IMG/VR virus record: IMGVR_UViG_3300024261_000014
Span: 19,880-83,879 of that record
DNA: 64,000 nt
Reading direction: 5' to 3' (one strand)
Origin: a virus
The position numbers were made by a program, and so were the translations under genes. A model generated the notes under the pieces. The model searched no databases and was not told the DNA's origin. It worked only from the letters and a program-made list of their open reading frames with translations. How positions within the stretch are numbered: position 1 is the stretch's first letter; the number at the start of each line of letters is the position of its first letter. Shown here in pieces: positions 1 to 64,000 of this stretch.

Positions 1-221
1 ATTTCTCTGAAGTTATCTCGTAGTTCACCAATAGTTATTTTCTTTTCATCAACTTGTTCTAATCCTTGATTCAAATTAAAACAAATATCAATAATCACAT
101 TCTCTTTGTTTTCAATCTTAGTTAATGCTTTTTGTACACTAAGTAGATAATCTTTTATTATATCAATTTCATAGAATTGTACTAAACAACCTATCGCAAT
201 CTTGTTGGTTAACTTATGCAT
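1..221 (-). CDS. Glycosyltransferase-like protein, 3' end outside window
   Basis: An open frame starts with ATG at 221-219 and runs off the left edge, so only about 73 N-terminal residues are visible. The start overlaps the stop of the upstream glycosyltransferase gene by 8 bases. The N-terminus (MHKLTNKIAIGCLVQFYEID) has a beta-strand followed by a helix and then a second hydrophobic strand, the pattern of an N-terminal GT-A nucleotide-sugar fold, and it lies at the end of a glycosyltransferase cluster. The family assignment is inference from context; the fragment contains no catalytic DxD motif. Confidence 0.5.
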   Translation of the reverse strand, partial: MHKLTNKIAIGCLVQFYEIDIIKDYLLSVQKALTKIENKENVIIDICFNLNQGLEQVDEKKITIGELRDNFRE

Positions 222-978
222 AATTGTGTTTTACTCTCTCCCACACATTCTTCATCAAAGCATTTCGTTCTTTCTTTTCGAACCCATTAAAATGCCACAC
301 CCAACCTACATTCCATAGTAAATCACTCTGTAATATTCCCCTTAGATGTAATTGCTGTAGGTTAAATCTCTCATCTAAGAACTCTATCTCGTGTTCACTA
401 TTTCGTATCATATAATTGATAGGTGTTTGGTCTGAACCTTTCTTTACAGTCTCGTGTTGTCTCATTCGTATTTCATCTTCATTTTTGTAATAGAAATCCG
501 TAACACTCTTACACCACTCTTTGTGTTTTTTATTCAATACAATAAAACCACAATTAAAATATGTTAACCAATCAAACTTCACATCAGGCCAGAAATCTTG
601 GTAACCTTGAATACTATTGTGTGTCCACTCTATAAAAAATCTATCTTGTATTGCACCGAACTCACCCTTAGATGCTTCAAAGAAATCTGGACAATCCCAA
701 TGTACCATCGTATCAATATCAACTAATGCCACATTATCATATTCTATACCATTTGCATCTAATACTTCCATTGCATGCCATCTCTGCCAAGTAGGTTTCA
801 TACCTGGAACTTTATGTGTTCCATCACCCTTTGGTCGTAACTCATCTTCTAATATAAATAACTCTACACCATTCTTATCACACCAATATTGCCACGATTT
901 ATAACACCATTCAGCATAATCTAATCTGTCTGGTGCATCTATCATTGCAGTCATAAATACTACATTCTTACTCTTCAT
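214..978 (-). CDS. Glycosyltransferase, GT-A fold (GT8-like)
   Basis: This 254-residue protein probably transfers a sugar from a nucleotide-sugar donor to a surface glycan or virion protein. It contains VALVDIDTMVHWD, a DxD metal and donor-binding motif after a hydrophobic strand, and later a DQTPINYMI segment, both usual in GT8-like GT-A enzymes. There is no signal peptide or membrane segment, so it should act in the cytoplasm. It overlaps the 75-residue gene upstream by 11 bases. Donor and acceptor cannot be read from the sequence. Confidence 0.65.
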   Translation of the reverse strand: MKSKNVVFMTAMIDAPDRLDYAEWCYKSWQYWCDKNGVELFILEDELRPKGDGTHKVPGMKPTWQRWHAMEVLDANGIEYDNVALVDIDTMVHWDCPDFFEASKGEFGAIQDRFFIEWTHNSIQGYQDFWPDVKFDWLTYFNCGFIVLNKKHKEWCKSVTDFYYKNEDEIRMRQHETVKKGSDQTPINYMIRNSEHEIEFLDERFNLQQLHLRGILQSDLLWNVGWVWHFNGFEKKERNALMKNVWERVKHNYA

Positions 979-1195
979 TAAAAACCTCTATACATAATAT
1001 GTTTTTATCATTAACCATTATCCAAGTACCATCCATCTGTTTAAACTTAGTGAACTGCCCTTGTAACAATGATTTTGATAAGACATGATTAAATGTTCTT
1101 TTCTCACCACCAACAAAATGTATGATTTGTGTTACCACTTCACCTACTGCATTTACTGATGACCTTAAATCTGTATATTCTTTACTACTATCCAT
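968..1195 (-). CDS. Small hypothetical protein, 75 aa
   Basis: No family is recognised. The product is short and soluble, with an even mix of polar and hydrophobic residues and no cysteine cluster or membrane helix. It overlaps the methyltransferase gene upstream by 8 bases and the glycosyltransferase gene downstream by 11, so it sits inside a translationally coupled sugar-modification operon. It may be a small accessory subunit, but that is only inferred from position. Confidence 0.5.
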   Translation of the reverse strand: MDSSKEYTDLRSSVNAVGEVVTQIIHFVGGEKRTFNHVLSKSLLQGQFTKFKQMDGTWIMVNDKNILCIEVFNEE

Positions 1196-1808
1196 TTTTC
1201 CTTAACCCTACTATCGTTTGTCCACCCTCTCCTACTTGTGTATCTTTTATACTAACAACTTCAGTATAATAATCAAACACTTTATGATATTCTGGTCTTG
1301 GCCAGAAATCGTGTATGAAAACGATGGAATCTTCATCTATATAATTTAATACTTTGTATGCACAATCTGTTCTTGCTCTACCATCTATGAATACTATATC
1401 AAAATGGTCAACCCCCAAGTTATCTACATAATCTATGTACTCACCCCAAACATATTTATCTCTTGGATATACACAATCATCTAACTTTGGTATATTATGA
1501 TTATCTAAATGTTCTGAAGCATATAGTATATTATCATCATACTTGTTCCAAAATTCTTCTCTATTGGTTGGTACACCCTTTGGTATATCACATAAGTGTA
1601 TTTCTGCGTTATTAAGTTTATCATCATATAATTCCTGTTGTACATTCCAATACCAATCTAAGTTATGTTCTATACTATAAAACTTCTTTACATACTTTGG
1701 GAATATTGTAGTACTACCACCACAACCCCACTCTAACATTACCGAATCATCTTTGCAATAACTCTGTACTAATTCTATTTCTCGTGGATGTATATTAGGT
1801 GTTAACAT
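1188..1808 (-). CDS. SAM-dependent methyltransferase-like protein
   Basis: A class I Rossmann methyltransferase pattern is visible: motif I as VMLEWGCGGST near residues 23-33, an acidic residue after the next strand (YSIEHN), and DIVFIDGRAR at the motif IV position followed by IVFIHDFWPR. The layout resembles FkbM or Methyltransf_24 families that O-methylate sugars. It overlaps the neighbouring methyltransferase gene by 7 bases, and the two probably work on the same glycan or its precursors. The substrate is not known. Confidence 0.65.
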   Translation of the reverse strand: MLTPNIHPREIELVQSYCKDDSVMLEWGCGGSTTIFPKYVKKFYSIEHNLDWYWNVQQELYDDKLNNAEIHLCDIPKGVPTNREEFWNKYDDNILYASEHLDNHNIPKLDDCVYPRDKYVWGEYIDYVDNLGVDHFDIVFIDGRARTDCAYKVLNYIDEDSIVFIHDFWPRPEYHKVFDYYTEVVSIKDTQVGEGGQTIVGLRKNG

Positions 1809-2335
1809 AATCTTGAAAATGTATGTCTATCATTTTGGTTACCATAAACTAATTCGTAATCGCGTTCGATTGTTTTAAAACTCATACCATTTCGTGATTC
1901 AGCAATTCTATCCCTTGAATCAGAACCACCCTCAAATAGTATATGTTTACCTTTCTTAATCATATCTTGTATAAACTCATTATCTAATATTTTTTTGATT
2001 CTTTGACCTTCGTTATGAACATCTATGTAGAGTAAATCAAATTCTATTGGATTATCAAAGTATGTATCATAACTTTCATTGTAGTAATATATATCATCTA
2101 CGATGCCCCAAGTACCAAAGTTTTTTGATGCACCTTGATATTTTTCTTCATCTAATTCTCGTGAATGTAATTCACCACCATAAGTTTCTTGTGCTTTTCT
2201 CATATAGATTGTTGTAGAACCCCAACCACTGCCAAACTCTATAATAGTTTTAGGTTTATGTTCTATAACATAATCATACATCTTTTCCAAATAACCTTTA
2301 GGATAAGGTGTTGGAAGATTTACATTTGGGTACAT
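1802..2335 (-). CDS. SAM-dependent methyltransferase-like protein
   Basis: The 177-residue product carries a glycine-rich SAM-binding loop (TIIEFGSGWGSTTIY, about residues 34-48), then a second acidic strand and an FDLLYIDVHNE motif at the motif IV position. The family is the same broad class as the next methyltransferase downstream, but they are not close copies. Its start overlaps the end of the aminotransferase gene by one base (TAATG). It probably methylates a sugar nucleotide or glycan made by the cluster; this rests on context. Confidence 0.6.
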   Translation of the reverse strand: MYPNVNLPTPYPKGYLEKMYDYVIEHKPKTIIEFGSGWGSTTIYMRKAQETYGGELHSRELDEEKYQGASKNFGTWGIVDDIYYYNESYDTYFDNPIEFDLLYIDVHNEGQRIKKILDNEFIQDMIKKGKHILFEGGSDSRDRIAESRNGMSFKTIERDYELVYGNQNDRHTFSRLC

Positions 2336-3501
2336 TACCAGCCTTTTTTAATAGTCTGAACGATATACTCTCGTTCTTTTTTAGTAACCCACCACCCAAC
2401 TGGTATTGCAATTAATCTTGGTGCAATCCTATCAAGTGTAGGTAGGTTTCTCTGAAATTCCTTTACACAACTATGAATATCATTTCTCTCGTGAACTTGT
2501 GATACCATAATATCGTGTTTCTTCATATGTTCCATAAAATCATCTTTTCTATCAACTAATAAACTATAAATCCAAAACGATGATTTGTGATTAGGTTTTC
2601 TTTCTAATAATTGTACATCTGTTACATCACTCAACTCTTCATCATAGTATTGTGCGTTATCTTGGTGTTTACCAACTATCTCATCTAAATGTTTAAAGTT
2701 CTCAATACCAAGTGTTGCAGCAATATCATTCATATGAAATTTGAATCCCCACTCTTTGATATCCTCTTCACATCTGAAATCTTTCTTATTAGATTCTCTA
2801 TCTATACCATACCATCTTAACAACTTAGACCTATCATATGATTCTCTATCTGGTGTGATTAATATCCCACCATCACCCGTTGTGATATGTTTAATTGCCT
2901 GGAAACTGAAAGTACTCCAATTACCATATGAACCTACTGGTTTGTTATTATATGTAGAACCCATCGCGTGAGCACAATCTTCTATAATTGCTGGTTTAAA
3001 ACCAAATCTTTTTTCTGTGTTCCTTGCAATCATATCTAATCTATCTAAATCGACTGGATAACCACCCCAATGTACAACAAATATAACTTTTGTTTTCTTT
3101 GTTATCTTTCTCTCTAAATCCACTAAATCCATATTCAATGTGTTCTCATCTACATCAACCCATTTTATTTTTAGGTTGTTTGCAAGTATTGGCCAATTGG
3201 TTGCAGTACAAGTTAGTGGTGTAGTTAATACTTCATCACCATCTTTTAAACCAGGCCATACTTCTCTTGATGCACACCCATCAAATACTTCTTGTATTGG
3301 ATTCTTCAATTGATGTAGTGCCAAATGTTCTGCAGATGTTGCAGCATTTACAGTCGATATATAATCAACTCCAAAGTATTCTTTTAGATTACTTTCAAAT
3401 TCTTCTACCTTTGGCCCTTGTCCTATAAACCCACTCTCCAATACCTTTCGTACTGATTTGTGAGCATTCTTGTCCATAAATACTTTAAATAGTGGTATCA
3501 T
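2335..3501 (-). CDS. DegT/DnrJ/EryC1/StrS sugar aminotransferase
   Basis: This PLP enzyme puts an amino group on a keto-sugar nucleotide, a step toward amino- or acylamino-sugars such as sialic or legionaminic-type acids. The 388 residues are the usual family length. Visible motifs are the N-terminal VRKVLESGFIGQGPKVEEFE, the cofactor-binding IIEDCAHAMGSTY, and FSFQAIKHITTGDGG with the PLP lysine. It is next to a GT2 gene and close to a CMP-sugar synthetase, so it is likely part of the same pathway. The exact product sugar is unknown. Confidence 0.85.
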   Translation of the reverse strand: MIPLFKVFMDKNAHKSVRKVLESGFIGQGPKVEEFESNLKEYFGVDYISTVNAATSAEHLALHQLKNPIQEVFDGCASREVWPGLKDGDEVLTTPLTCTATNWPILANNLKIKWVDVDENTLNMDLVDLERKITKKTKVIFVVHWGGYPVDLDRLDMIARNTEKRFGFKPAIIEDCAHAMGSTYNNKPVGSYGNWSTFSFQAIKHITTGDGGILITPDRESYDRSKLLRWYGIDRESNKKDFRCEEDIKEWGFKFHMNDIAATLGIENFKHLDEIVGKHQDNAQYYDEELSDVTDVQLLERKPNHKSSFWIYSLLVDRKDDFMEHMKKHDIMVSQVHERNDIHSCVKEFQRNLPTLDRIAPRLIAIPVGWWVTKKEREYIVQTIKKGW

Positions 3502-4222
3502 CTAAGTATCTCCTCGCTTCCTTGTTCCATAAATCTATGGTTTCTTGTGGTCTTGTTTCTCCTCTACCATAATGGAAGAAGAATGGTTTTTGATTGATTG
3601 AACATTGTTCTCCGTGTGGTAAATTTAAAATGTGTTTTGATTTATCACCAACATATTGTCCTTGCATTGTAAATGATGTATTCTCTAATATAATACAACT
3701 CTCTCTATTCTCTGCTGCTACCTTAGTTATGTTACCACAACTATCAATGTGAGTTGCATCAGGATACAAATCATACTTCTCAAAATTCTCTCGTTTAAAT
3801 ATCATAAACATTTCTCTACATATACTTCTATCAAACCTATTACTCACCAAGAAAACATTTTCTATTAGTGGTAATATATCCTCTGTCCAAGTATCAAGGA
3901 ATAATATATCTGAATCTAAAAAACAAACTATTGGATTGGAAGTATTTTTCATACCCATTGTTAATCCTGCAGAATGATTTATACTACCATCACCAGGTTT
4001 CTTCCAAACACCATTTTGTGGGCCTTTTAATATCTGATAGTTATCCTTATCCTTATAAAGTTCTTTGTATCGTTTTACATCATCACCATTATCAACTATA
4101 GTTACATCAAATGGATGGTCTACGAACTTCTCCACACTTTCAAGTGCGAGTTTTACATACTCGGTATTCTTGAAACTTACTATTATAAAATCTATTTTAT
4201 TTAATGTGTTGACCACTATCAT
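3485..4222 (-). CDS. Family 2 glycosyltransferase
   Basis: The 245-residue product begins with a GT2 Rossmann-like strand (DFIIVSFKNTEYVKLALES) followed by VTIVDNGDD, and has the DxD-type site as IVCFLDSDILF. This is the inverting GT-A fold using UDP-, GDP- or CMP-sugars. It overlaps both neighbours (17 bases with the aminotransferase, 26 with the MptE-like gene), supporting one operon. No membrane segment is seen. The acceptor is not predictable. Confidence 0.75.
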   Translation of the reverse strand: MIVVNTLNKIDFIIVSFKNTEYVKLALESVEKFVDHPFDVTIVDNGDDVKRYKELYKDKDNYQILKGPQNGVWKKPGDGSINHSAGLTMGMKNTSNPIVCFLDSDILFLDTWTEDILPLIENVFLVSNRFDRSICREMFMIFKRENFEKYDLYPDATHIDSCGNITKVAAENRESCIILENTSFTMQGQYVGDKSKHILNLPHGEQCSINQKPFFFHYGRGETRPQETIDLWNKEARRYLDDTTI

Positions 4223-4922
4223 CCCTTGAATTTGAATTGTAAGTATGTCCTTCTAACCCAAAATTAATAAATGGATTAAGTGATACTACATCACAATCAT
4301 ACACTAATTTTAATCTTTTCTTTACCGCAATTGTTTGTGGTTCAATACTACCAACCCATTTAGAAGCACTCGTGTAGTTATCTGCACTATGCCAATCTGA
4401 TTCGGTATATGTTGGGTCATATAACTCCCCATCAATACTACCACAATCATGTCCAACTAAAATAATATTCTGAGCACCCATATATGCTGCGAGATTTAAT
4501 GCACTCGTAACAGTCGAGCGAGATACAACTAATTTATCTGTACCTATTACTGATAACACCTCGTCGCCCATCTCCGCACTTTTGTTATCTAAGTGTTCGA
4601 AATACCAACCACTTTTCTCTGGTGCAAGATTTGGTTTATTCTTACCATCTGATAAATGAGCAGTATGATATTCTGAAAAAATCAATTTAATATCAGTTTT
4701 TTTAATCTCTTCTACCATTCTGGTAAATCGTGGTCGTTCTCGTAAATCCTTTGCTATCACATAGTTACAAGGAAACTTCTTGAAAACATTATTAACCCCA
4801 ATTACAATCTTATCAGTAAAGAATCTTGCTGGAAAATAATCCGAACTTGGACCAGCACAAATCACATAAATATCTTTACCTTTATGTGTATCCTTAAATT
4901 CCTTTATACTTCTATAATCCAT
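4197..4922 (-). CDS. MptE-like / Maf-like (DUF115) protein
   Basis: The segment GKDIYVICAGPSS, then IVIGVNNVF, and ILVGHDCGS are characteristic of the DUF115 or MptE-like fold shared by archaeal pterin diphosphokinases and bacterial Maf proteins, which are implicated in adding nonulosonic acids to flagellin. Beside a CMP-sugar synthetase, a Maf-like nonulosonate transfer role is the better guess. I chose the ATG at 4922 rather than 4940 because AGAGGG lies just before it. Family fold fairly sure, role inferred. Confidence 0.6.
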   Translation of the reverse strand: MDYRSIKEFKDTHKGKDIYVICAGPSSDYFPARFFTDKIVIGVNNVFKKFPCNYVIAKDLRERPRFTRMVEEIKKTDIKLIFSEYHTAHLSDGKNKPNLAPEKSGWYFEHLDNKSAEMGDEVLSVIGTDKLVVSRSTVTSALNLAAYMGAQNIILVGHDCGSIDGELYDPTYTESDWHSADNYTSASKWVGSIEPQTIAVKKRLKLVYDCDVVSLNPFINFGLEGHTYNSNSRDDSGQHIK

Positions 4923-5562
4923 AAACCCTCTTATAAACAAACTCTGCTGTCATAAAATCAAACTCTGTATCTATATCAATACTTTCTATTTCATCTGTGA
5001 TATGAAATGTAGGTTCAACTACAACATTCTTATGTTTGTATAAATCTTCTTTGGATAAAATACAACAACCATAATTTACCGAATAGATATCAGGTAAATC
5101 TTGCGAGTTTGGTGATTCACTTGGGTTATAATTCAATGGTCTACCATCTAACCACATATGATGTTTTTGTGGTGTGACAGTAACAATATTTTTTAAATCA
5201 TTTTCCTTATACTTAGTAACTATCTCTGTAATAGTTTCACTACTTAGTAATGGTGATGTACAAGGTGCATACATAATATCACCCTCATCAACTATCGTGG
5301 ATAGGTTTTGCATAAAATCACTATTGTTAACAATGTTACTTGCAAAGTGTTCATCTCTTTTGTGTGTACTAACATTGTGTTTTTCTGCAATAAATAACAT
5401 TTCATCAGAATCACTCGATACAATTATCTCATCGATACCTTGTACTTTCTTTAGTGTTTCTATTTTTATGTCTAATAGAGTAGAGTTAGCAAAAGGTTTT
5501 AGATTTTTATTCTTTACCCTTTGTGAACCTGCTCTTACTGGTATGATTGCTGTTAATTTCAT
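4912..5562 (-). CDS. neuA: CMP-N-acylneuraminate cytidylyltransferase-like
   Basis: This enzyme activates a nonulosonic acid (sialic, legionaminic, pseudaminic) or a related sugar acid with CTP. The N-terminal nucleotide loop TAIIPVRAGSQRVKNKNL is the family signature, followed by EIIVSSDSDEML and the CTSPLL motif; the C-terminus has IDTEFDF. The length, 216 residues, is that of a single-domain synthetase. With the aminotransferase, deacetylase and MptE-like genes it suggests that the phage makes or remodels an acidic surface sugar. KDO-type specificity is possible but fits the motifs less well. Confidence 0.8.
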   Translation of the reverse strand: MKLTAIIPVRAGSQRVKNKNLKPFANSTLLDIKIETLKKVQGIDEIIVSSDSDEMLFIAEKHNVSTHKRDEHFASNIVNNSDFMQNLSTIVDEGDIMYAPCTSPLLSSETITEIVTKYKENDLKNIVTVTPQKHHMWLDGRPLNYNPSESPNSQDLPDIYSVNYGCCILSKEDLYKHKNVVVEPTFHITDEIESIDIDTEFDFMTAEFVYKRVYGL

Positions 5563-5583
5563 AATAACCCTTTAATATAAATA

Positions 5584-6204
5584 TTAATAAATTTTGTAAA
5601 GAGAACATTTTTTTGTCTCTGTTTCTGGTGTTCTCCAATATGTCCACGCGTTTCCGTTTTTATATATATTGTAAATATCTGTGTACATCTCAACATTTAA
5701 TTCACACTCGAACAACTTATGTTTGTAGAAATCCATTTCTATTCGTCTTGGTATTTCGTGGTGTGATGGCCAATGCGTTTCATATTGTAATAAATCTGTA
5801 ATCAATAATGGTTTATCAACCCTCGTGTACATTAACTCAAATAACATTTTGTGGTCTATCATCCCATACTCACCCATTGGATTATGTGTAAATACAAAAT
5901 CACATTCCTTTGAGTTTACACAATCCACAATAGTGTTTTGCATATCCTCTAATGTAGTTCCACGAGTTTCTAATTTATAAAATTCTGATGGATAATCAAA
6001 ACAAGTTAATGGAATTTCATACTTATCACATACTTCTTGTAATAGAAGTTTCCTATGAGCATATTCTTGTCTTACTGGATTATTAAAATCCGTACTACAC
6101 ATTATGATTTCTTTTTCATAATCATCATCTTGGAATATTGGCCAACCAAATATTATCTCATCATCGGGATGTGCCAACACCATTACTACCTTTGTTTTAG
6201 CCAT
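5584..6204 (-). CDS. PIG-L / LmbE family N-deacetylase
   Basis: The start VVMVLAHPDDEIIFG contains the AHPDDE zinc-binding motif of the LmbE/PIG-L family, zinc enzymes that remove N-acetyl groups from GlcNAc-type sugars; the HNPMGEYG segment probably supplies the third zinc ligand. The reading frame extends to 6231, but the ATG at 6204 is preceded by GGAG at normal spacing and gives the standard N-terminus, so that start was chosen. It overlaps the next gene upstream by 8 bases. It probably deacetylates a sugar intermediate of the cluster. Confidence 0.75.
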   Translation of the reverse strand: MAKTKVVMVLAHPDDEIIFGWPIFQDDDYEKEIIMCSTDFNNPVRQEYAHRKLLLQEVCDKYEIPLTCFDYPSEFYKLETRGTTLEDMQNTIVDCVNSKECDFVFTHNPMGEYGMIDHKMLFELMYTRVDKPLLITDLLQYETHWPSHHEIPRRIEMDFYKHKLFECELNVEMYTDIYNIYKNGNAWTYWRTPETETKKCSLYKIY

Positions 6205-6967
6205 CTTGATTCTCCAAATAATAATCTGCAACTTTTTTATGTCCAGTATGTAGTATGATTACATCATCAATACCCACACTCATATCACAAACACACCATT
6301 GAAATGGTAATATGTAAGGATTAACCCCACTCTTCCATATTGCTCTCCACATTGATAAAGGGCCTCTTGCTGGATTTGTTTCCATCTCGTTACAATATTC
6401 TTCTAATAATTTTCTACCACTCTCACTTTTGGTATGTAGAGCAATTGGTGACATATTCGTAATCATACCATTACCTCGTGTTACATCTTCATTAATATTA
6501 TAATTACCATCCATACCACGAATACCATCAAACCTAACCTGTAGTCTTGGATTCTCAGGAATAGTAACTCCAAACTTTTCTGTTAGTGGTAGTAGTGTAT
6601 TCACTTCACTATTAACTACATACATATCTGAATCCATACATATAGCATAATCCTTATCAGATTCCAACAAACCTTTTACTTTGTAATAATCATTACTTCT
6701 ATTTCCATATCGCTCTTCACCTTTACTTGAAATGTGATTATCCTTGAAAATATTATCAGTAACATTAATTACTTTATAAGTGATATCAGTTTGTACACTA
6801 ATCTCTGTATCTGTATATATTGTTAAACTTACATCGTGTTCATCACTTATATTATCTGTGAATGTAGTTAATGTTGGGTCTAATCGTTGTGAACCATCAA
6901 AAACATTTCCACCCATATTTTTTCGTTCTTCTCCGAACTCTGCCATTACTAATTCTATGCTAGCCAT
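6197..6967 (-). CDS. Glycosyltransferase-like protein (GT-A)
   Basis: The 256-residue protein has a strand ending in YAICMDSDMYV, a DxD-type nucleotide-sugar site, and a later GNGMITNMSPIAL segment that resembles the acceptor loop of small GT-A enzymes. The N-terminal half is less clear and may carry an insertion. It lies between the PIG-L gene and the PLOD-like transferase. A glycosyltransferase role is likely; donor and acceptor are not known. Confidence 0.55.
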   Translation of the reverse strand: MASIELVMAEFGEERKNMGGNVFDGSQRLDPTLTTFTDNISDEHDVSLTIYTDTEISVQTDITYKVINVTDNIFKDNHISSKGEERYGNRSNDYYKVKGLLESDKDYAICMDSDMYVVNSEVNTLLPLTEKFGVTIPENPRLQVRFDGIRGMDGNYNINEDVTRGNGMITNMSPIALHTKSESGRKLLEEYCNEMETNPARGPLSMWRAIWKSGVNPYILPFQWCVCDMSVGIDDVIILHTGHKKVADYYLENQDG

Positions 6968-6994
6968 CGTTTAATATCCTTGTTCTTAACTCGG

Positions 6995-7816
6995 TTAATA
7001 TCGCCATGCTAATCTCCTACCATCTTCATTATCTATCTTTACCTTTGGGTAATACTTTGGATGTAAATATCTGAACACTTCTTGGTCATCTGCCAATTTC
7101 ATATGTTCAGGTGCTTCTGGTGGATGTTGTGTGAATTGTTTATCGTATTTTAATTTCAACGCTTCTTCAAGTAATTCAATTAAGAACTCCGTTTTTCCAA
7201 TCACAACTCCACTATTCAAATATAATCCTTTTTGGTTATCCATATGTGATAATGCTTCTCTTCCCCACTCTCCGTGAAAACCACCTTTGTTTCCTTTACA
7301 AAATGTAGTACTCATAAATAATGCATCACAATCATAACCATAGAATATATCTATAATTTTTTGTGGGTCATCTTGAAAAATAACATCTCCCGCATCACAC
7401 CACATTGATAATTCTGTTTGTTCATTATTTTTTAAATATTCTAAAATCCATTCTTCTTTCATTAAGTGAGAATACATACCATACTTCTCAATCATCTTCT
7501 CGTCCACTATATGGTGGCCACACACGGGTTTCGATACAACTACGGGTGTTCCTATGCCTAAATGTTCTAAATTTCTTTCAAAAATAGTTACCTTTCTACC
7601 ATCTTCCAATTCGTATAATTGATTGTAACGATGTAGTTTAGATTCCGCAGTTCCTGTCTCATCATCAATATAATTGTGGGCAGTTATAAAAGTTATATTA
7701 TCAGGTTTGGTATAAGAATCCTTTTGTACATCATTCTCTATCATCCAGTCCATAATCTCTCTTGCGTGTTCACCCGCGTGAACGATTGGTTGTTTTATCT
7801 CTGAATGTGGTCTCAT
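6995..7816 (-). CDS. PLOD/procollagen-type glycosyltransferase-like
   Basis: The sequence has features of the glycosyltransferase domain found in lysyl hydroxylase LH3 and related viral enzymes: SMWCDAGDVIFQDD (metal and donor site), KGLYLNSGVVIGKTEF, and DDQEVFRYLHPKYYP. Such enzymes add sugars to hydroxylated side chains. The 273-residue length matches a single GT domain with no hydroxylase domain attached. This phage carries several separate prolyl-hydroxylase-like genes about 12 kb away, which makes protein modification rather than glycan synthesis a possible role. Family similarity is moderate to good, target unknown. Confidence 0.6.
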   Translation of the reverse strand: MRPHSEIKQPIVHAGEHAREIMDWMIENDVQKDSYTKPDNITFITAHNYIDDETGTAESKLHRYNQLYELEDGRKVTIFERNLEHLGIGTPVVVSKPVCGHHIVDEKMIEKYGMYSHLMKEEWILEYLKNNEQTELSMWCDAGDVIFQDDPQKIIDIFYGYDCDALFMSTTFCKGNKGGFHGEWGREALSHMDNQKGLYLNSGVVIGKTEFLIELLEEALKLKYDKQFTQHPPEAPEHMKLADDQEVFRYLHPKYYPKVKIDNEDGRRLAWRY

Positions 7817-8487
7817 AATCTATCCATAATATATTCTGCAAATAGTTCGTGAGCTTTTTCATTAGGATGGTATTCTGGTTTTAATCCAGCATACTCTAAT
7901 GCAAATTCTCTAAATGTTTCACTTGGGTTAATCAAACTTGGAAACCTACCTGTATCAATATTTTGTATATACAACTTGTTCACTTTATCTAAATCAAACC
8001 CATCTATAATCTCTGCTCCAGTCTGATTCCACATTGTATGCTGTCCACCATCTATTTTGAAAAAGAAATAATTGATATTATGTTTTTTTAGGAATGATTC
8101 TACAACTGATACTTCCCACATAAAATCTAACATATCCTTTTCTGTGGATTGGAACATACCATAGTAATAATATGGAGCATCGTGTCTGTTACCTACTGAA
8201 TTAGGTGTTAACCCTTTCCAACCACCATCGTAATACTCCCACCTTGAAACCAAACTCCACCCAACAACAACATCTAAATCTTTTGTATCTTTACCACTAT
8301 CAACATACTCCATCAAGTAATCCATAGTCTTTCTACAAATTTCTTCATTACCTGCACCACATCTTGCGTGGTTTATAACATTCATATTTCTTGTACTTGA
8401 TATTATAGATGGAAACCTCTGAACTTCAGGATGTCCTAATTCATCCCCAAGAGTAAAACTACAACCATTTGCGTATAATGTTTTCAT
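7813..8487 (-). CDS. SGNH/GDSL hydrolase-like protein
   Basis: The N-terminus YANGCSFTLGDELG is a block I variant (GCSFT in place of GDS), and the C-terminal HPNEKAHELFAEYI corresponds to block V with the catalytic histidine; the oxyanion asparagine is probably in CGAGNEE. Family members remove or transfer acyl groups on sugars. Its start overlaps the stop of a micro-ORF (ATGA) and its stop overlaps the PLOD-like gene. A deacetylase or acyltransferase of the glycan cluster is the likely role. Confidence 0.6.
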   Translation of the reverse strand: MKTLYANGCSFTLGDELGHPEVQRFPSIISSTRNMNVINHARCGAGNEEICRKTMDYLMEYVDSGKDTKDLDVVVGWSLVSRWEYYDGGWKGLTPNSVGNRHDAPYYYYGMFQSTEKDMLDFMWEVSVVESFLKKHNINYFFFKIDGGQHTMWNQTGAEIIDGFDLDKVNKLYIQNIDTGRFPSLINPSETFREFALEYAGLKPEYHPNEKAHELFAEYIMDRL

Positions 8488-8594
8488 TTATATATAAACG
8501 GGTCTTTTTTCTTTACATTCTGCAATTTCCTTTTAATCTTACGATTCATTCTAAAATCTTCTATCTTATTTAGTATCCAATACCACAATCTCAC
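8484..8594 (-). CDS. Micro-ORF, 36 aa, basic
   Basis: A GTG at 8594-8592 overlaps the TGA of the SIS-HAD gene (GTGA), and the frame ends in a TGA that overlaps the ATG of the SGNH gene (ATGA). Such overlaps at both ends are the junction style of real genes here. The product is basic, with an N-terminal tryptophan-rich part (VRLWYWILNKIEDF) and a lysine-rich middle. No family is recognised. It may only serve to couple translation across the gap. Confidence 0.45.
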   Translation of the reverse strand: MRLWYWILNKIEDFRMNRKIKRKLQNVKKKDPFIYK

Positions 8595-9574
8595 AATACT
8601 TCCTCTAATATTTCATCCCAATTATTATCATATGTAATACCTCTATCATCTATATAATATTCTGCTCTTGGTTTCTCCCAAGTGATTTCATCTACATATT
8701 GTAATACATCGTGTTTATCCAACCACTCTTCTACTAATTCTATCCCAGTCTTTCCATTTACTAATGGTCTATCAGGTCTACCTTTAGCAGTAAAGATTAT
8801 TATATTCCACTTCGTGTATAATTTTCTTAATGCTTCTAAACTACCTGGTAGTGGTTCTCCATAACAAGTACCATCATACCAACCCTTATCCATATTGTGA
8901 ATAACACCATCAAAATCAACTGCAATATTCTTTTGTTCGTTCTCAAATCCAGGTGGTACATTCAAATTAGATATTTCAGTATTTACTTCTGATTCTATTC
9001 CCAAATCTTCAAATCTTCTTTGGGTTGCTTTATCAGCAATAGTTGGACATTTAAAACCAGCACCATGAATTAATTCATATGTTAATGCAAGTGATAATAT
9101 TTCTGATGTGTGATAATTTATAACATCAAAACTTATAGGAAGAATCCTAACATCTAAATCTTCTTTTGGTTGAGCACTCCACAAACATCCATTCATACCA
9201 ATATCAACAGCATAATTCAACGCGTTTACTAATGAGTTTGATGATGCTCCTGTCGTTGAACAACTCATCCCAATTGCCAAACACTTAGAAGTATCCAATC
9301 CTCGTGTTCTTATCTCTAACCACTTTGACAACCAAGTTTCAAATGATTCATCTGAAATAATTGATGTTGCAAGGATACCACTACCTGGAGCAATAATATT
9401 CTTATCTGTTAATCTTGAACCATCAATTGCTGCGTGGTCAGCTATTCCAAGATTACCACCATGCCCAAACAAAAAGATATGTTCTGCTTTATTATATTTT
9501 TCTTGTAATTTTTTCCATTCATCGGTTCTACCTATACTCTTAAACTTTCTATCAAAATTTTCTATATTAACCAT
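8591..9574 (-). CDS. SIS-domain isomerase fused to HAD-type phosphatase
   Basis: The N-terminal half (to about residue 200) looks like a phosphosugar isomerase of the GmhA type, with a phosphate-binding loop near HIFLFGHGGNLGIADHAA and SCSTTGASS. The C-terminal half has KNIAVDFDGVIHNMD, the DxD start of a HAD phosphatase, then IIIFTAKGR and the acidic YYIDDRGI motif. Together this recalls GmhA plus GmhB, two steps of heptose-phosphate synthesis, on one chain. ATG at 9574 is preferred to 9589 because GAGGA precedes it. The fusion is seen; the heptose role is inferred. Confidence 0.7.
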   Translation of the reverse strand: MVNIENFDRKFKSIGRTDEWKKLQEKYNKAEHIFLFGHGGNLGIADHAAIDGSRLTDKNIIAPGSGILATSIISDESFETWLSKWLEIRTRGLDTSKCLAIGMSCSTTGASSNSLVNALNYAVDIGMNGCLWSAQPKEDLDVRILPISFDVINYHTSEILSLALTYELIHGAGFKCPTIADKATQRRFEDLGIESEVNTEISNLNVPPGFENEQKNIAVDFDGVIHNMDKGWYDGTCYGEPLPGSLEALRKLYTKWNIIIFTAKGRPDRPLVNGKTGIELVEEWLDKHDVLQYVDEITWEKPRAEYYIDDRGITYDNNWDEILEEVL

Positions 9575-10595
9575 CTGTTTCTTCCTCATTTATTTCTTTA
9601 AACATATTAACAACATGCTCTAAATAATTTTTCACATCATATACTTTTAAATATTGTTCTCTTGCATAAGTAGTTACTTTATCATTAAGGTTATTAAAAT
9701 CTTCTACAATACCACCAACTACCTCATTTAAATCTGACCAATCATATTGAACTCCGAAATATGTTTTACCCTCTACATACATATTTGGTGCAGTATCAAC
9801 TAACCCCATTGTTGGTTTAACCATTATTGTATTCGTTGCCCATATCTCAAAATCTCTAAAACATATCTCACCCATACCAAATGGTGATAAACAAACTTTA
9901 GAATTATATAAATAGTTAATATAATCTTGATATGGTAACATATCTTTATTAGATATAAAATCAATACTCAACTCATTCCACGCACCCCTTCTATGTTTAG
10001 TATATGGAATATCATTTCTCATTTCGTGTTCATAATTCTCTTTGTGTTCTGCTTGATATATTGCACAAACATCATATGGTTTAACATTTGCTGATGGCAT
10101 TATTAAATCCTTATCAAATAAATGTCCTTGTAAATATCCAAGATTCCATCCACTCAATGCTATTTTTTTCCACTCATCTTCAGTAATATCGTAACTTAGG
10201 TTATTTTCACCTTTACCCCAAAACCATCTACCAAAATCCGCGGGAGTATTATATAATTCTCGTTTTAATAACTGATTCTTTATATAACGCGTTGGGTTAG
10301 TATTTCTCATCACCTCAATACCACCCATCAATGATGTAGAATCTGAACCATCAAACATCATAAATCTACCACCTTGTGTTAGTTTCTCTACATTTTCAGT
10401 TCCCCATTCAATACTATATTTCAATGGTATCTTTTTATTTATAAAATCATGCATACCAATAAACATTACATCAAAATCATCTGATTCAGTTATTTCTACA
10501 CCATAATTTCTAAAATGGTCTTTACACGCCATAAATATTCTAAATGTTGGTTCGTTTCTATCAAGAGTCGGATTTATAACTTTTACTTTTATCAT
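9567..10595 (-). CDS. Glycosyltransferase-like protein (GT-B type)
   Basis: The 342-residue protein ends in a segment typical of GT-B donor domains: VCLSPFGMGEICFRDFEIWA followed by a hydrophobic strand and KPTMGLVD, resembling exostosin and Glyco_trans_1_2 families, where the glutamate pair contacts the nucleotide sugar. The N-terminal half has strand-helix repeats including FDVMFIGMHDF. It overlaps the split glycosyltransferase fragment upstream by 4 bases (ATGA) and the SIS-HAD gene downstream. Specificity unknown. Confidence 0.6.
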   Translation of the reverse strand: MIKVKVINPTLDRNEPTFRIFMACKDHFRNYGVEITESDDFDVMFIGMHDFINKKIPLKYSIEWGTENVEKLTQGGRFMMFDGSDSTSLMGGIEVMRNTNPTRYIKNQLLKRELYNTPADFGRWFWGKGENNLSYDITEDEWKKIALSGWNLGYLQGHLFDKDLIMPSANVKPYDVCAIYQAEHKENYEHEMRNDIPYTKHRRGAWNELSIDFISNKDMLPYQDYINYLYNSKVCLSPFGMGEICFRDFEIWATNTIMVKPTMGLVDTAPNMYVEGKTYFGVQYDWSDLNEVVGGIVEDFNNLNDKVTTYAREQYLKVYDVKNYLEHVVNMFKEINEEETDG

Positions 10596-10834
10596 AGATG
10601 GGTATCCATTATTATTGCACTATAAAGTTGATTTTGGGTTTCTTGTTTATGTATGGTTTTTGGGTGATACAAACTCAATTCCTCTTGTGGTGGTATATGA
10701 GCAAAGGTTTTACAGCCCGTAATCATTTCGTGTACTTTTCTTCTCCACCTAATATCTGGTGAATTTCTAAATACTCTTGATTGAAAATCGGGCGAATTAA
10801 TTATCGGAACTTTATATTTTACTTTGACTTTCAT
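10592..10834 (-). pseudogene. C-terminal piece of a split GT2 glycosyltransferase
   Basis: The 80 residues include FQSRVFRNSPDIRWRRKVHE and HPKTIHKQETQNQLY. This is the conserved tail of phage and bacterial GT2 enzymes, normally found after the catalytic domain on the same chain. The matching N-terminal part is encoded at 11529-12116, and an HNH endonuclease gene lies exactly between. The piece has its own ATG inside the end of the endonuclease gene, so it may still be made and join its partner, as with split nrdA in Aeromonas phage Aeh1. Whether it is functional is open. Confidence 0.6.
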
Positions 10835-11492
10835 CTATAACCTTTACATCTAATATTAATTTATCACTCTTTTTAAGATTTGTTTCCCAATCTATAAATC
10901 TTAGATTACTTATATCACCAATTCTTTCAGGCTCAATACCCCACTCAAATCCCAATCTCACAGGTATTATGTGGTCTAATTGATAAGCTCCACTTACACC
11001 ACATTTATCACGAGGCTTATCATAATTTTCTAATGTATGAATTGGTTGATTATTCGTAATACTTCTAACTTGTCGTTGATATTTTTTATACTCACTCAAT
11101 TCACTTAAATATTCTTCGTAACTTATATTTTTTTCTTTTAGTATGGATTGTATTCTAACTGAATCTTCTCCCGTTTTAGTAAAAACGCTATTTTTTCGCA
11201 ACCAATCTTTTTGATGCTCTGAAACTCCACCATTTCCATTTCTTCTTCGACTATCCCATATTTTATCATTCCACACCAGTTTCCGCCCCTTAAGCGCCTT
11301 ACCAATCTTTTCTTTATGTTCTTTTGTCAGCGTTTTTAATTTGCCACTACAACTTTTACAATTCAGTTTTTTATTCTCTGAATTATTTCTAGCATATTTA
11401 CTTTTATATGTAATTGTAACATTACACTTAGGACATTTCCTATTAAATAAATTCGGTATTTCTTTATTCCATCTCATATTAATAAGTATCAT
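10812..11492 (-). mobile_element. HNH homing endonuclease with NUMOD3-like motif
   Basis: The product starts with a zinc ribbon (CPKC near residue 20 and CKSC near 45), continues with a NUMOD3-like DNA-binding motif (TKEHKEKIGKALKGRK) and ends with an HNH domain: CGVSGAYQLDHIIPVRLGF and later NLRFIDWETNLKKSDK. Such endonucleases cut an intronless or unoccupied allele and copy themselves into it. It sits between the two halves of a GT2 gene. Only 36 noncoding bases separate it from the N-terminal half, and its 3' end overlaps the C-terminal half, so no room is left for a group I intron core. Confidence 0.85.
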
Positions 11493-11528
11493 TTGATTGT
11501 ATTTTTCACTAAGTAAAAGATAAAATAA

Positions 11529-12116
11529 CTAAATTTTCTTTTCATCAACAATTAAGTCCATTTTTTTCAAAAGTTTATATTCTTCACTTTCAGTATCCAT
11601 AACCTTTTCATTATAGATTTCATATGGTGCATTAACTCTCCATCCCCATTTCTGAATATGATGTTCTGTTATACCATCGACTGTATTCACTCTTGGTACA
11701 TATATTAAATCAACTCCATCATTCATTTCTATTATTTGTTTAAGTTGTTGTAATAATGTTTCGTGTGGATATTCATCGGCATCTATATGCATGATGTAGT
11801 CTCCACTACAATTTTCTATAACTGAATTTTTTTGTGAAGCAAAATCACCATCAAGTTTTCTATGATACACCTTGATAGTTTTCATATCTTCGTGTCCATA
11901 TTGTTGAACCCAACTCGTTATAACTTCTTGTACTTGTTCATCCTCACCATCAACGCAAATAACTATTTCATCTTCCACATCTGTTTTGTGGATAAGGATT
12001 TCTAATAAATTATTTAACTCTTCAGATTCATTGTGGACAGTAATACCATAACTAATTTTCAAATCCAGCCTCAATTTGTTTTGTGAACTTTCGTTCCATT
12101 TCTTTACTAAATTCAA
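11529..12116 (-). CDS. N-terminal piece of a split GT2 glycosyltransferase
   Basis: The catalytic GT2 core is present: ISYGITVHNESEELNNLLE, EIVICVDGED, and GDYIMHIDADEYPHE with the DxD. The chain then stops shortly after WGWRVNAPYEIYNEK, where intact relatives continue into the tail encoded at 10592-10834. The last residues (IVDEKKI) are probably run-on into the inserted DNA. The ATG at 12116 lies 65 bases inside the upstream gene; a TTG at 12062 preceded by GAGG would give a more standard N-terminus. Activity as a split enzyme is possible. Confidence 0.65.
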   Translation of the reverse strand: MNLVKKWNESSQNKLRLDLKISYGITVHNESEELNNLLEILIHKTDVEDEIVICVDGEDEQVQEVITSWVQQYGHEDMKTIKVYHRKLDGDFASQKNSVIENCSGDYIMHIDADEYPHETLLQQLKQIIEMNDGVDLIYVPRVNTVDGITEHHIQKWGWRVNAPYEIYNEKVMDTESEEYKLLKKMDLIVDEKKI

Positions 12117-12558
12117 CTAATGTATCTTTTGGTATTTTATTGTAATCCACTTCGAGATACACTCTTCGTTTTAAACATTCTCTTCTATCAAATGTTCTGT
12201 AATTTTTATAATTCTTAACTAATGCTTTTAATCTTCTGTACATTACTCGTGTTTGAGCTTTTGAAACTCTATCAGGTAAATCTGCTGCAATTGCTTCTTC
12301 TTCAAACTCTAACCCACCAAGTTTACCAAACAACTTCTCAACTTTACTTTCTGTTAATGGTCTTGTAATTGCAGTATCTAATACTAATCCCGCAACAAAT
12401 CTTTTAATTCGTTTAGTAGTTTTTTTTCTAAATCGTAAATCTGGATTTAGTAATAATATGGTTCTCTTGTATCCACGAGTCTCACCCTTTGATTTATACA
12501 TAAAGGTTACTATCTGACCTGGTTCAACTTTCGTCCATGCGGTATTCCGTACCGACAT
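12052..12558 (-). CDS. Conserved phage-type hypothetical protein, basic
   Basis: I do not recognise the family. The 168-residue product is rich in lysine and arginine, especially in the middle (FRKKTTKRIKRF and RVMYRRLKALVKNYKNY), and starts with a small beta-rich part (VEPGQIVTFMYKS). The charge suggests binding to nucleic acid or assembly on it. It is followed downstream by the split glycosyltransferase and preceded, 2 bases away, by a zinc-ribbon protein gene. No enzyme motif is visible. Confidence 0.5.
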   Translation of the reverse strand: MSVRNTAWTKVEPGQIVTFMYKSKGETRGYKRTILLLNPDLRFRKKTTKRIKRFVAGLVLDTAITRPLTESKVEKLFGKLGGLEFEEEAIAADLPDRVSKAQTRVMYRRLKALVKNYKNYRTFDRRECLKRRVYLEVDYNKIPKDTLVEFSKEMERKFTKQIEAGFEN

Positions 12559-12560
12559 TA

Positions 12561-13022
12561 TTAATCAAGGTCCTTGATTATACCCATCTCTTTACAAGCA
12601 TCTAAGAACTCGTGTTGACCATAGGTTTTAGCATTATCTACATCTAATATACTATCATGTCCTTTATACTTATCATCCTTTAGTTCTAAATCTGTTAACT
12701 TACGAACTTCTGCTAATTTATAATTCCAACTACTCTGAACTCCATCTGGATAAACAACTCCTAATTTCCCCATATTCAATACTGATGGAAACCACATGAG
12801 TTCTCGTTCTTCATCATAGAATGAAATATCATTCATTAATTGTGATGAACCTATTTGTGCTTTTTTCAAATCAGGAGAATCCCAAGTGTATGTTGAATTA
12901 CTTGTGAACCCACAATTAAAACACATAAATGAAGAAAACTTTTTCTCTTCAAGTACTTGTTCATCCTCAAAACATCGTTTATCATTAAAACAATTTGGAC
13001 AAGTTATTACTTTTTCAGCCAT
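12561..13022 (-). CDS. Zinc-ribbon protein, 153 aa
   Basis: A zinc ribbon is formed by CPNC at residues 8-11 and CFNC near 34-37, with spacing usual for a treble or ribbon fold. The rest is acidic and aromatic with no recognised catalytic motif (for example ELMWFPSVLNMGKLGVVYPD). Its stop is 2 bases before the basic hypothetical gene and its start follows the glycosyltransferase gene by one base, so it belongs to the same transcript. Function unknown. Confidence 0.55.
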   Translation of the reverse strand: MAEKVITCPNCFNDKRCFEDEQVLEEKKFSSFMCFNCGFTSNSTYTWDSPDLKKAQIGSSQLMNDISFYDEERELMWFPSVLNMGKLGVVYPDGVQSSWNYKLAEVRKLTDLELKDDKYKGHDSILDVDNAKTYGQHEFLDACKEMGIIKDLD

Positions 13023-13023
13023 T

Positions 13024-14352
13024 TTATACCTTCTTCAATTTGGGTAATTTTAACCCTTTGTTATCTTCTACTTTACTTAACTTCGGCAGTTTCAATTCTA
13101 CTTGCTGGGGAACTGATGCTATAATTGGGTCAAGGATAGCTTCAAGTTTATTCTTCATTGCTTCATAAGAAAATTGTAACTTAGTGTATGCTTGTAATTG
13201 TTTACCCTTTACCACGTACTTACTATAATTATTGTGAATCTCAGTAAAAATACTCGATGCAACATTATAATTGACAGTAATCCACTTATTTTCTGGTGAA
13301 TCAAACGCCATATCCTTTGGAAACGCATCCATAGGAACTTTTGTTAATGAACCAGGTAATAACTGAGCATAATTCTTATGTAAAAAATCTACATGACCAC
13401 TCCATCCTGGAGCAACAATTGGTTTACCACTCTGTGCAGCTTCTAATAATGGTCTACCGAAACCCTCTCCGTGAGTAAATGTAACGTGGGCCTTTACTTT
13501 TGGATGATTATATAATTCATTCATCTCACTATCCGTAAAATCTCCATGTATCAAATATATATTCGGAAGTTTACTACCAACCACCCCTTCTTTAATATAA
13601 GTAATTTTATTTAAAATATCTTCCCTATCTAATATAGAAAAATCTGCACCACTGGTTTTCAATAATAATGCTGGCTGATTTCTTGTATTTTTGAAAGTTT
13701 CCAAGAATACTTTAATTAACATACCAACATCTTTTCTATCTTTCCCGATACTTCCACCTAACCAATGACCCGTAAACAAATAACAAAAATCCTCTTTAAT
13801 TGGTTTGAATGCACGTTTAGTAGTTTTACCAAATGTTTTTGTTTCTTTATAAACATTAGTATCTACACCCTCAAATAAAACACTCATTGGTTTATTCACT
13901 TTTAATTCTTGATTCTTGTTTGGGTTTTGTTTATCTTCAATATTAAATGCTGCTTGTTCAAAAACTGCTTTTGAAAACTCTGATGTAAATATAGTTTCAT
14001 CCATACGATTTACACCCTCTACCCATCGTGGTATAGGTATTGTAGATTCAATTCCAGCAGTCATACCAACATTCTTCCTACCGATTGGGTTGAACTCTCC
14101 AGGAATAACTATATGTAAATGTACATCGGGTTGTTTTTGTAAGTCGGGCCCGGTCATTAAATGTGATTTAATTTTATCGTGTTGTGAGTTATTTTCTTCC
14201 AATGCGGTCATTGGTGTATTACCCCACCGAACTGAATTTATTTTCACATCGTATTTATCTAATTCAATCAATGCACTACAAATATCCCTTGAGTGATTTC
14301 CGTATCCACTACGAGTTTTGACTGGTGCCGTTACTAATATCATTGGTTTCAT
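13024..14352 (-). CDS. GT-B glycosyltransferase (GT4-like)
   Basis: The 442-residue protein starts ILVTAPVKTRSGYGNHSRDI, like the acceptor domain of GT4 enzymes, and its C-terminal domain carries THGEGFGRPLLEAAQSGKPI, the EX7E-type donor site, then VAPGWSGHVDF. It is a retaining transferase using an NDP-sugar. The C-terminus has two copies of a LKLPKL motif (residues about 420-440); the same LPKLK motif opens the next gene's product, so the two proteins may share a binding partner. The two genes are 3 bases apart. Confidence 0.8.
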   Translation of the reverse strand: MKPMILVTAPVKTRSGYGNHSRDICSALIELDKYDVKINSVRWGNTPMTALEENNSQHDKIKSHLMTGPDLQKQPDVHLHIVIPGEFNPIGRKNVGMTAGIESTIPIPRWVEGVNRMDETIFTSEFSKAVFEQAAFNIEDKQNPNKNQELKVNKPMSVLFEGVDTNVYKETKTFGKTTKRAFKPIKEDFCYLFTGHWLGGSIGKDRKDVGMLIKVFLETFKNTRNQPALLLKTSGADFSILDREDILNKITYIKEGVVGSKLPNIYLIHGDFTDSEMNELYNHPKVKAHVTFTHGEGFGRPLLEAAQSGKPIVAPGWSGHVDFLHKNYAQLLPGSLTKVPMDAFPKDMAFDSPENKWITVNYNVASSIFTEIHNNYSKYVVKGKQLQAYTKLQFSYEAMKNKLEAILDPIIASVPQQVELKLPKLSKVEDNKGLKLPKLKKV

Positions 14353-14355
14353 ATT

Positions 14356-15792
14356 CTACGCCTTATATGTGTTAACTTTATGTCTTGGTGTCCATTTCTC
14401 AAATGCAGTTTCCATATGGTCTATGAAATTCTTACACATCCATCGTGCACTCATCATAGATTCATCACTACACACCCATTCGTGTCCAATAAACCCACAC
14501 TCTTCTCTTGCTTCCTTACCCATTTCATACCATTCTTTTATGGCATTTCCAGCATCCTCCCAATCACATCTATCATCAAAGATATATGGTGTTGGTACTG
14601 AACCCATTAGTGAACGAGTCTTAGGCCAGACTGGTTTACACCACTCACCCCAAGTTAATTCTGAGTTATGTTCCCACTTCTTCCAATCGTGTAATGATAG
14701 TAATTCCTTATAATCATCTGAAGTTAAGAACTTATCATTAATTTTAAATCCTACTTGGTCTTGTAATCCACCCGTAACATTAACAATAATTGGTGTTCCA
14801 CTCATTAATGATTCACAAGTTCCCAATCCGAATCCTTCATTGGATGCAATATTCATTGTTACATCGGCAATATTATATAGGAAATTCATTTGTTTATTAT
14901 CAAGTTTCTTATCACTAAACACTACATTTATTTCTGGTGCAATTGCATTAATTAATGCTGGTAAATCAGTTCCATTCCCATCAACTGGTTGAGTATGCAT
15001 TACATAGGTAACTTTATCTCTCTCTTCGGGTGGGATTGAATTAACAAAATGTTGAAATGCAAGAATACAATCACCCATCATTTTCCTACGAATATTTCTA
15101 TTCACATATAACAATGTGAAGTTATGGGGCCTATTACCCAATAACTCATTCTTAAATTTCCTCATTTCCAATAACTCAGCATCATCTTTAATTGGATAGA
15201 ATTGTGTTTCGTTAATTCCGTGTGGTAAGTATGTAGAATCCCAATCTGTTCTTGGTTTTGTTTTTGCAACTTCATTAACTAATCCAACAGTCTGTTTGGA
15301 AATATTCATAATCAAATCACAACTCTCATAAAAGAACTCATTATAATGTGGTGCAGGTAAATCATCCCAAATATTATAATAAAATATAGGAATGTTCTGT
15401 CTTAATTCGTGTTCCATGTGGTATAACCACCCCCAAAATCTTGGGTCTGTGTAGTGTAGAATAGCATCAGGTTTCTCAAGTTCCATAATCTCTTTTAAAA
15501 TATCTGGATTACCATAACCATCAATTGGATAAACTTTTAAATATCCATCTTTCACACCAGTCTCTTCCAACACGGCATCGTGCATATCAACCACTTTACC
15601 TTTATCTGGATGTTCTATTGCTCCACCAATCTGAACCCAATCGTATTTATCGATTGTACCCAATACAAATTCTCTTGACATCGTACCAACCCCACTTGAC
15701 ATACGAAGGTCATCTGATAAAAGTAGTATCTTTTTCTTCTTACGAGCTTGTACTTCTTTTACTGACTTTAATTTTGGTAATTTAATATCCAT
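14356..15792 (-). CDS. GT-B glycosyltransferase (GT4-like)
   Basis: This 478-residue protein begins MDIKLPKLKSVKEVQ, a short basic extension resembling the tail of the neighbouring GT, then KILLLSDDLRMSSGVGTMSR, a GT4 acceptor-domain start. The donor site is ASNEGFGLGTCESLMSGTPI, followed by VNVTGGLQDQVG. Length and motif order fit a full GT4 enzyme. It lies upstream of the other GT4 gene in the transcript, suggesting two successive sugar additions. Specificity unknown. Confidence 0.8.
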   Translation of the reverse strand: MDIKLPKLKSVKEVQARKKKKILLLSDDLRMSSGVGTMSREFVLGTIDKYDWVQIGGAIEHPDKGKVVDMHDAVLEETGVKDGYLKVYPIDGYGNPDILKEIMELEKPDAILHYTDPRFWGWLYHMEHELRQNIPIFYYNIWDDLPAPHYNEFFYESCDLIMNISKQTVGLVNEVAKTKPRTDWDSTYLPHGINETQFYPIKDDAELLEMRKFKNELLGNRPHNFTLLYVNRNIRRKMMGDCILAFQHFVNSIPPEERDKVTYVMHTQPVDGNGTDLPALINAIAPEINVVFSDKKLDNKQMNFLYNIADVTMNIASNEGFGLGTCESLMSGTPIIVNVTGGLQDQVGFKINDKFLTSDDYKELLSLHDWKKWEHNSELTWGEWCKPVWPKTRSLMGSVPTPYIFDDRCDWEDAGNAIKEWYEMGKEAREECGFIGHEWVCSDESMMSARWMCKNFIDHMETAFEKWTPRHKVNTYKA

Positions 15793-15813
15793 TTATAACC
15801 CTTATTATTTAAA

Positions 15814-16008
15814 TTAAAATTTACTTCCACTTTGAAATAATTTGTCATGCTCGAGAATTTCCTTCCGGAACTCATCATCATAAACGAATTTATTAAGTGT
15901 ACGATTTACCAACTTCTGTAGTGAAAACTCTGATTCTATTGTCTCACTTTTAAATTTACTATACAACTCCGATATTACTTTCACCGAAGTTAATTTTATC
16001 TCTTTCAT
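15814..16008 (-). CDS. Small protein, possibly ribbon-helix-helix
   Basis: The 64-residue product has a short N-terminal strand (EIKLTSVKVISELYSKF) followed by two predicted helices, with FSLQKLVNRTLNKFVYDD in the second, which is the size and pattern of a ribbon-helix-helix DNA-binding protein. An AT-rich block with a TATTTATA element lies 38 bases upstream and GAGGATATA provides the ribosome site. It may be a regulator, but the fold call is weak. Confidence 0.5.
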   Translation of the reverse strand: MKEIKLTSVKVISELYSKFKSETIESEFSLQKLVNRTLNKFVYDDEFRKEILEHDKLFQSGSKF

Positions 16009-16058
16009 ATTATATCCTCTATTATATACGTATATATTGTATATATATAAATATACAA

Positions 16059-16463
16059 CTAATCAATAATAATGTACTTTTTTTCTATTTTATGTGCATA
16101 TTTTAAGGCAGATGCAGTACCATTTGATATCTCACCATTTAGACAAAACGCAACAACTTTATCACTATACTCTACCAAATCTTTATTTCGTCTATGGTAG
16201 TGTCCAACATTATATTGTTTATTATATCTAAAACTCTCTTTAACACAATGTATATTATGTGGTTCGTGGTATGCTGGGAACTCGGAATAATTTACATCAA
16301 AATCTAAAGCAAATCGTTTTGCATATTTATCTGCTCCATCTTTTGCTCCACCACTAACTATAACCAATCTATCAGAGAACTTTTGTTTTAGTTCCCAAAC
16401 AAATTGTTTTATCTTTCGTTTATTTGTGTAACTACGCGACCCGATGATTGCTATCTTTACCAT
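16059..16463 (-). CDS. SLOG / DUF2493-like nucleotide-binding protein
   Basis: The sequence VKIAIIGSRSYTNKRKI and RLVIVSGGAKDGADKYAKRF shows the two glycine-rich loops of the SLOG superfamily (DUF2493, related to DprA and YspA), which bind nucleotides or nucleic acid. About 134 residues is normal. The frame extends to 16499, but the ATG at 16463 with AAAGAAA before it gives the family N-terminus. It overlaps the gene upstream by 32 bases. The role in phages is unclear; nucleotide sensing is one possibility. Confidence 0.65.
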   Translation of the reverse strand: MVKIAIIGSRSYTNKRKIKQFVWELKQKFSDRLVIVSGGAKDGADKYAKRFALDFDVNYSEFPAYHEPHNIHCVKESFRYNKQYNVGHYHRRNKDLVEYSDKVVAFCLNGEISNGTASALKYAHKIEKKYIIID

Positions 16464-16905
16464 CGTTTCTTTTTTGTTGTTTTTTATTTGGTTTTTCATC
16501 TATAACGAACTTATAAATATTAATAAATTCTTGTAATCCTTCTAATATATCATTAGGGTTAACATATCTCCACGAAAATCTCGTGTACATATTTGTAATC
16601 CCATGGGCATTTGGTGTTAGTGATTCTCTCATCTTATAAGACATTAAGTCGTACCATATAAAATCATTTTGTGTATCAAAATAATAGGGTCTAATTATTG
16701 TCTTAAAATTTGTATGTCCTTTACTTTCCCAAGTATTAACGAAATCTTTTAATTCTTTTGGTTTTAAATCAGGTTCGTGATACCAAAAATATAATTTTGC
16801 ACTACGAACTTTATTGGATATTTCAGTTAACATATCTAAAATTTCTTCTGTATTATCACTATGGATAACATCAGGTAAGTACAATCTTATATTTGGATTA
16901 CTCAT
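16432..16905 (-). CDS. Hypothetical protein, 157 aa
   Basis: No family is recognised. The product has a Rossmann-like first part (NIRLYLPDVIHSDNTEEIL) and many aromatic residues (YFWYHEPD, FIWYDLMSYK). It ends in a very basic tail (KKQQKRNDGK). The start overlaps the PD-(D/E)XK nuclease gene's stop by 4 bases (ATGA), so the two are coupled. A role near the nuclease is suggested only by position. Confidence 0.5.
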   Translation of the reverse strand: MSNPNIRLYLPDVIHSDNTEEILDMLTEISNKVRSAKLYFWYHEPDLKPKELKDFVNTWESKGHTNFKTIIRPYYFDTQNDFIWYDLMSYKMRESLTPNAHGITNMYTRFSWRYVNPNDILEGLQEFINIYKFVIDEKPNKKQQKRNDGKDSNHRVA

Positions 16906-17765
16906 ATCATTTTCCTATCACATATATCTGGTTTGTTTTTAAACTCACACCATTTACAATTCTTTGCTGAAGCTATCTTAGTATATTCTTTCTGAATATG
17001 TTTACCTTCTTCATCAAACCCATCTTCAATAAATTCTGATAACCTCTTCATAACTCTATTGATACTTGGCGTTCCACTTGCAGGTGAAAATTGCTGTATT
17101 CTCTTTTGTGGATATTGTAAGTTCTCGTACAATTTTCTCTTCAATATTAAATATTCAACATCTATTTTATCGATAGAAATATCTCGTTGTTTAGCAAAAA
17201 ATTGTTTATACAATAGTAACTGATTTGTTTTATTCTTATCTGCTTTTTGCCATTTGTTCCAACCCATTGTAGAAGTTTTAATATCAATAATTCGTACCCT
17301 ACCCCTTTTCTTGTCGTGAATAACCACATCCATATAACCAATAAACTTCATCTTATTTGGTAAATCAAAATCTAAATTTAATTCTATACCAAGTAGTTCG
17401 TGGTCTTTTTTAGGAAAATATCTACTTTTTAATTTAAGAAATTCGTTAACTATTTTTAACCCATCCTCATAAAACTCTTTCATCTCTTCAAGTGTTATAA
17501 CTAAAACTTTAGATTCTTTGGCATACTTTTTATAGTTCTCTTCCATCCTATATAATAAGATTTCTTTCATTGGAAGTGCATCAGCTTTTTTTATGGTCTT
17601 ATCATAATAACAAACTAAATATGCTTGAATTGTTTCGTGAACTGCAGTTCCAAAGACCGTATAGATATTACCTTCAAATGTGCCAAGTTTATCTACATAA
17701 TTAAGTTTCCACATATTAGGGCATTTATCCCATTGTGAAAGTTGACTATAACTAATCCTCCCCAT
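16902..17765 (-). CDS. RecB/Cas4-like PD-(D/E)XK nuclease with cysteine cluster
   Basis: The N-terminus ISYSQLSQWDKCPNMWKLNY and the GTAVHETIQAYL motif mark the RecB/Cas4 nuclease family. GYMDVVIHD followed by VRIIDIKTS supplies the D and DxK metal site, and QLLLYKQF is the QxxxY motif. A cysteine in the first motif plus three near the C-terminus (NCKWCEFKNKPDIC) are arranged as in iron-sulfur members such as Cas4 and AddB. The ATG at 17765, overlapping the previous stop (TAATG), is chosen over a GTG at 17777. Probably an ssDNA exonuclease in repair or packaging. Confidence 0.8.
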   Translation of the reverse strand: MGRISYSQLSQWDKCPNMWKLNYVDKLGTFEGNIYTVFGTAVHETIQAYLVCYYDKTIKKADALPMKEILLYRMEENYKKYAKESKVLVITLEEMKEFYEDGLKIVNEFLKLKSRYFPKKDHELLGIELNLDFDLPNKMKFIGYMDVVIHDKKRGRVRIIDIKTSTMGWNKWQKADKNKTNQLLLYKQFFAKQRDISIDKIDVEYLILKRKLYENLQYPQKRIQQFSPASGTPSINRVMKRLSEFIEDGFDEEGKHIQKEYTKIASAKNCKWCEFKNKPDICDRKMI

Positions 17766-17896
17766 TAATCCATCCACCTACCATGTTTATATAAATGCCA
17801 TAACCTATGTTTAAATATTTCCCACGTTAATCCAATAAATGTATTAGCTGTGTATTCACCTTCTGGCACTTTATAAAAAAATGCTTTCTTTTTCAT
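17765..17896 (-). CDS. Micro-ORF, 43 aa
   Basis: Starts with ATG at 17896-17894, sharing an A with the stop of the DUF1599-like gene (TAATG), and ends with TAA sharing an A with the nuclease ATG (TAATG). The product begins MKKKAFFYKVPEGEYTANTF and ends in a tryptophan and histidine-rich, basic helix (WEIFKHRLWHLYKHGRW). It fills the only gap in a run of coupled genes, which argues it is translated. Function unknown. Confidence 0.6.
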   Translation of the reverse strand: MKKKAFFYKVPEGEYTANTFIGLTWEIFKHRLWHLYKHGRWMD

Positions 17897-18303
17897 TATT
17901 TTCCCCACTTACCATTCTTAACTATTGTTGCCATTATACCATAGTTGGACATATCCAAAAAGGCATCTTCTAATGGTTCACCCTCTACGGCATTAACTCT
18001 TCCACCAATCAACAAGGTCTTTACTCTTTGGATTTTGTCATTAATTCTGAAGAACAATCCTGTAAGAGATAGTTTTATATCTTCTTCTGTTTGTAATTGT
18101 GTTCCGACACTTATGTTGCCTGGGCCGTAATCGTGTTGCTTGTGACAGAACAATATGTATTGTTCTCTTTGTAATCTTTTAAATTCTTCAGTCATCTGTG
18201 GCCATTCTTGTTCCATTAGTGTTACAATGTCGCCGTGGTTGCCTGTTAAATAAGAATTTACTTCTTTTTTTGTACTTGATTCTTTTATGTATGTTTCACT
18301 CAT
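17896..18303 (-). CDS. DUF1599 / nucleotide-modification-associated domain 1-like
   Basis: The middle has HKQHDYGPGNISVG, then LTGLFFRINDKIQRVKTLL, and ends EDAFLDMSNYGIMA. This order of KxxDYG, R-DK-R and D-NY is the pattern of DUF1599 (Nmad1-like) proteins, found with nucleotide and base-modification genes and structurally related to all-alpha NTP pyrophosphatases. It is the first gene after a strong early promoter at 18327-18356, so it is probably expressed early. A nucleotide-pool role is likely; the substrate is unknown. Confidence 0.65.
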   Translation of the reverse strand: MSETYIKESSTKKEVNSYLTGNHGDIVTLMEQEWPQMTEEFKRLQREQYILFCHKQHDYGPGNISVGTQLQTEEDIKLSLTGLFFRINDKIQRVKTLLIGGRVNAVEGEPLEDAFLDMSNYGIMATIVKNGKWGK

Positions 18304-18326
18304 ATTTTACTCCGATTTCATACTTG

Positions 18327-18356
18327 AATATACGACATTTTTGCCATACAAGTCAA
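18327..18356 (-). promoter_or_regulatory. Early sigma70-like promoter
   Basis: Read on the minus strand: TTGACT at 18356-18351, an 18-base spacer, and TATATT at 18332-18327, about 25 bases before the ATG at 18303. The preceding bases AAAAAAGTAC are the same as in the promoter before the DNA polymerase gene, and the -35/-10 pair matches two plus-strand promoters at 57.8 and 58.1 kb exactly. Confidence 0.75.
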
Positions 18357-18364
18357 GTACTTTT

Positions 18365-18931
18365 TTAAATAATTTTATCGATGATACCATACTCTAAACA
18401 TTGTTTGGCATCTAAGTATGTATCGTTTCTATTCATTCTCTTCCAAAACTTTACATCCTTGTTAGTTACTTCCGCGAGTAACTGATTAATATCTTTTGCT
18501 AATACTTTTAAATGGTCAACACCTCTCATAACATCAGTAGATTTACCAACCTCTACTGCAGAACCCTCATGTACCATCACAGTCGAGTGGTTTGTCATTG
18601 TTCGAGTTCCTGTACCACAAGCTAATAATACTGCTGCAGCACTCATACAAGTTCCAACACAATGTGTATTAACCTTAACATCCATGTTTTGAATATAATC
18701 AACCAACCCCAACATAGCATAAACATCTCCACCATAAGAAGCGATATTAAGATTTATCGCATCTAAGTGTGGATTTACCCTCTGTAGGTAATCCAATTTA
18801 ACTATTGTACTATATAAACTATCAATGTCAAATTCAAAATTCATGTATGTAGTGTTCGTATATGAATTTACACCCCACTCCATCTCTGACATTGCGAATT
18901 GTTCTTCTTTTTTATAACCTTGTTCTGCCAT
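18365..18931 (-). CDS. clpP: ClpP-like serine protease
   Basis: The fold pattern of ClpP is clear: LNIASYGGDVYAMLGLVDYI, then CVGTCMSAAAVLLACG with the nucleophile serine, STVMVHEGS with the histidine, and EYGIIDKII at the C-terminus. The usual acidic third member (ERDT in E. coli) is not in its normal place; RMNRNDTYLD is there instead, so the aspartate may have moved. ATG at 18931 (TAATG junction with gp62 and GGAG before it) is preferred to 18943. A virion or host-protein protease role is possible. Confidence 0.8.
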   Translation of the reverse strand: MAEQGYKKEEQFAMSEMEWGVNSYTNTTYMNFEFDIDSLYSTIVKLDYLQRVNPHLDAINLNIASYGGDVYAMLGLVDYIQNMDVKVNTHCVGTCMSAAAVLLACGTGTRTMTNHSTVMVHEGSAVEVGKSTDVMRGVDHLKVLAKDINQLLAEVTNKDVKFWKRMNRNDTYLDAKQCLEYGIIDKII

Positions 18932-19365
18932 TACTTGCTCCATATGTTTTTAAGTTCTTTGTCTGATACACCATATTTCATTATGATTGATGTAACCTGT
19001 TCTTTTGTTAATATTTCCAAATGTTGTTCAACCTCTCGTGTACTACATTCAAAGTAATCCACTAAATGTTCCATAGCCCATTTTTCAACTTTTGATTTCT
19101 TCTTTGATTTTGTATATCTAAGAAATGTTCTACCTCTTGGTATTATGTCAACATAAAACTGATACAAATTCTTTGGTTTTAATTCCCAATACTTTTGTAT
19201 TTCATTTACAACCTCTAACCATTCAGATTTCATACTAAGAAATCTATGTACCATATAGTTACTCCAAGTTTTTTTATCAGCATCTGATAAGGAGTCCCAA
19301 TACATAGTATTTTGAACATTAGTAATTTGTTTTATGTGGTCGAATAACGATTTTGTTTTTGCCAT
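18931..19365 (-). CDS. gp62: Clamp-loader small subunit, gp62-like
   Basis: This 144-residue protein has the pattern I know from gp62 of marine T4-like phages: a lead helix (SLFDHIKQI), then SNYMVHRFLSMKSEWLEVVN and LYQFYVDIIPRGRTFLRY. gp62 is the fifth subunit of the phage clamp loader, holding the gp44 AAA+ ring that opens and loads the gp45 clamp. gp44 and gp45 are both present in this window (26.5 and 29.7 kb), which supports the call. It is shorter than T4 gp62, as in other marine relatives. Confidence 0.65.
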   Translation of the reverse strand: MAKTKSLFDHIKQITNVQNTMYWDSLSDADKKTWSNYMVHRFLSMKSEWLEVVNEIQKYWELKPKNLYQFYVDIIPRGRTFLRYTKSKKKSKVEKWAMEHLVDYFECSTREVEQHLEILTKEQVTSIIMKYGVSDKELKNIWSK

Positions 19366-19415
19366 AATAACCTTTTGATATATATAAATAGAGAATATAA
19401 TCTCTAAAATTTAAT

Positions 19416-20012
19416 TTATTTAAAAGTGTTTCCTGCAACCCAACAAACACTTGTGTACCTTACACCTTTAGTGACTGGTGTAACTTGGTGTCCTGCAAAT
19501 GATGGAAATATAATCAATCTACCTGGTTCTGGTTCAATTATAGTATCATCAAATAATATAAAATCTCCACCCTCATATTCATTATTTAAAAATAATACTG
19601 CAGTCATTTTAACTATACTAAAATCATCTGATGGATGAAAATCTGCGTGTGGTGTGTACCAATCTCCAACTTCATATTTATGACCAGTATATTCATTTCT
19701 ATGAATCCCACCGATATCAAATTTATAATAAAGTTGATTTGCTAGTTTAAATGCGTTCCAATATTTTGTTAATATTTCCTCATCCGTATAGAGTGCAACA
19801 TTTAAGTTACAAACTGCAGGGTCTTTTTTATACTTAGGATTAGAATCTGCACCATAGTAAACATCCTTTTGTTTCTTCACACAATCTTTATCAATTCGCG
19901 TTATAAACTCATCACACTCTTCTTGAGTAATAAAGTTTTTTCTATCCACCCACCATCTAAAATTTGGATTAGGTGTAAAGTTCTGTTCTATTGGTTTATA
20001 CAAAGGTATCAC
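19416..20012 (-). CDS. 2OG-Fe(II) oxygenase (prolyl-4-hydroxylase-like), copy 1
   Basis: Uses Fe(II), oxygen and 2-oxoglutarate, probably to hydroxylate a protein side chain. The iron site is HADF (in DWYTPHADFHPSDD) with the distal histidine in FAGHQVTPVTKGVR, whose arginine binds 2-oxoglutarate. The N-terminal RKNFITQEECDEFITRI motif is shared with the three genes next to it. 198 residues is a single-domain size. It is the last of four tandem paralogues that overlap each other; the repeats have diverged widely, so they probably have different targets. Confidence 0.85.
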   Translation of the reverse strand: MIPLYKPIEQNFTPNPNFRWWVDRKNFITQEECDEFITRIDKDCVKKQKDVYYGADSNPKYKKDPAVCNLNVALYTDEEILTKYWNAFKLANQLYYKFDIGGIHRNEYTGHKYEVGDWYTPHADFHPSDDFSIVKMTAVLFLNNEYEGGDFILFDDTIIEPEPGRLIIFPSFAGHQVTPVTKGVRYTSVCWVAGNTFK

Positions 20013-20604
20013 CTATTATAAATTCTTGAATACAATGTCGTATTCCCTTTGTAACTGGAGTTACTCTATGAAAAAATATTGGTGAGAATACAATTAAAGT
20101 TCCCTTTTCTTGTGGAATTGTATAATACTCCATAGAATGTGGGTCTTGTATAGCAAATTGTGTTTTACCACCCTCATATTCACTTGGGTCTGTTAATTGT
20201 ACAATACACGCTAACTTTCTTAGAGAACTTTGGCCTGCATTAAAATCTGAATGCCAAGTATAAAAATCTTCAGTCTCTCCATTATACTGAATCATTTTTA
20301 TATTGTTTTCTACTTCTTGAATATTAAAGTTCCAAGATAACTGATTCATTACTTTTGCAGATAAAAATAATTTCTGTTGTATGTCTGAATAATCACCCTT
20401 TGCATAATCTCTCATATCTTTATGTAAATACCATTCTTTAACACTTCTAAATTCTAAATTATGGTCTGAACCCATATGTGGTTCTATACAACCTGTTTCA
20501 CCCTTTTCCGTACTTTTAACCCTTTCAATAAACTCATCACATTCTTCTGGTGTAAAGAAGTTTGGTTTTGTCATATACCATTGAAAGTTTTCATTCTTTT
20601 TCAT
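19996..20604 (-). CDS. 2OG-Fe(II) oxygenase, copy 2
   Basis: Iron ligands are seen in FYTWHSDFNAGQ (HxD) and FFHRVTPVTKGIR (distal His and the 2OG arginine). The core strand CIVQLTDPSEYEGGKTQF is the conserved beta-helix segment of prolyl-4-hydroxylase-like proteins. It starts MKKNENFQWYMTKPNFFTPE, the same layout as its neighbours. Overlaps of 17 and 4 bases with adjacent copies show a coupled array. All catalytic residues are present, so it should be active. Confidence 0.85.
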   Translation of the reverse strand: MKKNENFQWYMTKPNFFTPEECDEFIERVKSTEKGETGCIEPHMGSDHNLEFRSVKEWYLHKDMRDYAKGDYSDIQQKLFLSAKVMNQLSWNFNIQEVENNIKMIQYNGETEDFYTWHSDFNAGQSSLRKLACIVQLTDPSEYEGGKTQFAIQDPHSMEYYTIPQEKGTLIVFSPIFFHRVTPVTKGIRHCIQEFIIGDTFV

Positions 20605-21209
20605 CTTAGTGGTTCTCCTATGTAGGTTTCTCTCATTATAAATCTTTCTCCACTTTTAAGTGGTGTAACCATATGGTTCGTAAACGATGGGAACATAAAT
20701 AAATATCCTTGTTTATATGGACATTTAAAAAAATCTTCTTTTTCATTACTAAATGCAAAATGTAAATCACCACCATCAAAATCTTTTGGGTCGGATATTT
20801 GAATCAAGCAAGCTATTTTGTTTAATGATAGTATTCCAGCATCTGTACCCGAATGCCAATTGAAATGGTCTCCCTTTTGATATTCAATAGTTCTAAAATC
20901 CCCTTGATTTCGTTCAATATCGAATTTCCAAACCCTATCATTTGTAATCTTTACTATAGTATTTAGTTTATCTACCAACCAACTATAATCATTCTTTATA
21001 TTACTATTTAATTCTGGTAATAAATATATTTCATTACAATCACGATGGTGAGATAGATTAACTTTTGTAGGCTCTTCTTCTTGTGGATTATATGTTCCAC
21101 CTTGAACCCAACTATCTTCACCCTTAACTTTTTTTACTAAATCATTACATTGTTCTACACTAAGAAATGATAAATGTATAAACCATTTAAAATCATTGTT
21201 TTCTTTCAC
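20601..21209 (-). CDS. 2OG-Fe(II) oxygenase, copy 3, with HxG iron site
   Basis: Same layout as its neighbours (FKWFIHLSFLSVEQCNDLV at the start, CLIQISDPKDFDGGDLHF in the core, NHMVTPLKSGER at the end). The proximal motif, however, reads FNWHSGTDAG: aligned with WHSDFNAG of copy 2 and WHPDFGKG of copy 4, the iron-binding aspartate is a glycine. I checked the codons (CAT TCG GGT). In SyrB2- and WelO5-type halogenases this change opens a chloride site, but it can also mean loss of activity or use of the aspartate two residues later. Overlaps both neighbours by 4 bases. Confidence 0.8.
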   Translation of the reverse strand: MKENNDFKWFIHLSFLSVEQCNDLVKKVKGEDSWVQGGTYNPQEEEPTKVNLSHHRDCNEIYLLPELNSNIKNDYSWLVDKLNTIVKITNDRVWKFDIERNQGDFRTIEYQKGDHFNWHSGTDAGILSLNKIACLIQISDPKDFDGGDLHFAFSNEKEDFFKCPYKQGYLFMFPSFTNHMVTPLKSGERFIMRETYIGEPLR

Positions 21210-21796
21210 CTAAAAGTATCTCCGTGTAACCAACCAACGATGGAATATCTTGAGCCAGAAAGTAATGGTGTAATTCTATGTATTACTAATGGATTAAAAA
21301 TAATTACACTCCCCTTTTTTCTTGTACCCTTAACAAAACTATCACTATCTTTGGTTGTTAATGCAAACTCTAAATCTCCACCATCATAATCATCACCATC
21401 TGATAATTGAACTATAACACTTAATTTTCTCGTTGATTCATCACCTTTACCAAAATCTGGATGCCATCCATACCCATCACCCTTTACATATTTTAATAGT
21501 TTAAAATTCTCGTAAGAATCCCAATCAATATCGTAATTGAAATGTAGTTTATTAGCAACCTTAGTGAGATTTAATATTTTATCAGTAATTTTACTACTTT
21601 CTATTTGGAACTCTGTTGCTTTTCTGTAATCTCTAACCTCACTACCACTCAAACCAACAAGTTCAGCTCTACTACCATTGGTATTGATTGTGTGTTGAGA
21701 TTCACCAAAACTTTTATTTTTAATAAAATCTATTTCTGAATCACTTAGAAAGTTTTCCTTTTCAATATAATACTTAAAACCATTATTTTTTTTCAT
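21206..21796 (-). CDS. 2OG-Fe(II) oxygenase, copy 4
   Basis: This copy is first in the array and follows the Hint-domain gene after 31 bases. Iron site GYGWHPDFGKGDE (HxD) and VIHRITPLLSGSR (His and Arg). The N-terminus FKYYIEKENFLSDSEIDFI matches the 50-residue fragment at 23823-23975. Core strand VIVQLSDGDDYDGGDLEF is close to copies 2 and 3. Expected to hydroxylate a protein; the adjacent Hint protein is a candidate target by position only. Confidence 0.85.
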   Translation of the reverse strand: MKKNNGFKYYIEKENFLSDSEIDFIKNKSFGESQHTINTNGSRAELVGLSGSEVRDYRKATEFQIESSKITDKILNLTKVANKLHFNYDIDWDSYENFKLLKYVKGDGYGWHPDFGKGDESTRKLSVIVQLSDGDDYDGGDLEFALTTKDSDSFVKGTRKKGSVIIFNPLVIHRITPLLSGSRYSIVGWLHGDTFR

Positions 21797-21827
21797 ACTT
21801 ACTCTTTAAGGTCCTTTTGGTGGTAAG

Positions 21828-23375
21828 TTATGCACCACCACCACCTTTTGGTGGTAAGTTATGAACTAATATATCACTTGAAAAATAAGTATCAATATCC
21901 TCTACATCTAATGAATAGAAAGTTTCATCGGTAGTTACTTCGACTGTTGATGTTACTTCAATAAGGTTACCATCCTTATCCATTAGTTCATCACCAACTT
22001 CAATTTCAAATGCTCTAAGGAATTTATACTCATTTGCTCGTTTTACAAATATCATCCCCATCCAACCAAACTTATAAGTATCATTTATTATATAATGTTC
22101 TGGTTGTACATTAGAAGATACCTCAAGTACAACTGAACCACTCGAAACACTATTGGTTAAATCTGTTGATGAATATGCTGCAAAATCGTGGTCACTTAAA
22201 CTCATTCCAACTGGTTGATATGATTTAACCACATCACCAACTTCTACATCTTGTATTTGTTTAGTACTACCATCATACATACGAATTAAACTTCCACTCG
22301 GTGTTGTAGTACCTCTATTTGCAACCAGTTTCCACTTATACCAATCATTATCTATAGATGAACTTACACCTGTAGGTGGATTTATTTGTATGTATTGTGG
22401 ACTATAATAAGAACACAATACTTCTGTATGTTGTGGTGTGAATAATATATATGCTCTACCAGTCCCTAAGTATTTATTTCCATTACCATCTAAACTACCA
22501 GAAGATGGAATAAATTTTTCTGGATAAGTAGATATACCAGTACTCGTCTCGATATCATACCAATATGTCATACTGGTGTGAACGCGCTCTTTATAATCCG
22601 AATTTGATTCCCAAGTTTGTTCAACTCCATCCGCATCTGTATAGGTAGATGAGTATATATTTCTTTGTTCTGCATTAGTTATATATGAGTTAAAACTTAT
22701 ATTGAATGGACTAACTAATAATGAACCATCTTCAGTTTTAGATTTTAAAACAAAATCTGGCCAAGTTCCTACTCCACGATTAGCTGCAATTGATGATGAA
22801 GTAAAACCATCTATAAATGTCTCACCAACATTTGCACTCTGAAGTATAGTTCTAAATTTAGTTTTATCCATAGAACCAGTAGCCATTGTATATAATGTAT
22901 CATCTGCTCCGTAACCATTTGGTGTATCAACGAAAAGATGAAATTTACTTGAAGATGCCTCTACCCGAGAATTAACATATGGTGCTGAACTATCATAAAC
23001 AAAAGAAGAACTTATGTTATGATTAGCGAAACTTGCGGATATACTTGAAAGTTTAGTTTGTCTTGGATTTTGCATATCTGCCCAAGTAGAACCATAAATA
23101 TTTACACTACTATAACTTTGTGTAACAGCATATTGTGCAATTCTATCAAAGAAATCCGAACCTTGTACTGATAAAGGTATCTGTACACTTGGATTTGTAT
23201 TAAACTCAAATATTTTTGTATCATTACTACCACTCTCAATAGTAAAATCATATGCACCAATAAATGCTGAATAACTATGATTTGGCCAATCTCCTGCACT
23301 ACCTGTTATGTAATCACTAATTTCTTTTACTTTAGCGTTTACATCTGATTTTTGTGTATAATTTACTATACTCAT
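21828..23375 (-). CDS. Hint-domain protein B, 515 aa
   Basis: The last 150 residues form a hedgehog/intein-type Hint domain: GSLIRMYDGSTKQIQDVEVG opens it (block A, GDVV), PEHYIIN holds a block-B-like histidine, and TFYSLDVEDIDTYFSSDILV followed by HN closes it; seven residues follow. The usual Cys1 is Thr, so only C-terminal type cleavage or ligation may remain. The first 365 residues (for example TKIFEFNTNPS, LFTP and NPPTG segments) faintly recall an ATP-grasp fold; this is a weak impression. A paralogue with 515 residues lies at 23962-25509. Probably a processed virion or secreted protein. Confidence 0.7.
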   Translation of the reverse strand: MSIVNYTQKSDVNAKVKEISDYITGSAGDWPNHSYSAFIGAYDFTIESGSNDTKIFEFNTNPSVQIPLSVQGSDFFDRIAQYAVTQSYSSVNIYGSTWADMQNPRQTKLSSISASFANHNISSSFVYDSSAPYVNSRVEASSSKFHLFVDTPNGYGADDTLYTMATGSMDKTKFRTILQSANVGETFIDGFTSSSIAANRGVGTWPDFVLKSKTEDGSLLVSPFNISFNSYITNAEQRNIYSSTYTDADGVEQTWESNSDYKERVHTSMTYWYDIETSTGISTYPEKFIPSSGSLDGNGNKYLGTGRAYILFTPQHTEVLCSYYSPQYIQINPPTGVSSSIDNDWYKWKLVANRGTTTPSGSLIRMYDGSTKQIQDVEVGDVVKSYQPVGMSLSDHDFAAYSSTDLTNSVSSGSVVLEVSSNVQPEHYIINDTYKFGWMGMIFVKRANEYKFLRAFEIEVGDELMDKDGNLIEVTSTVEVTTDETFYSLDVEDIDTYFSSDILVHNLPPKGGGGA

Positions 23376-23413
23376 TAACTTCTCCTAATGATACTTTTAT
23401 TCATATATAAATA

Positions 23414-23851
23414 TCATATTTTTACATTATAGTTACTATTTAGGAACATCTTCTGTGCTGATTTATTCCAACTATCTGATTGTGCCCACCAAGAATCCCA
23501 ATCTTGGCAATATCTATGTAGTGAATTAACAATCTCACCACCTATACCTTTATTTCTATATTTAGGATTTACATAGATGTTACATATTTCCTTTGTTTCT
23601 GTATTTAACCAACCCCAACCTTGTATCATTTGTTGTGGATTAAATACTACAAACTTCCAACCATTGTCTAATCTGATTTTTGCTTTAGGTAAATCCCACA
23701 TATCATCCCACTTAATTATTGAATTAAAGTAGTCTATCTCATATTGTAAATTATATAAGGTACACTCATCATAATCAAATGATGGACATAAATCAGATAC
23801 TTCCGCATCTTCCCTATTGATGTTAAATAACATCTTCAACACCTTTACCAT
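23414..23851 (-). CDS. GNAT-family acetyltransferase
   Basis: The acetyl-CoA-binding motif A is seen as ICNIYVNPKYRNKGIGGEIV, near residue 90, followed by a C-terminal strand-helix typical of GNATs. The 145 residues are about normal for the family. The frame opens at 23851, 29 bases inside the oxygenase remnant; an internal ATG at 23833 is another possible start. It lies between the two Hint genes, suggesting it modifies a protein or sugar of that module. Target unknown. Confidence 0.7.
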   Translation of the reverse strand: MVKVLKMLFNINREDAEVSDLCPSFDYDECTLYNLQYEIDYFNSIIKWDDMWDLPKAKIRLDNGWKFVVFNPQQMIQGWGWLNTETKEICNIYVNPKYRNKGIGGEIVNSLHRYCQDWDSWWAQSDSWNKSAQKMFLNSNYNVKI

Positions 23852-23975
23852 CAGTTACACAACCATCTCTAACAACTTCGGTATCTTTTATTGTCTGTAC
23901 TATCTCATCACATTTTTCGTGTGATAGGAATGTTGGTATTTGAATTGAGAATTTAAATGCTTTATTTTCCCCCAT
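23823..23975 (-). pseudogene. Remnant of a fifth tandem 2OG-Fe(II) oxygenase (50 aa)
   Basis: An ATG at 23975 inside the end of Hint gene A opens a 50-residue frame, MGENKAFKFSIQIPTFLSHE followed by KCDEIVQTIKDTEVV. This matches the N-terminal 40 residues of oxygenase copies 1-4 (FKYYIEKENFLSDSE in copy 4). The iron-binding core is missing and the frame stops at 23823, after entering the GNAT gene. It is in the same place relative to Hint gene A as copy 4 is to Hint gene B, so a deletion in a duplicated Hint-oxygenase unit is likely. It could still be translated. Confidence 0.65.
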
Positions 23976-25509
23976 GTCCTGGCGCATTATGAACTAATAT
24001 ATCTGATGAAAAGTATGTATCAATATCTTCTACATTGAGTGAATAAAAAGTTTCAGTAAGATACTTCTCTTCCACTGCAGTGACATCAATCCAATTACCA
24101 TCTTTATCAAATAATTTATCATCCACTTCTACCTCATAACCTTTTCTAAACTGAAAGTATCCCAAACCACCCCTATCCATATAGACTCCTGCTAATTGTG
24201 GAATCTTATAAGTATCATTTATCAAATAGTATAAATTTACTTCTTCTGAATGTACATCCACAACAACTGAACCACTTGCAAAACTATCACTTACATCTGT
24301 AGAACTCCAACTTAAATAATTCATATCACTATCTGGCATTCCCAATGAACCAGAACCACCTGGTTGATACGATTTAACTACATCACCAACCTCTACATTT
24401 TGTACCAATTTAGTACTATTATCATACATACGAATTGTTGCACCATGTGGTGTAGATGGGCCTTGGTAGGGTTTTAATGTCCACTCGTACCAATCATTAT
24501 TCAGAGATGAACTTACACCTGTTGGGGCGTTTAATAATGAAAACTTACTATTATAGTAAGTACCAAGTGTAATTACTTTTTCGGGTGTTAATAATTGTAC
24601 ACTTCTACCATTACCTATGAATTTTCTTGCACCATCATCACTACCTGATGAAATAATATAATCCTCTACATAATTACCCGTTCCATCTTCCACATCTATA
24701 CCATAAAAGTGTTGCATACTCTCTGTGAATGGTGTACCCACACTCCAATTTACTTCATTTCCATCAGCATCTGTAAAAACACTTCCGGTTAGCTCTCTTA
24801 CTTCTGCACTACTGATGTATGAATTAAATGAAATCGAACCATCAGCTGTAACCATAAATGATGCATGTTTAGCTAAATCTTTTAAAACATAATCTGGATA
24901 ATCACTAACCCCTTTATTTGCTGCTATTGAAGCTGAATTAAATGCCCCAATTAAAGAATCACCACCAATTGGTGATGCCCCAAGTATAGTTCTAAAACTT
25001 GTTTTAGTAAATGAACCACTTGATATCTGATACAAAGTATCATCCGTGTTACTTGGTGAAGCTACGAATACATGGAAACTCCCCGAATTTGAAGCAGTTC
25101 CTCTTTTTGCTAAGTATTGTGCTTGGTCTGTATAATTAAATGATGAACTAATATTATATTGAGCAAAACTTGCAGATATTGTAGGTTGTGTTGCAGTAGG
25201 TGGATTATATGTTCCAAATTGAAAACTACCATATACTTGTACATCTGAATAACTTTGTGTTGAGGCATATTGTGCAATATCATCATATATGTTTCCATAT
25301 AGACTACTCATCTGAGTACTATTGATTGCAGTATTCATCTCAAATACCTTTACATCATCACTACCACTTTCAATTGTAAAATCATAACACGCAAGTATTC
25401 CTGCGTAAGATGAATCAGGCCAACCACCAGCACTACCTGTAATGTAATTAGATAGTGATTCTAACTTCGTTTCTACATCTGATTTCTGACTAAATATTGT
25501 TATTGACAT
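23962..25509 (-). CDS. Hint-domain protein A, 515 aa
   Basis: Paralogue of the protein at 21828-23375, alike over its whole length and identical in size (both begin MSI, then QKSDV, NYITGSAG and YDFTIESGS). The Hint part starts HGATIRMYDNSTKLVQNVEV and ends TFYSLNVEDIDTYFSSDILV then HN and a short APGHGGK tail. The residue at position 1 is Ser or Thr, and the block-B histidine is a tyrosine here (VNLYYLIN), so the two copies may differ in activity. AGGAG precedes the ATG and an ATATTTATA element lies 19 bases upstream. Likely a late, self-processing protein. Confidence 0.7.
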   Translation of the reverse strand: MSITIFSQKSDVETKLESLSNYITGSAGGWPDSSYAGILACYDFTIESGSDDVKVFEMNTAINSTQMSSLYGNIYDDIAQYASTQSYSDVQVYGSFQFGTYNPPTATQPTISASFAQYNISSSFNYTDQAQYLAKRGTASNSGSFHVFVASPSNTDDTLYQISSGSFTKTSFRTILGASPIGGDSLIGAFNSASIAANKGVSDYPDYVLKDLAKHASFMVTADGSISFNSYISSAEVRELTGSVFTDADGNEVNWSVGTPFTESMQHFYGIDVEDGTGNYVEDYIISSGSDDGARKFIGNGRSVQLLTPEKVITLGTYYNSKFSLLNAPTGVSSSLNNDWYEWTLKPYQGPSTPHGATIRMYDNSTKLVQNVEVGDVVKSYQPGGSGSLGMPDSDMNYLSWSSTDVSDSFASGSVVVDVHSEEVNLYYLINDTYKIPQLAGVYMDRGGLGYFQFRKGYEVEVDDKLFDKDGNWIDVTAVEEKYLTETFYSLNVEDIDTYFSSDILVHNAPGHGGK

Positions 25510-25527
25510 AAGGTTCTCCTATATATA

Positions 25528-26232
25528 TTATAAATATCTCTCATATAAATTTTTGGTAAATAATTCGTTAGATAAAACTCCAGCGTGGTTGCCACCAACT
25601 GCCTCATCTTCCCAACACCCAAGATATTCATCTATAACATTTGTTAGTAATCTAATTCCTTTATTTTCCAAATAATTCTCAATCAGTAATTGATTTCTGT
25701 ATAGATTGTCATTATCATATTCATCGTTCTGTAAATTTACAAGTGAATCGTGAGCTAACAACCCATCATCAGTTTTCCAATAATCCCATTTACCATCAGG
25801 CTTAAAAGAGCATTTCCTACCATCTAATGTGGTGTACTCTCTCCTATGTGGATACGTATATAAAACAACAATTAAATCTGGTTTTAAAATTTCGGTATAT
25901 GATAGAACTGCTCTACTAATTGTATCATTAGATATTCCTTGAATACCACAATTAATATGTGAGTGTTGAATTTCGTTTGCTAATAAATGTGGCCATGTTT
26001 CCTCATTTCCTACACCTACACCCAATGTATGACTGCATCCAAAAGTAAGTAACTTAGATTTTGATGAAAAATAAGTTTCTAAATCATCTCCCCTAAATCC
26101 AAGTTCATTAAATGTATATCCACCAACTACTCTACCAGATTTATCTCCACCGACAGTTTTATGTGTTTGATTCTTTCTTGATTTTAAATCATCAAATATA
26201 TCAAACTCTTTATGAGTCCAGTGCGGGTTCAA
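25528..26232 (-). CDS. SGNH hydrolase-like protein
   Basis: Block I is LLTFGCSHTLGVGV, block II a glycine in CGIQGISND, and the C-terminal GGNHAGVLSNELF can supply the histidine. It is of the same family as the SGNH gene at 7813-8487 but not a close copy. Members remove or move acyl groups on sugars or proteins. It lies upstream of Hint gene A by 18 bases, so it may belong to the same module. Substrate unknown. Confidence 0.6.
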   Translation of the reverse strand: MNPHWTHKEFDIFDDLKSRKNQTHKTVGGDKSGRVVGGYTFNELGFRGDDLETYFSSKSKLLTFGCSHTLGVGVGNEETWPHLLANEIQHSHINCGIQGISNDTISRAVLSYTEILKPDLIVVLYTYPHRREYTTLDGRKCSFKPDGKWDYWKTDDGLLAHDSLVNLQNDEYDNDNLYRNQLLIENYLENKGIRLLTNVIDEYLGCWEDEAVGGNHAGVLSNELFTKNLYERYL

Positions 26233-26467
26233 GACCTGTTCCCTTTAACATCTCGGTTGGTACTTGTCCACAATTACCACAACTAAATACTTCAATTGGA
26301 ACTAATCCTTCTTGACCATTCGGTGACATTATTGCAGATATCCTTTTTATAATCGTTGATGTTATAAACAAATAATTACCACACGCCTGACAATTTAGTG
26401 TATCTGCTTTACTTAAATCTAATTTTTGTTGTGGTTTATTTATCGGTTTTTGTGCTTTCATATTCAT
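26210..26467 (-). CDS. Small zinc-ribbon protein, 85 aa
   Basis: Two CxxC pairs (CQACGNYLFI near residue 26 and CGNCGQVP near 63) form a zinc ribbon separated by a helix (TIIKRISAIM). It overlaps gp44 by 4 bases (ATGA) and the SGNH gene by 23. Similar small zinc-ribbon proteins next to replication genes are common in marine T4-like phages; the function is unknown. Confidence 0.55.
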   Translation of the reverse strand: MNMKAQKPINKPQQKLDLSKADTLNCQACGNYLFITSTIIKRISAIMSPNGQEGLVPIEVFSCGNCGQVPTEMLKGTGLEPALDS

Positions 26468-27387
26468 TTTACTTTTCCTATTATCTCAACAAACATTGCC
26501 ATAGCATTTATTTCTTTATCCACTACTACTGCATCACTTTGTTGATATTGACTTAATACTAAAATACATTCTGCGACATGTCCTCTACCCCAATCATCGA
26601 CTGTATCAAACAACAACCTAAACATATCACTAAAGTCTGTAACTTTGGAATCTGCTAATAATTGTCGAATGTTCTTGAATGCATTCTTCTTATCTTGAGT
26701 TTTCAAGATTTCTAAAACTTCTAACTTGTAATCGTTTTGTGTACTCATCGCTTCATCTATAACGAGTTTCTCTTTTACTACCTGTCTCTGAGCAGCATTG
26801 ATTACTCTTCTGATATCGGGATAACCACCATTCACTATCGTTACGATATCATCTACTTTTGCATCTACCGATTCTTTCTGTAAGATTTTCGACATATGCA
26901 TCGCGACTTGTTTTCTATCGGGTGGTATAATCTGAAAGGATTGACATCTTGATTGGATTGGGTCAATTATTCTTTCAACATAATTACAAGTTAGGATAAA
27001 CCTACAATGTTTTGAAAATGTTTCCATTAGATTTCTTAATGCTGCTTGTGCATTTGGTGTAATGTAATCACACTCATCTAATATTATAATCTTCATCTCT
27101 GAAAATCCAAGTGTTGATGCAAAATTCTTTACTTTATCACGAACTACATCTACACTATTCTCATCAGATGCATTAATATATAAATAATCACAATCTATAT
27201 TATTAACGAGTAATTTAGCGAGAGTGGTTTTACCTGTACCTGCACGTCCATAAAGCAAAAGGTGTGGTAAATCGCCACTCTCCAAATACACTTTGACTTT
27301 ACTTTTGAGATGTTCATTCCCAATGTAAGTGTCAAGTGATTGCGGCCGATACTTTTCTACCCATAAGGTATTTTTAATTTCTTCCAT
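26464..27387 (-). CDS. gp44: Clamp-loader AAA+ ATPase, gp44-like
   Basis: ATPase that, with gp62, opens the gp45 ring and loads it on primer-template DNA. Motifs: Walker A as LYGRAGTGKTTLAKLL near residue 47, Walker B as IIILDECDYI, sensor 1 ILTCNYVERI, and SRC (arginine finger) in DPIQSRCQSF. The 307 residues are close to T4 gp44. It lies between the zinc-ribbon and oxygenase genes rather than next to gp45, but both partners are in the window. Confidence 0.9.
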   Translation of the reverse strand: MEEIKNTLWVEKYRPQSLDTYIGNEHLKSKVKVYLESGDLPHLLLYGRAGTGKTTLAKLLVNNIDCDYLYINASDENSVDVVRDKVKNFASTLGFSEMKIIILDECDYITPNAQAALRNLMETFSKHCRFILTCNYVERIIDPIQSRCQSFQIIPPDRKQVAMHMSKILQKESVDAKVDDIVTIVNGGYPDIRRVINAAQRQVVKEKLVIDEAMSTQNDYKLEVLEILKTQDKKNAFKNIRQLLADSKVTDFSDMFRLLFDTVDDWGRGHVAECILVLSQYQQSDAVVVDKEINAMAMFVEIIGKVK

Positions 27388-27388
27388 A

Positions 27389-27949
27389 CTATTCCTTTAT
27401 TGCATCTTCTTCTAAAAATATCTGAACACTCCATCGAATACCAGATGTAATTTCATTTACCCAATGTAAATGTTTATCTGCTATCCAAACATACCCAGCA
27501 TCTTGTTTCATTGTTCTAACACCATCGTTAGTTTCAAATTGTAATTCTCCACCCTCATATTCACCATACTCTTTATCAGATAATTGAATACCAATCGTAA
27601 AACATCTCTTCCTTAGAATTTCACCATCAGTACCTGTCATAACATCATCTATATGTGGTTTAAAATAACAACCTTTACTATAGTGACATATTATCATTGA
27701 GTAACCAAGATTATCAATGTTTAAATCTAAAGTATTTGTCCAATCTTTAATCCTATCATAAACCCAAGATATATCATAAGGTGAATTACCCCAAGGCAAA
27801 GCATCTGATAACATTTTACTACCAACTTTTTCATATTCGTTGTGGTAGACATCAACTACTCTAACTTTTAATCTAGCATATGATTTTATTTTTTCACATT
27901 CTTCTTTACTAAATAATCTTTTTTCTATTAAAGTTTTTTCCATATCCAA
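27389..27949 (-). CDS. 2OG-Fe(II) oxygenase, isolated copy
   Basis: A sixth oxygenase-type sequence, separate from the array. The iron site is CYFKPHIDDVMTG (HxD) and KHLHWVNEITSGIRW (distal His and Arg), with GIQLSDKEYGEYEGGELQFE in the core. It is closer to general phage prolyl-hydroxylase-like proteins than to copies 1-4. It overlaps the DNA methyltransferase gene by 22 bases. A DNA-base target is conceivable because of that neighbour, but a protein target is equally likely. Confidence 0.75.
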   Translation of the reverse strand: MDMEKTLIEKRLFSKEECEKIKSYARLKVRVVDVYHNEYEKVGSKMLSDALPWGNSPYDISWVYDRIKDWTNTLDLNIDNLGYSMIICHYSKGCYFKPHIDDVMTGTDGEILRKRCFTIGIQLSDKEYGEYEGGELQFETNDGVRTMKQDAGYVWIADKHLHWVNEITSGIRWSVQIFLEEDAIKE

Positions 27950-29175
27950 ATCGGTTCACAAAAAGTTTTATCTTTTGTCTTTTCCGCCAGTTCCCTTGTC
28001 TCATCTTTGAATCTATCTTCTGCTGCAGTTCCTGCACCACCACTATTTGGTCTTTTTGCCATTTCCATTCCAATACAACCTTGATACTCTGAATCAGTAA
28101 ATGTTGATACAAAATCATTCATAGGATTACAAATCTCTAACCATTTCTTACCATGAGAATTTAATCTCTTTTGTTTTGCTCCACTACTCGCATAAACATC
28201 ACTTATATTCACTAATAAATATCCACCACTTTTGATAGAACCCCATAATTTTTTAATAGTTGTCTGTAAAAATTTATCATTCCACTCATCAATAGTTTTG
28301 TATCTTACCCAACTTTGAGTATCATCATAACTATATCTCTCAACTCCAAAATATGGTGGTGATGTAAAGACAGTATCAAACATATCTTTATATTGTTCAA
28401 AATCTACATCTTCTGCTGGTGATTCTAAAAACTCTGAATCTTTATCAACCTCGAAGAACATATTTCTGTGTTTTTCGTAGAACTCTTTTTGTTCTCTATA
28501 GAGTGGATGGTTTTCTTTTCGTGGGTCTATCCCAAGATAATATTTACCACTCTCACTACCATAGAATCCTGCTAATCTATCTCCCCAACCTGCAGAGAAA
28601 TCTAATATGTTCTCACTACCCAACTTATCATAGAGTACTTTTGCAACATTAGGTTTAAATTGAGAACAAATATACTTTCTCAAACTTAACATAATCCTAA
28701 GATTACCCGCAGTAATTTTTGGTAACTTCAAAGTATATGCAGCACCCATAAGTGATGTCATATATTTTTCTGTTTCCCAAGTTCTCTTTGGACCTGGTGC
28801 AATTGTTCCATCCACACTCCAACGATTTACTTGTTGGAAGAAATTACTGGCAGCATTACCTATGTTAACTCTTCTAAAGTATTGTTGTTTACCCTCAAAT
28901 TCTAAACCATATCTGTATGCAGTTCCCTCACGAGCAAACCACTCTCCCTCTACCAAAATTTCATTATGTCTCATACCCTTTAACTTCATTAAAGCTTTGT
29001 AGGCATCATCCTCTGAAATAGTGGCATAGGGAATCTCATAAGTCATTGCTACTTTAGCAAGACTTTCTTTGACATCATCCTTTTCGAATGTTTCTTTGAT
29101 ATACTCCCATTCTTTCTCATCTATTTCAAGATAAGGAGTCATACCTTTAAATTTATCAAAATATTCTAAATACAT
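27928..29175 (-). CDS. DNA methyltransferase-like protein (TSPPY type)
   Basis: Motif IV reads VFTSPPYFGVE, the (D/N/S)PPY form of N4-cytosine and N6-adenine methyltransferases, and motif I reads ILDFSAGWGDRLAGF. The order (motif I before IV) and the long N-terminal part (about 190 residues without known motif) resemble N4/N6 methylases of cyanophages. It could protect phage DNA against host restriction. Start overlaps the next gene's stop by one base. Confidence 0.75.
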   Translation of the reverse strand: MYLEYFDKFKGMTPYLEIDEKEWEYIKETFEKDDVKESLAKVAMTYEIPYATISEDDAYKALMKLKGMRHNEILVEGEWFAREGTAYRYGLEFEGKQQYFRRVNIGNAASNFFQQVNRWSVDGTIAPGPKRTWETEKYMTSLMGAAYTLKLPKITAGNLRIMLSLRKYICSQFKPNVAKVLYDKLGSENILDFSAGWGDRLAGFYGSESGKYYLGIDPRKENHPLYREQKEFYEKHRNMFFEVDKDSEFLESPAEDVDFEQYKDMFDTVFTSPPYFGVERYSYDDTQSWVRYKTIDEWNDKFLQTTIKKLWGSIKSGGYLLVNISDVYASSGAKQKRLNSHGKKWLEICNPMNDFVSTFTDSEYQGCIGMEMAKRPNSGGAGTAAEDRFKDETRELAEKTKDKTFCEPIWIWKKL

Positions 29176-29678
29176 TATGATTTCTCGAAATTAAAAAACT
29201 TCCTCACTGCTGCAGAATCTGGTGTAACCCAATTACTACCATTGGTTGCAGTCTGTTTAGGTGTTGGGATATAATTATCACTCAACAACTCTTCAAACTC
29301 AAACCAATCCAACATATGTACTTCACAATCGTGTAATCGTTCCATACTATGAATAGATTCCCTAACTTCCTTACTTAAACCACTATATGGATGTAAGATA
29401 TGGATAGAACCACCAGCAAGTTCATACTTTCGTACATACTTATCTACTTTGGTTGCTATCTTCTCATCTATACTTCCAGCAGTTCCAGTACTTACACAAT
29501 CCAAATACACCCTACCAAATTTAGTACTGATTCGGAAATCTATACCCCTATTTGGTGTATAAGTGTAGTGTATCTTTTTATTATTAAGGTATTCTTCTAC
29601 TTTATCTTCAAGTTTCTTACCGCGTTTATTTGCAGTATGAATCCCTAATTGGGCTTTATCAAGTATATTATTTGCCAC
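29175..29678 (-). CDS. Hypothetical protein, possibly nuclease-fold
   Basis: A 167-residue protein with KLEDKVEEYLNNKKIHYTYT, then GIDFRIS and GRVYLDCVSTGTAG followed by a helix rich in lysine. The arrangement (glutamate in the first helix, an aspartate in a beta hairpin, then a charged strand) is like a PD-(D/E)XK fold, but the second strand has DCV rather than ExK, so a catalytic call is not safe. It precedes the DNA methyltransferase gene with a one-base overlap. Function unknown. Confidence 0.45.
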   Translation of the reverse strand: MANNILDKAQLGIHTANKRGKKLEDKVEEYLNNKKIHYTYTPNRGIDFRISTKFGRVYLDCVSTGTAGSIDEKIATKVDKYVRKYELAGGSIHILHPYSGLSKEVRESIHSMERLHDCEVHMLDWFEFEELLSDNYIPTPKQTATNGSNWVTPDSAAVRKFFNFEKS

Positions 29679-29688
29679 TTTTGACTCC

Positions 29689-30420
29689 TTATGTCACTTG
29701 TTGGGTTGCAACCAAGAAATATTGTGATTTATAATCATCAATATTAAAACTGATTGTAGCTAATCCATCTGAACTAACCTTTAATACAGCTTTCTCACAT
29801 TCTTTATTTGCAGTTAAAATATTTGCAAACATATTTGCGTTAAATGAAATAGGTTCAGTATCACTAAACTCTTCACACTCAACTGGTATTGTTACCCTAT
29901 TAGTTGCAACATTACTGAATCCGATAACTACTTTTGCACTATTATCTTTTGCAATAATAGTAAATGTATCGGTATCAGGTAACGCACCTTTACCACTAAT
30001 AAATGTATCAATGAAATACCTATCAATCTTCAATTCTAATTCGAATGTTGATGGTAAGTTTTTAAGTTCTGGTGGTGTTGGTATAACTGACAAATCACTT
30101 AACATATACTTTGTATGTGTACCATGTTGCGAGTCTTTCATATTAACACTCACAAACTTATCGCCCATTTTTTGTAAACTAAAATCTACATCTTCTTCTA
30201 AGATGGATAGTAGTGATACTAATTGCGAAGTGTTGTAAACTCCAATATCTGATGCTTCTATATCATCGAAGTTGTCCAATACTACCGACCCCACTAATGA
30301 TTTATCACCACTAATGAACCTTGTAGCCAATTGTTTTCCATTGGATGACCATTTTACTGATTTAATTTCACCACCAAGTGAATACTTGTCGATAAAACGA
30401 ATTAGTTTTGTTTTATTCAT
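29689..30420 (-). CDS. gp45: DNA polymerase sliding clamp, gp45-like
   Basis: Trimeric ring that tethers the polymerase to DNA and, in T4, activates late transcription. The 243 residues are near the T4 length (228). The sequence has the repeated beta-rich pattern of clamps, with SDLSVIPTPPELKNLPSTF joining the two domains and FANILTANKECEKAVLKVSS in the second. It follows the DNA polymerase gene by 76 bases in the same direction. Identity supported by gp43 and gp44 nearby. Confidence 0.8.
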   Translation of the reverse strand: MNKTKLIRFIDKYSLGGEIKSVKWSSNGKQLATRFISGDKSLVGSVVLDNFDDIEASDIGVYNTSQLVSLLSILEEDVDFSLQKMGDKFVSVNMKDSQHGTHTKYMLSDLSVIPTPPELKNLPSTFELELKIDRYFIDTFISGKGALPDTDTFTIIAKDNSAKVVIGFSNVATNRVTIPVECEEFSDTEPISFNANMFANILTANKECEKAVLKVSSDGLATISFNIDDYKSQYFLVATQQVT

Positions 30421-30496
30421 AACCTTATTGTCCTTTTGTTAATAGTTATTACTTATTGTTTCCTATGTATATACATATATACCAGAAATCTCAAAA

Positions 30497-33001
30497 TCAA
30501 AAAAATCTTTCAATACTTTGCTGTTTATCTACGACGGCTTCCCACCCCAAACTTTCGTAGAACATTCCTATCTTTTTACTCATTGCTTGTTCAAACATCT
30601 TAGTATGGTCAATGTTCGTTTTAATAAAATCTAATATTTGAGGCGGGTCCTCATATCCTTTATAACCAATTACATCAAATCCAAATTCATTATTCTTTAG
30701 GTAAACCCACCTAATCTTATTACCATTAGTAATCTTCTCATACTTTCTACCTTCAAACCAATGATGTAATATAGAATTATAATTTATTGCTGCTTTAACA
30801 TGGACTGGTGCACCCTTTTTATATTTACTGAATGATGACTCTTCATCTTTAGAAATATATTTACCTATACCTTTTACTCCGATAGGATTTGCCAATACAC
30901 TATAATGTAGCATATGTAGATTCCTCTTAAACTTACTGATTCTTTCATCAATCTTTTCCTTTGGAACATCTGCCAATATATCATCTAATACATTTTGTAA
31001 TAAATCTTTCATCGCAGGAGCAAAATTACTTCTGACTGTATCCAAACCTTTTACTTGTGTTTTGTTTACCTTTCTACCAGCATCATTGATGATTCGTAAA
31101 CCATATCGTTTCTTCGTTACGAACAAACCTGTCTTTGCGATTACCTCTTGTTTGATATCAAACACGTGTTCATCTATATTCAAAAATTTCTTGGCGAAAT
31201 AATCGTAACTTAAATTTAGATAATCTTGTACCTCTCCACATATCTCCATAATTCTTTGTGTCATCATAGTTTCAGATAATTTCTGATTTGGAAACCTTTT
31301 CTCAACTAATGGTACTGCGGATGCGAAAATAGAATCTGTATCAATATAGATAACATAATCCTTATCAGTACCTAACTCTTTATTATAAAAGTGGTTGGTA
31401 ATTTTCTTACTGAACTTAATCAATGATTGACCTGTGGTTGTGGTTGCTTCTGCATTATCTAAATCATAAAATCTAAATACTGGTAATCCCAATACACCAT
31501 ATAATGAATTTAGAAGAATCTTCTGAAGATATTGTCTCCTATCAAAATATTGAGATTTCTTTTTATCACCTTGGTCGTGAAACTTCTTCACAAGTTTTCT
31601 CATCTCTACTCGTTCATTAAACCACTTTGTGAGTAGAGCAGGAATCAATCCTTGTTTATCAGTACGATACATAACCCCATTACTTGATATACTTAATCCA
31701 GTCTCATCTAAATAACTCTCCAGTTCTGTATTGGTTATTTGTTGTATTTCCTTACCCTTTGTGTTAATCATAGAATAAGTTTTCGTATGTCCTGTCTTTA
31801 GATACTGGTCTACATCCCATTCCAAAACCTGCCCAACCTTAGTTTCAGGTGAGATATTCAATGAACGAATAACACTTGGATACATACTTGTGATATCTAA
31901 ATCATAAACCCAATCGTGTTTACCTTTTTGTGGGTCTTGTACATATGCACCAGAGAACTTTTCATCATCCCCTCTTCGTTTAGGATTTCTTGGTTTGTTT
32001 GGTGCAACAATACCCATCTTTTTTAAATAAACTAATATCGCACCCTCTAAATATCTTGAACTCATAAACACATCTTCATATGGGACATGTCCTAAATGTG
32101 CTATACCACAAGCAACTCCGATATAATCCAACTTATCATTTAACTCCACAAGAATACGAACATCTCGAATGTTATAATCTATAAACTTCTGTAAATCATT
32201 TTCAAATAAATCATTGAGTGTTCCATCATACTCAATTTTCTTCATACCAACTTCAACTTCACCAATGTAATCTAAACGATAACTTGATTGTTGAATTGGC
32301 GAGAACTTTTTATATAATGCAAGATAATCTAACACACTAACACCTGCAATAACAAACTTCTTTTTGTATTCATTGTAATAACAATGTCTGATAGGTGATA
32401 GCATCTTTGCAACTTCTGAACCTAAAACTCTGACTGTTCTATTATATAGATACGGAATATCAAAATAATCAATGTTCCACCCACTTAATATTGTAGGATT
32501 TATTTCTGCGTATTTCTGATAAAATCTTGTCAATAATTCGTTTTCAGTTTTAAATAACTCTACTGATGTATCACCATTTTCATAATTTTGTATAGTATTT
32601 TTAGAATCTAAAGTATAACATATATACTTTTTCATTATCTCATCATATATTGCAATAGATGTAATTGCAGTTTCTGCTTTTTCTACATCTGGAAAACCAT
32701 CAACCACTTCCACCTCGATATCAAAATAGAAAGTTCTATTTCCCTCTGCAACATCATCCGAATCCGTGTATTGGTCAACTAAAAATCTTGTAGTGATTGG
32801 TACATCACTCTCATATAAACCTGGGTCATCATCATCCCAAGTGTACACCTTTTTAACTTTACTACCATCAAGTGTATGATGTAAACCACTTGAATGTTTT
32901 ACATATGCGTATTTTTTATAAGGTACAATAAGATGGCCTCTTCTGTCATCCCAAACATGCACTTTGTTTTTTCTCTTATCATAAAAAACATTTTGATACA
33001 T
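30497..33001 (-). CDS. gp43: Family B DNA polymerase, gp43-like
   Basis: Replicative polymerase with proofreading. Exonuclease motifs are FYFDIEVEV (residues 91-99), NIDYFD (176-181) and YNIRD (276-280); polymerase motif A is DLDITSMYPS (367-376), motif B KILLNSLYG (494-502) and motif C YIDTDS (552-557). All carboxylates are present. The 834 residues are somewhat below T4 (898). It has its own early promoter at 33034-33063 and lies downstream of the TonB-dependent receptor gene. The end (SIERFF) resembles a clamp-binding peptide. Confidence 0.95.
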   Translation of the reverse strand: MYQNVFYDKRKNKVHVWDDRRGHLIVPYKKYAYVKHSSGLHHTLDGSKVKKVYTWDDDDPGLYESDVPITTRFLVDQYTDSDDVAEGNRTFYFDIEVEVVDGFPDVEKAETAITSIAIYDEIMKKYICYTLDSKNTIQNYENGDTSVELFKTENELLTRFYQKYAEINPTILSGWNIDYFDIPYLYNRTVRVLGSEVAKMLSPIRHCYYNEYKKKFVIAGVSVLDYLALYKKFSPIQQSSYRLDYIGEVEVGMKKIEYDGTLNDLFENDLQKFIDYNIRDVRILVELNDKLDYIGVACGIAHLGHVPYEDVFMSSRYLEGAILVYLKKMGIVAPNKPRNPKRRGDDEKFSGAYVQDPQKGKHDWVYDLDITSMYPSVIRSLNISPETKVGQVLEWDVDQYLKTGHTKTYSMINTKGKEIQQITNTELESYLDETGLSISSNGVMYRTDKQGLIPALLTKWFNERVEMRKLVKKFHDQGDKKKSQYFDRRQYLQKILLNSLYGVLGLPVFRFYDLDNAEATTTTGQSLIKFSKKITNHFYNKELGTDKDYVIYIDTDSIFASAVPLVEKRFPNQKLSETMMTQRIMEICGEVQDYLNLSYDYFAKKFLNIDEHVFDIKQEVIAKTGLFVTKKRYGLRIINDAGRKVNKTQVKGLDTVRSNFAPAMKDLLQNVLDDILADVPKEKIDERISKFKRNLHMLHYSVLANPIGVKGIGKYISKDEESSFSKYKKGAPVHVKAAINYNSILHHWFEGRKYEKITNGNKIRWVYLKNNEFGFDVIGYKGYEDPPQILDFIKTNIDHTKMFEQAMSKKIGMFYESLGWEAVVDKQQSIERFF

Positions 33002-33033
33002 TTATGTTGTAATCTCCGAATTTATCATATCTG

Positions 33034-33063
33034 AATATAACACTAAAACCATATACTTGTCAA
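33034..33063 (-). promoter_or_regulatory. Early sigma70-like promoter for DNA polymerase
   Basis: On the minus strand: TTGACA at 33063-33058, 18-base spacer, TATATT at 33039-33034, about 33 bases before the ATG of gp43. The upstream AAAAAAGTAC is shared with the promoter at 18327-18356. It separates polymerase expression from the receptor gene upstream. Confidence 0.75.
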
Positions 33064-33080
33064 GTACTTTTTTGATAAAT

Positions 33081-33103
33081 GGGGGATATTTTTTCAATCC
33101 CCC
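33081..33103 (-). terminator. Hairpin after the TonB-dependent receptor gene
   Basis: GGGGGAT and ATCCCCC pair perfectly over 7 bases with a 9-base loop, 12 bases past the receptor stop. There is no long U-run after it, so it may be a weak terminator or an RNA 3' end stabiliser. With the promoter that follows, it isolates the receptor gene as its own unit. Confidence 0.55.
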
Positions 33104-33114
33104 AAATCACCATT

Positions 33115-35853
33115 TTAAAAATCAATAGTTAATCCTATGTTTGCATATCTTGGTGTTCCAAGAAATACTTCAGAATTATGAGCTAAGTGAAGTTTATCAC
33201 CATACCCATTGTATTGACTATTATCAACTGCATCTTGTACATAAACTTCATCAAGTGCGTTAAAGATGTGACCTGTAATAGTCAAATCTAAACCAGCAAT
33301 ACTTGGAAGTTTGTAAGATGCGTGTAAATCAAGTTTTGAGTAACCAGGAGCTTCCCAAACTTGTGTTCTATCTGCAACTCCATCAGAATCCACTTCTCTT
33401 GAACCAGGACTCCAATCTGCATAGTTCTTATCATATACATTGTAAAGTGCTTGTACTCTCAATCCCTTAATAGGTTTAAGTGTTACACCCAATATATAAG
33501 ATGATTGTGGTTGGTCACCAACAAATAACCCATCAAGTGCATATGCATATTCAGTAGTTTGATAACCAATTACTTGGTTGTCATCGTTATATTGAGATTC
33601 TTGGTAAGTACCATTGGCATCACCATCGAACTTCCAACCACCGAAAGAAGCAATCAAATCAAGTTCTACCATTTCGTGTGGTAATACTTTTACTTCAACT
33701 TCTGTACCTCTATGTTTCTGATTAACACCTCTTAAAAAGATTACATCAGTATCACCTGAATCTCCTTGACCCGTGTCAACATTACGAGTAAGGTTTCTAT
33801 CTTTCCAATCTGTGTTATAAGCAGATACTTTCACGGCAACTTTATCGTTTGCATATCCAACACCAACTTCTGTTGATAAGAATTTCTCATTGTCTGGGTC
33901 GGATGCGACCGTACCAGAATAATCAATTACATTATCAAGAATTGGTGCTTTTTCCACATATCCTGAATTTATAAAAGTAGTAACACCATCTAACCATTCA
34001 TAGTGTACTCCACCTTTAACTTGATATGATGAAATAGCATCAGCAGTAATTTTCTCGTTTTCTACTGAAAAATGGTCTTGATATGAATATTTAATAGATG
34101 ATATTCCACCCATTCCATATACATTTAGATTATCTTTCGTGTAGTTACCTTGAACAAATCCACCTAACCAATCGACAGTAGTAGTGTTATGATAAGCAAT
34201 AATATCACCTAACCCAACAACTTTTCCATCTGGTGCATTGTCATCAGCAAAATCAACATAGTAATCACCACCTAATAAATCACGAACTTCACGAGCGTGT
34301 TCTATTTCAGCAGTTCTCCAATCGATACCAGTTTGAAATTCTAAATCTTCATTAACTTTATAATTTAATTTAGAAATTAATCCATATGTATCTTGTCTGT
34401 TGATTGAGTTTCTAAGAATACCTGTAGAACGATGGTCTGTTTCAGAATAATCAGCATCGATATTAGTACGATTCTGTTCAATCTCTCCATTCCAATCCCA
34501 CATCCAAGGCGAACTTGAATACCAAGCATTATCTGCTACGGCTGGTGTTCTCATTACACTACCATAAGTTCCTGTTCCACCACCTGAACCACCACTCCAA
34601 TAAAGAACTGATGATAATTTAGTTTTATCATTTATCTCTAAAAAGTGATTTAGATTCACTAATGGTTTATGGAAGAAATTCTCCCTTTCATTAAGAAAGT
34701 TTGAATTTTTTCTTTTGGTTGTGTTTGCTCCATACATATACCAATATTGTTCTCCAGTATAGTCGGAACTAACTGGTGCCCAATTTTGACTAAAGAATCT
34801 ACCAGCTTCAGTTTCGAATTTGTTACCCTCTGCAAAAGCATCAGTATCATATCCGTCAATATCACTTGCTAACTCTTGTGAGTAAGTAGCAATATTCTGT
34901 TTGTATAGATTTTGTCCGTGTCTTTGTGGTGCACCGATTGCGTACAACTCGAATCGTTGTTTATCGGATACTGCATAAGAACTTCCAAAATAATAAGCCC
35001 AAGCATCTGTCCAGTTTCCATCAATGATACCATCACCAGTCTTACGAACAATTGTTCCAGCCAGTGCAAGTTTATCACCAATCAAACCTGAATTGTAGTT
35101 AATAGTAGTTTTAATAAAACCACCATCTCCTGCTTCTTGTTTGAACTTACCACCCTTTTCGTATTTAGCAGGGTCTGTAATGATATTCATAGTTCCACCA
35201 ATAGAAGGTGTGGCAAGATTTACAGCTGATAGTCCTCTTTGTAACTGAATTGATTGAGCAGCATCTGCAACCCCATCCCAATTACTCCAATAAACCCATC
35301 CGTTCTCCATATCATTTTGGGGAACACCATTAATCATCACCGCAACATTTCTTTGGTTAAACCCTCGTACATTAATACGAGCATCACCAGCACCACCACC
35401 TTGTTGAGTTGCATATACACTTGGTGTAGTATTCAAAGCCATTGGAACATCTTGACTACCAAGTCTAAGTTCCATTTCTTCTTTACTAACCATTGAATAA
35501 GCAACAGGTGTTGTTGCAACAGCTCTTGAAGCCAAAACTTCAACATCTGTTAGAGTAAGAGCATCAATTGCCAAAGCAATATTCACTTTTACTTCACTAT
35601 CACCCACAACAACCTCTTTAGATTGAGATGAGTATCCTATGAATGAAGCAGTAATAGTATAAGTTCCAGCTTCTACTGAAATTGTAGTAAGACCTGTCTC
35701 GTTAGTAACACCACCGAGTTCAGTTCCCTCTACCACTACATTTGCTCCAACCAAAGGGTTATATTCAACATCTTTAACATCAACAACAATGGATTGAGCG
35801 AACAATCCTGTCATCAATACGAAAGATGCTATTAGTTTACGATATATATTCAT
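33115..35853 (-). CDS. TonB-dependent outer-membrane receptor (FCB type)
   Basis: A complete 912-residue receptor: signal peptide at 1-20 (IASFVLMTGLFAQ) without lipobox, a CarboxypepD-regulatory domain at about 22-103 (GANVVVEGTELGGVTNETG), a TonB-box-like stretch (LTDVEVLA), a plug domain at about 115-235 (DARINVRGFNQRNVAVMING, then NGWVYWSNWD), and a 22-strand-type barrel ending YANIGLTIDF with terminal Phe. Such proteins import siderophores, vitamins, glycans or peptides using the TonB motor. The type is normal in Bacteroidota and Marinimicrobia but not in phages. G+C looks higher than in flanking genes. It has AGGAG before the ATG and hairpins on both sides, like a moron. Substrate unknown. 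Confidence 0.95.
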   Translation of the reverse strand: MNIYRKLIASFVLMTGLFAQSIVVDVKDVEYNPLVGANVVVEGTELGGVTNETGLTTISVEAGTYTITASFIGYSSQSKEVVVGDSEVKVNIALAIDALTLTDVEVLASRAVATTPVAYSMVSKEEMELRLGSQDVPMALNTTPSVYATQQGGGAGDARINVRGFNQRNVAVMINGVPQNDMENGWVYWSNWDGVADAAQSIQLQRGLSAVNLATPSIGGTMNIITDPAKYEKGGKFKQEAGDGGFIKTTINYNSGLIGDKLALAGTIVRKTGDGIIDGNWTDAWAYYFGSSYAVSDKQRFELYAIGAPQRHGQNLYKQNIATYSQELASDIDGYDTDAFAEGNKFETEAGRFFSQNWAPVSSDYTGEQYWYMYGANTTKRKNSNFLNERENFFHKPLVNLNHFLEINDKTKLSSVLYWSGGSGGGTGTYGSVMRTPAVADNAWYSSSPWMWDWNGEIEQNRTNIDADYSETDHRSTGILRNSINRQDTYGLISKLNYKVNEDLEFQTGIDWRTAEIEHAREVRDLLGGDYYVDFADDNAPDGKVVGLGDIIAYHNTTTVDWLGGFVQGNYTKDNLNVYGMGGISSIKYSYQDHFSVENEKITADAISSYQVKGGVHYEWLDGVTTFINSGYVEKAPILDNVIDYSGTVASDPDNEKFLSTEVGVGYANDKVAVKVSAYNTDWKDRNLTRNVDTGQGDSGDTDVIFLRGVNQKHRGTEVEVKVLPHEMVELDLIASFGGWKFDGDANGTYQESQYNDDNQVIGYQTTEYAYALDGLFVGDQPQSSYILGVTLKPIKGLRVQALYNVYDKNYADWSPGSREVDSDGVADRTQVWEAPGYSKLDLHASYKLPSIAGLDLTITGHIFNALDEVYVQDAVDNSQYNGYGDKLHLAHNSEVFLGTPRYANIGLTIDF

Positions 35854-35881
35854 AAATCGTCTCCTCTGTTTGTTTTGTTAA

Positions 35882-35907
35882 GACACATTTTTTACCAGGT
35901 GTGTCAA
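35882..35907 (-). promoter_or_regulatory. Possible promoter and operator of the receptor gene
   Basis: On the minus strand TTGACA lies at 35907-35902, with no good -10 at 17-18 bases (TCTTAA at best). An inverted repeat, GACACA at 35882-35887 and TGTGTC at 35900-35905, covers the -35 edge and the spacer, where a repressor could bind. The -10 is weak, so the promoter call is tentative. Confidence 0.35.
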
Positions 35908-35912
35908 CTGCC

Positions 35913-35934
35913 TGTGTATGTGAAATCATACACA
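35913..35934 (-). terminator. Perfect hairpin after nrdJ
   Basis: TGTGTATG and CATACACA pair over 8 bases with a 6-base loop, starting 3 bases past the nrdJ stop. No U-run follows. It lies just before the presumed receptor promoter and may separate the two units. Confidence 0.45.
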
Positions 35935-35937
35935 TAT

Positions 35938-37959
35938 TTAGTTTGCGTAATCTTGGTCATCATTATCACCAGTCGTAGGTGTGATTTCTATATCACAAAA
36001 ATCACCATCACAAAACTTCTCTACATTAGCTTCTTCTGCTTTGATTACACCAAAGTTTAGTTTACCTAATTTCTTAACATCTTTATTATATTGGTTTTCA
36101 TCAATTGCTTCATATGGCATTTGTTTGTATGCTCCATAATCATGTCTTGGTAGTAATGAAATACCCTTCAAATGATATTGGTAATAGTTTAATACTTGTG
36201 GTATCATTTCTCCCTCTGTTTCAGGATTAAATGTGACCGTACAACTTACTTGATTATCAGCCCAATGTCTTTGCATAAATGCTGCTAATGAGAATTGTTC
36301 CCATATGGATAACTCTCCGACTGTTCTAATTCCCTCTCCTACATCGACAGGAACTTCAACAACCATAGTGGTATCCTCTGAACCAAACGCAGGTTCTACT
36401 TTATATCCTGCCTTTTTCAAAGGTTCTAACAAATCTGAATGTTTCGATACTCTAATTCTTCTTGTATAGAATCTTGATTCTGGATAATGTAATCCAGGTG
36501 TTGAACCTGCTAATAGTGATACTGTCCCACTTGGTTTAACACTTGTAGTCTTAATTGATTTTGGTACTGCAAACCAATCTGAATACATTTTATCCCACTC
36601 TTGTATGGTATCATATCCATCTTCCAACCAAGTCTTTAACTCGTGTAATCCACGATTAGTTATGAACTGAGCAATTCCACTCACACTACATCCAATTCTT
36701 CTGTTTCTCAACATAACTCTATTTGTATCACTCCAATGAGTTCTACCAAGTGTTACAGTTTTTGCATACAAATATGCATATTTTAAAGTTCTTTTATAAT
36801 CCTCTAATGAGTCGTGATTGTTTGGGAATGTTTCCACTAAACAACATAATTCATAACTTTCTAATGATTGTTCTAAACAAGGATTACCACCCGCAACTCT
36901 ATGGTCTTTATCATCTCCACCATTCTTCATACGAGAGTATTTTCTCATGTTGTCTAACCACGCAAATCCAGGCTCACCATTATCATTAATTCTTTTTGAT
37001 GCCTCTGTATAATCCATACCGAGTTCTGCAAATATTGAATTATTAGACGTCCAACCATATTGTTCTCTGTGTGGATTTACTTTATAATTCTTTAAATCTA
37101 AGTATTCTTCTGAATTAGGGTCTCCAAATACAATCTCAGCAGTTCTTCTAACATTTCCTGCCACTACACACTTACCGATTAAATTCATAATATCTACGAT
37201 TGTTGTGATTGTTATTGGTTTTCCACTATTAGCTTCTAATGTTTCTCTAACAGTCTCGTGTACTTCCATTAGTGGTTCAGGACCTGAACTTACTCCACCA
37301 AAACCTTTGATTGGTTCACCTGCTAATCTGACTAAACTATAATCAAATACAACTTCTCCCTGTCCGTGAAAATAACTTTCTAATAAAAGTTGTAATGATT
37401 CTACCCAACCCTCACGAGTATCTGGTATTTGAAAGTTTTGTTCATCTCGTTTGATATCAATACCTTTAATATCTATCTCTCCAGCACCTTTAGTATCAAA
37501 TCCTACTCCAACACCTAACATTGAAGCATCCATAAGGAAACAAAATGGTTTTGCGTAATCTTCTTTGATTGTTTTAGTGGATACGAATGCACAATTGTTT
37601 AGTGCTGCATACAAACCCTTTTCTTCTGTGATTGCTGTTCCCATCGCCCATAAACCACGACCTGGTGGTAAGAACTTCATTGTAAAGATTCTTTCGTACA
37701 TATCTTGTGCTGATTTTTGTGCTTGCCATGGATTCCAACCTAATTGGTGAGATTCAATCCAATTCATTTGCATTGTATAAGTTCCCTCTACAACTCTTTT
37801 GACGGTTTCCCACCATCTCTCGTTTTTCCCATCTTCTTTAATACGTGAATACGTTCTCATATAAACTAATTCACCCAACCCATTGAAACCAAAAGGCGGT
37901 TTCTTTCTTTTATACTTATTAATAAAATTTTCTGATAATTTAAACTTATGCGTACCCAT
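35938..37959 (-). CDS. nrdJ: Adenosylcobalamin-dependent (class II) ribonucleotide reductase
   Basis: Makes deoxynucleotides for phage DNA using coenzyme B12, without oxygen or a second subunit. The pattern is that of monomeric RTPR: ALNNCAFVST with the first redox cysteine, GGNPCLEQSLESYELCCLVE with the thiyl cysteine, glutamate and partner cysteine, SVKPSGTVSLLAGSTPGLHY for phosphate, and a C-terminal CxxxxC pair (FCDGDFCD). Length about 673 residues versus about 740 in Lactobacillus. The ATG at 37959 is preferred to 37974 because GGAG lies before it. Its 3' neighbour is the TonB-dependent receptor. Confidence 0.85.
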   Translation of the reverse strand: MGTHKFKLSENFINKYKRKKPPFGFNGLGELVYMRTYSRIKEDGKNERWWETVKRVVEGTYTMQMNWIESHQLGWNPWQAQKSAQDMYERIFTMKFLPPGRGLWAMGTAITEEKGLYAALNNCAFVSTKTIKEDYAKPFCFLMDASMLGVGVGFDTKGAGEIDIKGIDIKRDEQNFQIPDTREGWVESLQLLLESYFHGQGEVVFDYSLVRLAGEPIKGFGGVSSGPEPLMEVHETVRETLEANSGKPITITTIVDIMNLIGKCVVAGNVRRTAEIVFGDPNSEEYLDLKNYKVNPHREQYGWTSNNSIFAELGMDYTEASKRINDNGEPGFAWLDNMRKYSRMKNGGDDKDHRVAGGNPCLEQSLESYELCCLVETFPNNHDSLEDYKRTLKYAYLYAKTVTLGRTHWSDTNRVMLRNRRIGCSVSGIAQFITNRGLHELKTWLEDGYDTIQEWDKMYSDWFAVPKSIKTTSVKPSGTVSLLAGSTPGLHYPESRFYTRRIRVSKHSDLLEPLKKAGYKVEPAFGSEDTTMVVEVPVDVGEGIRTVGELSIWEQFSLAAFMQRHWADNQVSCTVTFNPETEGEMIPQVLNYYQYHLKGISLLPRHDYGAYKQMPYEAIDENQYNKDVKKLGKLNFGVIKAEEANVEKFCDGDFCDIEITPTTGDNDDQDYAN

Positions 37960-38086
37960 TTTAAAACTCTCCATTTTTTGTCTTTTCTTTTATTTTCTTA
38001 TACCCATAATACATATAGTATATACTACTTAAATACACCATTATTTTTGAATTATTTAATTTTTTCTTTGAATTTTTTTGGAAGTT

Positions 38087-39448
38087 TTATTCAAACCCTT
38101 CACCATCAAAATCTTTTTTCTTTTGTGCCAAGGTTTTACGTAGATACTCATCTGCATTATTCATTTTACCTTGGGCCTCTTTTCCACCTTGTGAGCTGGT
38201 TTCGTAGATTTGTATGAAACCTGTATTGGTATTGATGGTTGCTGGAAATGTAATTCCATCAGGCCCAAATCTATTTTTAATAACGTGGAATCTACCTGTA
38301 TTTGCTATCTTATCTTCTACTTTTCTACTCATACTCATTACAAAATCTGATGTCATCACCTTGCTATAGTCCTCACTAACTTTTGATGCATCAATAACAT
38401 CTTCTTCTAACGCAGAACGATTTGCTTGCGATGCAGTCCATACTGGAATATCAAACTCTCCTGCCATACCTCTTAGTTCTTCATAAACGTGTCCAATTTG
38501 ATGTCTTTTTTCTGTGAAGTTAGATGTTGATTTCATAATATCTGCATAATCCACAATAACCATATCTGGTTTTATACCTTGCAATTCACATTGTTGTAAA
38601 TGTGCTACGATTGAATTTACACTTGCAGTTCTCGTTGGCCAATACTTGATAATTAAGTTACCTTTTAATTTATCAATTGCTTTCTGCACTTCTTCTTTAT
38701 AATATTGTAAGTTACCCGTTGGTTGTCCACTAACAATTGTATCATATCGTAACCCAACATACTGAGCATTTAACTCTAATGTATAGTGAATTACGGTCTT
38801 ACCTTGTTTAACTGCATGAGCACCAATTGCCTGTAGTGTCCAAGATTTACCGATACCAGCAGGGGCAACAATCACTCCAAGCTCTCCACCTGCTAAACCA
38901 CCATCCATCAAATCATTAACACTATCCCATGCGGTTGGCATAACTATTCTCGCTTGTTGACTCATTCTCTCTTCAAAACCAGTAATGTATTCGTGTCCGA
39001 TATCCCTTTCCATACCAGCAGTCATTGCTTTGTCAATTATACCTTTGATTTCATCATATCGATGAGATTCTAATAATTCAACTGATTGCATAATCGCACC
39101 CTTAACAACTTGATTCTTACAAAACTCTAATGTTTGTTCTTGAACAAATGGTAAATCTGTTGCTTCTCTATAATTCCAAGCATTTCGTAATGAATCAACA
39201 ATTGTGGTTTTTAATGTAGGATTATCTACCTCTTCCAGTATAACCTTAACTGCTTCCATTGTTGGTGGTGTTTTGTATTTAACAAAATATTCTTTGATAG
39301 ATTTTATCAGATATTTATTAGAATCCGTATCAAAATAACTTACTTCTAATATTTCTATAATTTGTTTTGTAAATTTACTATCAAGTAATAAACTTGTAAT
39401 TATTTTTGACTGGAACGATGTTCCATATTGTATTAAATTTTCGCTCAT
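38087..39448 (-). CDS. gp41: Replicative DNA helicase, gp41/DnaB-like
   Basis: Hexameric 5'-3' helicase of the replication fork. Walker A is VIVAPAGIGKSWTLQAI (about residue 186), Walker B MVIVDYADIM, and the DnaB-type H3 region VWTASQANRSALEED follows, with SMSRK near the end. The N-terminal 140 residues are helical, as in gp41. 453 residues match T4 gp41 (475). It sits among uvsX, RNase H and nrdJ. About 110 AT-rich bases separate it from nrdJ, where nothing else is seen. Confidence 0.9.
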   Translation of the reverse strand: MSENLIQYGTSFQSKIITSLLLDSKFTKQIIEILEVSYFDTDSNKYLIKSIKEYFVKYKTPPTMEAVKVILEEVDNPTLKTTIVDSLRNAWNYREATDLPFVQEQTLEFCKNQVVKGAIMQSVELLESHRYDEIKGIIDKAMTAGMERDIGHEYITGFEERMSQQARIVMPTAWDSVNDLMDGGLAGGELGVIVAPAGIGKSWTLQAIGAHAVKQGKTVIHYTLELNAQYVGLRYDTIVSGQPTGNLQYYKEEVQKAIDKLKGNLIIKYWPTRTASVNSIVAHLQQCELQGIKPDMVIVDYADIMKSTSNFTEKRHQIGHVYEELRGMAGEFDIPVWTASQANRSALEEDVIDASKVSEDYSKVMTSDFVMSMSRKVEDKIANTGRFHVIKNRFGPDGITFPATINTNTGFIQIYETSSQGGKEAQGKMNNADEYLRKTLAQKKKDFDGEGFE

Positions 39449-39459
39449 TATAACCTATA

Positions 39460-39648
39460 TTAAGTATCCAGATTCGTGTACAAATCTTGGACTTTTTTAT
39501 CATAAAATTCTTTTCTTTTCTTATCACGATACCTTTGTCGTGCTTTTGCTTTTAAATCTTCAGCATTACGCATATAATGTTCCATCTGCCACTTTCGTTG
39601 AGCATCCTGACGTTCTTTATCGGTATGGTATTTACGTTTTCGTCCCAT
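39460..39648 (-). CDS. Small basic protein, 62 aa
   Basis: The product (GRKRKYHTDKERQDAQRKWQ and then KAKARQRYRDKKRKEFYDK) is strongly basic and helical, like small DNA-binding or endonuclease-associated phage proteins. It overlaps the RNase H gene by 17 bases and precedes the helicase gene by 11. Family unknown. Confidence 0.5.
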   Translation of the reverse strand: MGRKRKYHTDKERQDAQRKWQMEHYMRNAEDLKAKARQRYRDKKRKEFYDKKVQDLYTNLDT

Positions 39649-40696
39649 GTGTTTTCTCTGCCATAAAATTTAATCTATTAAATGTTGTGTGTAACCAACT
39701 ATCTAAATTAGGTAACGCCGTGTACAATTTATCTTCCAAAAATTTCTTTTGAAATATATGTTTCACTAAACGCTGTATAGGATTCCCACATATCTCTTGT
39801 ATTTTTAACTTACTACTTCCAGATATGTTTATCTCATCTAAATCCATCAGTTTCTTATTCAAGAGTAATTGGTCTGAAGAATTAGTAATTACTTCACATA
39901 ATTTAAATTGTTTCTTTTTAGATTCTGCACTTTTCAGAACATCTTCTATTGTAAACTTATGGGGGGATTCAAGCCAAGGAAATAACTTTAAAAGGGTTTT
40001 TATTCCAGCACCCTTAATACCAGGTATCCCATCCGATTTATCACCATCCATTGTTCTAAATAATAAAAAGTTTGTGGAACTTATGCCATATTCTTCCAAT
40101 ATTTTTTCTTGGTCATACATCTTCTTCTTAGTAGGTGACCAAACTGAAATTCTATCATCCACCAATTGTAAGAAATCTTTATCGGTTGACATTATAGTAA
40201 CCTTATCCTTAAAGACATGTTTTGCTGAATAACCAATCACATCATCTGCTTCTATGTTTTCAGCAGTAGTAATAGTTAAAGGTAATAGTTCTAAATACTC
40301 GATTACTCTATTTAATTGAGCAATCATCATTTTATGTTCATCTGCACGAGTTAAAGATATTCCATCTGTTCTATTCAACCGAAGAGACATCTTTCTTCCT
40401 GCCTTATACTCTGGAAATATTTTTCTACGGCGGTTAGACCCACCTTTACCATCAAATACTATGATAGTTCTTGTGGGTCTTACCATATTAATAGCGAATC
40501 CAATTGACCTTAAAAAACCTACTATTCCACCAATGTGAACCCCATCCTCATTAGTAGTAGGTACTGCGGTAAACACTCTAATAAAAGTGTTTAAACCATC
40601 AATCAATAAAACCGAGTCATTTGGTTCTCCACCATCAACCTTTCCGCCAGATTTTTTTATTTCTTCGAGTATAGATAAGTGTTTTTGATTAATCAC
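39632..40696 (-). CDS. rnh: 5'-3' exonuclease / RNase H
   Basis: Flap-type nuclease that removes RNA primers. The acidic cluster is complete: SVLLIDGLNTFIRV at the N-terminus, IIVFDGKGGSNRRRKIFPEY, ENIEADDVIGYSA, VTIMSTDKDFLQLV, then a helix-hairpin segment MDGDKSDGIPGIKGAGIKTL. The order is as in T4 RNase H; 354 residues are a little longer than T4 (305). It overlaps uvsX by 8 bases (ATGA-type). Confidence 0.9.
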   Translation of the reverse strand: MINQKHLSILEEIKKSGGKVDGGEPNDSVLLIDGLNTFIRVFTAVPTTNEDGVHIGGIVGFLRSIGFAINMVRPTRTIIVFDGKGGSNRRRKIFPEYKAGRKMSLRLNRTDGISLTRADEHKMMIAQLNRVIEYLELLPLTITTAENIEADDVIGYSAKHVFKDKVTIMSTDKDFLQLVDDRISVWSPTKKKMYDQEKILEEYGISSTNFLLFRTMDGDKSDGIPGIKGAGIKTLLKLFPWLESPHKFTIEDVLKSAESKKKQFKLCEVITNSSDQLLLNKKLMDLDEINISGSSKLKIQEICGNPIQRLVKHIFQKKFLEDKLYTALPNLDSWLHTTFNRLNFMAEKTHGTKT

Positions 40697-41789
40697 CTAA
40701 GACCTCATCTGTGAACTCTACATCATCAATACCAAGTTTTTCTTTGTATTTTAATATAACCTTATCACAAATGATACCATAGACATAGTCTTTCAACTCA
40801 TCATCTTTGGTAATTAACTCTTCCCAATCCTTAGATAAAAACTTATGGTCTTTACCATTTTGGTCTGTAAGAGTGTACCACGCACCAGCTGATTTAATCA
40901 ACTTATGTTCTTTTAGAACAGTCAACCAAGCTCCGTAGTTATCAATACCCCTATCAAAGTACATATGATAATCTGTATGTCTTAAAGGTGGCCCAAGTCT
41001 GTTTTTCACAATCTGTGCTCTACACTTCATACCTAATACATTTTTTGCTGTATCTTTAATTTGTCCCATGTTCTTCAACCTAATTCTTGTTGAAGCGTGG
41101 AATGGTAATGCTTTCCCACCACTTGTTGTCCAAGGGTCTCCGAACATTACTCCGAGTTTTTGTCTTAATTGATTAGTAAACACAAGTGCCACTCGTTGTC
41201 TACCAACCATTTGAGTAATCTTTCTCAATGCTTTTGATATAATGATTGCTTTTGCAGTTGCCCAACCATCTTTATCAAAATCTGCTTCCAACTCTACTTT
41301 CGTAGTAGCTGCAGCGAGTGAATCAACCATAATAGTTACTAATCTATCTTTATCTGATTCCCTAACTTTAGTTATAATTTCTACAATCGCTTCAAATATA
41401 TCTTCTACTGTCTCTAAGTGTAGATATAACATCTTACCCATATCAATTCCAATCACTTCCATAAACTCTTGAGAAACTGAAGTTTCAGTATCTATATAAA
41501 CTGCAACCCCACCTTTCTTTTGAGTTTCTGCTAAGATGTGTGCACCAAGTAGAGATTTTCCACTTGATTCTAATCCATTGATTTCTGTAATTCTTCCAAC
41601 TGCAATTCCACCATTTGGTCTATTTGATATAGCCAAATCTAACATAGAACTACCTGTTGAGATAAAATCTGTGATATCCGTAGGTGTATTATCTGTACCA
41701 TCCAGAAAGTATGCTACTTTATTATCTTTAAATTTCTTATTTAAACTGTCGGCCAAAGTATCGGCCAATACATCGTGTACTGATGACAT
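40689..41789 (-). CDS. uvsX: UvsX/RecA-like recombinase
   Basis: Strand-exchange protein for recombination-dependent replication. Walker A is GLESSGKSLLGAHIL, Walker B VTIMVDSLAAATTK, and VALVFTNQLRQKLGVMFGDP is the L2-type DNA-binding loop region with TSGGKALPFHAS after it. The acidic C-terminus (GIDDVEFTDEVLGD) is usual. 366 residues, like T4 UvsX (391). The leader carries a strong inverted repeat (see 41810-41877). Confidence 0.9.
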   Translation of the reverse strand: MSSVHDVLADTLADSLNKKFKDNKVAYFLDGTDNTPTDITDFISTGSSMLDLAISNRPNGGIAVGRITEINGLESSGKSLLGAHILAETQKKGGVAVYIDTETSVSQEFMEVIGIDMGKMLYLHLETVEDIFEAIVEIITKVRESDKDRLVTIMVDSLAAATTKVELEADFDKDGWATAKAIIISKALRKITQMVGRQRVALVFTNQLRQKLGVMFGDPWTTSGGKALPFHASTRIRLKNMGQIKDTAKNVLGMKCRAQIVKNRLGPPLRHTDYHMYFDRGIDNYGAWLTVLKEHKLIKSAGAWYTLTDQNGKDHKFLSKDWEELITKDDELKDYVYGIICDKVILKYKEKLGIDDVEFTDEVLGD

Positions 41790-41809
41790 TCATTTCTCCT
41801 TATCAAATT

Positions 41810-41877
41810 GTTAATGTGTAGTTAGGGAATACAATAACACCCATCTCTACTTTTGTTGTATGTTGCCACACATTAAC
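41810..41877 (-). promoter_or_regulatory. Nested inverted repeat in the gp32-uvsX intergenic leader
   Basis: GTTAATGTGT (41810-41819) pairs with ACACATTAAC (41868-41877) over 10 perfect bases. Inside it ATACAA (41829-41834) pairs with TTGTAT (41856-41861). The element begins 12 bases after the gp32 stop and ends about 20 bases before the uvsX start, so it could be a leader structure controlling uvsX translation or an RNA-processing site. Confidence 0.55.
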
Positions 41878-41889
41878 GGGGGTTTTTAT

Positions 41890-42663
41890 TTACGAGTTAA
41901 ATAACTCATCAAAAGCATCACCAGTATTACTTACCTTAGATTTGTCAAGTTCAGCTACATTTCCTCCAACGGCTTTTGCTGTTGTTGATACTTCTGAATC
42001 TTCTTCAGTTGCATCACCATCAGGGTTTAACCATGTATTTAGTATATCTGTCATATCATCGTATGATAACTCTTGATAGATTTCTGTAATGTCCTGTTGT
42101 TTCTTTACTTTTTCAAGTATATCAGGCTCATCAGAAATCGGTGATTGATTAGGTTTGACGCGAATGTTAGTTTTTGGATAACTTGCTCCACTCTCCTCAG
42201 CTGAGATAAACTCTACCGAAATATCACGACCATTAATTGGGTCTGTAATATCACCATAATCAGGGTCTGCGATTACTGAAAGAAGTTCTTGATAAACTGT
42301 CTTTCCAAATCCCCAAAACTTCACACCTTGCGATTCTTCACCACGAACTATAACTGGAGCAAAAGTTCTCATCTTTGCTTCAAGTTTACGTGATAACTGA
42401 TAATCTTCCTTATTGCCACTTGCTTTTAGTTTTTGAGCAAACTCTTCAATAGGGTCTGGTCTACCAAAAGAAATTGGTGATAAATAAGAGCGATTGCTCA
42501 GATTGTAGTGAAAAAACAATTCAATAAAAGGATTATCTTTATTGAATGAGTAAGGTACGATACGAATTTGAGTTTTACCTGGTTGTGGTTTCCAAAGACT
42601 GGAAGTCCGATTGTTAGTTGTTTGTAACTGCCCGAGGCGTTTTTTTATTGCGTTTAAATCCAT
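41890..42663 (-). CDS. gp32: Single-stranded DNA-binding protein, gp32-like
   Basis: Coats single strands in replication, recombination and repair. The N-terminus (AIKKRLGQLQTTNNRTSSLW then RIVPY) is as in marine gp32 relatives, the middle is a beta-rich OB-type core, and the acidic C-terminus ends TGDAFDELFNS, the tail that contacts partner proteins. 257 residues (T4 has 301). A zinc site is not visible. Upstream of uvsX in the same transcript. Confidence 0.85.
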   Translation of the reverse strand: MDLNAIKKRLGQLQTTNNRTSSLWKPQPGKTQIRIVPYSFNKDNPFIELFFHYNLSNRSYLSPISFGRPDPIEEFAQKLKASGNKEDYQLSRKLEAKMRTFAPVIVRGEESQGVKFWGFGKTVYQELLSVIADPDYGDITDPINGRDISVEFISAEESGASYPKTNIRVKPNQSPISDEPDILEKVKKQQDITEIYQELSYDDMTDILNTWLNPDGDATEEDSEVSTTAKAVGGNVAELDKSKVSNTGDAFDELFNS

Positions 42664-42704
42664 TTCATATTCTCCATTTGTTTATGTTTATTTTTCATTT
42701 GTCA

Positions 42705-42722
42705 ATCAAGTGTAACCTTGAT
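42705..42722 (-). promoter_or_regulatory. Possible gp32 translational operator hairpin
   Basis: ATCAAG and CTTGAT pair over 6 bases around a 6-base loop about 40 bases before the gp32 ATG, followed by an A-rich stretch that includes the ribosome site and is free of pairing. T4 gp32 autoregulates its mRNA through a structure followed by such an unstructured stretch; the resemblance is in layout only. Confidence 0.4.
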
Positions 42723-42781
42723 ACAATAATATATATCAACTAAATTTGCTAAAATGTAATATAGTTTAAGTTTTTTATAAA

Positions 42782-42850
42782 AAAAAAAGGTTCATTTCGT
42801 TTTTAAGTCTATCATAAGTGGAAACTAAAAATCGGTGAGAACCTTTTTTT
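42782..42850 (-). terminator. Terminator-like hairpin ending the ncRNA transcript
   Basis: AAAAAAAGGTTC (42782-42793) pairs with GAACCTTTTTTT (42839-42850); the stem continues inside the loop with TTTTTA and TAAAAA-type pairs. On the minus strand the hairpin ends in a U-run at 42790-42780. It lies between the structured RNA and the gp32 leader. Confidence 0.6.
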
Positions 42851-42856
42851 ATAAGT

Positions 42857-43245
42857 TGGAAATTTTAGGGAATGTAGGATTTGCATACCTACAACTTTCT
42901 GCTCAGATTTTATTGCCCTTGTACCTAACACCCATCAGTTACGATGATTCTCCTCAAGATGGTTAATCTCATTGGAGTGAGTACAATCTCTGTGTCAGTG
43001 CCTTATCTCTCTGAGTTTAGATTGATTCAGCCACAAGTTGGGATTTCAGTTTTACCCTTACCCAAAACAAGGTCTAAAGAATTGCTTCTTTATGTTTTCA
43101 GAAAGTACATTAGATGATTGATGTCTCAACTACTTAACCATTCGGCTTTGTAGATTCACCACGAACTCATCTTGGATTACCTTATGGGCTTCTAAAGTCT
43201 ACCCATTATTCGGTCAATTCCATACGAAGTTAATTACTCCTCGTA
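42857..43245 (-). ncRNA. Candidate large structured non-coding RNA
   Basis: About 390 bases with no long ORF but many nested perfect helices (plus-strand coordinates): 43216-43222 with 42857-42864 (one bulge) as closing stem; 43198-43202 with 43150-43154; hairpin 43076-43081/43086-43091 with GCAA tetraloop; 43035-43040 with 42892-42897; 43010-43015 with 42902-42907; 42981-42986 with 42919-42924; 42958-42965 with 42926-42936 (3-base bulge); 42873-42878 with 42888-42893; and a possible pseudoknot at 43038-43068. A terminator follows. No match to tmRNA, RNase P, 6S or group I intron motifs is seen. Large phage RNAs such as GOLLD or ROOL are the nearest idea. Class unknown. Confidence 0.65.
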
Positions 43246-43267
43246 CTTTTCAAAAATCCAATTTGTC

Positions 43268-43295
43268 AAAAAACTATGTATCTCATTTGATACAT
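43268..43295 (-). terminator. Weak terminator hairpin before the ncRNA
   Basis: ATGTATC (43276-43282) and GATACAT (43289-43295) form a 7-base stem with a 6-base loop, followed on the minus strand by six U at 43273-43268. It would end transcripts from the 43.5-kb genes. TTGACA lies right after it (43269-43264), but the -10 is poor. Confidence 0.4.
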
Positions 43296-43421
43296 TAATA
43301 TATATGTATATAAATTCCCAAAATACATTTTATTTTAAAAAAAAACGTAAATAACTGAAAAAAACTTGATATTTATATATAGTTAACCGATTATGAGTTA
43401 ATTCAAACGCGTTGTTTTGGA

Positions 43422-43440
43422 GTGTATTGTTTTAATACAC
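43422..43440. promoter_or_regulatory. Perfect short inverted repeat
   Basis: GTGTATT and AATACAC flank a 5-base loop (GTTTT), giving a perfect 7-base stem 33 bases past the end of the gene at 43473. No U-run follows in either direction. It could be an RNA 3' end or a protein site. Apart from this repeat and AT-rich runs, 43296-43472 shows nothing clear. Confidence 0.35.
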
Positions 43441-43472
43441 CCGTACTATATCATAATGATACACTTGTGTAA

Positions 43473-43880
43473 CTATTTGTTCCAATCCTTCACATTTACT
43501 ACCTGGTGTATTTTAGTAGGTATTATATTCAAACCTGTTTCGTTGGTTAGTAGTAAAGTATTTTGATATTCACTCCAATCAACATTAAAGCTCTTATCTA
43601 AGATTCCTTTATTCTTTGCTCTGATAACTTCATTCAAAGCGTTAATAGTATATAGAGTATTACTCTGTTTCTTTCTATGTAGTGAAATAGTGTTCTCTAT
43701 GTTCTCCTCGTAATTATCAATAAACTCGACATTATAGGTACAAATTAATTGGGTTTCTTCCTTCATATTCTGAAAAATGTATATTTTATCATAAAGTATA
43801 TCGTTACACTCTATAATAACATCAAGTGTTTCTGGCAATCGAGATAAGCGGGTAAATGTACATAATAATTGAGTTCTCAT
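43473..43880 (-). CDS. Hypothetical protein, 135 aa
   Basis: No family is recognised. The start RTQLLCTFTRLSRLPETLDV, then DKIYIFQNM, is a strand-helix-strand arrangement with a hydrophobic start rather like nucleotide-sugar or flavodoxin-like folds, but no signature motif follows. It starts 1 base after the nuclease-like gene at 43882 and is the last gene before the noncoding region. Function unknown. Confidence 0.5.
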   Translation of the reverse strand: MRTQLLCTFTRLSRLPETLDVIIECNDILYDKIYIFQNMKEETQLICTYNVEFIDNYEENIENTISLHRKKQSNTLYTINALNEVIRAKNKGILDKSFNVDWSEYQNTLLLTNETGLNIIPTKIHQVVNVKDWNK

Positions 43881-43881
43881 A

Positions 43882-45225
43882 TTATTTCCTAAATGCTCCT
43901 AATAAACCAGACCAATCGTTTGAAACTAATTTATAATCTGATTTAACTCCGGGTACTCCATCCATTTGTCCATCCGCAAATCGAATCGTTATGATAACAG
44001 TCCCAATACCACCAACGTCTTGTGTACCAACATCTAATAAAAATTGATATCCAGATTTTGATTCTTTTAATTCATAATCAGCAATAAATTCTTCAGGTCC
44101 CATTTTTTTATTATAAAGTTTTTCACTTGGGATAAACCAAAATGTATCACCACCCTTAGCAGCATAAAATAAACTTGTTTCCCCAACACTTAATTGTTTT
44201 TTAAATAAATTATGTAAACCTAATCGTATTGAATTTTCTTTACCTGATAAGTACGTTTCGAAAATATTCTTGAAATGTTTTGTCCGTTTGACATTCCAAA
44301 CTTTCCATTGTGGATGATTCTTCTCTTGCATTTTTCTACAAAAATATTTGAACTTTTTTGTTTTAGTAGCATATTTCATTTTAGGTAAACCAACTGCCTC
44401 TGTTAATATATTCAATTCTTCTTCTGTTAATATTTCTTTTTGATATTCATCCCAAGTGTTTTTAATATGATTCTTAAAAATCGTTTTTGCTTTTGAATCT
44501 TTTGTTTTTGAATTAAATAATTTTGTAACTAAAACTTTCCAATCTTTTGTCATCGCATCAAAATCTGATTTATATGTTGTTATAAAATCCTTTCCTTTTA
44601 ATTCTTTTAGTCCCAATGCTTTTGTAAAAGTACCCAGAGTTAAATTCTTTAATTGTCCAACCCCCTTCTTTAAAGATATACCAACATCACCATAACCACT
44701 AAATGTACCAGCAATATCTGCAGCTCCATACTTAGAACCATCGTTTGTTGGGCCGGTCCACATCATATTCGTACCCTTACCTAATTCTTTTACAATTCTC
44801 GAAGATAGTTTTTTTGCATCGGATACGAGGTCTCCCTTTGGAATTGAAGCTTTTAATAAAAATTTTTCCCATACTGCACCTGCAGGTGGGACTTCAGTTA
44901 ATCCAGAATTTACTGCTTTTATTTTTTTATTCTTAAAAAACTTTGCAACTTCTGCACCATCTTTGAATGAACTACTACCACCAGCAACTAATATACCAGT
45001 CATTACTTCGTGATAAAATGTAGTTGCACCTGTACTACCTTCTACAATAATTTGTGATGGTGTTGTGAGATTTTTTATAAGTCTAACTCTCTCATTAATT
45101 GGCCAATTGTATTCTTTCAACACATCAAACAATTTAATCAAGTGTTGTTCATTAGTTAAATCGGGTGTACCATCCTTAACTCTGTAACTCAACTCATTTA
45201 ATATTTTATCAAAATCTGTTATCAT
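43882..45225 (-). CDS. Hypothetical protein with possible nuclease core
   Basis: A 447-residue protein that I do not recognise. The middle has GPTNDGSKYGAADIAGTFSG followed by GDVGISLKKGVGQLKN. An aspartate strand followed by a strand with SLK and then Q and N on a helix is like PD-(D/E)XK nucleases that accept a serine in the second position, but this is only a fold guess. The second half is lysine-rich. It overlaps the polymerase-like gene by one base, so a shared DNA-repair job is possible. Confidence 0.5.
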   Translation of the reverse strand: MITDFDKILNELSYRVKDGTPDLTNEQHLIKLFDVLKEYNWPINERVRLIKNLTTPSQIIVEGSTGATTFYHEVMTGILVAGGSSSFKDGAEVAKFFKNKKIKAVNSGLTEVPPAGAVWEKFLLKASIPKGDLVSDAKKLSSRIVKELGKGTNMMWTGPTNDGSKYGAADIAGTFSGYGDVGISLKKGVGQLKNLTLGTFTKALGLKELKGKDFITTYKSDFDAMTKDWKVLVTKLFNSKTKDSKAKTIFKNHIKNTWDEYQKEILTEEELNILTEAVGLPKMKYATKTKKFKYFCRKMQEKNHPQWKVWNVKRTKHFKNIFETYLSGKENSIRLGLHNLFKKQLSVGETSLFYAAKGGDTFWFIPSEKLYNKKMGPEEFIADYELKESKSGYQFLLDVGTQDVGGIGTVIITIRFADGQMDGVPGVKSDYKLVSNDWSGLLGAFRK

Positions 45226-46490
45226 TAAAATCTCTTTGTTATATCCTTCATACTATGATAGTTATCACCCATAGATACTTTTGTTGGATATTTCCCATTT
45301 TGTTCTAATACTTCTTTTACTTTTTTTAAGTATCCCAAACCATCTCCTTTTACATCAAAATCAAATAAAAAGGCATCGTAATTATATAATACTAACCTAC
45401 TACTATAATCTCCATTTTCTATAATGGGAATTAATTCTTTTACGATACGAATATTATTTTCAGTCTCCGATAATTGTATCATATAATTGAACAATTTATT
45501 CGGATTCATATCGTGCAAGTTCACCTTAACTATTTCTCTATTATAAATATCAGATTGAATACTTTTCGATGATTTCCATGTACTCCACAACCCATTTATA
45601 AACTCATCAACCCTACCAAAAAACGGGTTTTGTTTCATTTCGGTAGTTATACCACCATATAAATACTTAAATGTTAATTGTTTTCCCTCATCATAACCTA
45701 ATCCATATGTTTTTGCTAGGTGATTATGTGCAGAACCTTTAGGGAATTTATAATCAATCATATCACCTATTAATCGTGGGTGATACGCATCAAAATCAAA
45801 CTCTACCAATACCCCATGTTTATGTCTACTGATAAATTGTTTTCTACTACCATCCTTTTTATTTAATGCTGCAAAATTCATTCCACCAAACCTATTACTT
45901 GGTCTACCCGTTAAAGTGTATGGATTATATTCTGAATAAACCATTTTATCATCTGTAGTGTATAATCCATTCTTTTCTATTTCATATAAAACTTCCAAGA
46001 TAGTTTGGTCATATTCCTTTTCAAAATTCACCATCAATTCTTTTGATACCTTTTCAAAATACTCAGCATGCTTTACCAACGGAATTATATCATTAACATT
46101 TTCTTTATCGTAATGTAATCTATAATTGTGGTGATGTGCAGTTGTTAAATGTTTATCAAAATCATATGGTTGATTTGTTTTCATATAATGACACCAATTC
46201 AAATCATAAACTTCATTAGAAGTTATCATAGAAATGTGCTTATGGGATTTTAAATCAGATACAAGCATTGGTGTATCTATATTCAGATATTGTATATCTT
46301 CCGAAAATTTTTCATTATGATGAACTGGTACTATAAATTCTCTTGTCATAGTACGAATATAATAACAAGACACTCGATTGTCAAGTGGATGTTTATTTAC
46401 ATCTGAAAACATTTGTAGATATACAAATGGTTCTTTCTGTAATCTTTTAGATAAAGTTTCCCAACTATCTTGTGTATTTACTATAACCAT
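45225..46490 (-). CDS. Divergent family A DNA polymerase-like protein
   Basis: The C-terminal 240 residues follow the order of Pol I motifs: TLTGRPSNRFGGMNF (193-207, TGR loop), LVEFDFDAYHPRLIGDM (228-244, motif A with aspartate and arginine), GKQLTFKYLYGG (269-280, motif B with Lys, Phe, Tyr-Gly), YMIQLSETENN (336-346, the Q helix) and VLYNYDAFLFDF (367-378, motif C, with Tyr-Asp-Ala where Pol I has His-Asp-Glu). At 421 residues it is shorter than a Klenow fragment, and the first 130 residues have no clear exonuclease motif. Both catalytic aspartates remain. Overlaps RimK gene by one base. Activity unproven. Confidence 0.7.
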   Translation of the reverse strand: MVIVNTQDSWETLSKRLQKEPFVYLQMFSDVNKHPLDNRVSCYYIRTMTREFIVPVHHNEKFSEDIQYLNIDTPMLVSDLKSHKHISMITSNEVYDLNWCHYMKTNQPYDFDKHLTTAHHHNYRLHYDKENVNDIIPLVKHAEYFEKVSKELMVNFEKEYDQTILEVLYEIEKNGLYTTDDKMVYSEYNPYTLTGRPSNRFGGMNFAALNKKDGSRKQFISRHKHGVLVEFDFDAYHPRLIGDMIDYKFPKGSAHNHLAKTYGLGYDEGKQLTFKYLYGGITTEMKQNPFFGRVDEFINGLWSTWKSSKSIQSDIYNREIVKVNLHDMNPNKLFNYMIQLSETENNIRIVKELIPIIENGDYSSRLVLYNYDAFLFDFDVKGDGLGYLKKVKEVLEQNGKYPTKVSMGDNYHSMKDITKRF

Positions 46491-47374
46491 TAATTTAATT
46501 TATTCTTCACATACATAACTATCTGTTCAGCAACTCTTATCTCAGTATATTTTTCCATTCCGAAGAATCCAGGTGATGAATTAATCTCACATATTTTGTA
46601 TCCATCATTATCATATAATAAATCTACACCACCTATATCTAAATTTAATAATTTTGTAGATTCTAATGCTAAATATTCCATTTGTTCATCCAATTCTACT
46701 GGTTTTGCTTCTCCACCACGTGTGATGTTTGCTCTGAAATCTCCATCGGATGATTCCCGTTTCATTGCTCCAATAACTTTACCCCCCACTACGATAATTC
46801 TTAAATCTCTACCAAACGAATCACTAACAAATTCTTGTAATATAATATTAAACCTATCATTAAATTGTTCCATCATCTCTACTAATTGTTCGAAATTTGA
46901 TTTTTTTTCTGAAAGATAAACACCCTTTCCATGTGTTCCACTTAATGATTTTACCACTATGGGGAATCCAATATTCCTCTCCACATAACTTGAATCAATT
47001 GGATTTTTAACCAACATAGTTTTTGGATGTGGTATATTATTCTGTGAAAGTATTTGCATTGTGTAGAGTTTATCCTTTACATTATCAATTGCATCTGAAC
47101 TATTAATAAACAACACCCCCATACGTTCTAAGTGTCTGAATACTGCCTTCTGATAATATGTAGTGGATGAACCTACTCTTGGAATTACAAAATCAGGTAT
47201 TGTAGTGTGTTCATTTTCAACTAACACCGACCTTTTATTCTCTTTACTTATAAAGATATCAACATGATTTGGGTGTATTGCAAAACATTCTATACCCTCT
47301 TTTGCAAAACATTCTATTAATCTTTTAGTTTCATACGATGGGTTATCTTGTGTAGTAAATATCCAACCTTTCAT
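46490..47374 (-). CDS. rimK: RimK-like ATP-grasp ligase
   Basis: Likely adds amino acids to a protein or peptide, as RimK adds glutamate to ribosomal protein S6. Motifs: NVKDKLYTMQILSQNNIPHP, then FPIVVKSLSGTHGKGVYLSE (phosphate loop), IILQEFVSDSFGRDLRIIVV and the metal site YKICEINSSPGF. The length (294) is that of RimK. ATG at 47374 overlaps the thyX stop (TAATG) with GGGAG before it, so the upstream ATG at 47401 was not used. A host-takeover role through ribosome change is possible but not shown. Confidence 0.85.
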   Translation of the reverse strand: MKGWIFTTQDNPSYETKRLIECFAKEGIECFAIHPNHVDIFISKENKRSVLVENEHTTIPDFVIPRVGSSTTYYQKAVFRHLERMGVLFINSSDAIDNVKDKLYTMQILSQNNIPHPKTMLVKNPIDSSYVERNIGFPIVVKSLSGTHGKGVYLSEKKSNFEQLVEMMEQFNDRFNIILQEFVSDSFGRDLRIIVVGGKVIGAMKRESSDGDFRANITRGGEAKPVELDEQMEYLALESTKLLNLDIGGVDLLYDNDGYKICEINSSPGFFGMEKYTEIRVAEQIVMYVKNKLN

Positions 47375-48075
47375 TACTTCTCCCAATAAGTTTCGCTCCA
47401 CAACTTAGTAGTTTCTGGAAATGTTTTCAGCATTATCTCTTTTAATGCAATAGCATATTCCCGTATCTCCCATTGTGAAGTAGATTCATCTCGTAATTCT
47501 ATAAAGTTCATAACACTTTGGAAAGATGCAGTCCAATAAACTAATGTGTATTGTGATAGTGGTAATACAATTCTAGCTTGTTCTTTTGCCATTCCCATAT
47601 TAACAAATCCCTCATACACTTCTATCATTTTTCTCATCAAATCCCCATATTCAAGTAATGCTCTATTAGATTGAAAATCTGTTAATTCCCCATCACTTGC
47701 TTGTTTATTATCATCTGATTGTTTTCTCCACTTATCAGGATAATAAAAATCTTTTACTGGCATATATCTACCACTAATTTCGTTCCAAGCATGGTCTTTG
47801 GTAACACTTGATGATGTGGTTTCAATCCCCACAACGTGTTTGTATGCTTGTCTCATAACAAATTCTGGTGCTTTAATAATAACTTGAATGTGTTGGTGTC
47901 TAAATGGTGAAAAGTGTTTATGTTTAATTAGAAACTTGGATAGTTTTCTATCCTTATCTGTAAACTTATCACTCTTTTGACCAAAGGAAACTCTTGCAGC
48001 ATTTACTGGAGTTAAATCATTACCAAGAGAATCAACTAATTCTATATAACCTTTATCTAATACATCAATTTTCAT
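47374..48075 (-). CDS. thyX: Flavin-dependent thymidylate synthase
   Basis: Makes dTMP from dUMP with FAD and methylene-THF. The signature region is FVMRQAYKHVVG followed by NEISGRYMP, the substrate and FAD motif, in the RHxxxSxNExSxRY style, and the C-terminal MNFIELRDESTSQWEIREYA is typical. 233 residues is normal. Its ATG overlaps the stop of a micro-ORF (TAATG). With nrdJ it supplies dNTPs. Confidence 0.9.
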   Translation of the reverse strand: MKIDVLDKGYIELVDSLGNDLTPVNAARVSFGQKSDKFTDKDRKLSKFLIKHKHFSPFRHQHIQVIIKAPEFVMRQAYKHVVGIETTSSSVTKDHAWNEISGRYMPVKDFYYPDKWRKQSDDNKQASDGELTDFQSNRALLEYGDLMRKMIEVYEGFVNMGMAKEQARIVLPLSQYTLVYWTASFQSVMNFIELRDESTSQWEIREYAIALKEIMLKTFPETTKLWSETYWEK

Positions 48076-48194
48076 TAAGCCTCACCACAATCTTTTATCT
48101 TCTTAATTAGCTTTTCCAAACCTTGAAACTTCATAGATTCTTTATGTAGTTTTTTAGTCTCAGGTTTCTTTAAAAACTTTATTAATTTTTTCAC
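48075..48194 (-). CDS. Micro-ORF, 39 aa, lysine-rich
   Basis: GTG at 48194-48192 overlaps the TAG stop of the nucleotidyltransferase gene by one base, and its TAA overlaps the thyX ATG (TAATG). The product (VKKLIKFLKKPETKKLHKES then KFQGLEKLIKKIKDCGEA) is a basic amphipathic helix pair. The exact fit between two coupled genes argues for translation. Family unknown. Confidence 0.55.
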   Translation of the reverse strand: MKKLIKFLKKPETKKLHKESMKFQGLEKLIKKIKDCGEA

Positions 48195-48580
48195 TATGCA
48201 CTTCCTTTTAATTTAATCATTTCTATTAATTCATCACTTCTTTCTTTTTTATATTTTTCACGAATCTTTGTTGCAGATATCTCACCTATTTCTGTAGGTG
48301 GTGTGTGTTCTATAATATCATAACCCACTCCTCTACCATAATTGACTGATTCTATATCAGGTACTATCATAAGTTTAACTTGTTTAACTCTAATGTAATC
48401 TGATAACTCTCTGGATAACATATCAAATACTTCCTCACAAGTAAATGGATTGTTTTTGTCTGGCATCATATCTCGAATACAAATCAAAACATTCTTACCC
48501 TCTTTCAATCGTTGTTCTATTAACCATTGATGTCCTTTATGCCAAGGTTGCCATCTGCCGATAAACATCGAATATTTCAT
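48194..48580 (-). CDS. Cytidylyltransferase-superfamily nucleotidyltransferase
   Basis: The N-terminus MFIGRWQPWHKGHQWLIEQR has the HxGH motif, PFTCEEVFDML follows, and the C-terminal EISATKIREKY is the ISxTxxR motif. It is NMN adenylyltransferase-like, but 128 residues is short and part of the usual middle is missing. It overlaps the APS-kinase-like gene by 44 bases, which suggests the two act together, for example on an adenylylated or sulfated intermediate. NAD synthesis is another option. Confidence 0.65.
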   Translation of the reverse strand: MKYSMFIGRWQPWHKGHQWLIEQRLKEGKNVLICIRDMMPDKNNPFTCEEVFDMLSRELSDYIRVKQVKLMIVPDIESVNYGRGVGYDIIEHTPPTEIGEISATKIREKYKKERSDELIEMIKLKGSA

Positions 48581-48989
48581 CTACACACTCCTTTATTGAT
48601 TTGTCTGCATTTATATCTGTAAAGTTTGTTAGTGGTGGTTCGTAATCATCCACCCAATATTGTTCTTTTTCTGTTGGTCGGGTTGAGTGTATATAAAACT
48701 CTGAAACATTCCTTGACCTCTTTAGTTCCTGCCTCATATCTCTATAAGGTGAAACTAATGACACCAATACAATGTAACCTATATTGTCTAAAACCTTTGC
48801 CATATCAATAGCAAACTGAACATTCTTTCGTCTACCATCTTCGGAATAATCTTTATTGTTTAAGATATCACGAAGGTTATCCCCATCAATATGCACCACT
48901 TTGTGTTTCCAAAATGACAACTTGTGTTTTAACTCTGTACATAATGTAGTCTTACCAGAACCTGGTTGGCCTGTGAACCATAGAATCAT
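48537..48989 (-). CDS. cysC: Adenylylsulfate (APS) kinase-like protein
   Basis: P-loop kinase with LWFTGQPGSGKTTLCTEL at the N-terminus, VVHIDGDNLRDIL with the acceptor-binding arginine, then DGRRKNVQFAIDMA and VSLVSPYRDMRQE. These match APS kinases, which make PAPS, the sulfate donor. The C-terminal EKEQYWVDDYEPPLTNF replaces the usual DPKG and FTG segments with a similar fold. 150 residues is slightly short. No sulfotransferase is visible in the window, so the use of PAPS, or another substrate, is unresolved. Confidence 0.7.
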   Translation of the reverse strand: MILWFTGQPGSGKTTLCTELKHKLSFWKHKVVHIDGDNLRDILNNKDYSEDGRRKNVQFAIDMAKVLDNIGYIVLVSLVSPYRDMRQELKRSRNVSEFYIHSTRPTEKEQYWVDDYEPPLTNFTDINADKSIKECVDEIFDVYRQMATLA

Positions 48990-49055
48990 AACATAACCTT
49001 TAATTAATAATATATATCAGTTTAAAACCCCAAATAAACTTTTAATTTGGCGATT

Positions 49056-51590
49056 TTATACTCCAGTAGATTTCTTTGCCGTTTCAAACTTTTGAGAATT
49101 TTGTTTTACTTGTAATACACTTGCAGATGATGAATTATCAAATGTAGAATTTATCTCTACAACTTTCGGGTCTGTATATGAACCAGCTTTTTTTGCTGCT
49201 TTAATTAATGAATCCATATCCACTCGTAACATTCCACTTAGTTTTGTATCCCAACCTGATGGTGATAGTGTATGGTCAACTGAATTAACTTGAAATAAAC
49301 CATAATCTCTATATCTCTTTGGTAAGTAATCTACTGCGAATAAATCATACATACTTATTCCACCAATACCTGGAATAGTGAAGCTAATATTTAATGGTGT
49401 TAGTGGGTCTATAGCTGCTTGTGCTTCCGAAGATTTATTCATCATCCACAACATACCCCGTTCAAAACTTCCCAACATTTCTCCATCTGCGGTGTAAATT
49501 AATACTTCTTCCCTTTGAGATGGATTATCATCACCAAACCAATTATTTGCACTTTCGAATTTTTCAATCTCACCCTCAGTTTTTAAGCTCATCTCTGCGG
49601 ACTTTCCAACTTCTATATCAGTATCTAATCCCTCTAATTTATTTTGTTCTCCCACATTTGAAAGAACTAAATCAGAATTTGGGTCATTTGGGTCTTTTCT
49701 AGTCATTCTCTGCGGGCCAGTGTTGTTACTTGGGTTACCAAGATATGGAAACCAAACCTCATCAAGTATGTAATCCTTACTATCTTCTTGGGATTGTACA
49801 TTTGCAGTTTTATCTGCCATAGTTTGATTTTGCATTGATGCTAATGCAGTAACTCCTATATCTTCTGGTTTGCCACTTCCACCTTCACCTTGTGTACCAA
49901 AATTTTTATTACTATGAAACATTGCCTGTGTAGCCATTTGAGAACTCAACTTAACCTCTAAAGAGAAATCTTTAAACATTGAACGATTACTATATAATGG
50001 AAATTCAAAAACGTGATTTGGGTCATCAAATGTAGACCGTTTACCATCCATCTTAGGGTTAATATCTTTAATTCTATTTTCTGTAGCATAATTATCAATA
50101 ACCCCTATCCTACCATTGTGTCCAGCATCTTGTACTACTCTAAAATCCCAAAATGAACCATATTGTGCATTAACTGCATTCCAAAAATTATTTAAACCAT
50201 CTTCTAAACTTCTAATACCACTAAATTGTTGTGCAATAAAATCTGCACTAAATACTATATTTCTTATACTACCCCACTCCGAACCATCAATTTTGAATGG
50301 TAAAAATAAACTATTTATATCATCAAATGTTTTGCCCAAAGTTACATACTTTTCAGCAATTTTAGATTCAAATACCTTATTTGCATTCGCTCCGGCTTCT
50401 TTTATTGTTCGTATCCCAATATATTTACCTGGAAATTGTATGTGTGGATTCATCGTATATAAATGAAAACTATCCCTACATGGATTATCGCCAGTTATCT
50501 TTTCTGAATCAACTATCTCACCTAAACTATCTACTGAAATTGCATACTTCGTACCCATACTTCTAATTTGTGTAGTCAATTCACTACCAGGGTCGGTGGA
50601 ATCTGCTGCACCATATTTTTTAGTAACCATACCAAAGAATGTATTTAGAATCTCATCTTCAAACCAGCCATAACTACAATATCCCTTATTATTATCTTCT
50701 TGAAAATAAACTCCAGCAGCACCACTTTCAAATTCTAATTTGAGTCTTTCATTAAAAGATTTCATATAGGTTTCAAAATTTACTTGTGATTTCTGAAAAG
50801 CTTCTTCTATAGTTTTAGTATTTTTATTTCTTACCACTTCTGGTACAGGATTATCCGCGGGGTCTACGGGCCCTTTGAATAGTGTATTCCCCATTGAAGT
50901 TAATTCTGTAGTACAATCAAATTCTCCGTTAACTCCTATGTTATAACTAAAACTTTTTATAACACCCATAGCTGCATAATAATCACCACCACTTGATATA
51001 ATTTTTTCTTGTATCGAATTGTAGTATTGTAGTAAATCTTCAGGTTTTTCTGGCTTAGTTAATGTTTTAGTTTCGGGTGTTGACCAACCAAACTCTACTA
51101 AGACAGTTCTTCCATGTTTTAAAAATGCTTTTTCATATACCTCAAAATCATTTATGTCCCATAATTTCCAATTGATACTTACATTTTGTATCGAATGGTT
51201 TTTAAAACTTGTGGATATACCAATAACTCCTGTATGCGGTCTTAATATAGATGTTGGTTTATTGTTTAATAAATTAGTTTTTGAAGCAAGTGGTTGATTT
51301 AATGGTTGGCCATCTTTGAATGCACTTGATAACCGCATTGGTTTATGTCCAAGTTTTTCTAATGGATATACATACTGACCCTCAAATTCACCAGATGCGT
51401 GTTTTTTATACTCTGGAACTGCAGCTGTAACTCTAACCCAACAAGATTTTGTCATCATTTCGGATACACTATTTGATTGTTGTTCTTCTTGTAATCCTAA
51501 TGGACTCATATTACCACTTCGTGAAAGTGCATTCATTCGCTTATATAAGGTTTTTTGTATATTTGGTGGAATATTGTTAAATTGAAACAT
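49056..51590 (-). CDS. Large baseplate hub-like virion protein, 844 aa
   Basis: Largest tail protein of the block after the sheath family. It has SINWKLWDINDFEVYEKAFL then VLVEFGWSTPE, and near the end LPKRYRDYGLFQVNSVDHTL followed by GWDTKLSGML. Strand-rich tail hub proteins of distant T4-like phages have this look, but I cannot match it to one T4 gene with certainty (gp27-like is my guess). It is 1 base after the LysM-type gp53-like gene. No enzyme motif seen. Confidence 0.55.
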   Translation of the reverse strand: MFQFNNIPPNIQKTLYKRMNALSRSGNMSPLGLQEEQQSNSVSEMMTKSCWVRVTAAVPEYKKHASGEFEGQYVYPLEKLGHKPMRLSSAFKDGQPLNQPLASKTNLLNNKPTSILRPHTGVIGISTSFKNHSIQNVSINWKLWDINDFEVYEKAFLKHGRTVLVEFGWSTPETKTLTKPEKPEDLLQYYNSIQEKIISSGGDYYAAMGVIKSFSYNIGVNGEFDCTTELTSMGNTLFKGPVDPADNPVPEVVRNKNTKTIEEAFQKSQVNFETYMKSFNERLKLEFESGAAGVYFQEDNNKGYCSYGWFEDEILNTFFGMVTKKYGAADSTDPGSELTTQIRSMGTKYAISVDSLGEIVDSEKITGDNPCRDSFHLYTMNPHIQFPGKYIGIRTIKEAGANANKVFESKIAEKYVTLGKTFDDINSLFLPFKIDGSEWGSIRNIVFSADFIAQQFSGIRSLEDGLNNFWNAVNAQYGSFWDFRVVQDAGHNGRIGVIDNYATENRIKDINPKMDGKRSTFDDPNHVFEFPLYSNRSMFKDFSLEVKLSSQMATQAMFHSNKNFGTQGEGGSGKPEDIGVTALASMQNQTMADKTANVQSQEDSKDYILDEVWFPYLGNPSNNTGPQRMTRKDPNDPNSDLVLSNVGEQNKLEGLDTDIEVGKSAEMSLKTEGEIEKFESANNWFGDDNPSQREEVLIYTADGEMLGSFERGMLWMMNKSSEAQAAIDPLTPLNISFTIPGIGGISMYDLFAVDYLPKRYRDYGLFQVNSVDHTLSPSGWDTKLSGMLRVDMDSLIKAAKKAGSYTDPKVVEINSTFDNSSSASVLQVKQNSQKFETAKKSTGV

Positions 51591-51591
51591 T

Positions 51592-51900
51592 TTAATCCAC
51601 TCTATTGTTCAATCGTTCTAACTCCGATATTATTTCACCAAGGTCCATAGGTATGATTATTTTTTCACCTACTTTAAACTTAATATTACCCTTAAAACCC
51701 TCATTTGCTTTTGCTATAATCCACCATAAAGATTGGTCATCATAAAATCTATTTGCCAGTGAACCATAAGAATCGCCAAATCTTGTATAATAGGTTATAT
51801 CACTATCTTTTGATGTTATCTTTGGATAAAGAGTAGTGGATTTATATCGTACACCCTCTACCTTATCTTTCCTAACTCGTGTAAATTTATATCTATTCAT
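51592..51900 (-). CDS. gp53: Baseplate wedge protein with LysM-like domain (gp53-like)
   Basis: The 102-residue protein contains YTRFGDSYGSLANRFYDDQS, LWWIIAKANEG and VGEKIIIPMD, a LysM-type fold as in gp53 of T4-like phages, where it sits in the baseplate wedge (T4 gp53 is larger). It overlaps the gp48/54-like gene by one base and lies inside the tail operon. A cell-wall-binding role is less likely than baseplate assembly. Confidence 0.65.
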   Translation of the reverse strand: MNRYKFTRVRKDKVEGVRYKSTTLYPKITSKDSDITYYTRFGDSYGSLANRFYDDQSLWWIIAKANEGFKGNIKFKVGEKIIIPMDLGEIISELERLNNRVD

Positions 51901-53330
51901 TAGTTAAGTCCATCTGACCAGCCGGTTTTTTTGCCTTTTCTGGTTGGAACTCTACCAAGGCTTGTTGGGTCTTGGTCACCAAATGTCTGATATTTACCAT
52001 CCCCATGACCACTATCCTCTAACCAAGGCACTTCATAATGTTTACTCAAGGTTGTAGGTAAGTATTTACCAATGTAAACGAAATTAACACTAACATTAAA
52101 AAACATAGGAATTTGAAATCCCTCATCAAGTTCCCAAGTAGCATTCTCTTCCATAGTGATTGTAATATTATCAAAGTAACCAGGTGTATTGTTGAATAAA
52201 TCACCAATAGTTAAATAAATATAAGGTGATACTGGTCTACCCTCACCATCTCCATCAAACATTGGTTTAAATGATGGATATCCCAATCCCATTAGATAAT
52301 TCATCTTCTCTTGAATGATTGGTATTTCTTGTTTGGTAAATGCTGCTACTTTAAAATCAAATCCAACACTACGATTAGTACCTGTATAGATATGTACACT
52401 ATCAGGTCTACCGATATATCTTTCTGTAGAATATTCTGGAGTGACAGTATCTGTTATTGAACCAAGATGAGCAGGAAAGATTAACCACTTTCCATTCACC
52501 GCATCTCTAATTCTAAACTTTATAAAATCTTTAGGTAGTTTATTCCCCTTAGTACCTGATGCATAACTTAACTTTCCGTATTGCCCGCCATATGGAACTT
52601 GTAGGGTATTGCTTGTACCCACTTCATAAATATCTGTACCTTTTTTTATTTTACCAGTCCCCAAATTAAATTCTTTAGCATCTACTCCTCCACCCAACCC
52701 ATCTTCACCAAACCCAAATGCTGCTGCGATATTTTGTCCAATTCCTGCTAACCCATCTCCCTTTACATTAGAAACATTTGTTGCATCAATAGTTTCACTA
52801 TTCTCTACTTCATCTTGATATCTTGGTGGTGTACCTAAAGGATTAAGAAATGTTTTGTTATGTCTTTCTGCGTGTACTAATGGTGCGACAGATAACATTT
52901 GTCTTAGTGGATTATATTTTCTCGTTTCTTTTCTTGGGTTTTGATTTTGTAATAATGCTTGTTTTAATCCAAAGATAACACCTCTTGGTGATGCTGCAAA
53001 CTTTGCTATTCTAATAACATCTTCTACAGTTCTTTGTACTTGTAATGGTAAATCAATTGCCCATATTCCTGTATGAGCATAACTATCACCTATATCTCGT
53101 ATAATAAATGGTTCATCAAATCCTAAACCATCTCCTCGTAATGAATTATTACCACCGAGTTTTTTATATTGTGCATCAATCTCACTACCCCTATCTCCCA
53201 ACTCAGGTATAGGTGGTGTTATTGTGGTATCACCTGCTGGCAAATTACTCTGATTGGAATCGTGTTTCTGTGATTTATCCCAGTCGAAACTTGTTAGTTT
53301 ATCTGTTTTTAGTTTTTCAAATAGTCCCAT
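51900..53330 (-). CDS. Baseplate / tail-tube cap protein (gp48- or gp54-like)
   Basis: A 476-residue structural protein whose second half (SVHIYTGTNRSVGFDFKVAA, then GRPVSPYIYLTIGDLFNN and WELDEGFQIPMFFNVSVNFV) has the beta-rich pattern of the tube-initiating baseplate proteins. The first half is low in pattern and glycine-rich. Between tape measure and gp53-like genes, gp48 or gp54 would be expected. Exact T4 counterpart not certain. Confidence 0.55.
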   Translation of the reverse strand: MGLFEKLKTDKLTSFDWDKSQKHDSNQSNLPAGDTTITPPIPELGDRGSEIDAQYKKLGGNNSLRGDGLGFDEPFIIRDIGDSYAHTGIWAIDLPLQVQRTVEDVIRIAKFAASPRGVIFGLKQALLQNQNPRKETRKYNPLRQMLSVAPLVHAERHNKTFLNPLGTPPRYQDEVENSETIDATNVSNVKGDGLAGIGQNIAAAFGFGEDGLGGGVDAKEFNLGTGKIKKGTDIYEVGTSNTLQVPYGGQYGKLSYASGTKGNKLPKDFIKFRIRDAVNGKWLIFPAHLGSITDTVTPEYSTERYIGRPDSVHIYTGTNRSVGFDFKVAAFTKQEIPIIQEKMNYLMGLGYPSFKPMFDGDGEGRPVSPYIYLTIGDLFNNTPGYFDNITITMEENATWELDEGFQIPMFFNVSVNFVYIGKYLPTTLSKHYEVPWLEDSGHGDGKYQTFGDQDPTSLGRVPTRKGKKTGWSDGLN

Positions 53331-53332
53331 TA

Positions 53333-55690
53333 CTACTCCTGAGTTAACCTTGCGATTTCGTCTACACTCTTACCAGTATTCTTAGAAACTTCCATCATTA
53401 TTGCTGCTAATTCTGCCATCTCCATACTTCTCTTATCTGAGTCACCTGATTCTGCTTTCGCTTTTAAGAATGCTTCCAATGTACCTTGAGCCATTGCTTG
53501 CTGTACCATTTGTTTTTGTTTTGCATCTAAATCACCAAATTCTTTACTTACCATTCCACCCATAGCAGAATCACGAGTAGTTCCAGGTGTTGTACTTACA
53601 CCACCCTTAGCTTGGACAGTTCCGGTTAATTCAGGTTTCTCACCTAATAATTTTCCAACCATTGGGATAGAGTAAATTAAATCAATAACTCCTTGCATCA
53701 CACTTTTAAATATACTTACAATTCCATCTCTAAAATCTCTAAATACATTTGCAACGACTGTACCCATATTTTCCCATCCGAAGAATTCACCAATATTATT
53801 TAGAATACCCTCACCTAACCCAAGTATCATATCGGTCAGAAATACATATAGCGTGGTCATTGCAAGTCTTAGTCCAACCAGTAATTTTAAAAATATTTCA
53901 GGTAAAGCTTTAACTAATGCTACTAATGTAGTTGCTAATGCCTGTCCTAACTTGGTTGCGAAAGTTCCCTCTCCACCAAATATCTCACCAACTTGTTTCA
54001 TTATTGATGAACCTAAATTAGCAAGTGCTGAACCTAAACCAGATTCACCAAATGCTGCTTGGAATATATTCTTGTAGTAATCTACTAAACCAGTACCCAT
54101 ATCAGTTACAAAACTACTAAACCCATCTAATGCAGTAATTAATTGTTCCATCAACTCATTCATTCTCTCTTGTGGAGTCGATTTTGGTGGTGCTAACGAT
54201 ATCTTACCACTTGAAAGTTTATTCATCTCCTCTACGGATACCCCAATAGAATCTGCCAATGCTCTTCTCTGCAGAACATTCAATTTACCAAGTTCTGCTT
54301 GTCCACCTAATTGTTTTACAACATCTGCAGTTGCTCCTGCAACATCTCCACTTAATGCAAGTTCACGAGCTTTATTATAATTTAATTGCTTCCCAATCAT
54401 CATTGAAGCTTCCATTTCTTTTTCAATACTTGATTCAAAATCTAATAATGAATTAGCAATCTTTGCGGTAGTACCTAAGTTAACTCCAAGTTTCTTTGCT
54501 TGTACTGCGGCTTTGGCTATATTCTTTCCACCATCTGCTCCAAACTCTGCAAACATCTCTGTATTTGCAGCGATATCTTTCATCACTGCTCCAGGTGCTA
54601 CATTATTTGCAACTGCAAGTTCTGAAGTGAGTTTAACCATATTAACCCCAGCTTCAAAACTACCACCACTTATATCCATGAATGATTTAACTAATACAGC
54701 AGAATCTTCAGTAGCAATACCTAATGTTTTTTCCATTCTACCAAGTGATTTTATATTCTTAGAAGTTACTTGGTCTAAATTACCGAATTCGTCAGTTAAC
54801 TGACTAGCAATCTGATTAACATCATAACCCATTACCATTGCTTCTAAACGAGCACCTTGTAATTGTTTATTTAACATTGTTGCCTGCCCGACACTTGCTC
54901 CTAATCCATCTCGTAATGCAAATGAATCGGATATAAATTTTTTCATTAACGCAAGAATACCAATAATAACAGCAGCAAGTAAGAAGATTGGATTTGCCAA
55001 CAACACTTTTGTAAACATTTTAGCACTTTTAATCATACCTTTCATCTTAGTACCCATTGATGTAAACTTACCTATGGTGGCATCGCGTAATGAGTTTTCA
55101 GCCTGTAAATAATCTTGTTGTTCTTGTAAAACATCAACTTGAGCATCCATATCACCCAAAACTTGGTTTATAGCTTTTTTAGAAGCTGCATCTGCGTTAA
55201 CCGATTTCTTTTTAATATCTACTATTGAGCTTTGTAATGCAGCTAAATCTGCTCCTGCTAATACTTCCTCATCGGTAATATCTAAGATACCTTGTCTTAA
55301 TCCTAATAATCCCTTTGCTGCTTCTTGTTGAATATTAAGTTGTCTTGAAGTTTTCTCAACATCCTTACCACCTTTCTTCATAGTAGTAGCATTTAACTTT
55401 GCCATAACATTAGCTTCTGCTAAAATTGTGGCTCTATTTTGTGTTGCTTTGGTTATTCCAGTTGAGAGGTCTAATTGGTCTTTTAACCCTTTGTAATATT
55501 TATCGGATTCTTTATTAGCATGTGCAATCCCATCCACTCTACCATTAGCTAATACTAATAGTTTTGCTGCTCTTTTTTCTGCGGCTTTATCACCCTTTTC
55601 TTGAGCGGCGTAAAGCTCATCTTGAAGTACCTTTAATTTTTCGGTTTCTCTTGAGAGTTTATCTACTTGTTTAGGACTTAAACCAGCCAT
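53333..55690 (-). CDS. Tail tape measure protein
   Basis: A 785-residue helical protein with coiled-coil at 1-200, a membrane segment (NPIFLLAAVIIGILALMKKF) and two more hydrophobic stretches near residues 590-640, long alanine and lysine-rich helices, and a typical KLTSELAVANNVAPGAVMKD region. It sets tail length and enters the cell membrane on ejection. Position after the gp26-like frame pair, and size, fit the role (gp29 in T4). Confidence 0.8.
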   Translation of the reverse strand: MAGLSPKQVDKLSRETEKLKVLQDELYAAQEKGDKAAEKRAAKLLVLANGRVDGIAHANKESDKYYKGLKDQLDLSTGITKATQNRATILAEANVMAKLNATTMKKGGKDVEKTSRQLNIQQEAAKGLLGLRQGILDITDEEVLAGADLAALQSSIVDIKKKSVNADAASKKAINQVLGDMDAQVDVLQEQQDYLQAENSLRDATIGKFTSMGTKMKGMIKSAKMFTKVLLANPIFLLAAVIIGILALMKKFISDSFALRDGLGASVGQATMLNKQLQGARLEAMVMGYDVNQIASQLTDEFGNLDQVTSKNIKSLGRMEKTLGIATEDSAVLVKSFMDISGGSFEAGVNMVKLTSELAVANNVAPGAVMKDIAANTEMFAEFGADGGKNIAKAAVQAKKLGVNLGTTAKIANSLLDFESSIEKEMEASMMIGKQLNYNKARELALSGDVAGATADVVKQLGGQAELGKLNVLQRRALADSIGVSVEEMNKLSSGKISLAPPKSTPQERMNELMEQLITALDGFSSFVTDMGTGLVDYYKNIFQAAFGESGLGSALANLGSSIMKQVGEIFGGEGTFATKLGQALATTLVALVKALPEIFLKLLVGLRLAMTTLYVFLTDMILGLGEGILNNIGEFFGWENMGTVVANVFRDFRDGIVSIFKSVMQGVIDLIYSIPMVGKLLGEKPELTGTVQAKGGVSTTPGTTRDSAMGGMVSKEFGDLDAKQKQMVQQAMAQGTLEAFLKAKAESGDSDKRSMEMAELAAIMMEVSKNTGKSVDEIARLTQE

Positions 55691-55698
55691 AAATTACA

Positions 55699-55911
55699 TT
55701 ACCAATTCTTACTATGTTTTAGTATATCTTGAGTATTTTTTGCAATTTTAGCTCTATACTTTTTAGCTATCTTCCTCATCTTTGGGTCTGTTACATTGAT
55801 GATGGCTTGATTTTTTTTCTTTCTTTCTTTATTAACCATACCAATAAGTTTATCTACGATATTATCGATGATACCCTCAACAAATTGGTGCTTGTTTACT
55901 ATTTTAGACAT
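55699..55911 (-). CDS. Small tail-operon protein, 70 aa
   Basis: A basic helical protein (IIDNIVDKLIGMVNKERKKK, KMRKIAKKYRAKIAKNTQD) located between the frameshift product and the tape measure gene. A small protein with this position may be an assembly helper. AGGAGATATATA precedes the ATG and a TATTTATA element lies 32 bases upstream. No family recognised. Confidence 0.5.
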   Translation of the reverse strand: MSKIVNKHQFVEGIIDNIVDKLIGMVNKERKKKNQAIINVTDPKMRKIAKKYRAKIAKNTQDILKHSKNW

Positions 55912-55970
55912 TATATATCTCCTGAAATGTAGTTATTCGTAACTATAAATAAATATTAGGAAATGAAGTT

Positions 55971-56162
55971 TTATCTTCTTTTCTTGGCGGTTTTCATTGC
56001 CTCTTGTTCAGCCTTCTTGGCTTCAGATAAAGAATTTAAATAAAATCTTCTTAAATATACTGGTAGTTTATAGACTTCTGATTGAGTCCATCCACCCTGA
56101 CCATAATAACACAATGAAAATATTTCATCGTGTACAACTTTCTTATACTCGGGCTTCAGGCC
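55971..56162 (-). CDS. Short downstream frame of the gp26-like gene (+1 frameshift)
   Basis: A 63-residue frame reading GLKPEYKKVVHDEIFSLCYY, then GQGGWTQSEVYKLPVYLRRF and ending KKRR. It resembles small chaperone-like tail proteins found after gp26-type genes. It has no ATG, GTG or TTG before the conserved part; the only candidate is CTG. In the gp26-like gene the codons ACA TTT TTT TGG contain seven Ts, and skipping one base (+1) there joins the two frames. A homopolymer sequencing error would look identical. Confidence 0.6.
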   Translation of the reverse strand, partial: GLKPEYKKVVHDEIFSLCYYGQGGWTQSEVYKLPVYLRRFYLNSLSEAKKAEQEAMKTAKKRR

Positions 56163-56919
56163 AAAAAAATGTAACCCCGATTGGTATTGTGACCATGTGG
56201 GGCTCTCCTATTTCTGAAGTTATTTCTACCTCAAAATTTATATCGGGAGAAAGTTCTTTGATGTGTGCTCTAAACTCTCGTGAATCTATTGATAAAAATT
56301 TATTATCAACAAAATCATCAATAACTTTTTTATCATCAACACCATCTATTGAAATAATTTGTTTCTTTAATCTTGTAGTAAGTTCTTTAGAAACCCCAGT
56401 TACTTTAGTAATTTTTTCTAATGCTTTTAAAGTATTTCCAACTTCAAGTTCATCCTTGTGGGTAACCAATCTAAATTCTAATACTACCTTTGAATTTGGT
56501 AGTGTGTATGAGAATAAATTCTTACCTGCAGAATATTTCTTTTCATCAAGTTTTAGAGTTTTTAGTGATGTTAAATCAATAGAATGTTCTACCTGATTTC
56601 CCGTATCGGGGTCCTTGAGTGTAATAGGATAGTCTTTACCATATCCAAGTACTCGTGTACCAACCATTAATGCATTCTTATCACCAATTAACATATCGTT
56701 TAATTTAACTTTTGGGTCTGCTATGACACTTTCTAAAAGTTTATCAATTACAGTCCCTCTCTCGATTAAATTTGATGATGTTAGAATATCTTCTTCTTTT
56801 GCAGTCATATACTTGACTTCTATTTTTCCACTACTTAACGGACTATCTTTTGAATATAGTAACCCCTTTGAAGGTAACGATAGTTCTTCAGTAGGGAAAT
56901 CGTACTGATTATCAGCCAT
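56143..56919 (-). CDS. gp26: gp26-like baseplate hub / tail assembly protein
   Basis: 258 residues with DFPTEELSLPSKGLLYSKDS, IEVKYMTAKEEDILTS and a C-terminal PIGVTFFWPEARV. The start ('LPSKG', 'MTAKEED') and the FFWP ending are as in the T4 gp26/baseplate family (PF12322). The gene lies two places before the tape measure, the usual place for tail assembly chaperones. Its last codons overlap a second frame that continues the protein after a probable +1 shift at 56162. Confidence 0.65.
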   Translation of the reverse strand: MADNQYDFPTEELSLPSKGLLYSKDSPLSSGKIEVKYMTAKEEDILTSSNLIERGTVIDKLLESVIADPKVKLNDMLIGDKNALMVGTRVLGYGKDYPITLKDPDTGNQVEHSIDLTSLKTLKLDEKKYSAGKNLFSYTLPNSKVVLEFRLVTHKDELEVGNTLKALEKITKVTGVSKELTTRLKKQIISIDGVDDKKVIDDFVDNKFLSIDSREFRAHIKELSPDINFEVEITSEIGEPHMVTIPIGVTFFWPEARV

Positions 56920-56992
56920 TATTATTTCTCCTATGAAATGTGTTTAAAACCATTATACTTATAACTATTATGTAACTTTCGAAAAAACGAAT

Positions 56993-57214
56993 TTATTTTT
57001 TGAATACTTTTTCAGCTCCTGCGATTCCAAATGAACCTAAAGTAGTGAATAGAAAAGAATTGTAAACAACATCGTTAATTACTAAATCTTTACCCATTAT
57101 ACCTGTTACAACATCTGCACCTGCAAACATTACCATTATAGCAAAAGCACCGAACCCTATGATTGATTTTTCATTGAACTCATTATCATCTTTAAAGATA
57201 TCTTTAAACGCCAT
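56993..57214 (-). CDS. Small membrane protein, 73 aa
   Basis: Has one or two hydrophobic segments (SIIGFGAFAIMVMFAGADVV and SFLFTTLGSFGIAGAE) with a charged N-terminus and a KVFKK tail, a holin-like or tail-membrane layout. It lies between the tube gene and the gp26-like gene. A holin would be unusual there, so a structural or membrane-anchoring role is as likely. Confidence 0.5.
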   Translation of the reverse strand: MAFKDIFKDDNEFNEKSIIGFGAFAIMVMFAGADVVTGIMGKDLVINDVVYNSFLFTTLGSFGIAGAEKVFKK

Positions 57215-57233
57215 TATGTTTTCCTTATAGTTA

Positions 57234-57725
57234 TTAGAACGAGAGTACTGCGTAATCGTAACGTAGTGTTAACGATATATCAGCAACATCTGTTCCATTA
57301 GCAAAATCTAAATCATTGAAGTTTGCTGTTTGAATGAAAGCACCATGTAGTACCCATTCTTCAACCTTATCACCGACTGGTCCTAAAAGATTGAAACGAA
57401 CTTCTTTTTTATAAAAGTCTGCATATCCATCACGACCTGTTACTGATTCGTGATGTAATCTTACCCATTCCATTACTGCTTGTGCTCCACTTGGAACGAT
57501 TGGGTCATATAGAGTAATTTCTAATGGCTCCCAAGTACCTTTACCTTTAACATATCTTTTTACATTGATATGATTAAGTTCGATTTCTTCAAAAGTAATC
57601 TGTGGTCTATTAGCTGTCTTTACGAAATAAGATGGTATCCCATCAATATACATAATGAACCTATTCTTTGTTTTCGGTTCAAATGCTTTAAAAAAGATTT
57701 CATCTGTTGTTAATATGTCGGCCAT
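57234..57725 (-). CDS. gp19: Tail tube protein, gp19-like
   Basis: Hexameric rings of this protein form the inner tube of the contractile tail. The 163 residues equal T4 gp19, and NRFIMYIDGIPSYFVKTANR, then VMEWVRLHHESVTGRDGYA and ADISLTLRYDYAVLSF are family features. Located in the same block as the sheath, tape measure and baseplate genes. Confidence 0.9.
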   Translation of the reverse strand: MADILTTDEIFFKAFEPKTKNRFIMYIDGIPSYFVKTANRPQITFEEIELNHINVKRYVKGKGTWEPLEITLYDPIVPSGAQAVMEWVRLHHESVTGRDGYADFYKKEVRFNLLGPVGDKVEEWVLHGAFIQTANFNDLDFANGTDVADISLTLRYDYAVLSF

Positions 57726-57847
57726 TGCCTATCTCCATTTAAATTAGTGCTGTTTTTTTCTTCGATAATAAATATCAGGTTATTAAAAAATGTGTAATTT
57801 CTTATATCATTCTTTGAAGTTTTATTGAAGTTTTTTGAAAATAATCC

Positions 57848-57877
57848 TTGACTTGTATAGTATTTATGTCGTATATT
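57848..57877 (+). promoter_or_regulatory. Early sigma70-like promoter
   Basis: TTGACT at 57848-57853, 18-base spacer, TATATT at 57872-57877, followed by a GGGAGAT ribosome site and the ATG at 57904. The spacer ends ATGTCG, as in the minus-strand promoter at 18327-18356. Confidence 0.8.
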
Positions 57878-57903
57878 TAGGTATAAGAAATGGGAGATAA
57901 ATA

Positions 57904-58098
57904 ATGAAGTGTGATAAATGTAAAAAAATCAAAGCTGTTATTAAGTATAATGGTGGGAACTATTGTACTTGGTATTGTGTGAAGAGTAAATGTCTTACTC
58001 CACCAAATATCGGTGGTGAAGCATTATATCTGAAATTGGGTAGAGATAAAGAGAACCATGATTTTGATATGGCTATGAATGGTATAGAAATTTATTAA
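57904..58098 (+). CDS. Small zinc-binding protein, 64 aa, early
   Basis: CDKCKKIK near the start and CTWYCVKSKC near residue 22 supply four cysteines for a zinc site. One of only two genes on the plus strand, each with its own strong promoter. Small early phage proteins of this sort often bind host proteins; the target is unknown. Confidence 0.6.
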   Translation: MKCDKCKKIKAVIKYNGGNYCTWYCVKSKCLTPPNIGGEALYLKLGRDKENHDFDMAMNGIEIY

Positions 58099-58116
58099 AA
58101 AAAAATAAAAAAACAC

Positions 58117-58146
58117 TTGACTTATATGGCGAAATGGCCTTATATT
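58117..58146 (+). promoter_or_regulatory. Early sigma70-like promoter
   Basis: TTGACT at 58117-58122, 18-base spacer, TATATT at 58141-58146, 26 bases before the ATG at 58173, with AAGGAATT as ribosome site. Same hexamers and spacer as at 57848. Confidence 0.8.
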
Positions 58147-58172
58147 AGAGTATCAAATAAAGGAATTAAAAT

Positions 58173-58421
58173 ATGATTAAGATAAAACAACAAATTAGGG
58201 GATTAAATTCACTTTCAGAACTGAATGAATTATCTTCCTATATTAATGAGTGTAAGACTATGATAGGTAAAACTTCATTGTCTGTAGGTTCTAAGGTTTG
58301 GGTTGTTCAAAAGACAAAGAAAACTGAAGGCGTTGTCACTAAAATGAATACCAAGAAAGCTTTGGTTGATATGAATGGTAGGATTTATAGTGTACCATTT
58401 TCAATGTTAGAACTAATGTAA
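58173..58421 (+). CDS. Small early protein, 82 aa
   Basis: An N-terminal helix (GLNSLSELNELSSYINECKT) is followed by a small beta barrel (SVGSKVWVVQKTKKTEGVVT, ALVDMNGRIYSVPFSML) resembling a KOW/SH3-type fold. It has its own promoter and is followed by a folded RNA and a terminator. Function unknown. Confidence 0.6.
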   Translation: MIKIKQQIRGLNSLSELNELSSYINECKTMIGKTSLSVGSKVWVVQKTKKTEGVVTKMNTKKALVDMNGRIYSVPFSMLELM

Positions 58422-58436
58422 TTATATTAGATTCGT

Positions 58437-58536
58437 GGGTTGCCGATATACTACGATAATTTGGAATCGGTATGGGTTATGTAGTGTTTCACGATATTAG
58501 AAACAACCCTTGTGAGTTAGGTGGTTAAACTCTCAA
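58437..58536 (+). ncRNA. Folded RNA downstream of the early gene (3' UTR or ncRNA)
   Basis: GGGTT (58437-58441) pairs with AACCC (58505-58509), enclosing CCGAT (58443-58447) with ATCGG (58466-58470) and TTTC (58487-58490) with GAAA (58500-58503), a three-way junction. A second hairpin, GAGTT (58514-58518) with AACTC (58528-58532), extended by TTG and CAA, follows. The terminator comes after 30 bases. It starts 15 bases after the early gene, so it may be its 3' UTR. Confidence 0.45.
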
Positions 58537-58563
58537 AATTTATTCATTGGACCTCCTAAAAAG

Positions 58564-58597
58564 AAAAACCCACAGTCATTTAAGATTGTGGGTTTTT
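58564..58597. terminator. Bidirectional rho-independent terminator
   Basis: AAAAACCCACA and TGTGGGTTTTT form an 11-base perfect stem, with A- and T-runs on both sides. It serves the plus-strand early genes on one side and the sheath gene (ending at 58624) on the other. Confidence 0.8.
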
Positions 58598-58623
58598 CGT
58601 ATAAGCGATTTTATAAGTTAAAC

Positions 58624-60963
58624 TTACTCAGGAAATGCTGCACCTGTTGGTTGAATTACAAAGTCAAGTACAATGAACTCAGCAGTTCGTGTAGGTTGGA
58701 TAAATATCTGTCCTACTAACTGGTTTCTATCAACAACATCTGGTGTGTTGTTAGAATCATCCATTACTACTTTAAATGCACTTAAACCACTATTTGATTG
58801 AACACTCGCTAAGAAAGGATTAACGATTCCTAAGAATCTATTTCTTGTTGCGGATGTGTTTTGTTCAAATACTAAGTATCTTGATGAAGAAGCAATGAAC
58901 TTACGAAGTCTGATTAACAATCTTCGTACATTGATTCTATCAAGTGCACTTGGTTTACCTTGTAGTGTTTTCTGTCCGAAAACTACAACACCTTGACCTG
59001 GGAATGAAGCGATTGGATTCAAACGACCTTCATACAAATCATCTCGTTCTGTATGTGTTAGTCGTGTTTTTGCTTCCAATACTGAACTCAATCCACCTCT
59101 GTTTAAACCAGCAGGAGCGAACCATTCGTGTGCTACTGAGTCATTAAATGAAATGACACCTGGTAGGACAACTGATGGCGGAACCCACATTGGTTTATTC
59201 TTTACTGAATCAAGTATCTTGACCCAAGGATAATATACACCAGCATAATTCGAATCGATAGTTTTGATATCGTTTATCGCATTTGCTACACTTCTACCCC
59301 ATCTTGAACCATCCATTACATAAAAAGCATCAGCGCGAGCTTCAATTTTCGATATAGCATGGTTTGAAACGGAATTGTGATATTCGTGTATAATACCAGG
59401 TGTTACCATTAAGTTAATATCAAACTCATCTGGGTTTGATACCGCATTAATTGCTCGTTTGTACGCGATTGAACCACTAGCAGTAGTACCACTACAATCT
59501 AAACCTTGTTGGTTTGTTGCAGAAATATCATTACCAGTTGCTTTCAATACAGTCGGGTCATCTCCATCGAATCCATGCTGAAAAGGAATTGTAAATTTTC
59601 TCTGAGCTTTCGCTGATAGAGCTAATGTAATTGCCTCTGCTGCTGTAGATTCTTGAGTATCTCCAATTGTTGTTGCATCCGCATGTCCTAACATATTCTC
59701 TAAACTGAACACTGCATTATTACCAGTACCAGCACTTGCAGGTATTGGTGAAAGGAATGCTTTATTATCAGTATTTGAGAAATCCCAACCATAGTAAACA
59801 TTTTGGTCAAATACACCGAGTGTGTTAGTTTGTTGTGAAACAAAACTTGCACTTGGGATTTGTGTAGTACCGAGAACTGGGTTAGAAGCTGCTGCAAATC
59901 CATGTGGTAATAAATCTGATGCTATTCCCTCAAGATTTGAAGAGTAATCACTTAGATATACATGAACTGATTGATTTGGCCAATCACCATTATAGGTAAG
60001 TTTGCCTTCTGTATCAATTGTTACATATCTATCACCAATTGCTCTTGGTACAAAGTTTACTGAATCAGGGTCAAAGCTAAGATTAGTGAACTCTTCTAAA
60101 ACTTCACCATCATTGTTTTCGCCTGGATTGTTTCTTAATACACGGAGTGCAAAAGAACCATAATCAGAACCTGGTACATTAGCTGCTGTTGTCAAATCTG
60201 CTACTGCAATTTTGAAATCATCATTTACATTCGTACCATGCGAACGAGTATTAACTTTAAATAAATTTTTTCTAGCTCCACCACTTAATTGTGATACAAT
60301 ATAAGGTGTTGTTGCTACTTTGTAATCGTGAGTAAAATCATCACCATTTGCTTCTGAAGCTGAGACTAAACTCATACTTACATTAGCATCAAATCCATTA
60401 CTTGAATGGAATTTTTTGAATGATTTATACACATATACATTTGTATTCGTTGTTTGTGGGTCTGTACCGAATACTTTTTCGATATAATTATCAGAACCCG
60501 TTTGGAAACTAATTGTTTTTGCAGCTGCACTACCTAATGTGATAGCACCCCCTACAAAATCAGCTCCCGCTGCTAAAGATGCACTCGTTGCACCACCTAA
60601 ATCCAACGTATTACTTAGTCTTGATGGTTTTAAAACTGCTGCAGTATATGTTCCGAGTGAACTTGATAAGTTAACTCTAATTGCAGAATGTTTATATCCA
60701 CCGATTCCTAATACACGAACTATGGTGACGGTCGGAGCATTCTTTATATATTCTTGGACGGTATATGGTACATAAAATCGAGTATCTAAACCACCAAAGA
60801 TATTTTCAAATTCCGAAAAACTTGTTACTTGTGTTGGTACAAACGCCGGACCTTTAACTGTCGGTCCAATGATTGCAGCTCCAATATCAGCAATACCTTG
60901 TGGTAGGAAAGATAAATCTTTTTCTCTTGTAAATACACCTGGTGAGACTATTCTCTCGGCCAT
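58624..60963 (-). CDS. gp18: Tail sheath protein, gp18-like
   Basis: Forms the contractile sheath. The N-terminus VSPGVFTREKDLSFLPQGIA and ADIGAAIIGPTVKGPAFVPT is diagnostic; the middle (residues 100-500) is a variable outer domain; the C-terminus has GQKTLQGKPSALDRINVRRL, then RKFIASSSRYLVFEQN and IFIQPTRTAEFIVLDFVIQP. 779 residues, longer than T4 (659) through extra outer-domain sequence. Followed by a strong terminator. Confidence 0.95.
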   Translation of the reverse strand: MAERIVSPGVFTREKDLSFLPQGIADIGAAIIGPTVKGPAFVPTQVTSFSEFENIFGGLDTRFYVPYTVQEYIKNAPTVTIVRVLGIGGYKHSAIRVNLSSSLGTYTAAVLKPSRLSNTLDLGGATSASLAAGADFVGGAITLGSAAAKTISFQTGSDNYIEKVFGTDPQTTNTNVYVYKSFKKFHSSNGFDANVSMSLVSASEANGDDFTHDYKVATTPYIVSQLSGGARKNLFKVNTRSHGTNVNDDFKIAVADLTTAANVPGSDYGSFALRVLRNNPGENNDGEVLEEFTNLSFDPDSVNFVPRAIGDRYVTIDTEGKLTYNGDWPNQSVHVYLSDYSSNLEGIASDLLPHGFAAASNPVLGTTQIPSASFVSQQTNTLGVFDQNVYYGWDFSNTDNKAFLSPIPASAGTGNNAVFSLENMLGHADATTIGDTQESTAAEAITLALSAKAQRKFTIPFQHGFDGDDPTVLKATGNDISATNQQGLDCSGTTASGSIAYKRAINAVSNPDEFDINLMVTPGIIHEYHNSVSNHAISKIEARADAFYVMDGSRWGRSVANAINDIKTIDSNYAGVYYPWVKILDSVKNKPMWVPPSVVLPGVISFNDSVAHEWFAPAGLNRGGLSSVLEAKTRLTHTERDDLYEGRLNPIASFPGQGVVVFGQKTLQGKPSALDRINVRRLLIRLRKFIASSSRYLVFEQNTSATRNRFLGIVNPFLASVQSNSGLSAFKVVMDDSNNTPDVVDRNQLVGQIFIQPTRTAEFIVLDFVIQPTGAAFPE

Positions 60964-61062
60964 TGTTATTCTCCTATTTATTGATTATTTGTCATAGATA
61001 AAACTATACACTATATAAGTATAAAGCTAAATCACCAAACGATATCAGCTTAGAGAAATTTC

Positions 61063-61362
61063 TTAACTATTCGGTGTAAATTCACCAGTACCGATATCTA
61101 AATTACCAGCACCATACTTGTCGTTAAGTTCTTTTACTAACTCTTGTTCATTTTGTTGATTTTCAGCATATCTGGTTTCTAATTCTATTTCAGTTTGTTC
61201 TAAACCATCCAGTTGTTGCTGTAATAATATTTTACGAACTTTAATAACACCAAAATCACTTTGTATGGTATTGTATGAAGTGCGTAAAGTTTCAAGGGAT
61301 TTTAACTCATCCTCTGAAAATACTATTTTTGTTTTATCCGCTTTTGTTTGCTTTTCAGCCAT
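61063..61362 (-). CDS. Coiled-coil hypothetical protein, 99 aa
   Basis: Residues 15-85 form a long acidic coiled coil (FSEDELKSLETLRTSYNTIQ, QQQLDGLEQTEIELETRYAE). The conserved-looking end GNLDIGTGEFTPNS is typical of small proteins in marine T4-like genomes placed between fibre and sheath genes. AAGGAG precedes the ATG and a TATTTATA element lies 38 bases upstream. Function unknown. Confidence 0.55.
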   Translation of the reverse strand: MAEKQTKADKTKIVFSEDELKSLETLRTSYNTIQSDFGVIKVRKILLQQQLDGLEQTEIELETRYAENQQNEQELVKELNDKYGAGNLDIGTGEFTPNS

Positions 61363-61428
61363 ATCATAACTCCTTTATTAATATGTTTAATTCAGTTGTA
61401 TATAAATATAAATGTATAACTCTAAATA

Positions 61429-61923
61429 CTACTTTTTTTGCTTTAATCTTCTCACTGCACTTGCAAGACGGGTCATTTTTCTATTAGAGCTATTTTTTTC
61501 TTCTAAAAGATTTTCAAGGTGGTCGACCTTTTGATTTAATTCCTTGATTCCCTCAACTAATAATGGAATTATCTTATGATACTGAACACCCTTGTAACCA
61601 GTATCTCGGTCGGAAACTGCAGATGGTAAAATGGCTTCAATTTCTTGAGCAATAACTCCAACATCTTTTCCTGAATAAATGTCTTGTTTTTTATTCCAAT
61701 CAAAATCATAACCACCAATTTTCTGTAACTTTTCTAATGGATTTCCTATGTAGGTTATGTTATCTTTTAACCTCTCATCAGATGAATTGAAAGCAATGAT
61801 ATCACCACTGGCTCGTATGGTTGAACCACTTATATCAGATTCAGTCCATATAACTCCAGATGCAGTTACTTCATTTAAATGGGCACTTGAACCCGATACT
61901 ACTACTTTTTTCCAGTTTGGCAT
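61429..61923 (-). CDS. Fibre protein with peptidase S74 chaperone domain
   Basis: The domain starts FNSSDERLKDNITYIGNPLE and goes on DVGVIAQEIEAILPSAV and GVQYHKIIPLLVEGIKELNQ, the intramolecular chaperone that trimerises fibres and cuts itself off at the Ser of SDERLKD. A short SGSSAHLNEVTASGV region precedes it. The tail is a basic coiled coil. Only 164 residues, so the fibre part is very short; the larger fibre at 62311 may share the chaperone. Confidence 0.85.
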   Translation of the reverse strand: MPNWKKVVVSGSSAHLNEVTASGVIWTESDISGSTIRASGDIIAFNSSDERLKDNITYIGNPLEKLQKIGGYDFDWNKKQDIYSGKDVGVIAQEIEAILPSAVSDRDTGYKGVQYHKIIPLLVEGIKELNQKVDHLENLLEEKNSSNRKMTRLASAVRRLKQKK

Positions 61924-61964
61924 TTAATTCATCTCCTTATGGTTGGTTACCTTTCGGCCCACTT

Positions 61965-61986
61965 CCTATTGTCGCCAAACAATAGG
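61965..61986 (-). promoter_or_regulatory. Perfect hairpin between two fibre-region genes
   Basis: CCTATTGT and ACAATAGG pair over 8 bases around a 6-base loop in the 72-base gap before the S74 gene. There is no U-run, so processing or translational control is more likely than termination. Confidence 0.4.
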
Positions 61987-61995
61987 CCAATAAAG

Positions 61996-62286
61996 TTATT
62001 CTTTAATAAAAAGTTCACCATCTTGTTCTTTAATTTCTTGTTGAACCTTTTCTATATTCTCTTTTACTACATCCTTAGTGCTTTTAATTGTCTTAACTAC
62101 AGCACCCTTTCGGTTTAACAATTGATATTGAGATTTTAATTTATTAATCACATCCATTGCAATACCAATATGTTTACCTGGAATCATTCCATTTTTAATC
62201 AATTCAAATAAAAATTCAATTTCATCCTTTTTAAACTTTGCTACTTCATTAACAATAGTTTTTACTTCTTTCGCTCTTATCGCCAT
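61996..62286 (-). CDS. Hypothetical protein, 96 aa
   Basis: A helical, basic protein (FKKDEIEFLFELIKNGMIPG, IGIAMDVINKLKSQYQLLNR), with a coiled-coil-like end. It is between the fibre gene and the S74 gene, so it may help fibre assembly. No family recognised. Confidence 0.5.
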   Translation of the reverse strand: MAIRAKEVKTIVNEVAKFKKDEIEFLFELIKNGMIPGKHIGIAMDVINKLKSQYQLLNRKGAVVKTIKSTKDVVKENIEKVQQEIKEQDGELFIKE

Positions 62287-62310
62287 ATAACCTCTTTTAT
62301 TTATTATTTA

Positions 62311-64000
62311 TTAACTATAAATCCAAATCTCACCATCATTAGTGTTGACATGCATCATTCCAATTCTATCTCCTGCTGCTGTTCCAAAATCTGATGGAGT
62401 AGCACCTGGTGATGTTGCAGAACCACTAACCGAAACAACATATTGTCTTGGTGTGATTGCTGTAGCATCGTGAGCAGTGTCATCTTCTTTGCTTAATCCC
62501 CATCTCTTAACACTATCATCGTATCCGATTGCTGTACCAATACCATTTGCACCAGTTCCGATTATTAAACCACCATCTCCACTCGTTGAACCACTTGAAG
62601 CGTAGATAAATCTATCTGCAACTCTCAAGTTTGTACTATCGATTGTAGTCAATGAACCATTTACATCCAAGTTACCACTAATAGTAACTGCACCAGTTAC
62701 ATCTACACCCGTCGCAGTTACACTAAGAATCTCTGAATTATTAATCTTAGTATTAACCTCATTAGTAGTTGAGAAATCAACATACTCTTGTGATGCTGCT
62801 GAACCAACTTTTAAAGCCGTATTGTATATCGAAGTAATCGTTGTTTGCCCTGCAGTGATTGCAATATCATTCGCATTGGCAGTGATTCCATCACCACCCA
62901 CTACATTTAAAGTTCTTGTTGCGGCAATTGTTCCACCGCCTGTTAGACCTGCACCAGCTGTTATTGTTACACCACTATGGTCAATGTGTTCGTTTGCTAC
63001 AAATCCACTTAAATTATCGTGAACAATCTCACTATCTGTGGTTGTTATTTCATCGGCGTTTGCAGTTATACCTGTTCCACCAACAACATTGATAGTTCTG
63101 TTAGCTGCGATTGTTCCACCACCTGTTAATCCTGCTCCGGCTACTACCGATACTGCTGAGTGGTCTATGTGTTCATTCGCTACGAAATTTGCTAAACTAT
63201 CGTGGTCTATTGTTCCTTGTGTTGCTGTTGCGATAGTTCCGTTTATATTACCAGTAACTTTAAAGTTACCACCACTACCACTTATATAGCTTGTAGTATC
63301 TCCTACCCATAAATCTGCAGAACCACTAATCAATGAACCGAAACTTACAGCATCTGTAGTTCCAACTCCGATTGAAGTTCTTAATGTTGCTCCACTTTCT
63401 GCTACTGGGTCACCACTACCATCACCAACAATCATTTGGGAATCTGAAAGAACACCCATTGCTGTGATTGCACCAGTTCCACTACCTAATAGAACTCCAC
63501 CATCAGTTAATGTACTTGCACCTGTTCCACCATCTGCTACTGGAACATCAGTTCCACCAGCACGATAAACAACATTACCCTCTACATTTAAATCTCCAGC
63601 ACTTGCTCTTGTAATTGTTGTATCACTACCATGTCCTAATTCTATACCTGTAAATTGTGGAGAAGCATCACTTGTAACATCTTGGTTAATTGTAGAATTT
63701 GCTTCAATGGTTATTGTTTTCAAACCATCAGTTCTATTTTGTCCAATCGTAGTACCATAAACTGCAGAACCACTAATAGTTCCTGTATATGTTCCCGTAG
63801 CACCACTAATAGTTCCAGTCGTAGATATCGCTCCAGCACCTACATCTATTGATGTAAATCCTGAAGTAATAGAACCCGCATCCAAAGCTCCGACTGTAGT
63901 TAGGTTACTTAATGTATCAATAGCGGATTCTATAGTTGCTTCCGTTGTTGCGTCAATTGCATCTATATTATTCAAGGAAGTGGTATTACCACCAGAAAAT
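62311..64000 (-). CDS. Tail fibre-like protein, N-terminus outside window
   Basis: The frame continues past the right edge (FSGGNTTSLNNIDAID is read before the TTG at 63975), so the true start is not visible. The visible part is rich in Gly, Thr, Ser and Ala with beta repeats: two tandem units of about 65 residues containing NEHIDHS, AGAGLTGGGTIAA and VVGG.GITANA, then a C-terminal LRVADRFIYASSGSTSGDGG region as in marine phage fibres. Probably part of the host-binding fibre. Confidence 0.8.
   Translation of the reverse strand, partial: FSGGNTTSLNNIDAIDATTEATIESAIDTLSNLTTVGALDAGSITSGFTSIDVGAGAISTTGTISGATGTYTGTISGSAVYGTTIGQNRTDGLKTITIEANSTINQDVTSDASPQFTGIELGHGSDTTITRASAGDLNVEGNVVYRAGGTDVPVADGGTGASTLTDGGVLLGSGTGAITAMGVLSDSQMIVGDGSGDPVAESGATLRTSIGVGTTDAVSFGSLISGSADLWVGDTTSYISGSGGNFKVTGNINGTIATATQGTIDHDSLANFVANEHIDHSAVSVVAGAGLTGGGTIAANRTINVVGGTGITANADEITTTDSEIVHDNLSGFVANEHIDHSGVTITAGAGLTGGGTIAATRTLNVVGGDGITANANDIAITAGQTTITSIYNTALKVGSAASQEYVDFSTTNEVNTKINNSEILSVTATGVDVTGAVTISGNLDVNGSLTTIDSTNLRVADRFIYASSGSTSGDGGLIIGTGANGIGTAIGYDDSVKRWGLSKEDDTAHDATAITPRQYVVSVSGSATSPGATPSDFGTAAGDRIGMMHVNTNDGEIWIYS

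Follow-up and report, generated by a model that had tools for sequence, protein, structure and literature searches.

The window analysed, a 64,000-nucleotide stretch of an 83.9-kb viral contig, carries on its minus strand an open reading frame for a TonB-dependent outer-membrane receptor of 912 amino acids (33115-35853), which starts with ATG and contains no internal stop codon. The product consists of a putative signal peptide (residues about 1-19; the N-terminus, MNIYRKLIASFVLMTGLFAQS, is signal-peptide-like by eye), a CarboxypepD-regulatory domain (about 20-95), a TonB-box-like motif EVLASR (105-110), a plug (about 112-230) and a barrel (about 231-912) that ends in the aromatic residue Phe912. 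Pfam matches were obtained for Plug (7e-15, 55.9 bits against a cut-off of 23.9) and CarbopepD_reg_2 (4e-14), and the barrel is visible in the AlphaFold2 model, a prediction of moderate confidence (pLDDT 73, pTM 0.69), with 22 predicted strands as counted by hand. Foldseek neighbours of the model include Fiu, PqqU and FhuA, the nearest solved folds being 12-15% identical. No SusC family model appeared among the NCBIfam results for the receptor, giving no indication of a SusC/RagA protein, and a SusD partner was not found among the scanned genes (a subset of the window reading frames plus the neighbours). The description in the first-pass annotation of a complete receptor, with CarboxypepD domain, plug, full barrel and terminal Phe, agrees well with the intact frame, the Pfam matches and the predicted fold; the receptor in the window is a real, intact phage-resident gene.

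The upstream neighbour is nrdJ for the class II (adenosylcobalamin-dependent) ribonucleotide reductase (35938-37974, minus strand; TIGR02505, above cut-off), and the downstream neighbour is polB for a gp43-like family B DNA polymerase (30497-33001, minus strand; phrog_262, 1.6e-183). The window also encodes clamp-like, RFC/gp44-like, DnaB-like helicase, UvsX-like RecA and gp32 genes, together with the contractile-tail genes for tail sheath and tail tube. The profile matches of both flanks and the replication genes confirm the earlier assignment of a same-strand order nrdJ-receptor-gp43 inside a T4-like replication block. The hairpins said to bound the receptor both exist (33081-33103 and 35913-35934), but a terminator-like pattern is found only at 35913-35934, and there on the plus strand. 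A sigma-70-like promoter (33034-33063, minus strand; TTGACA-18-TATATT, 11/12, a consensus match only) precedes polB, which suggests that polB may be transcribed separately from the receptor gene. Elsewhere in the window (2335-15792), and in another contig (L341:211-4583), lies a large sugar/surface cluster with genes for DegT aminotransferase, cytidylyltransferase, several glycosyltransferases, a UDP-glucose dehydrogenase-like protein and carbamoyltransferase. Two tandem genes (21828-23375 and 23962-25509) encode 515-residue proteins about 50% alike, one of which gave two weak matches, one of HINT type and one to a structural protein.

A search for the same locus in related viral contigs had been proposed, and one scan of the viral collection detected relatives of the receptor in 313 viral stretches, mostly at the same site between nrdJ and polB; the contigs are fragments and partly redundant. 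The best 80 of the 313 are 71-100% identical to the receptor; almost all are preceded by nrdJ and followed by polB, the order found in most viral relatives. Identical junctions recur across several datasets (L002, L003, L004, L008 and L142), and chimeric assembly was rejected on this ground. Neither a chimeric junction nor absence from relatives, the two outcomes that the first-pass annotation had named against itself, was thus observed. Many viral contigs (ends of L167-L203) stop within or just beside the receptor gene, as expected if sequence shared between co-occurring phages breaks assemblies. These breaks, and the presence of misfiled cellular DNA in viral collections, are what could speak for a host gene carried passively by chance, a chimeric assembly or cellular contamination. 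Such an artefact is hardly credible, given the same junctions in many assemblies, the phage genes on both sides, and the single phage clade, purifying selection and phage-only leader RNA described below; the phage neighbours, the phage clade and the leader led to rejection of cellular contamination as well.

When the scan was made with the polymerase, the receptor was present in about 44 of the 50 contigs having at least 3 kb of room upstream, a count made by hand that shares some contigs with the 313-stretch scan. The six exceptions carry a tRNA or glutamine synthetase gene at the site, and the receptor was not found elsewhere in those contigs. Since some related phages have neither the gene nor its leader (L212 and L214-L218), the receptor is not essential to the group. 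In L029, L030, L040, L260, L263, L276 and L321 it occupies a second genomic place, following a conserved gene for a membrane protein or something similar; in many cases an Hsp20-like gene precedes it and queuosine-type genes come next (all named by eye from the sequences). The gene has therefore been retained though moved. Two of these receptor-bearing contigs also contain tmRNA genes (Rfam RF00023; L029:9910-10319 and L321:8365-8809), close to peptide deformylase-like and queuosine-type genes. Glutamine synthetase (Pfam Gln-synt_C/N) was observed in the nrdJ-polB interval of L215 (4955-5941) and also of L153, L159, L207, L219, L264 and L299, either by itself or next to the receptor, which it may precede or follow; with 9 of 113 distinct phage loci only, it was rejected as a fixed partner. 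Metabolic genes, a tRNA and a P-loop kinase seem to gather in this interval as in a hotspot. In L064, L282, L285 and L286, PolB shares only about 24-27% identity with its counterpart in phages whose nrdJ and receptor are otherwise similar, as judged from sequence a replacement by a distant form.

The close cellular relatives belong almost only to Fidelibacterota (Marinimicrobia, SAR406), and 121 of the 245 genomes of this phylum gave a strong match either to the receptor family or to the paralogue closest to it. In six host genomes a single clear orthologue was found in each, at 60-69% identity, the next best paralogue being 38% or less. The Fidelibacterota orthologues, 55-66% identical to the phage receptor, have the same domains, plug and TonB box, but are chromosomal, have other neighbours (SRAP, dnaG and others) and lack the leader pseudoknot; an attempt to read their substrate from these neighbours was abandoned, only housekeeping or unknown genes being found. 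In the tree of 157 sequences (LG+G4), the phage copies group without exception in a single clade (SH-aLRT 100) that is nested among the host sequences, which points to one capture event from Fidelibacterota. A transferred host gene, to be sought in a phylogeny of FCB-group receptors, had been among the origins first considered, and this nesting bears it out. From the ancestry of the gene we infer that Fidelibacterota are also the hosts of these phages. All cellular sequences except one lie outside the phage clade. The exception (L083:986-3736), in a 4.3-kb contig of a SAR406 MAG, branches deep within the clade, and keeping it apart from the phages costs 194 log-likelihood units (AU p 0.0027); it stands in tandem with a second receptor and lacks the leader, so it may reflect either transfer from phage to cell or an error of binning or assembly. 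Two further sequences filed under Flavobacteriales and Euryarchaeota MAGs (L082, NZWA01000089.1; L127, PBHZ01000014.1) are misbinned pieces of this phage group, as their neighbours identify them as phage contigs.

The intact frame had been taken as a sign of likely selection, and the median dN/dS of the receptor (0.168, Nei-Gojobori; 0.139 for polB and 0.096 for nrdJ) indicates that this selection is purifying. The gene is thus host-derived, fixed in the phage lineage and under purifying selection, as is asked of an auxiliary metabolic gene. The EVLASR motif does not vary across 113 phage and 42 host proteins; identity over the plug is 0.91 among phages and likewise 0.91 among hosts, and 0.89 when the two groups are compared. 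Extracellular loops, assigned by hand from the secondary structure of the model, are conserved among phages at 0.73 against 0.76 for strands, and a fixed difference between phage and host receptors occurs at a single site. Because the plug and TonB box are invariant or nearly so, the loops do not evolve fast and selection is purifying, the receptor most probably continues to take up the substrate of the host protein by way of host TonB, which is present in 6 of 6 candidate host genomes. The first-pass annotation offered three roles without choosing among them; the conservation of loops, plug and TonB box favours transport over surface camouflage, without proving it.

A functional receptor could nevertheless be kept for reasons other than feeding. 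If the phage or its competitors adsorb to the host orthologue, a phage-made version might dilute or replace it and so exclude superinfection. Lambdoid phage PA-2 replaces a host receptor with its own (Lc) porin, altering the outer-membrane receptor set of its host as may be the case here, but with a porin and not a TonB-coupled transporter. Between phages, receptor identity correlates with PolB identity at 0.26, compared with 0.65 for NrdJ against PolB, and on this basis receptor alleles have probably been exchanged between phage lineages, as for a host-matched surface trait. TonB-dependent receptors are, moreover, common phage receptors and are inactivated by phages, as by Cor acting on FhuA (PMC11436027), again a change in the host receptor set, though made by a small inactivating protein. 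Against such a role, the loops evolve hardly faster than the strands and are about as near to those of sister host receptors (0.67 against 0.69 for strands), phage and host show just the single fixed difference, and a decoy needs neither an intact plug nor a TonB box. We consider exclusion or receptor replacement unlikely as the main reason for retention.

The position of the receptor next to nrdJ, on the same strand in most phages, raises the possibility that it imports cobalamin for the B12-dependent NrdJ, and an enhancement of B12 uptake by viruses has been suggested for virioplankton of this type (PMC10547690). The hosts argue otherwise: one cobalamin riboswitch occurs in 10 of 12 host genomes and never at the receptor orthologue (it was not found in 8 host orthologue loci), and in several hosts it precedes a different receptor-like gene, the one checked having a plug domain. 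In addition, no BtuB family model matched the receptor, and the second phage lineage carries it away from nrdJ, near the Hsp20 and queuosine-type genes. A B12 supply is accordingly rated very improbable, and import of the orthologue's own substrate stays the preferred reading.

A leader RNA, an H-type pseudoknot of about 34 nt (35882-35915, minus strand), lies in the gap that separates the upstream gene from the start codon. Neither this leader nor the second genomic place of the receptor figured in the first-pass annotation. Stem P1 pairs 35915-35911 with 35899-35895, and P2, of 6 bp, pairs 35905-35900 with 35887-35882, the third loop being A-rich; the Shine-Dalgarno sequence AGAGGAG (35861-35867, minus strand) follows 14 nt below, after an A-rich spacer. 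The consensus, YNGG-CAG-NN-GRCRCA-CCNR-(N)-AAAAA-UGYGYC, was found in 195 of 197 phage loci, the relocated ones included, the two others being loci that start 2 nt before the reading frame. Among 132 distinct leaders, an A-rich spacer of 24-39 nt (median 29) separates the end of P2 from the ATG. In an alignment of 40 distinct sequences, hand-chosen for diversity and with one row misaligned by two columns, the pairs are canonical in 95.7% of cells, and doubly changed pair cells number 39 as compared with 8.8 (sd 2.4) in shuffles and 0-10 in slid controls, with three covarying pairs in each of P1 and P2. The ViennaRNA leader energies (z 0.1 and -1.1) are uninformative, as the program cannot fold pseudoknots.

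A pattern scan of the viral collection that was blind to genes gave at least 111 new loci, at least 102 of them with the receptor immediately downstream; among the loci listed, nine were too short to tell, all 102 testable ones precede the receptor, and no other gene was seen behind the pseudoknot. Each of eight large phage contigs holds one strong copy, and none was found in a large phage contig that lacks the receptor. The pseudoknot is absent from all host orthologue loci and was not found by covariance-model search, run with stricter filters and giving rough E-values, in the 245 host-phylum genomes, where the best match reached 29.6 bits (50-62 in phages) and none of the five best proved, on inspection, to be a receptor leader; a host origin of the leader was rejected accordingly. 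Rfam, preQ1-I included, gave no relevant leader match at E<=10. The leader pseudoknot is exclusive to the receptor gene and travels with it to the second locus, and it appears to be a new, previously uncatalogued RNA family found only in phages. Two other candidates were discarded: an operator common to the receptor and gp32, the gp32 leader of the same phage having no pseudoknot, and a -35 box at the TTGACA of the window leader, which overlaps P2 and is not conserved as such. In the stretch from the upstream stop codon to the pseudoknot, many loci (e.g. L029, L263, L276 and the window) have a TTYRCATAC box; it too has moved with the receptor gene, and is missing in some leaders beginning GCGG.

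The position of the leader suggests translational control of the receptor, in which simple occlusion of the Shine-Dalgarno sequence is unlikely because P2 ends 14 nt above it in the window. The preQ1-I riboswitch and the T4 gene 32 translational operator are short H-type pseudoknots with an A-rich loop upstream of an open ribosome site. The layout of the present leader is alike, but its P2 has 6 bp, Rfam gives no match and the gp32 leader lacks the element. The conserved loop nucleotides (CAG and the A-run) exceed the needs of pairing and suggest recognition by a ligand or protein. We tentatively propose, at somewhat less than even odds, that the leader is a phage-evolved switch, either riboswitch or protein operator, which times or tunes the outer-membrane import of the infected cell, RNA sensor and transporter forming one module among SAR406 T4-like phages. 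Alternatively, though this is rather doubtful in view of those loop nucleotides, it might serve as a 5' stabiliser of the mRNA or a ribosome standby element that raises receptor expression with no switch; here P2 ending 24-39 nt before the ATG, beyond the usual 30S footprint, and the lack of a riboswitch match in Rfam would fit.

Taken as a whole, a SAR406-infecting lineage of marine T4-like phages would have acquired a particular host TonB-dependent transporter in a single event, maintained its function and placed it behind the phage's own leader RNA. Translation would proceed from a phage mRNA that probably also covers nrdJ; the receptor would then pass through the Sec/Bam pathway of the host into the outer membrane, where host TonB would energise it. 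The infected cell would thereby maintain or increase its uptake of whatever the host orthologue imports, while the pseudoknot upstream of the ribosome site would set the timing or amount of translation via a ligand or bound protein. We hold this explanation to be somewhat better than an even chance; all of the evidence is derived from sequence, from which host identity, surface display, transport and regulation are inferred.

A phage-borne receptor alone is not unprecedented. The first-pass annotation knew of no described phage with an intact one, yet a putative SusC/TonB-dependent receptor was noted earlier in the marine megaphage Mar_Mega_1 and LR745206, with a proposed role in feeding (PMC9723777). 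The one viral protein with a convincing fold match over the full length is a SusC-named protein of an uncultured marine phage (BFVD A0A8D9FQQ5), though it is only 12% identical in the structure alignment. The megaphage receptor is likewise TonB-dependent, on a marine phage and proposed to serve feeding, but differs in its identity of about 12% by structure alignment, in its huge-phage genomes, and in that neither a conserved T4-like clade nor a leader RNA was reported for it. In the open-access literature, which was the scope of the search (subscription papers and preprints lying outside it), the present receptor family and its leader are not described, and the conserved phage receptor family together with its leader RNA appears new.

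Metabolic genes of phages usually encode cytoplasmic enzymes or parts of photosystems. The phages that bear the receptor probably control uptake by the infected cell and, if this is true, a conserved and selected importer would mean that viruses act on what enters and leaves the cells of an ocean group that is abundant and uncultured. The leader offers a compact, testable RNA family, the ligand of which would reveal either the cargo of the receptor or the means by which the phage controls its timing, and the pair of receptor and leader may serve as a marker linking uncultured phages to SAR406 hosts.
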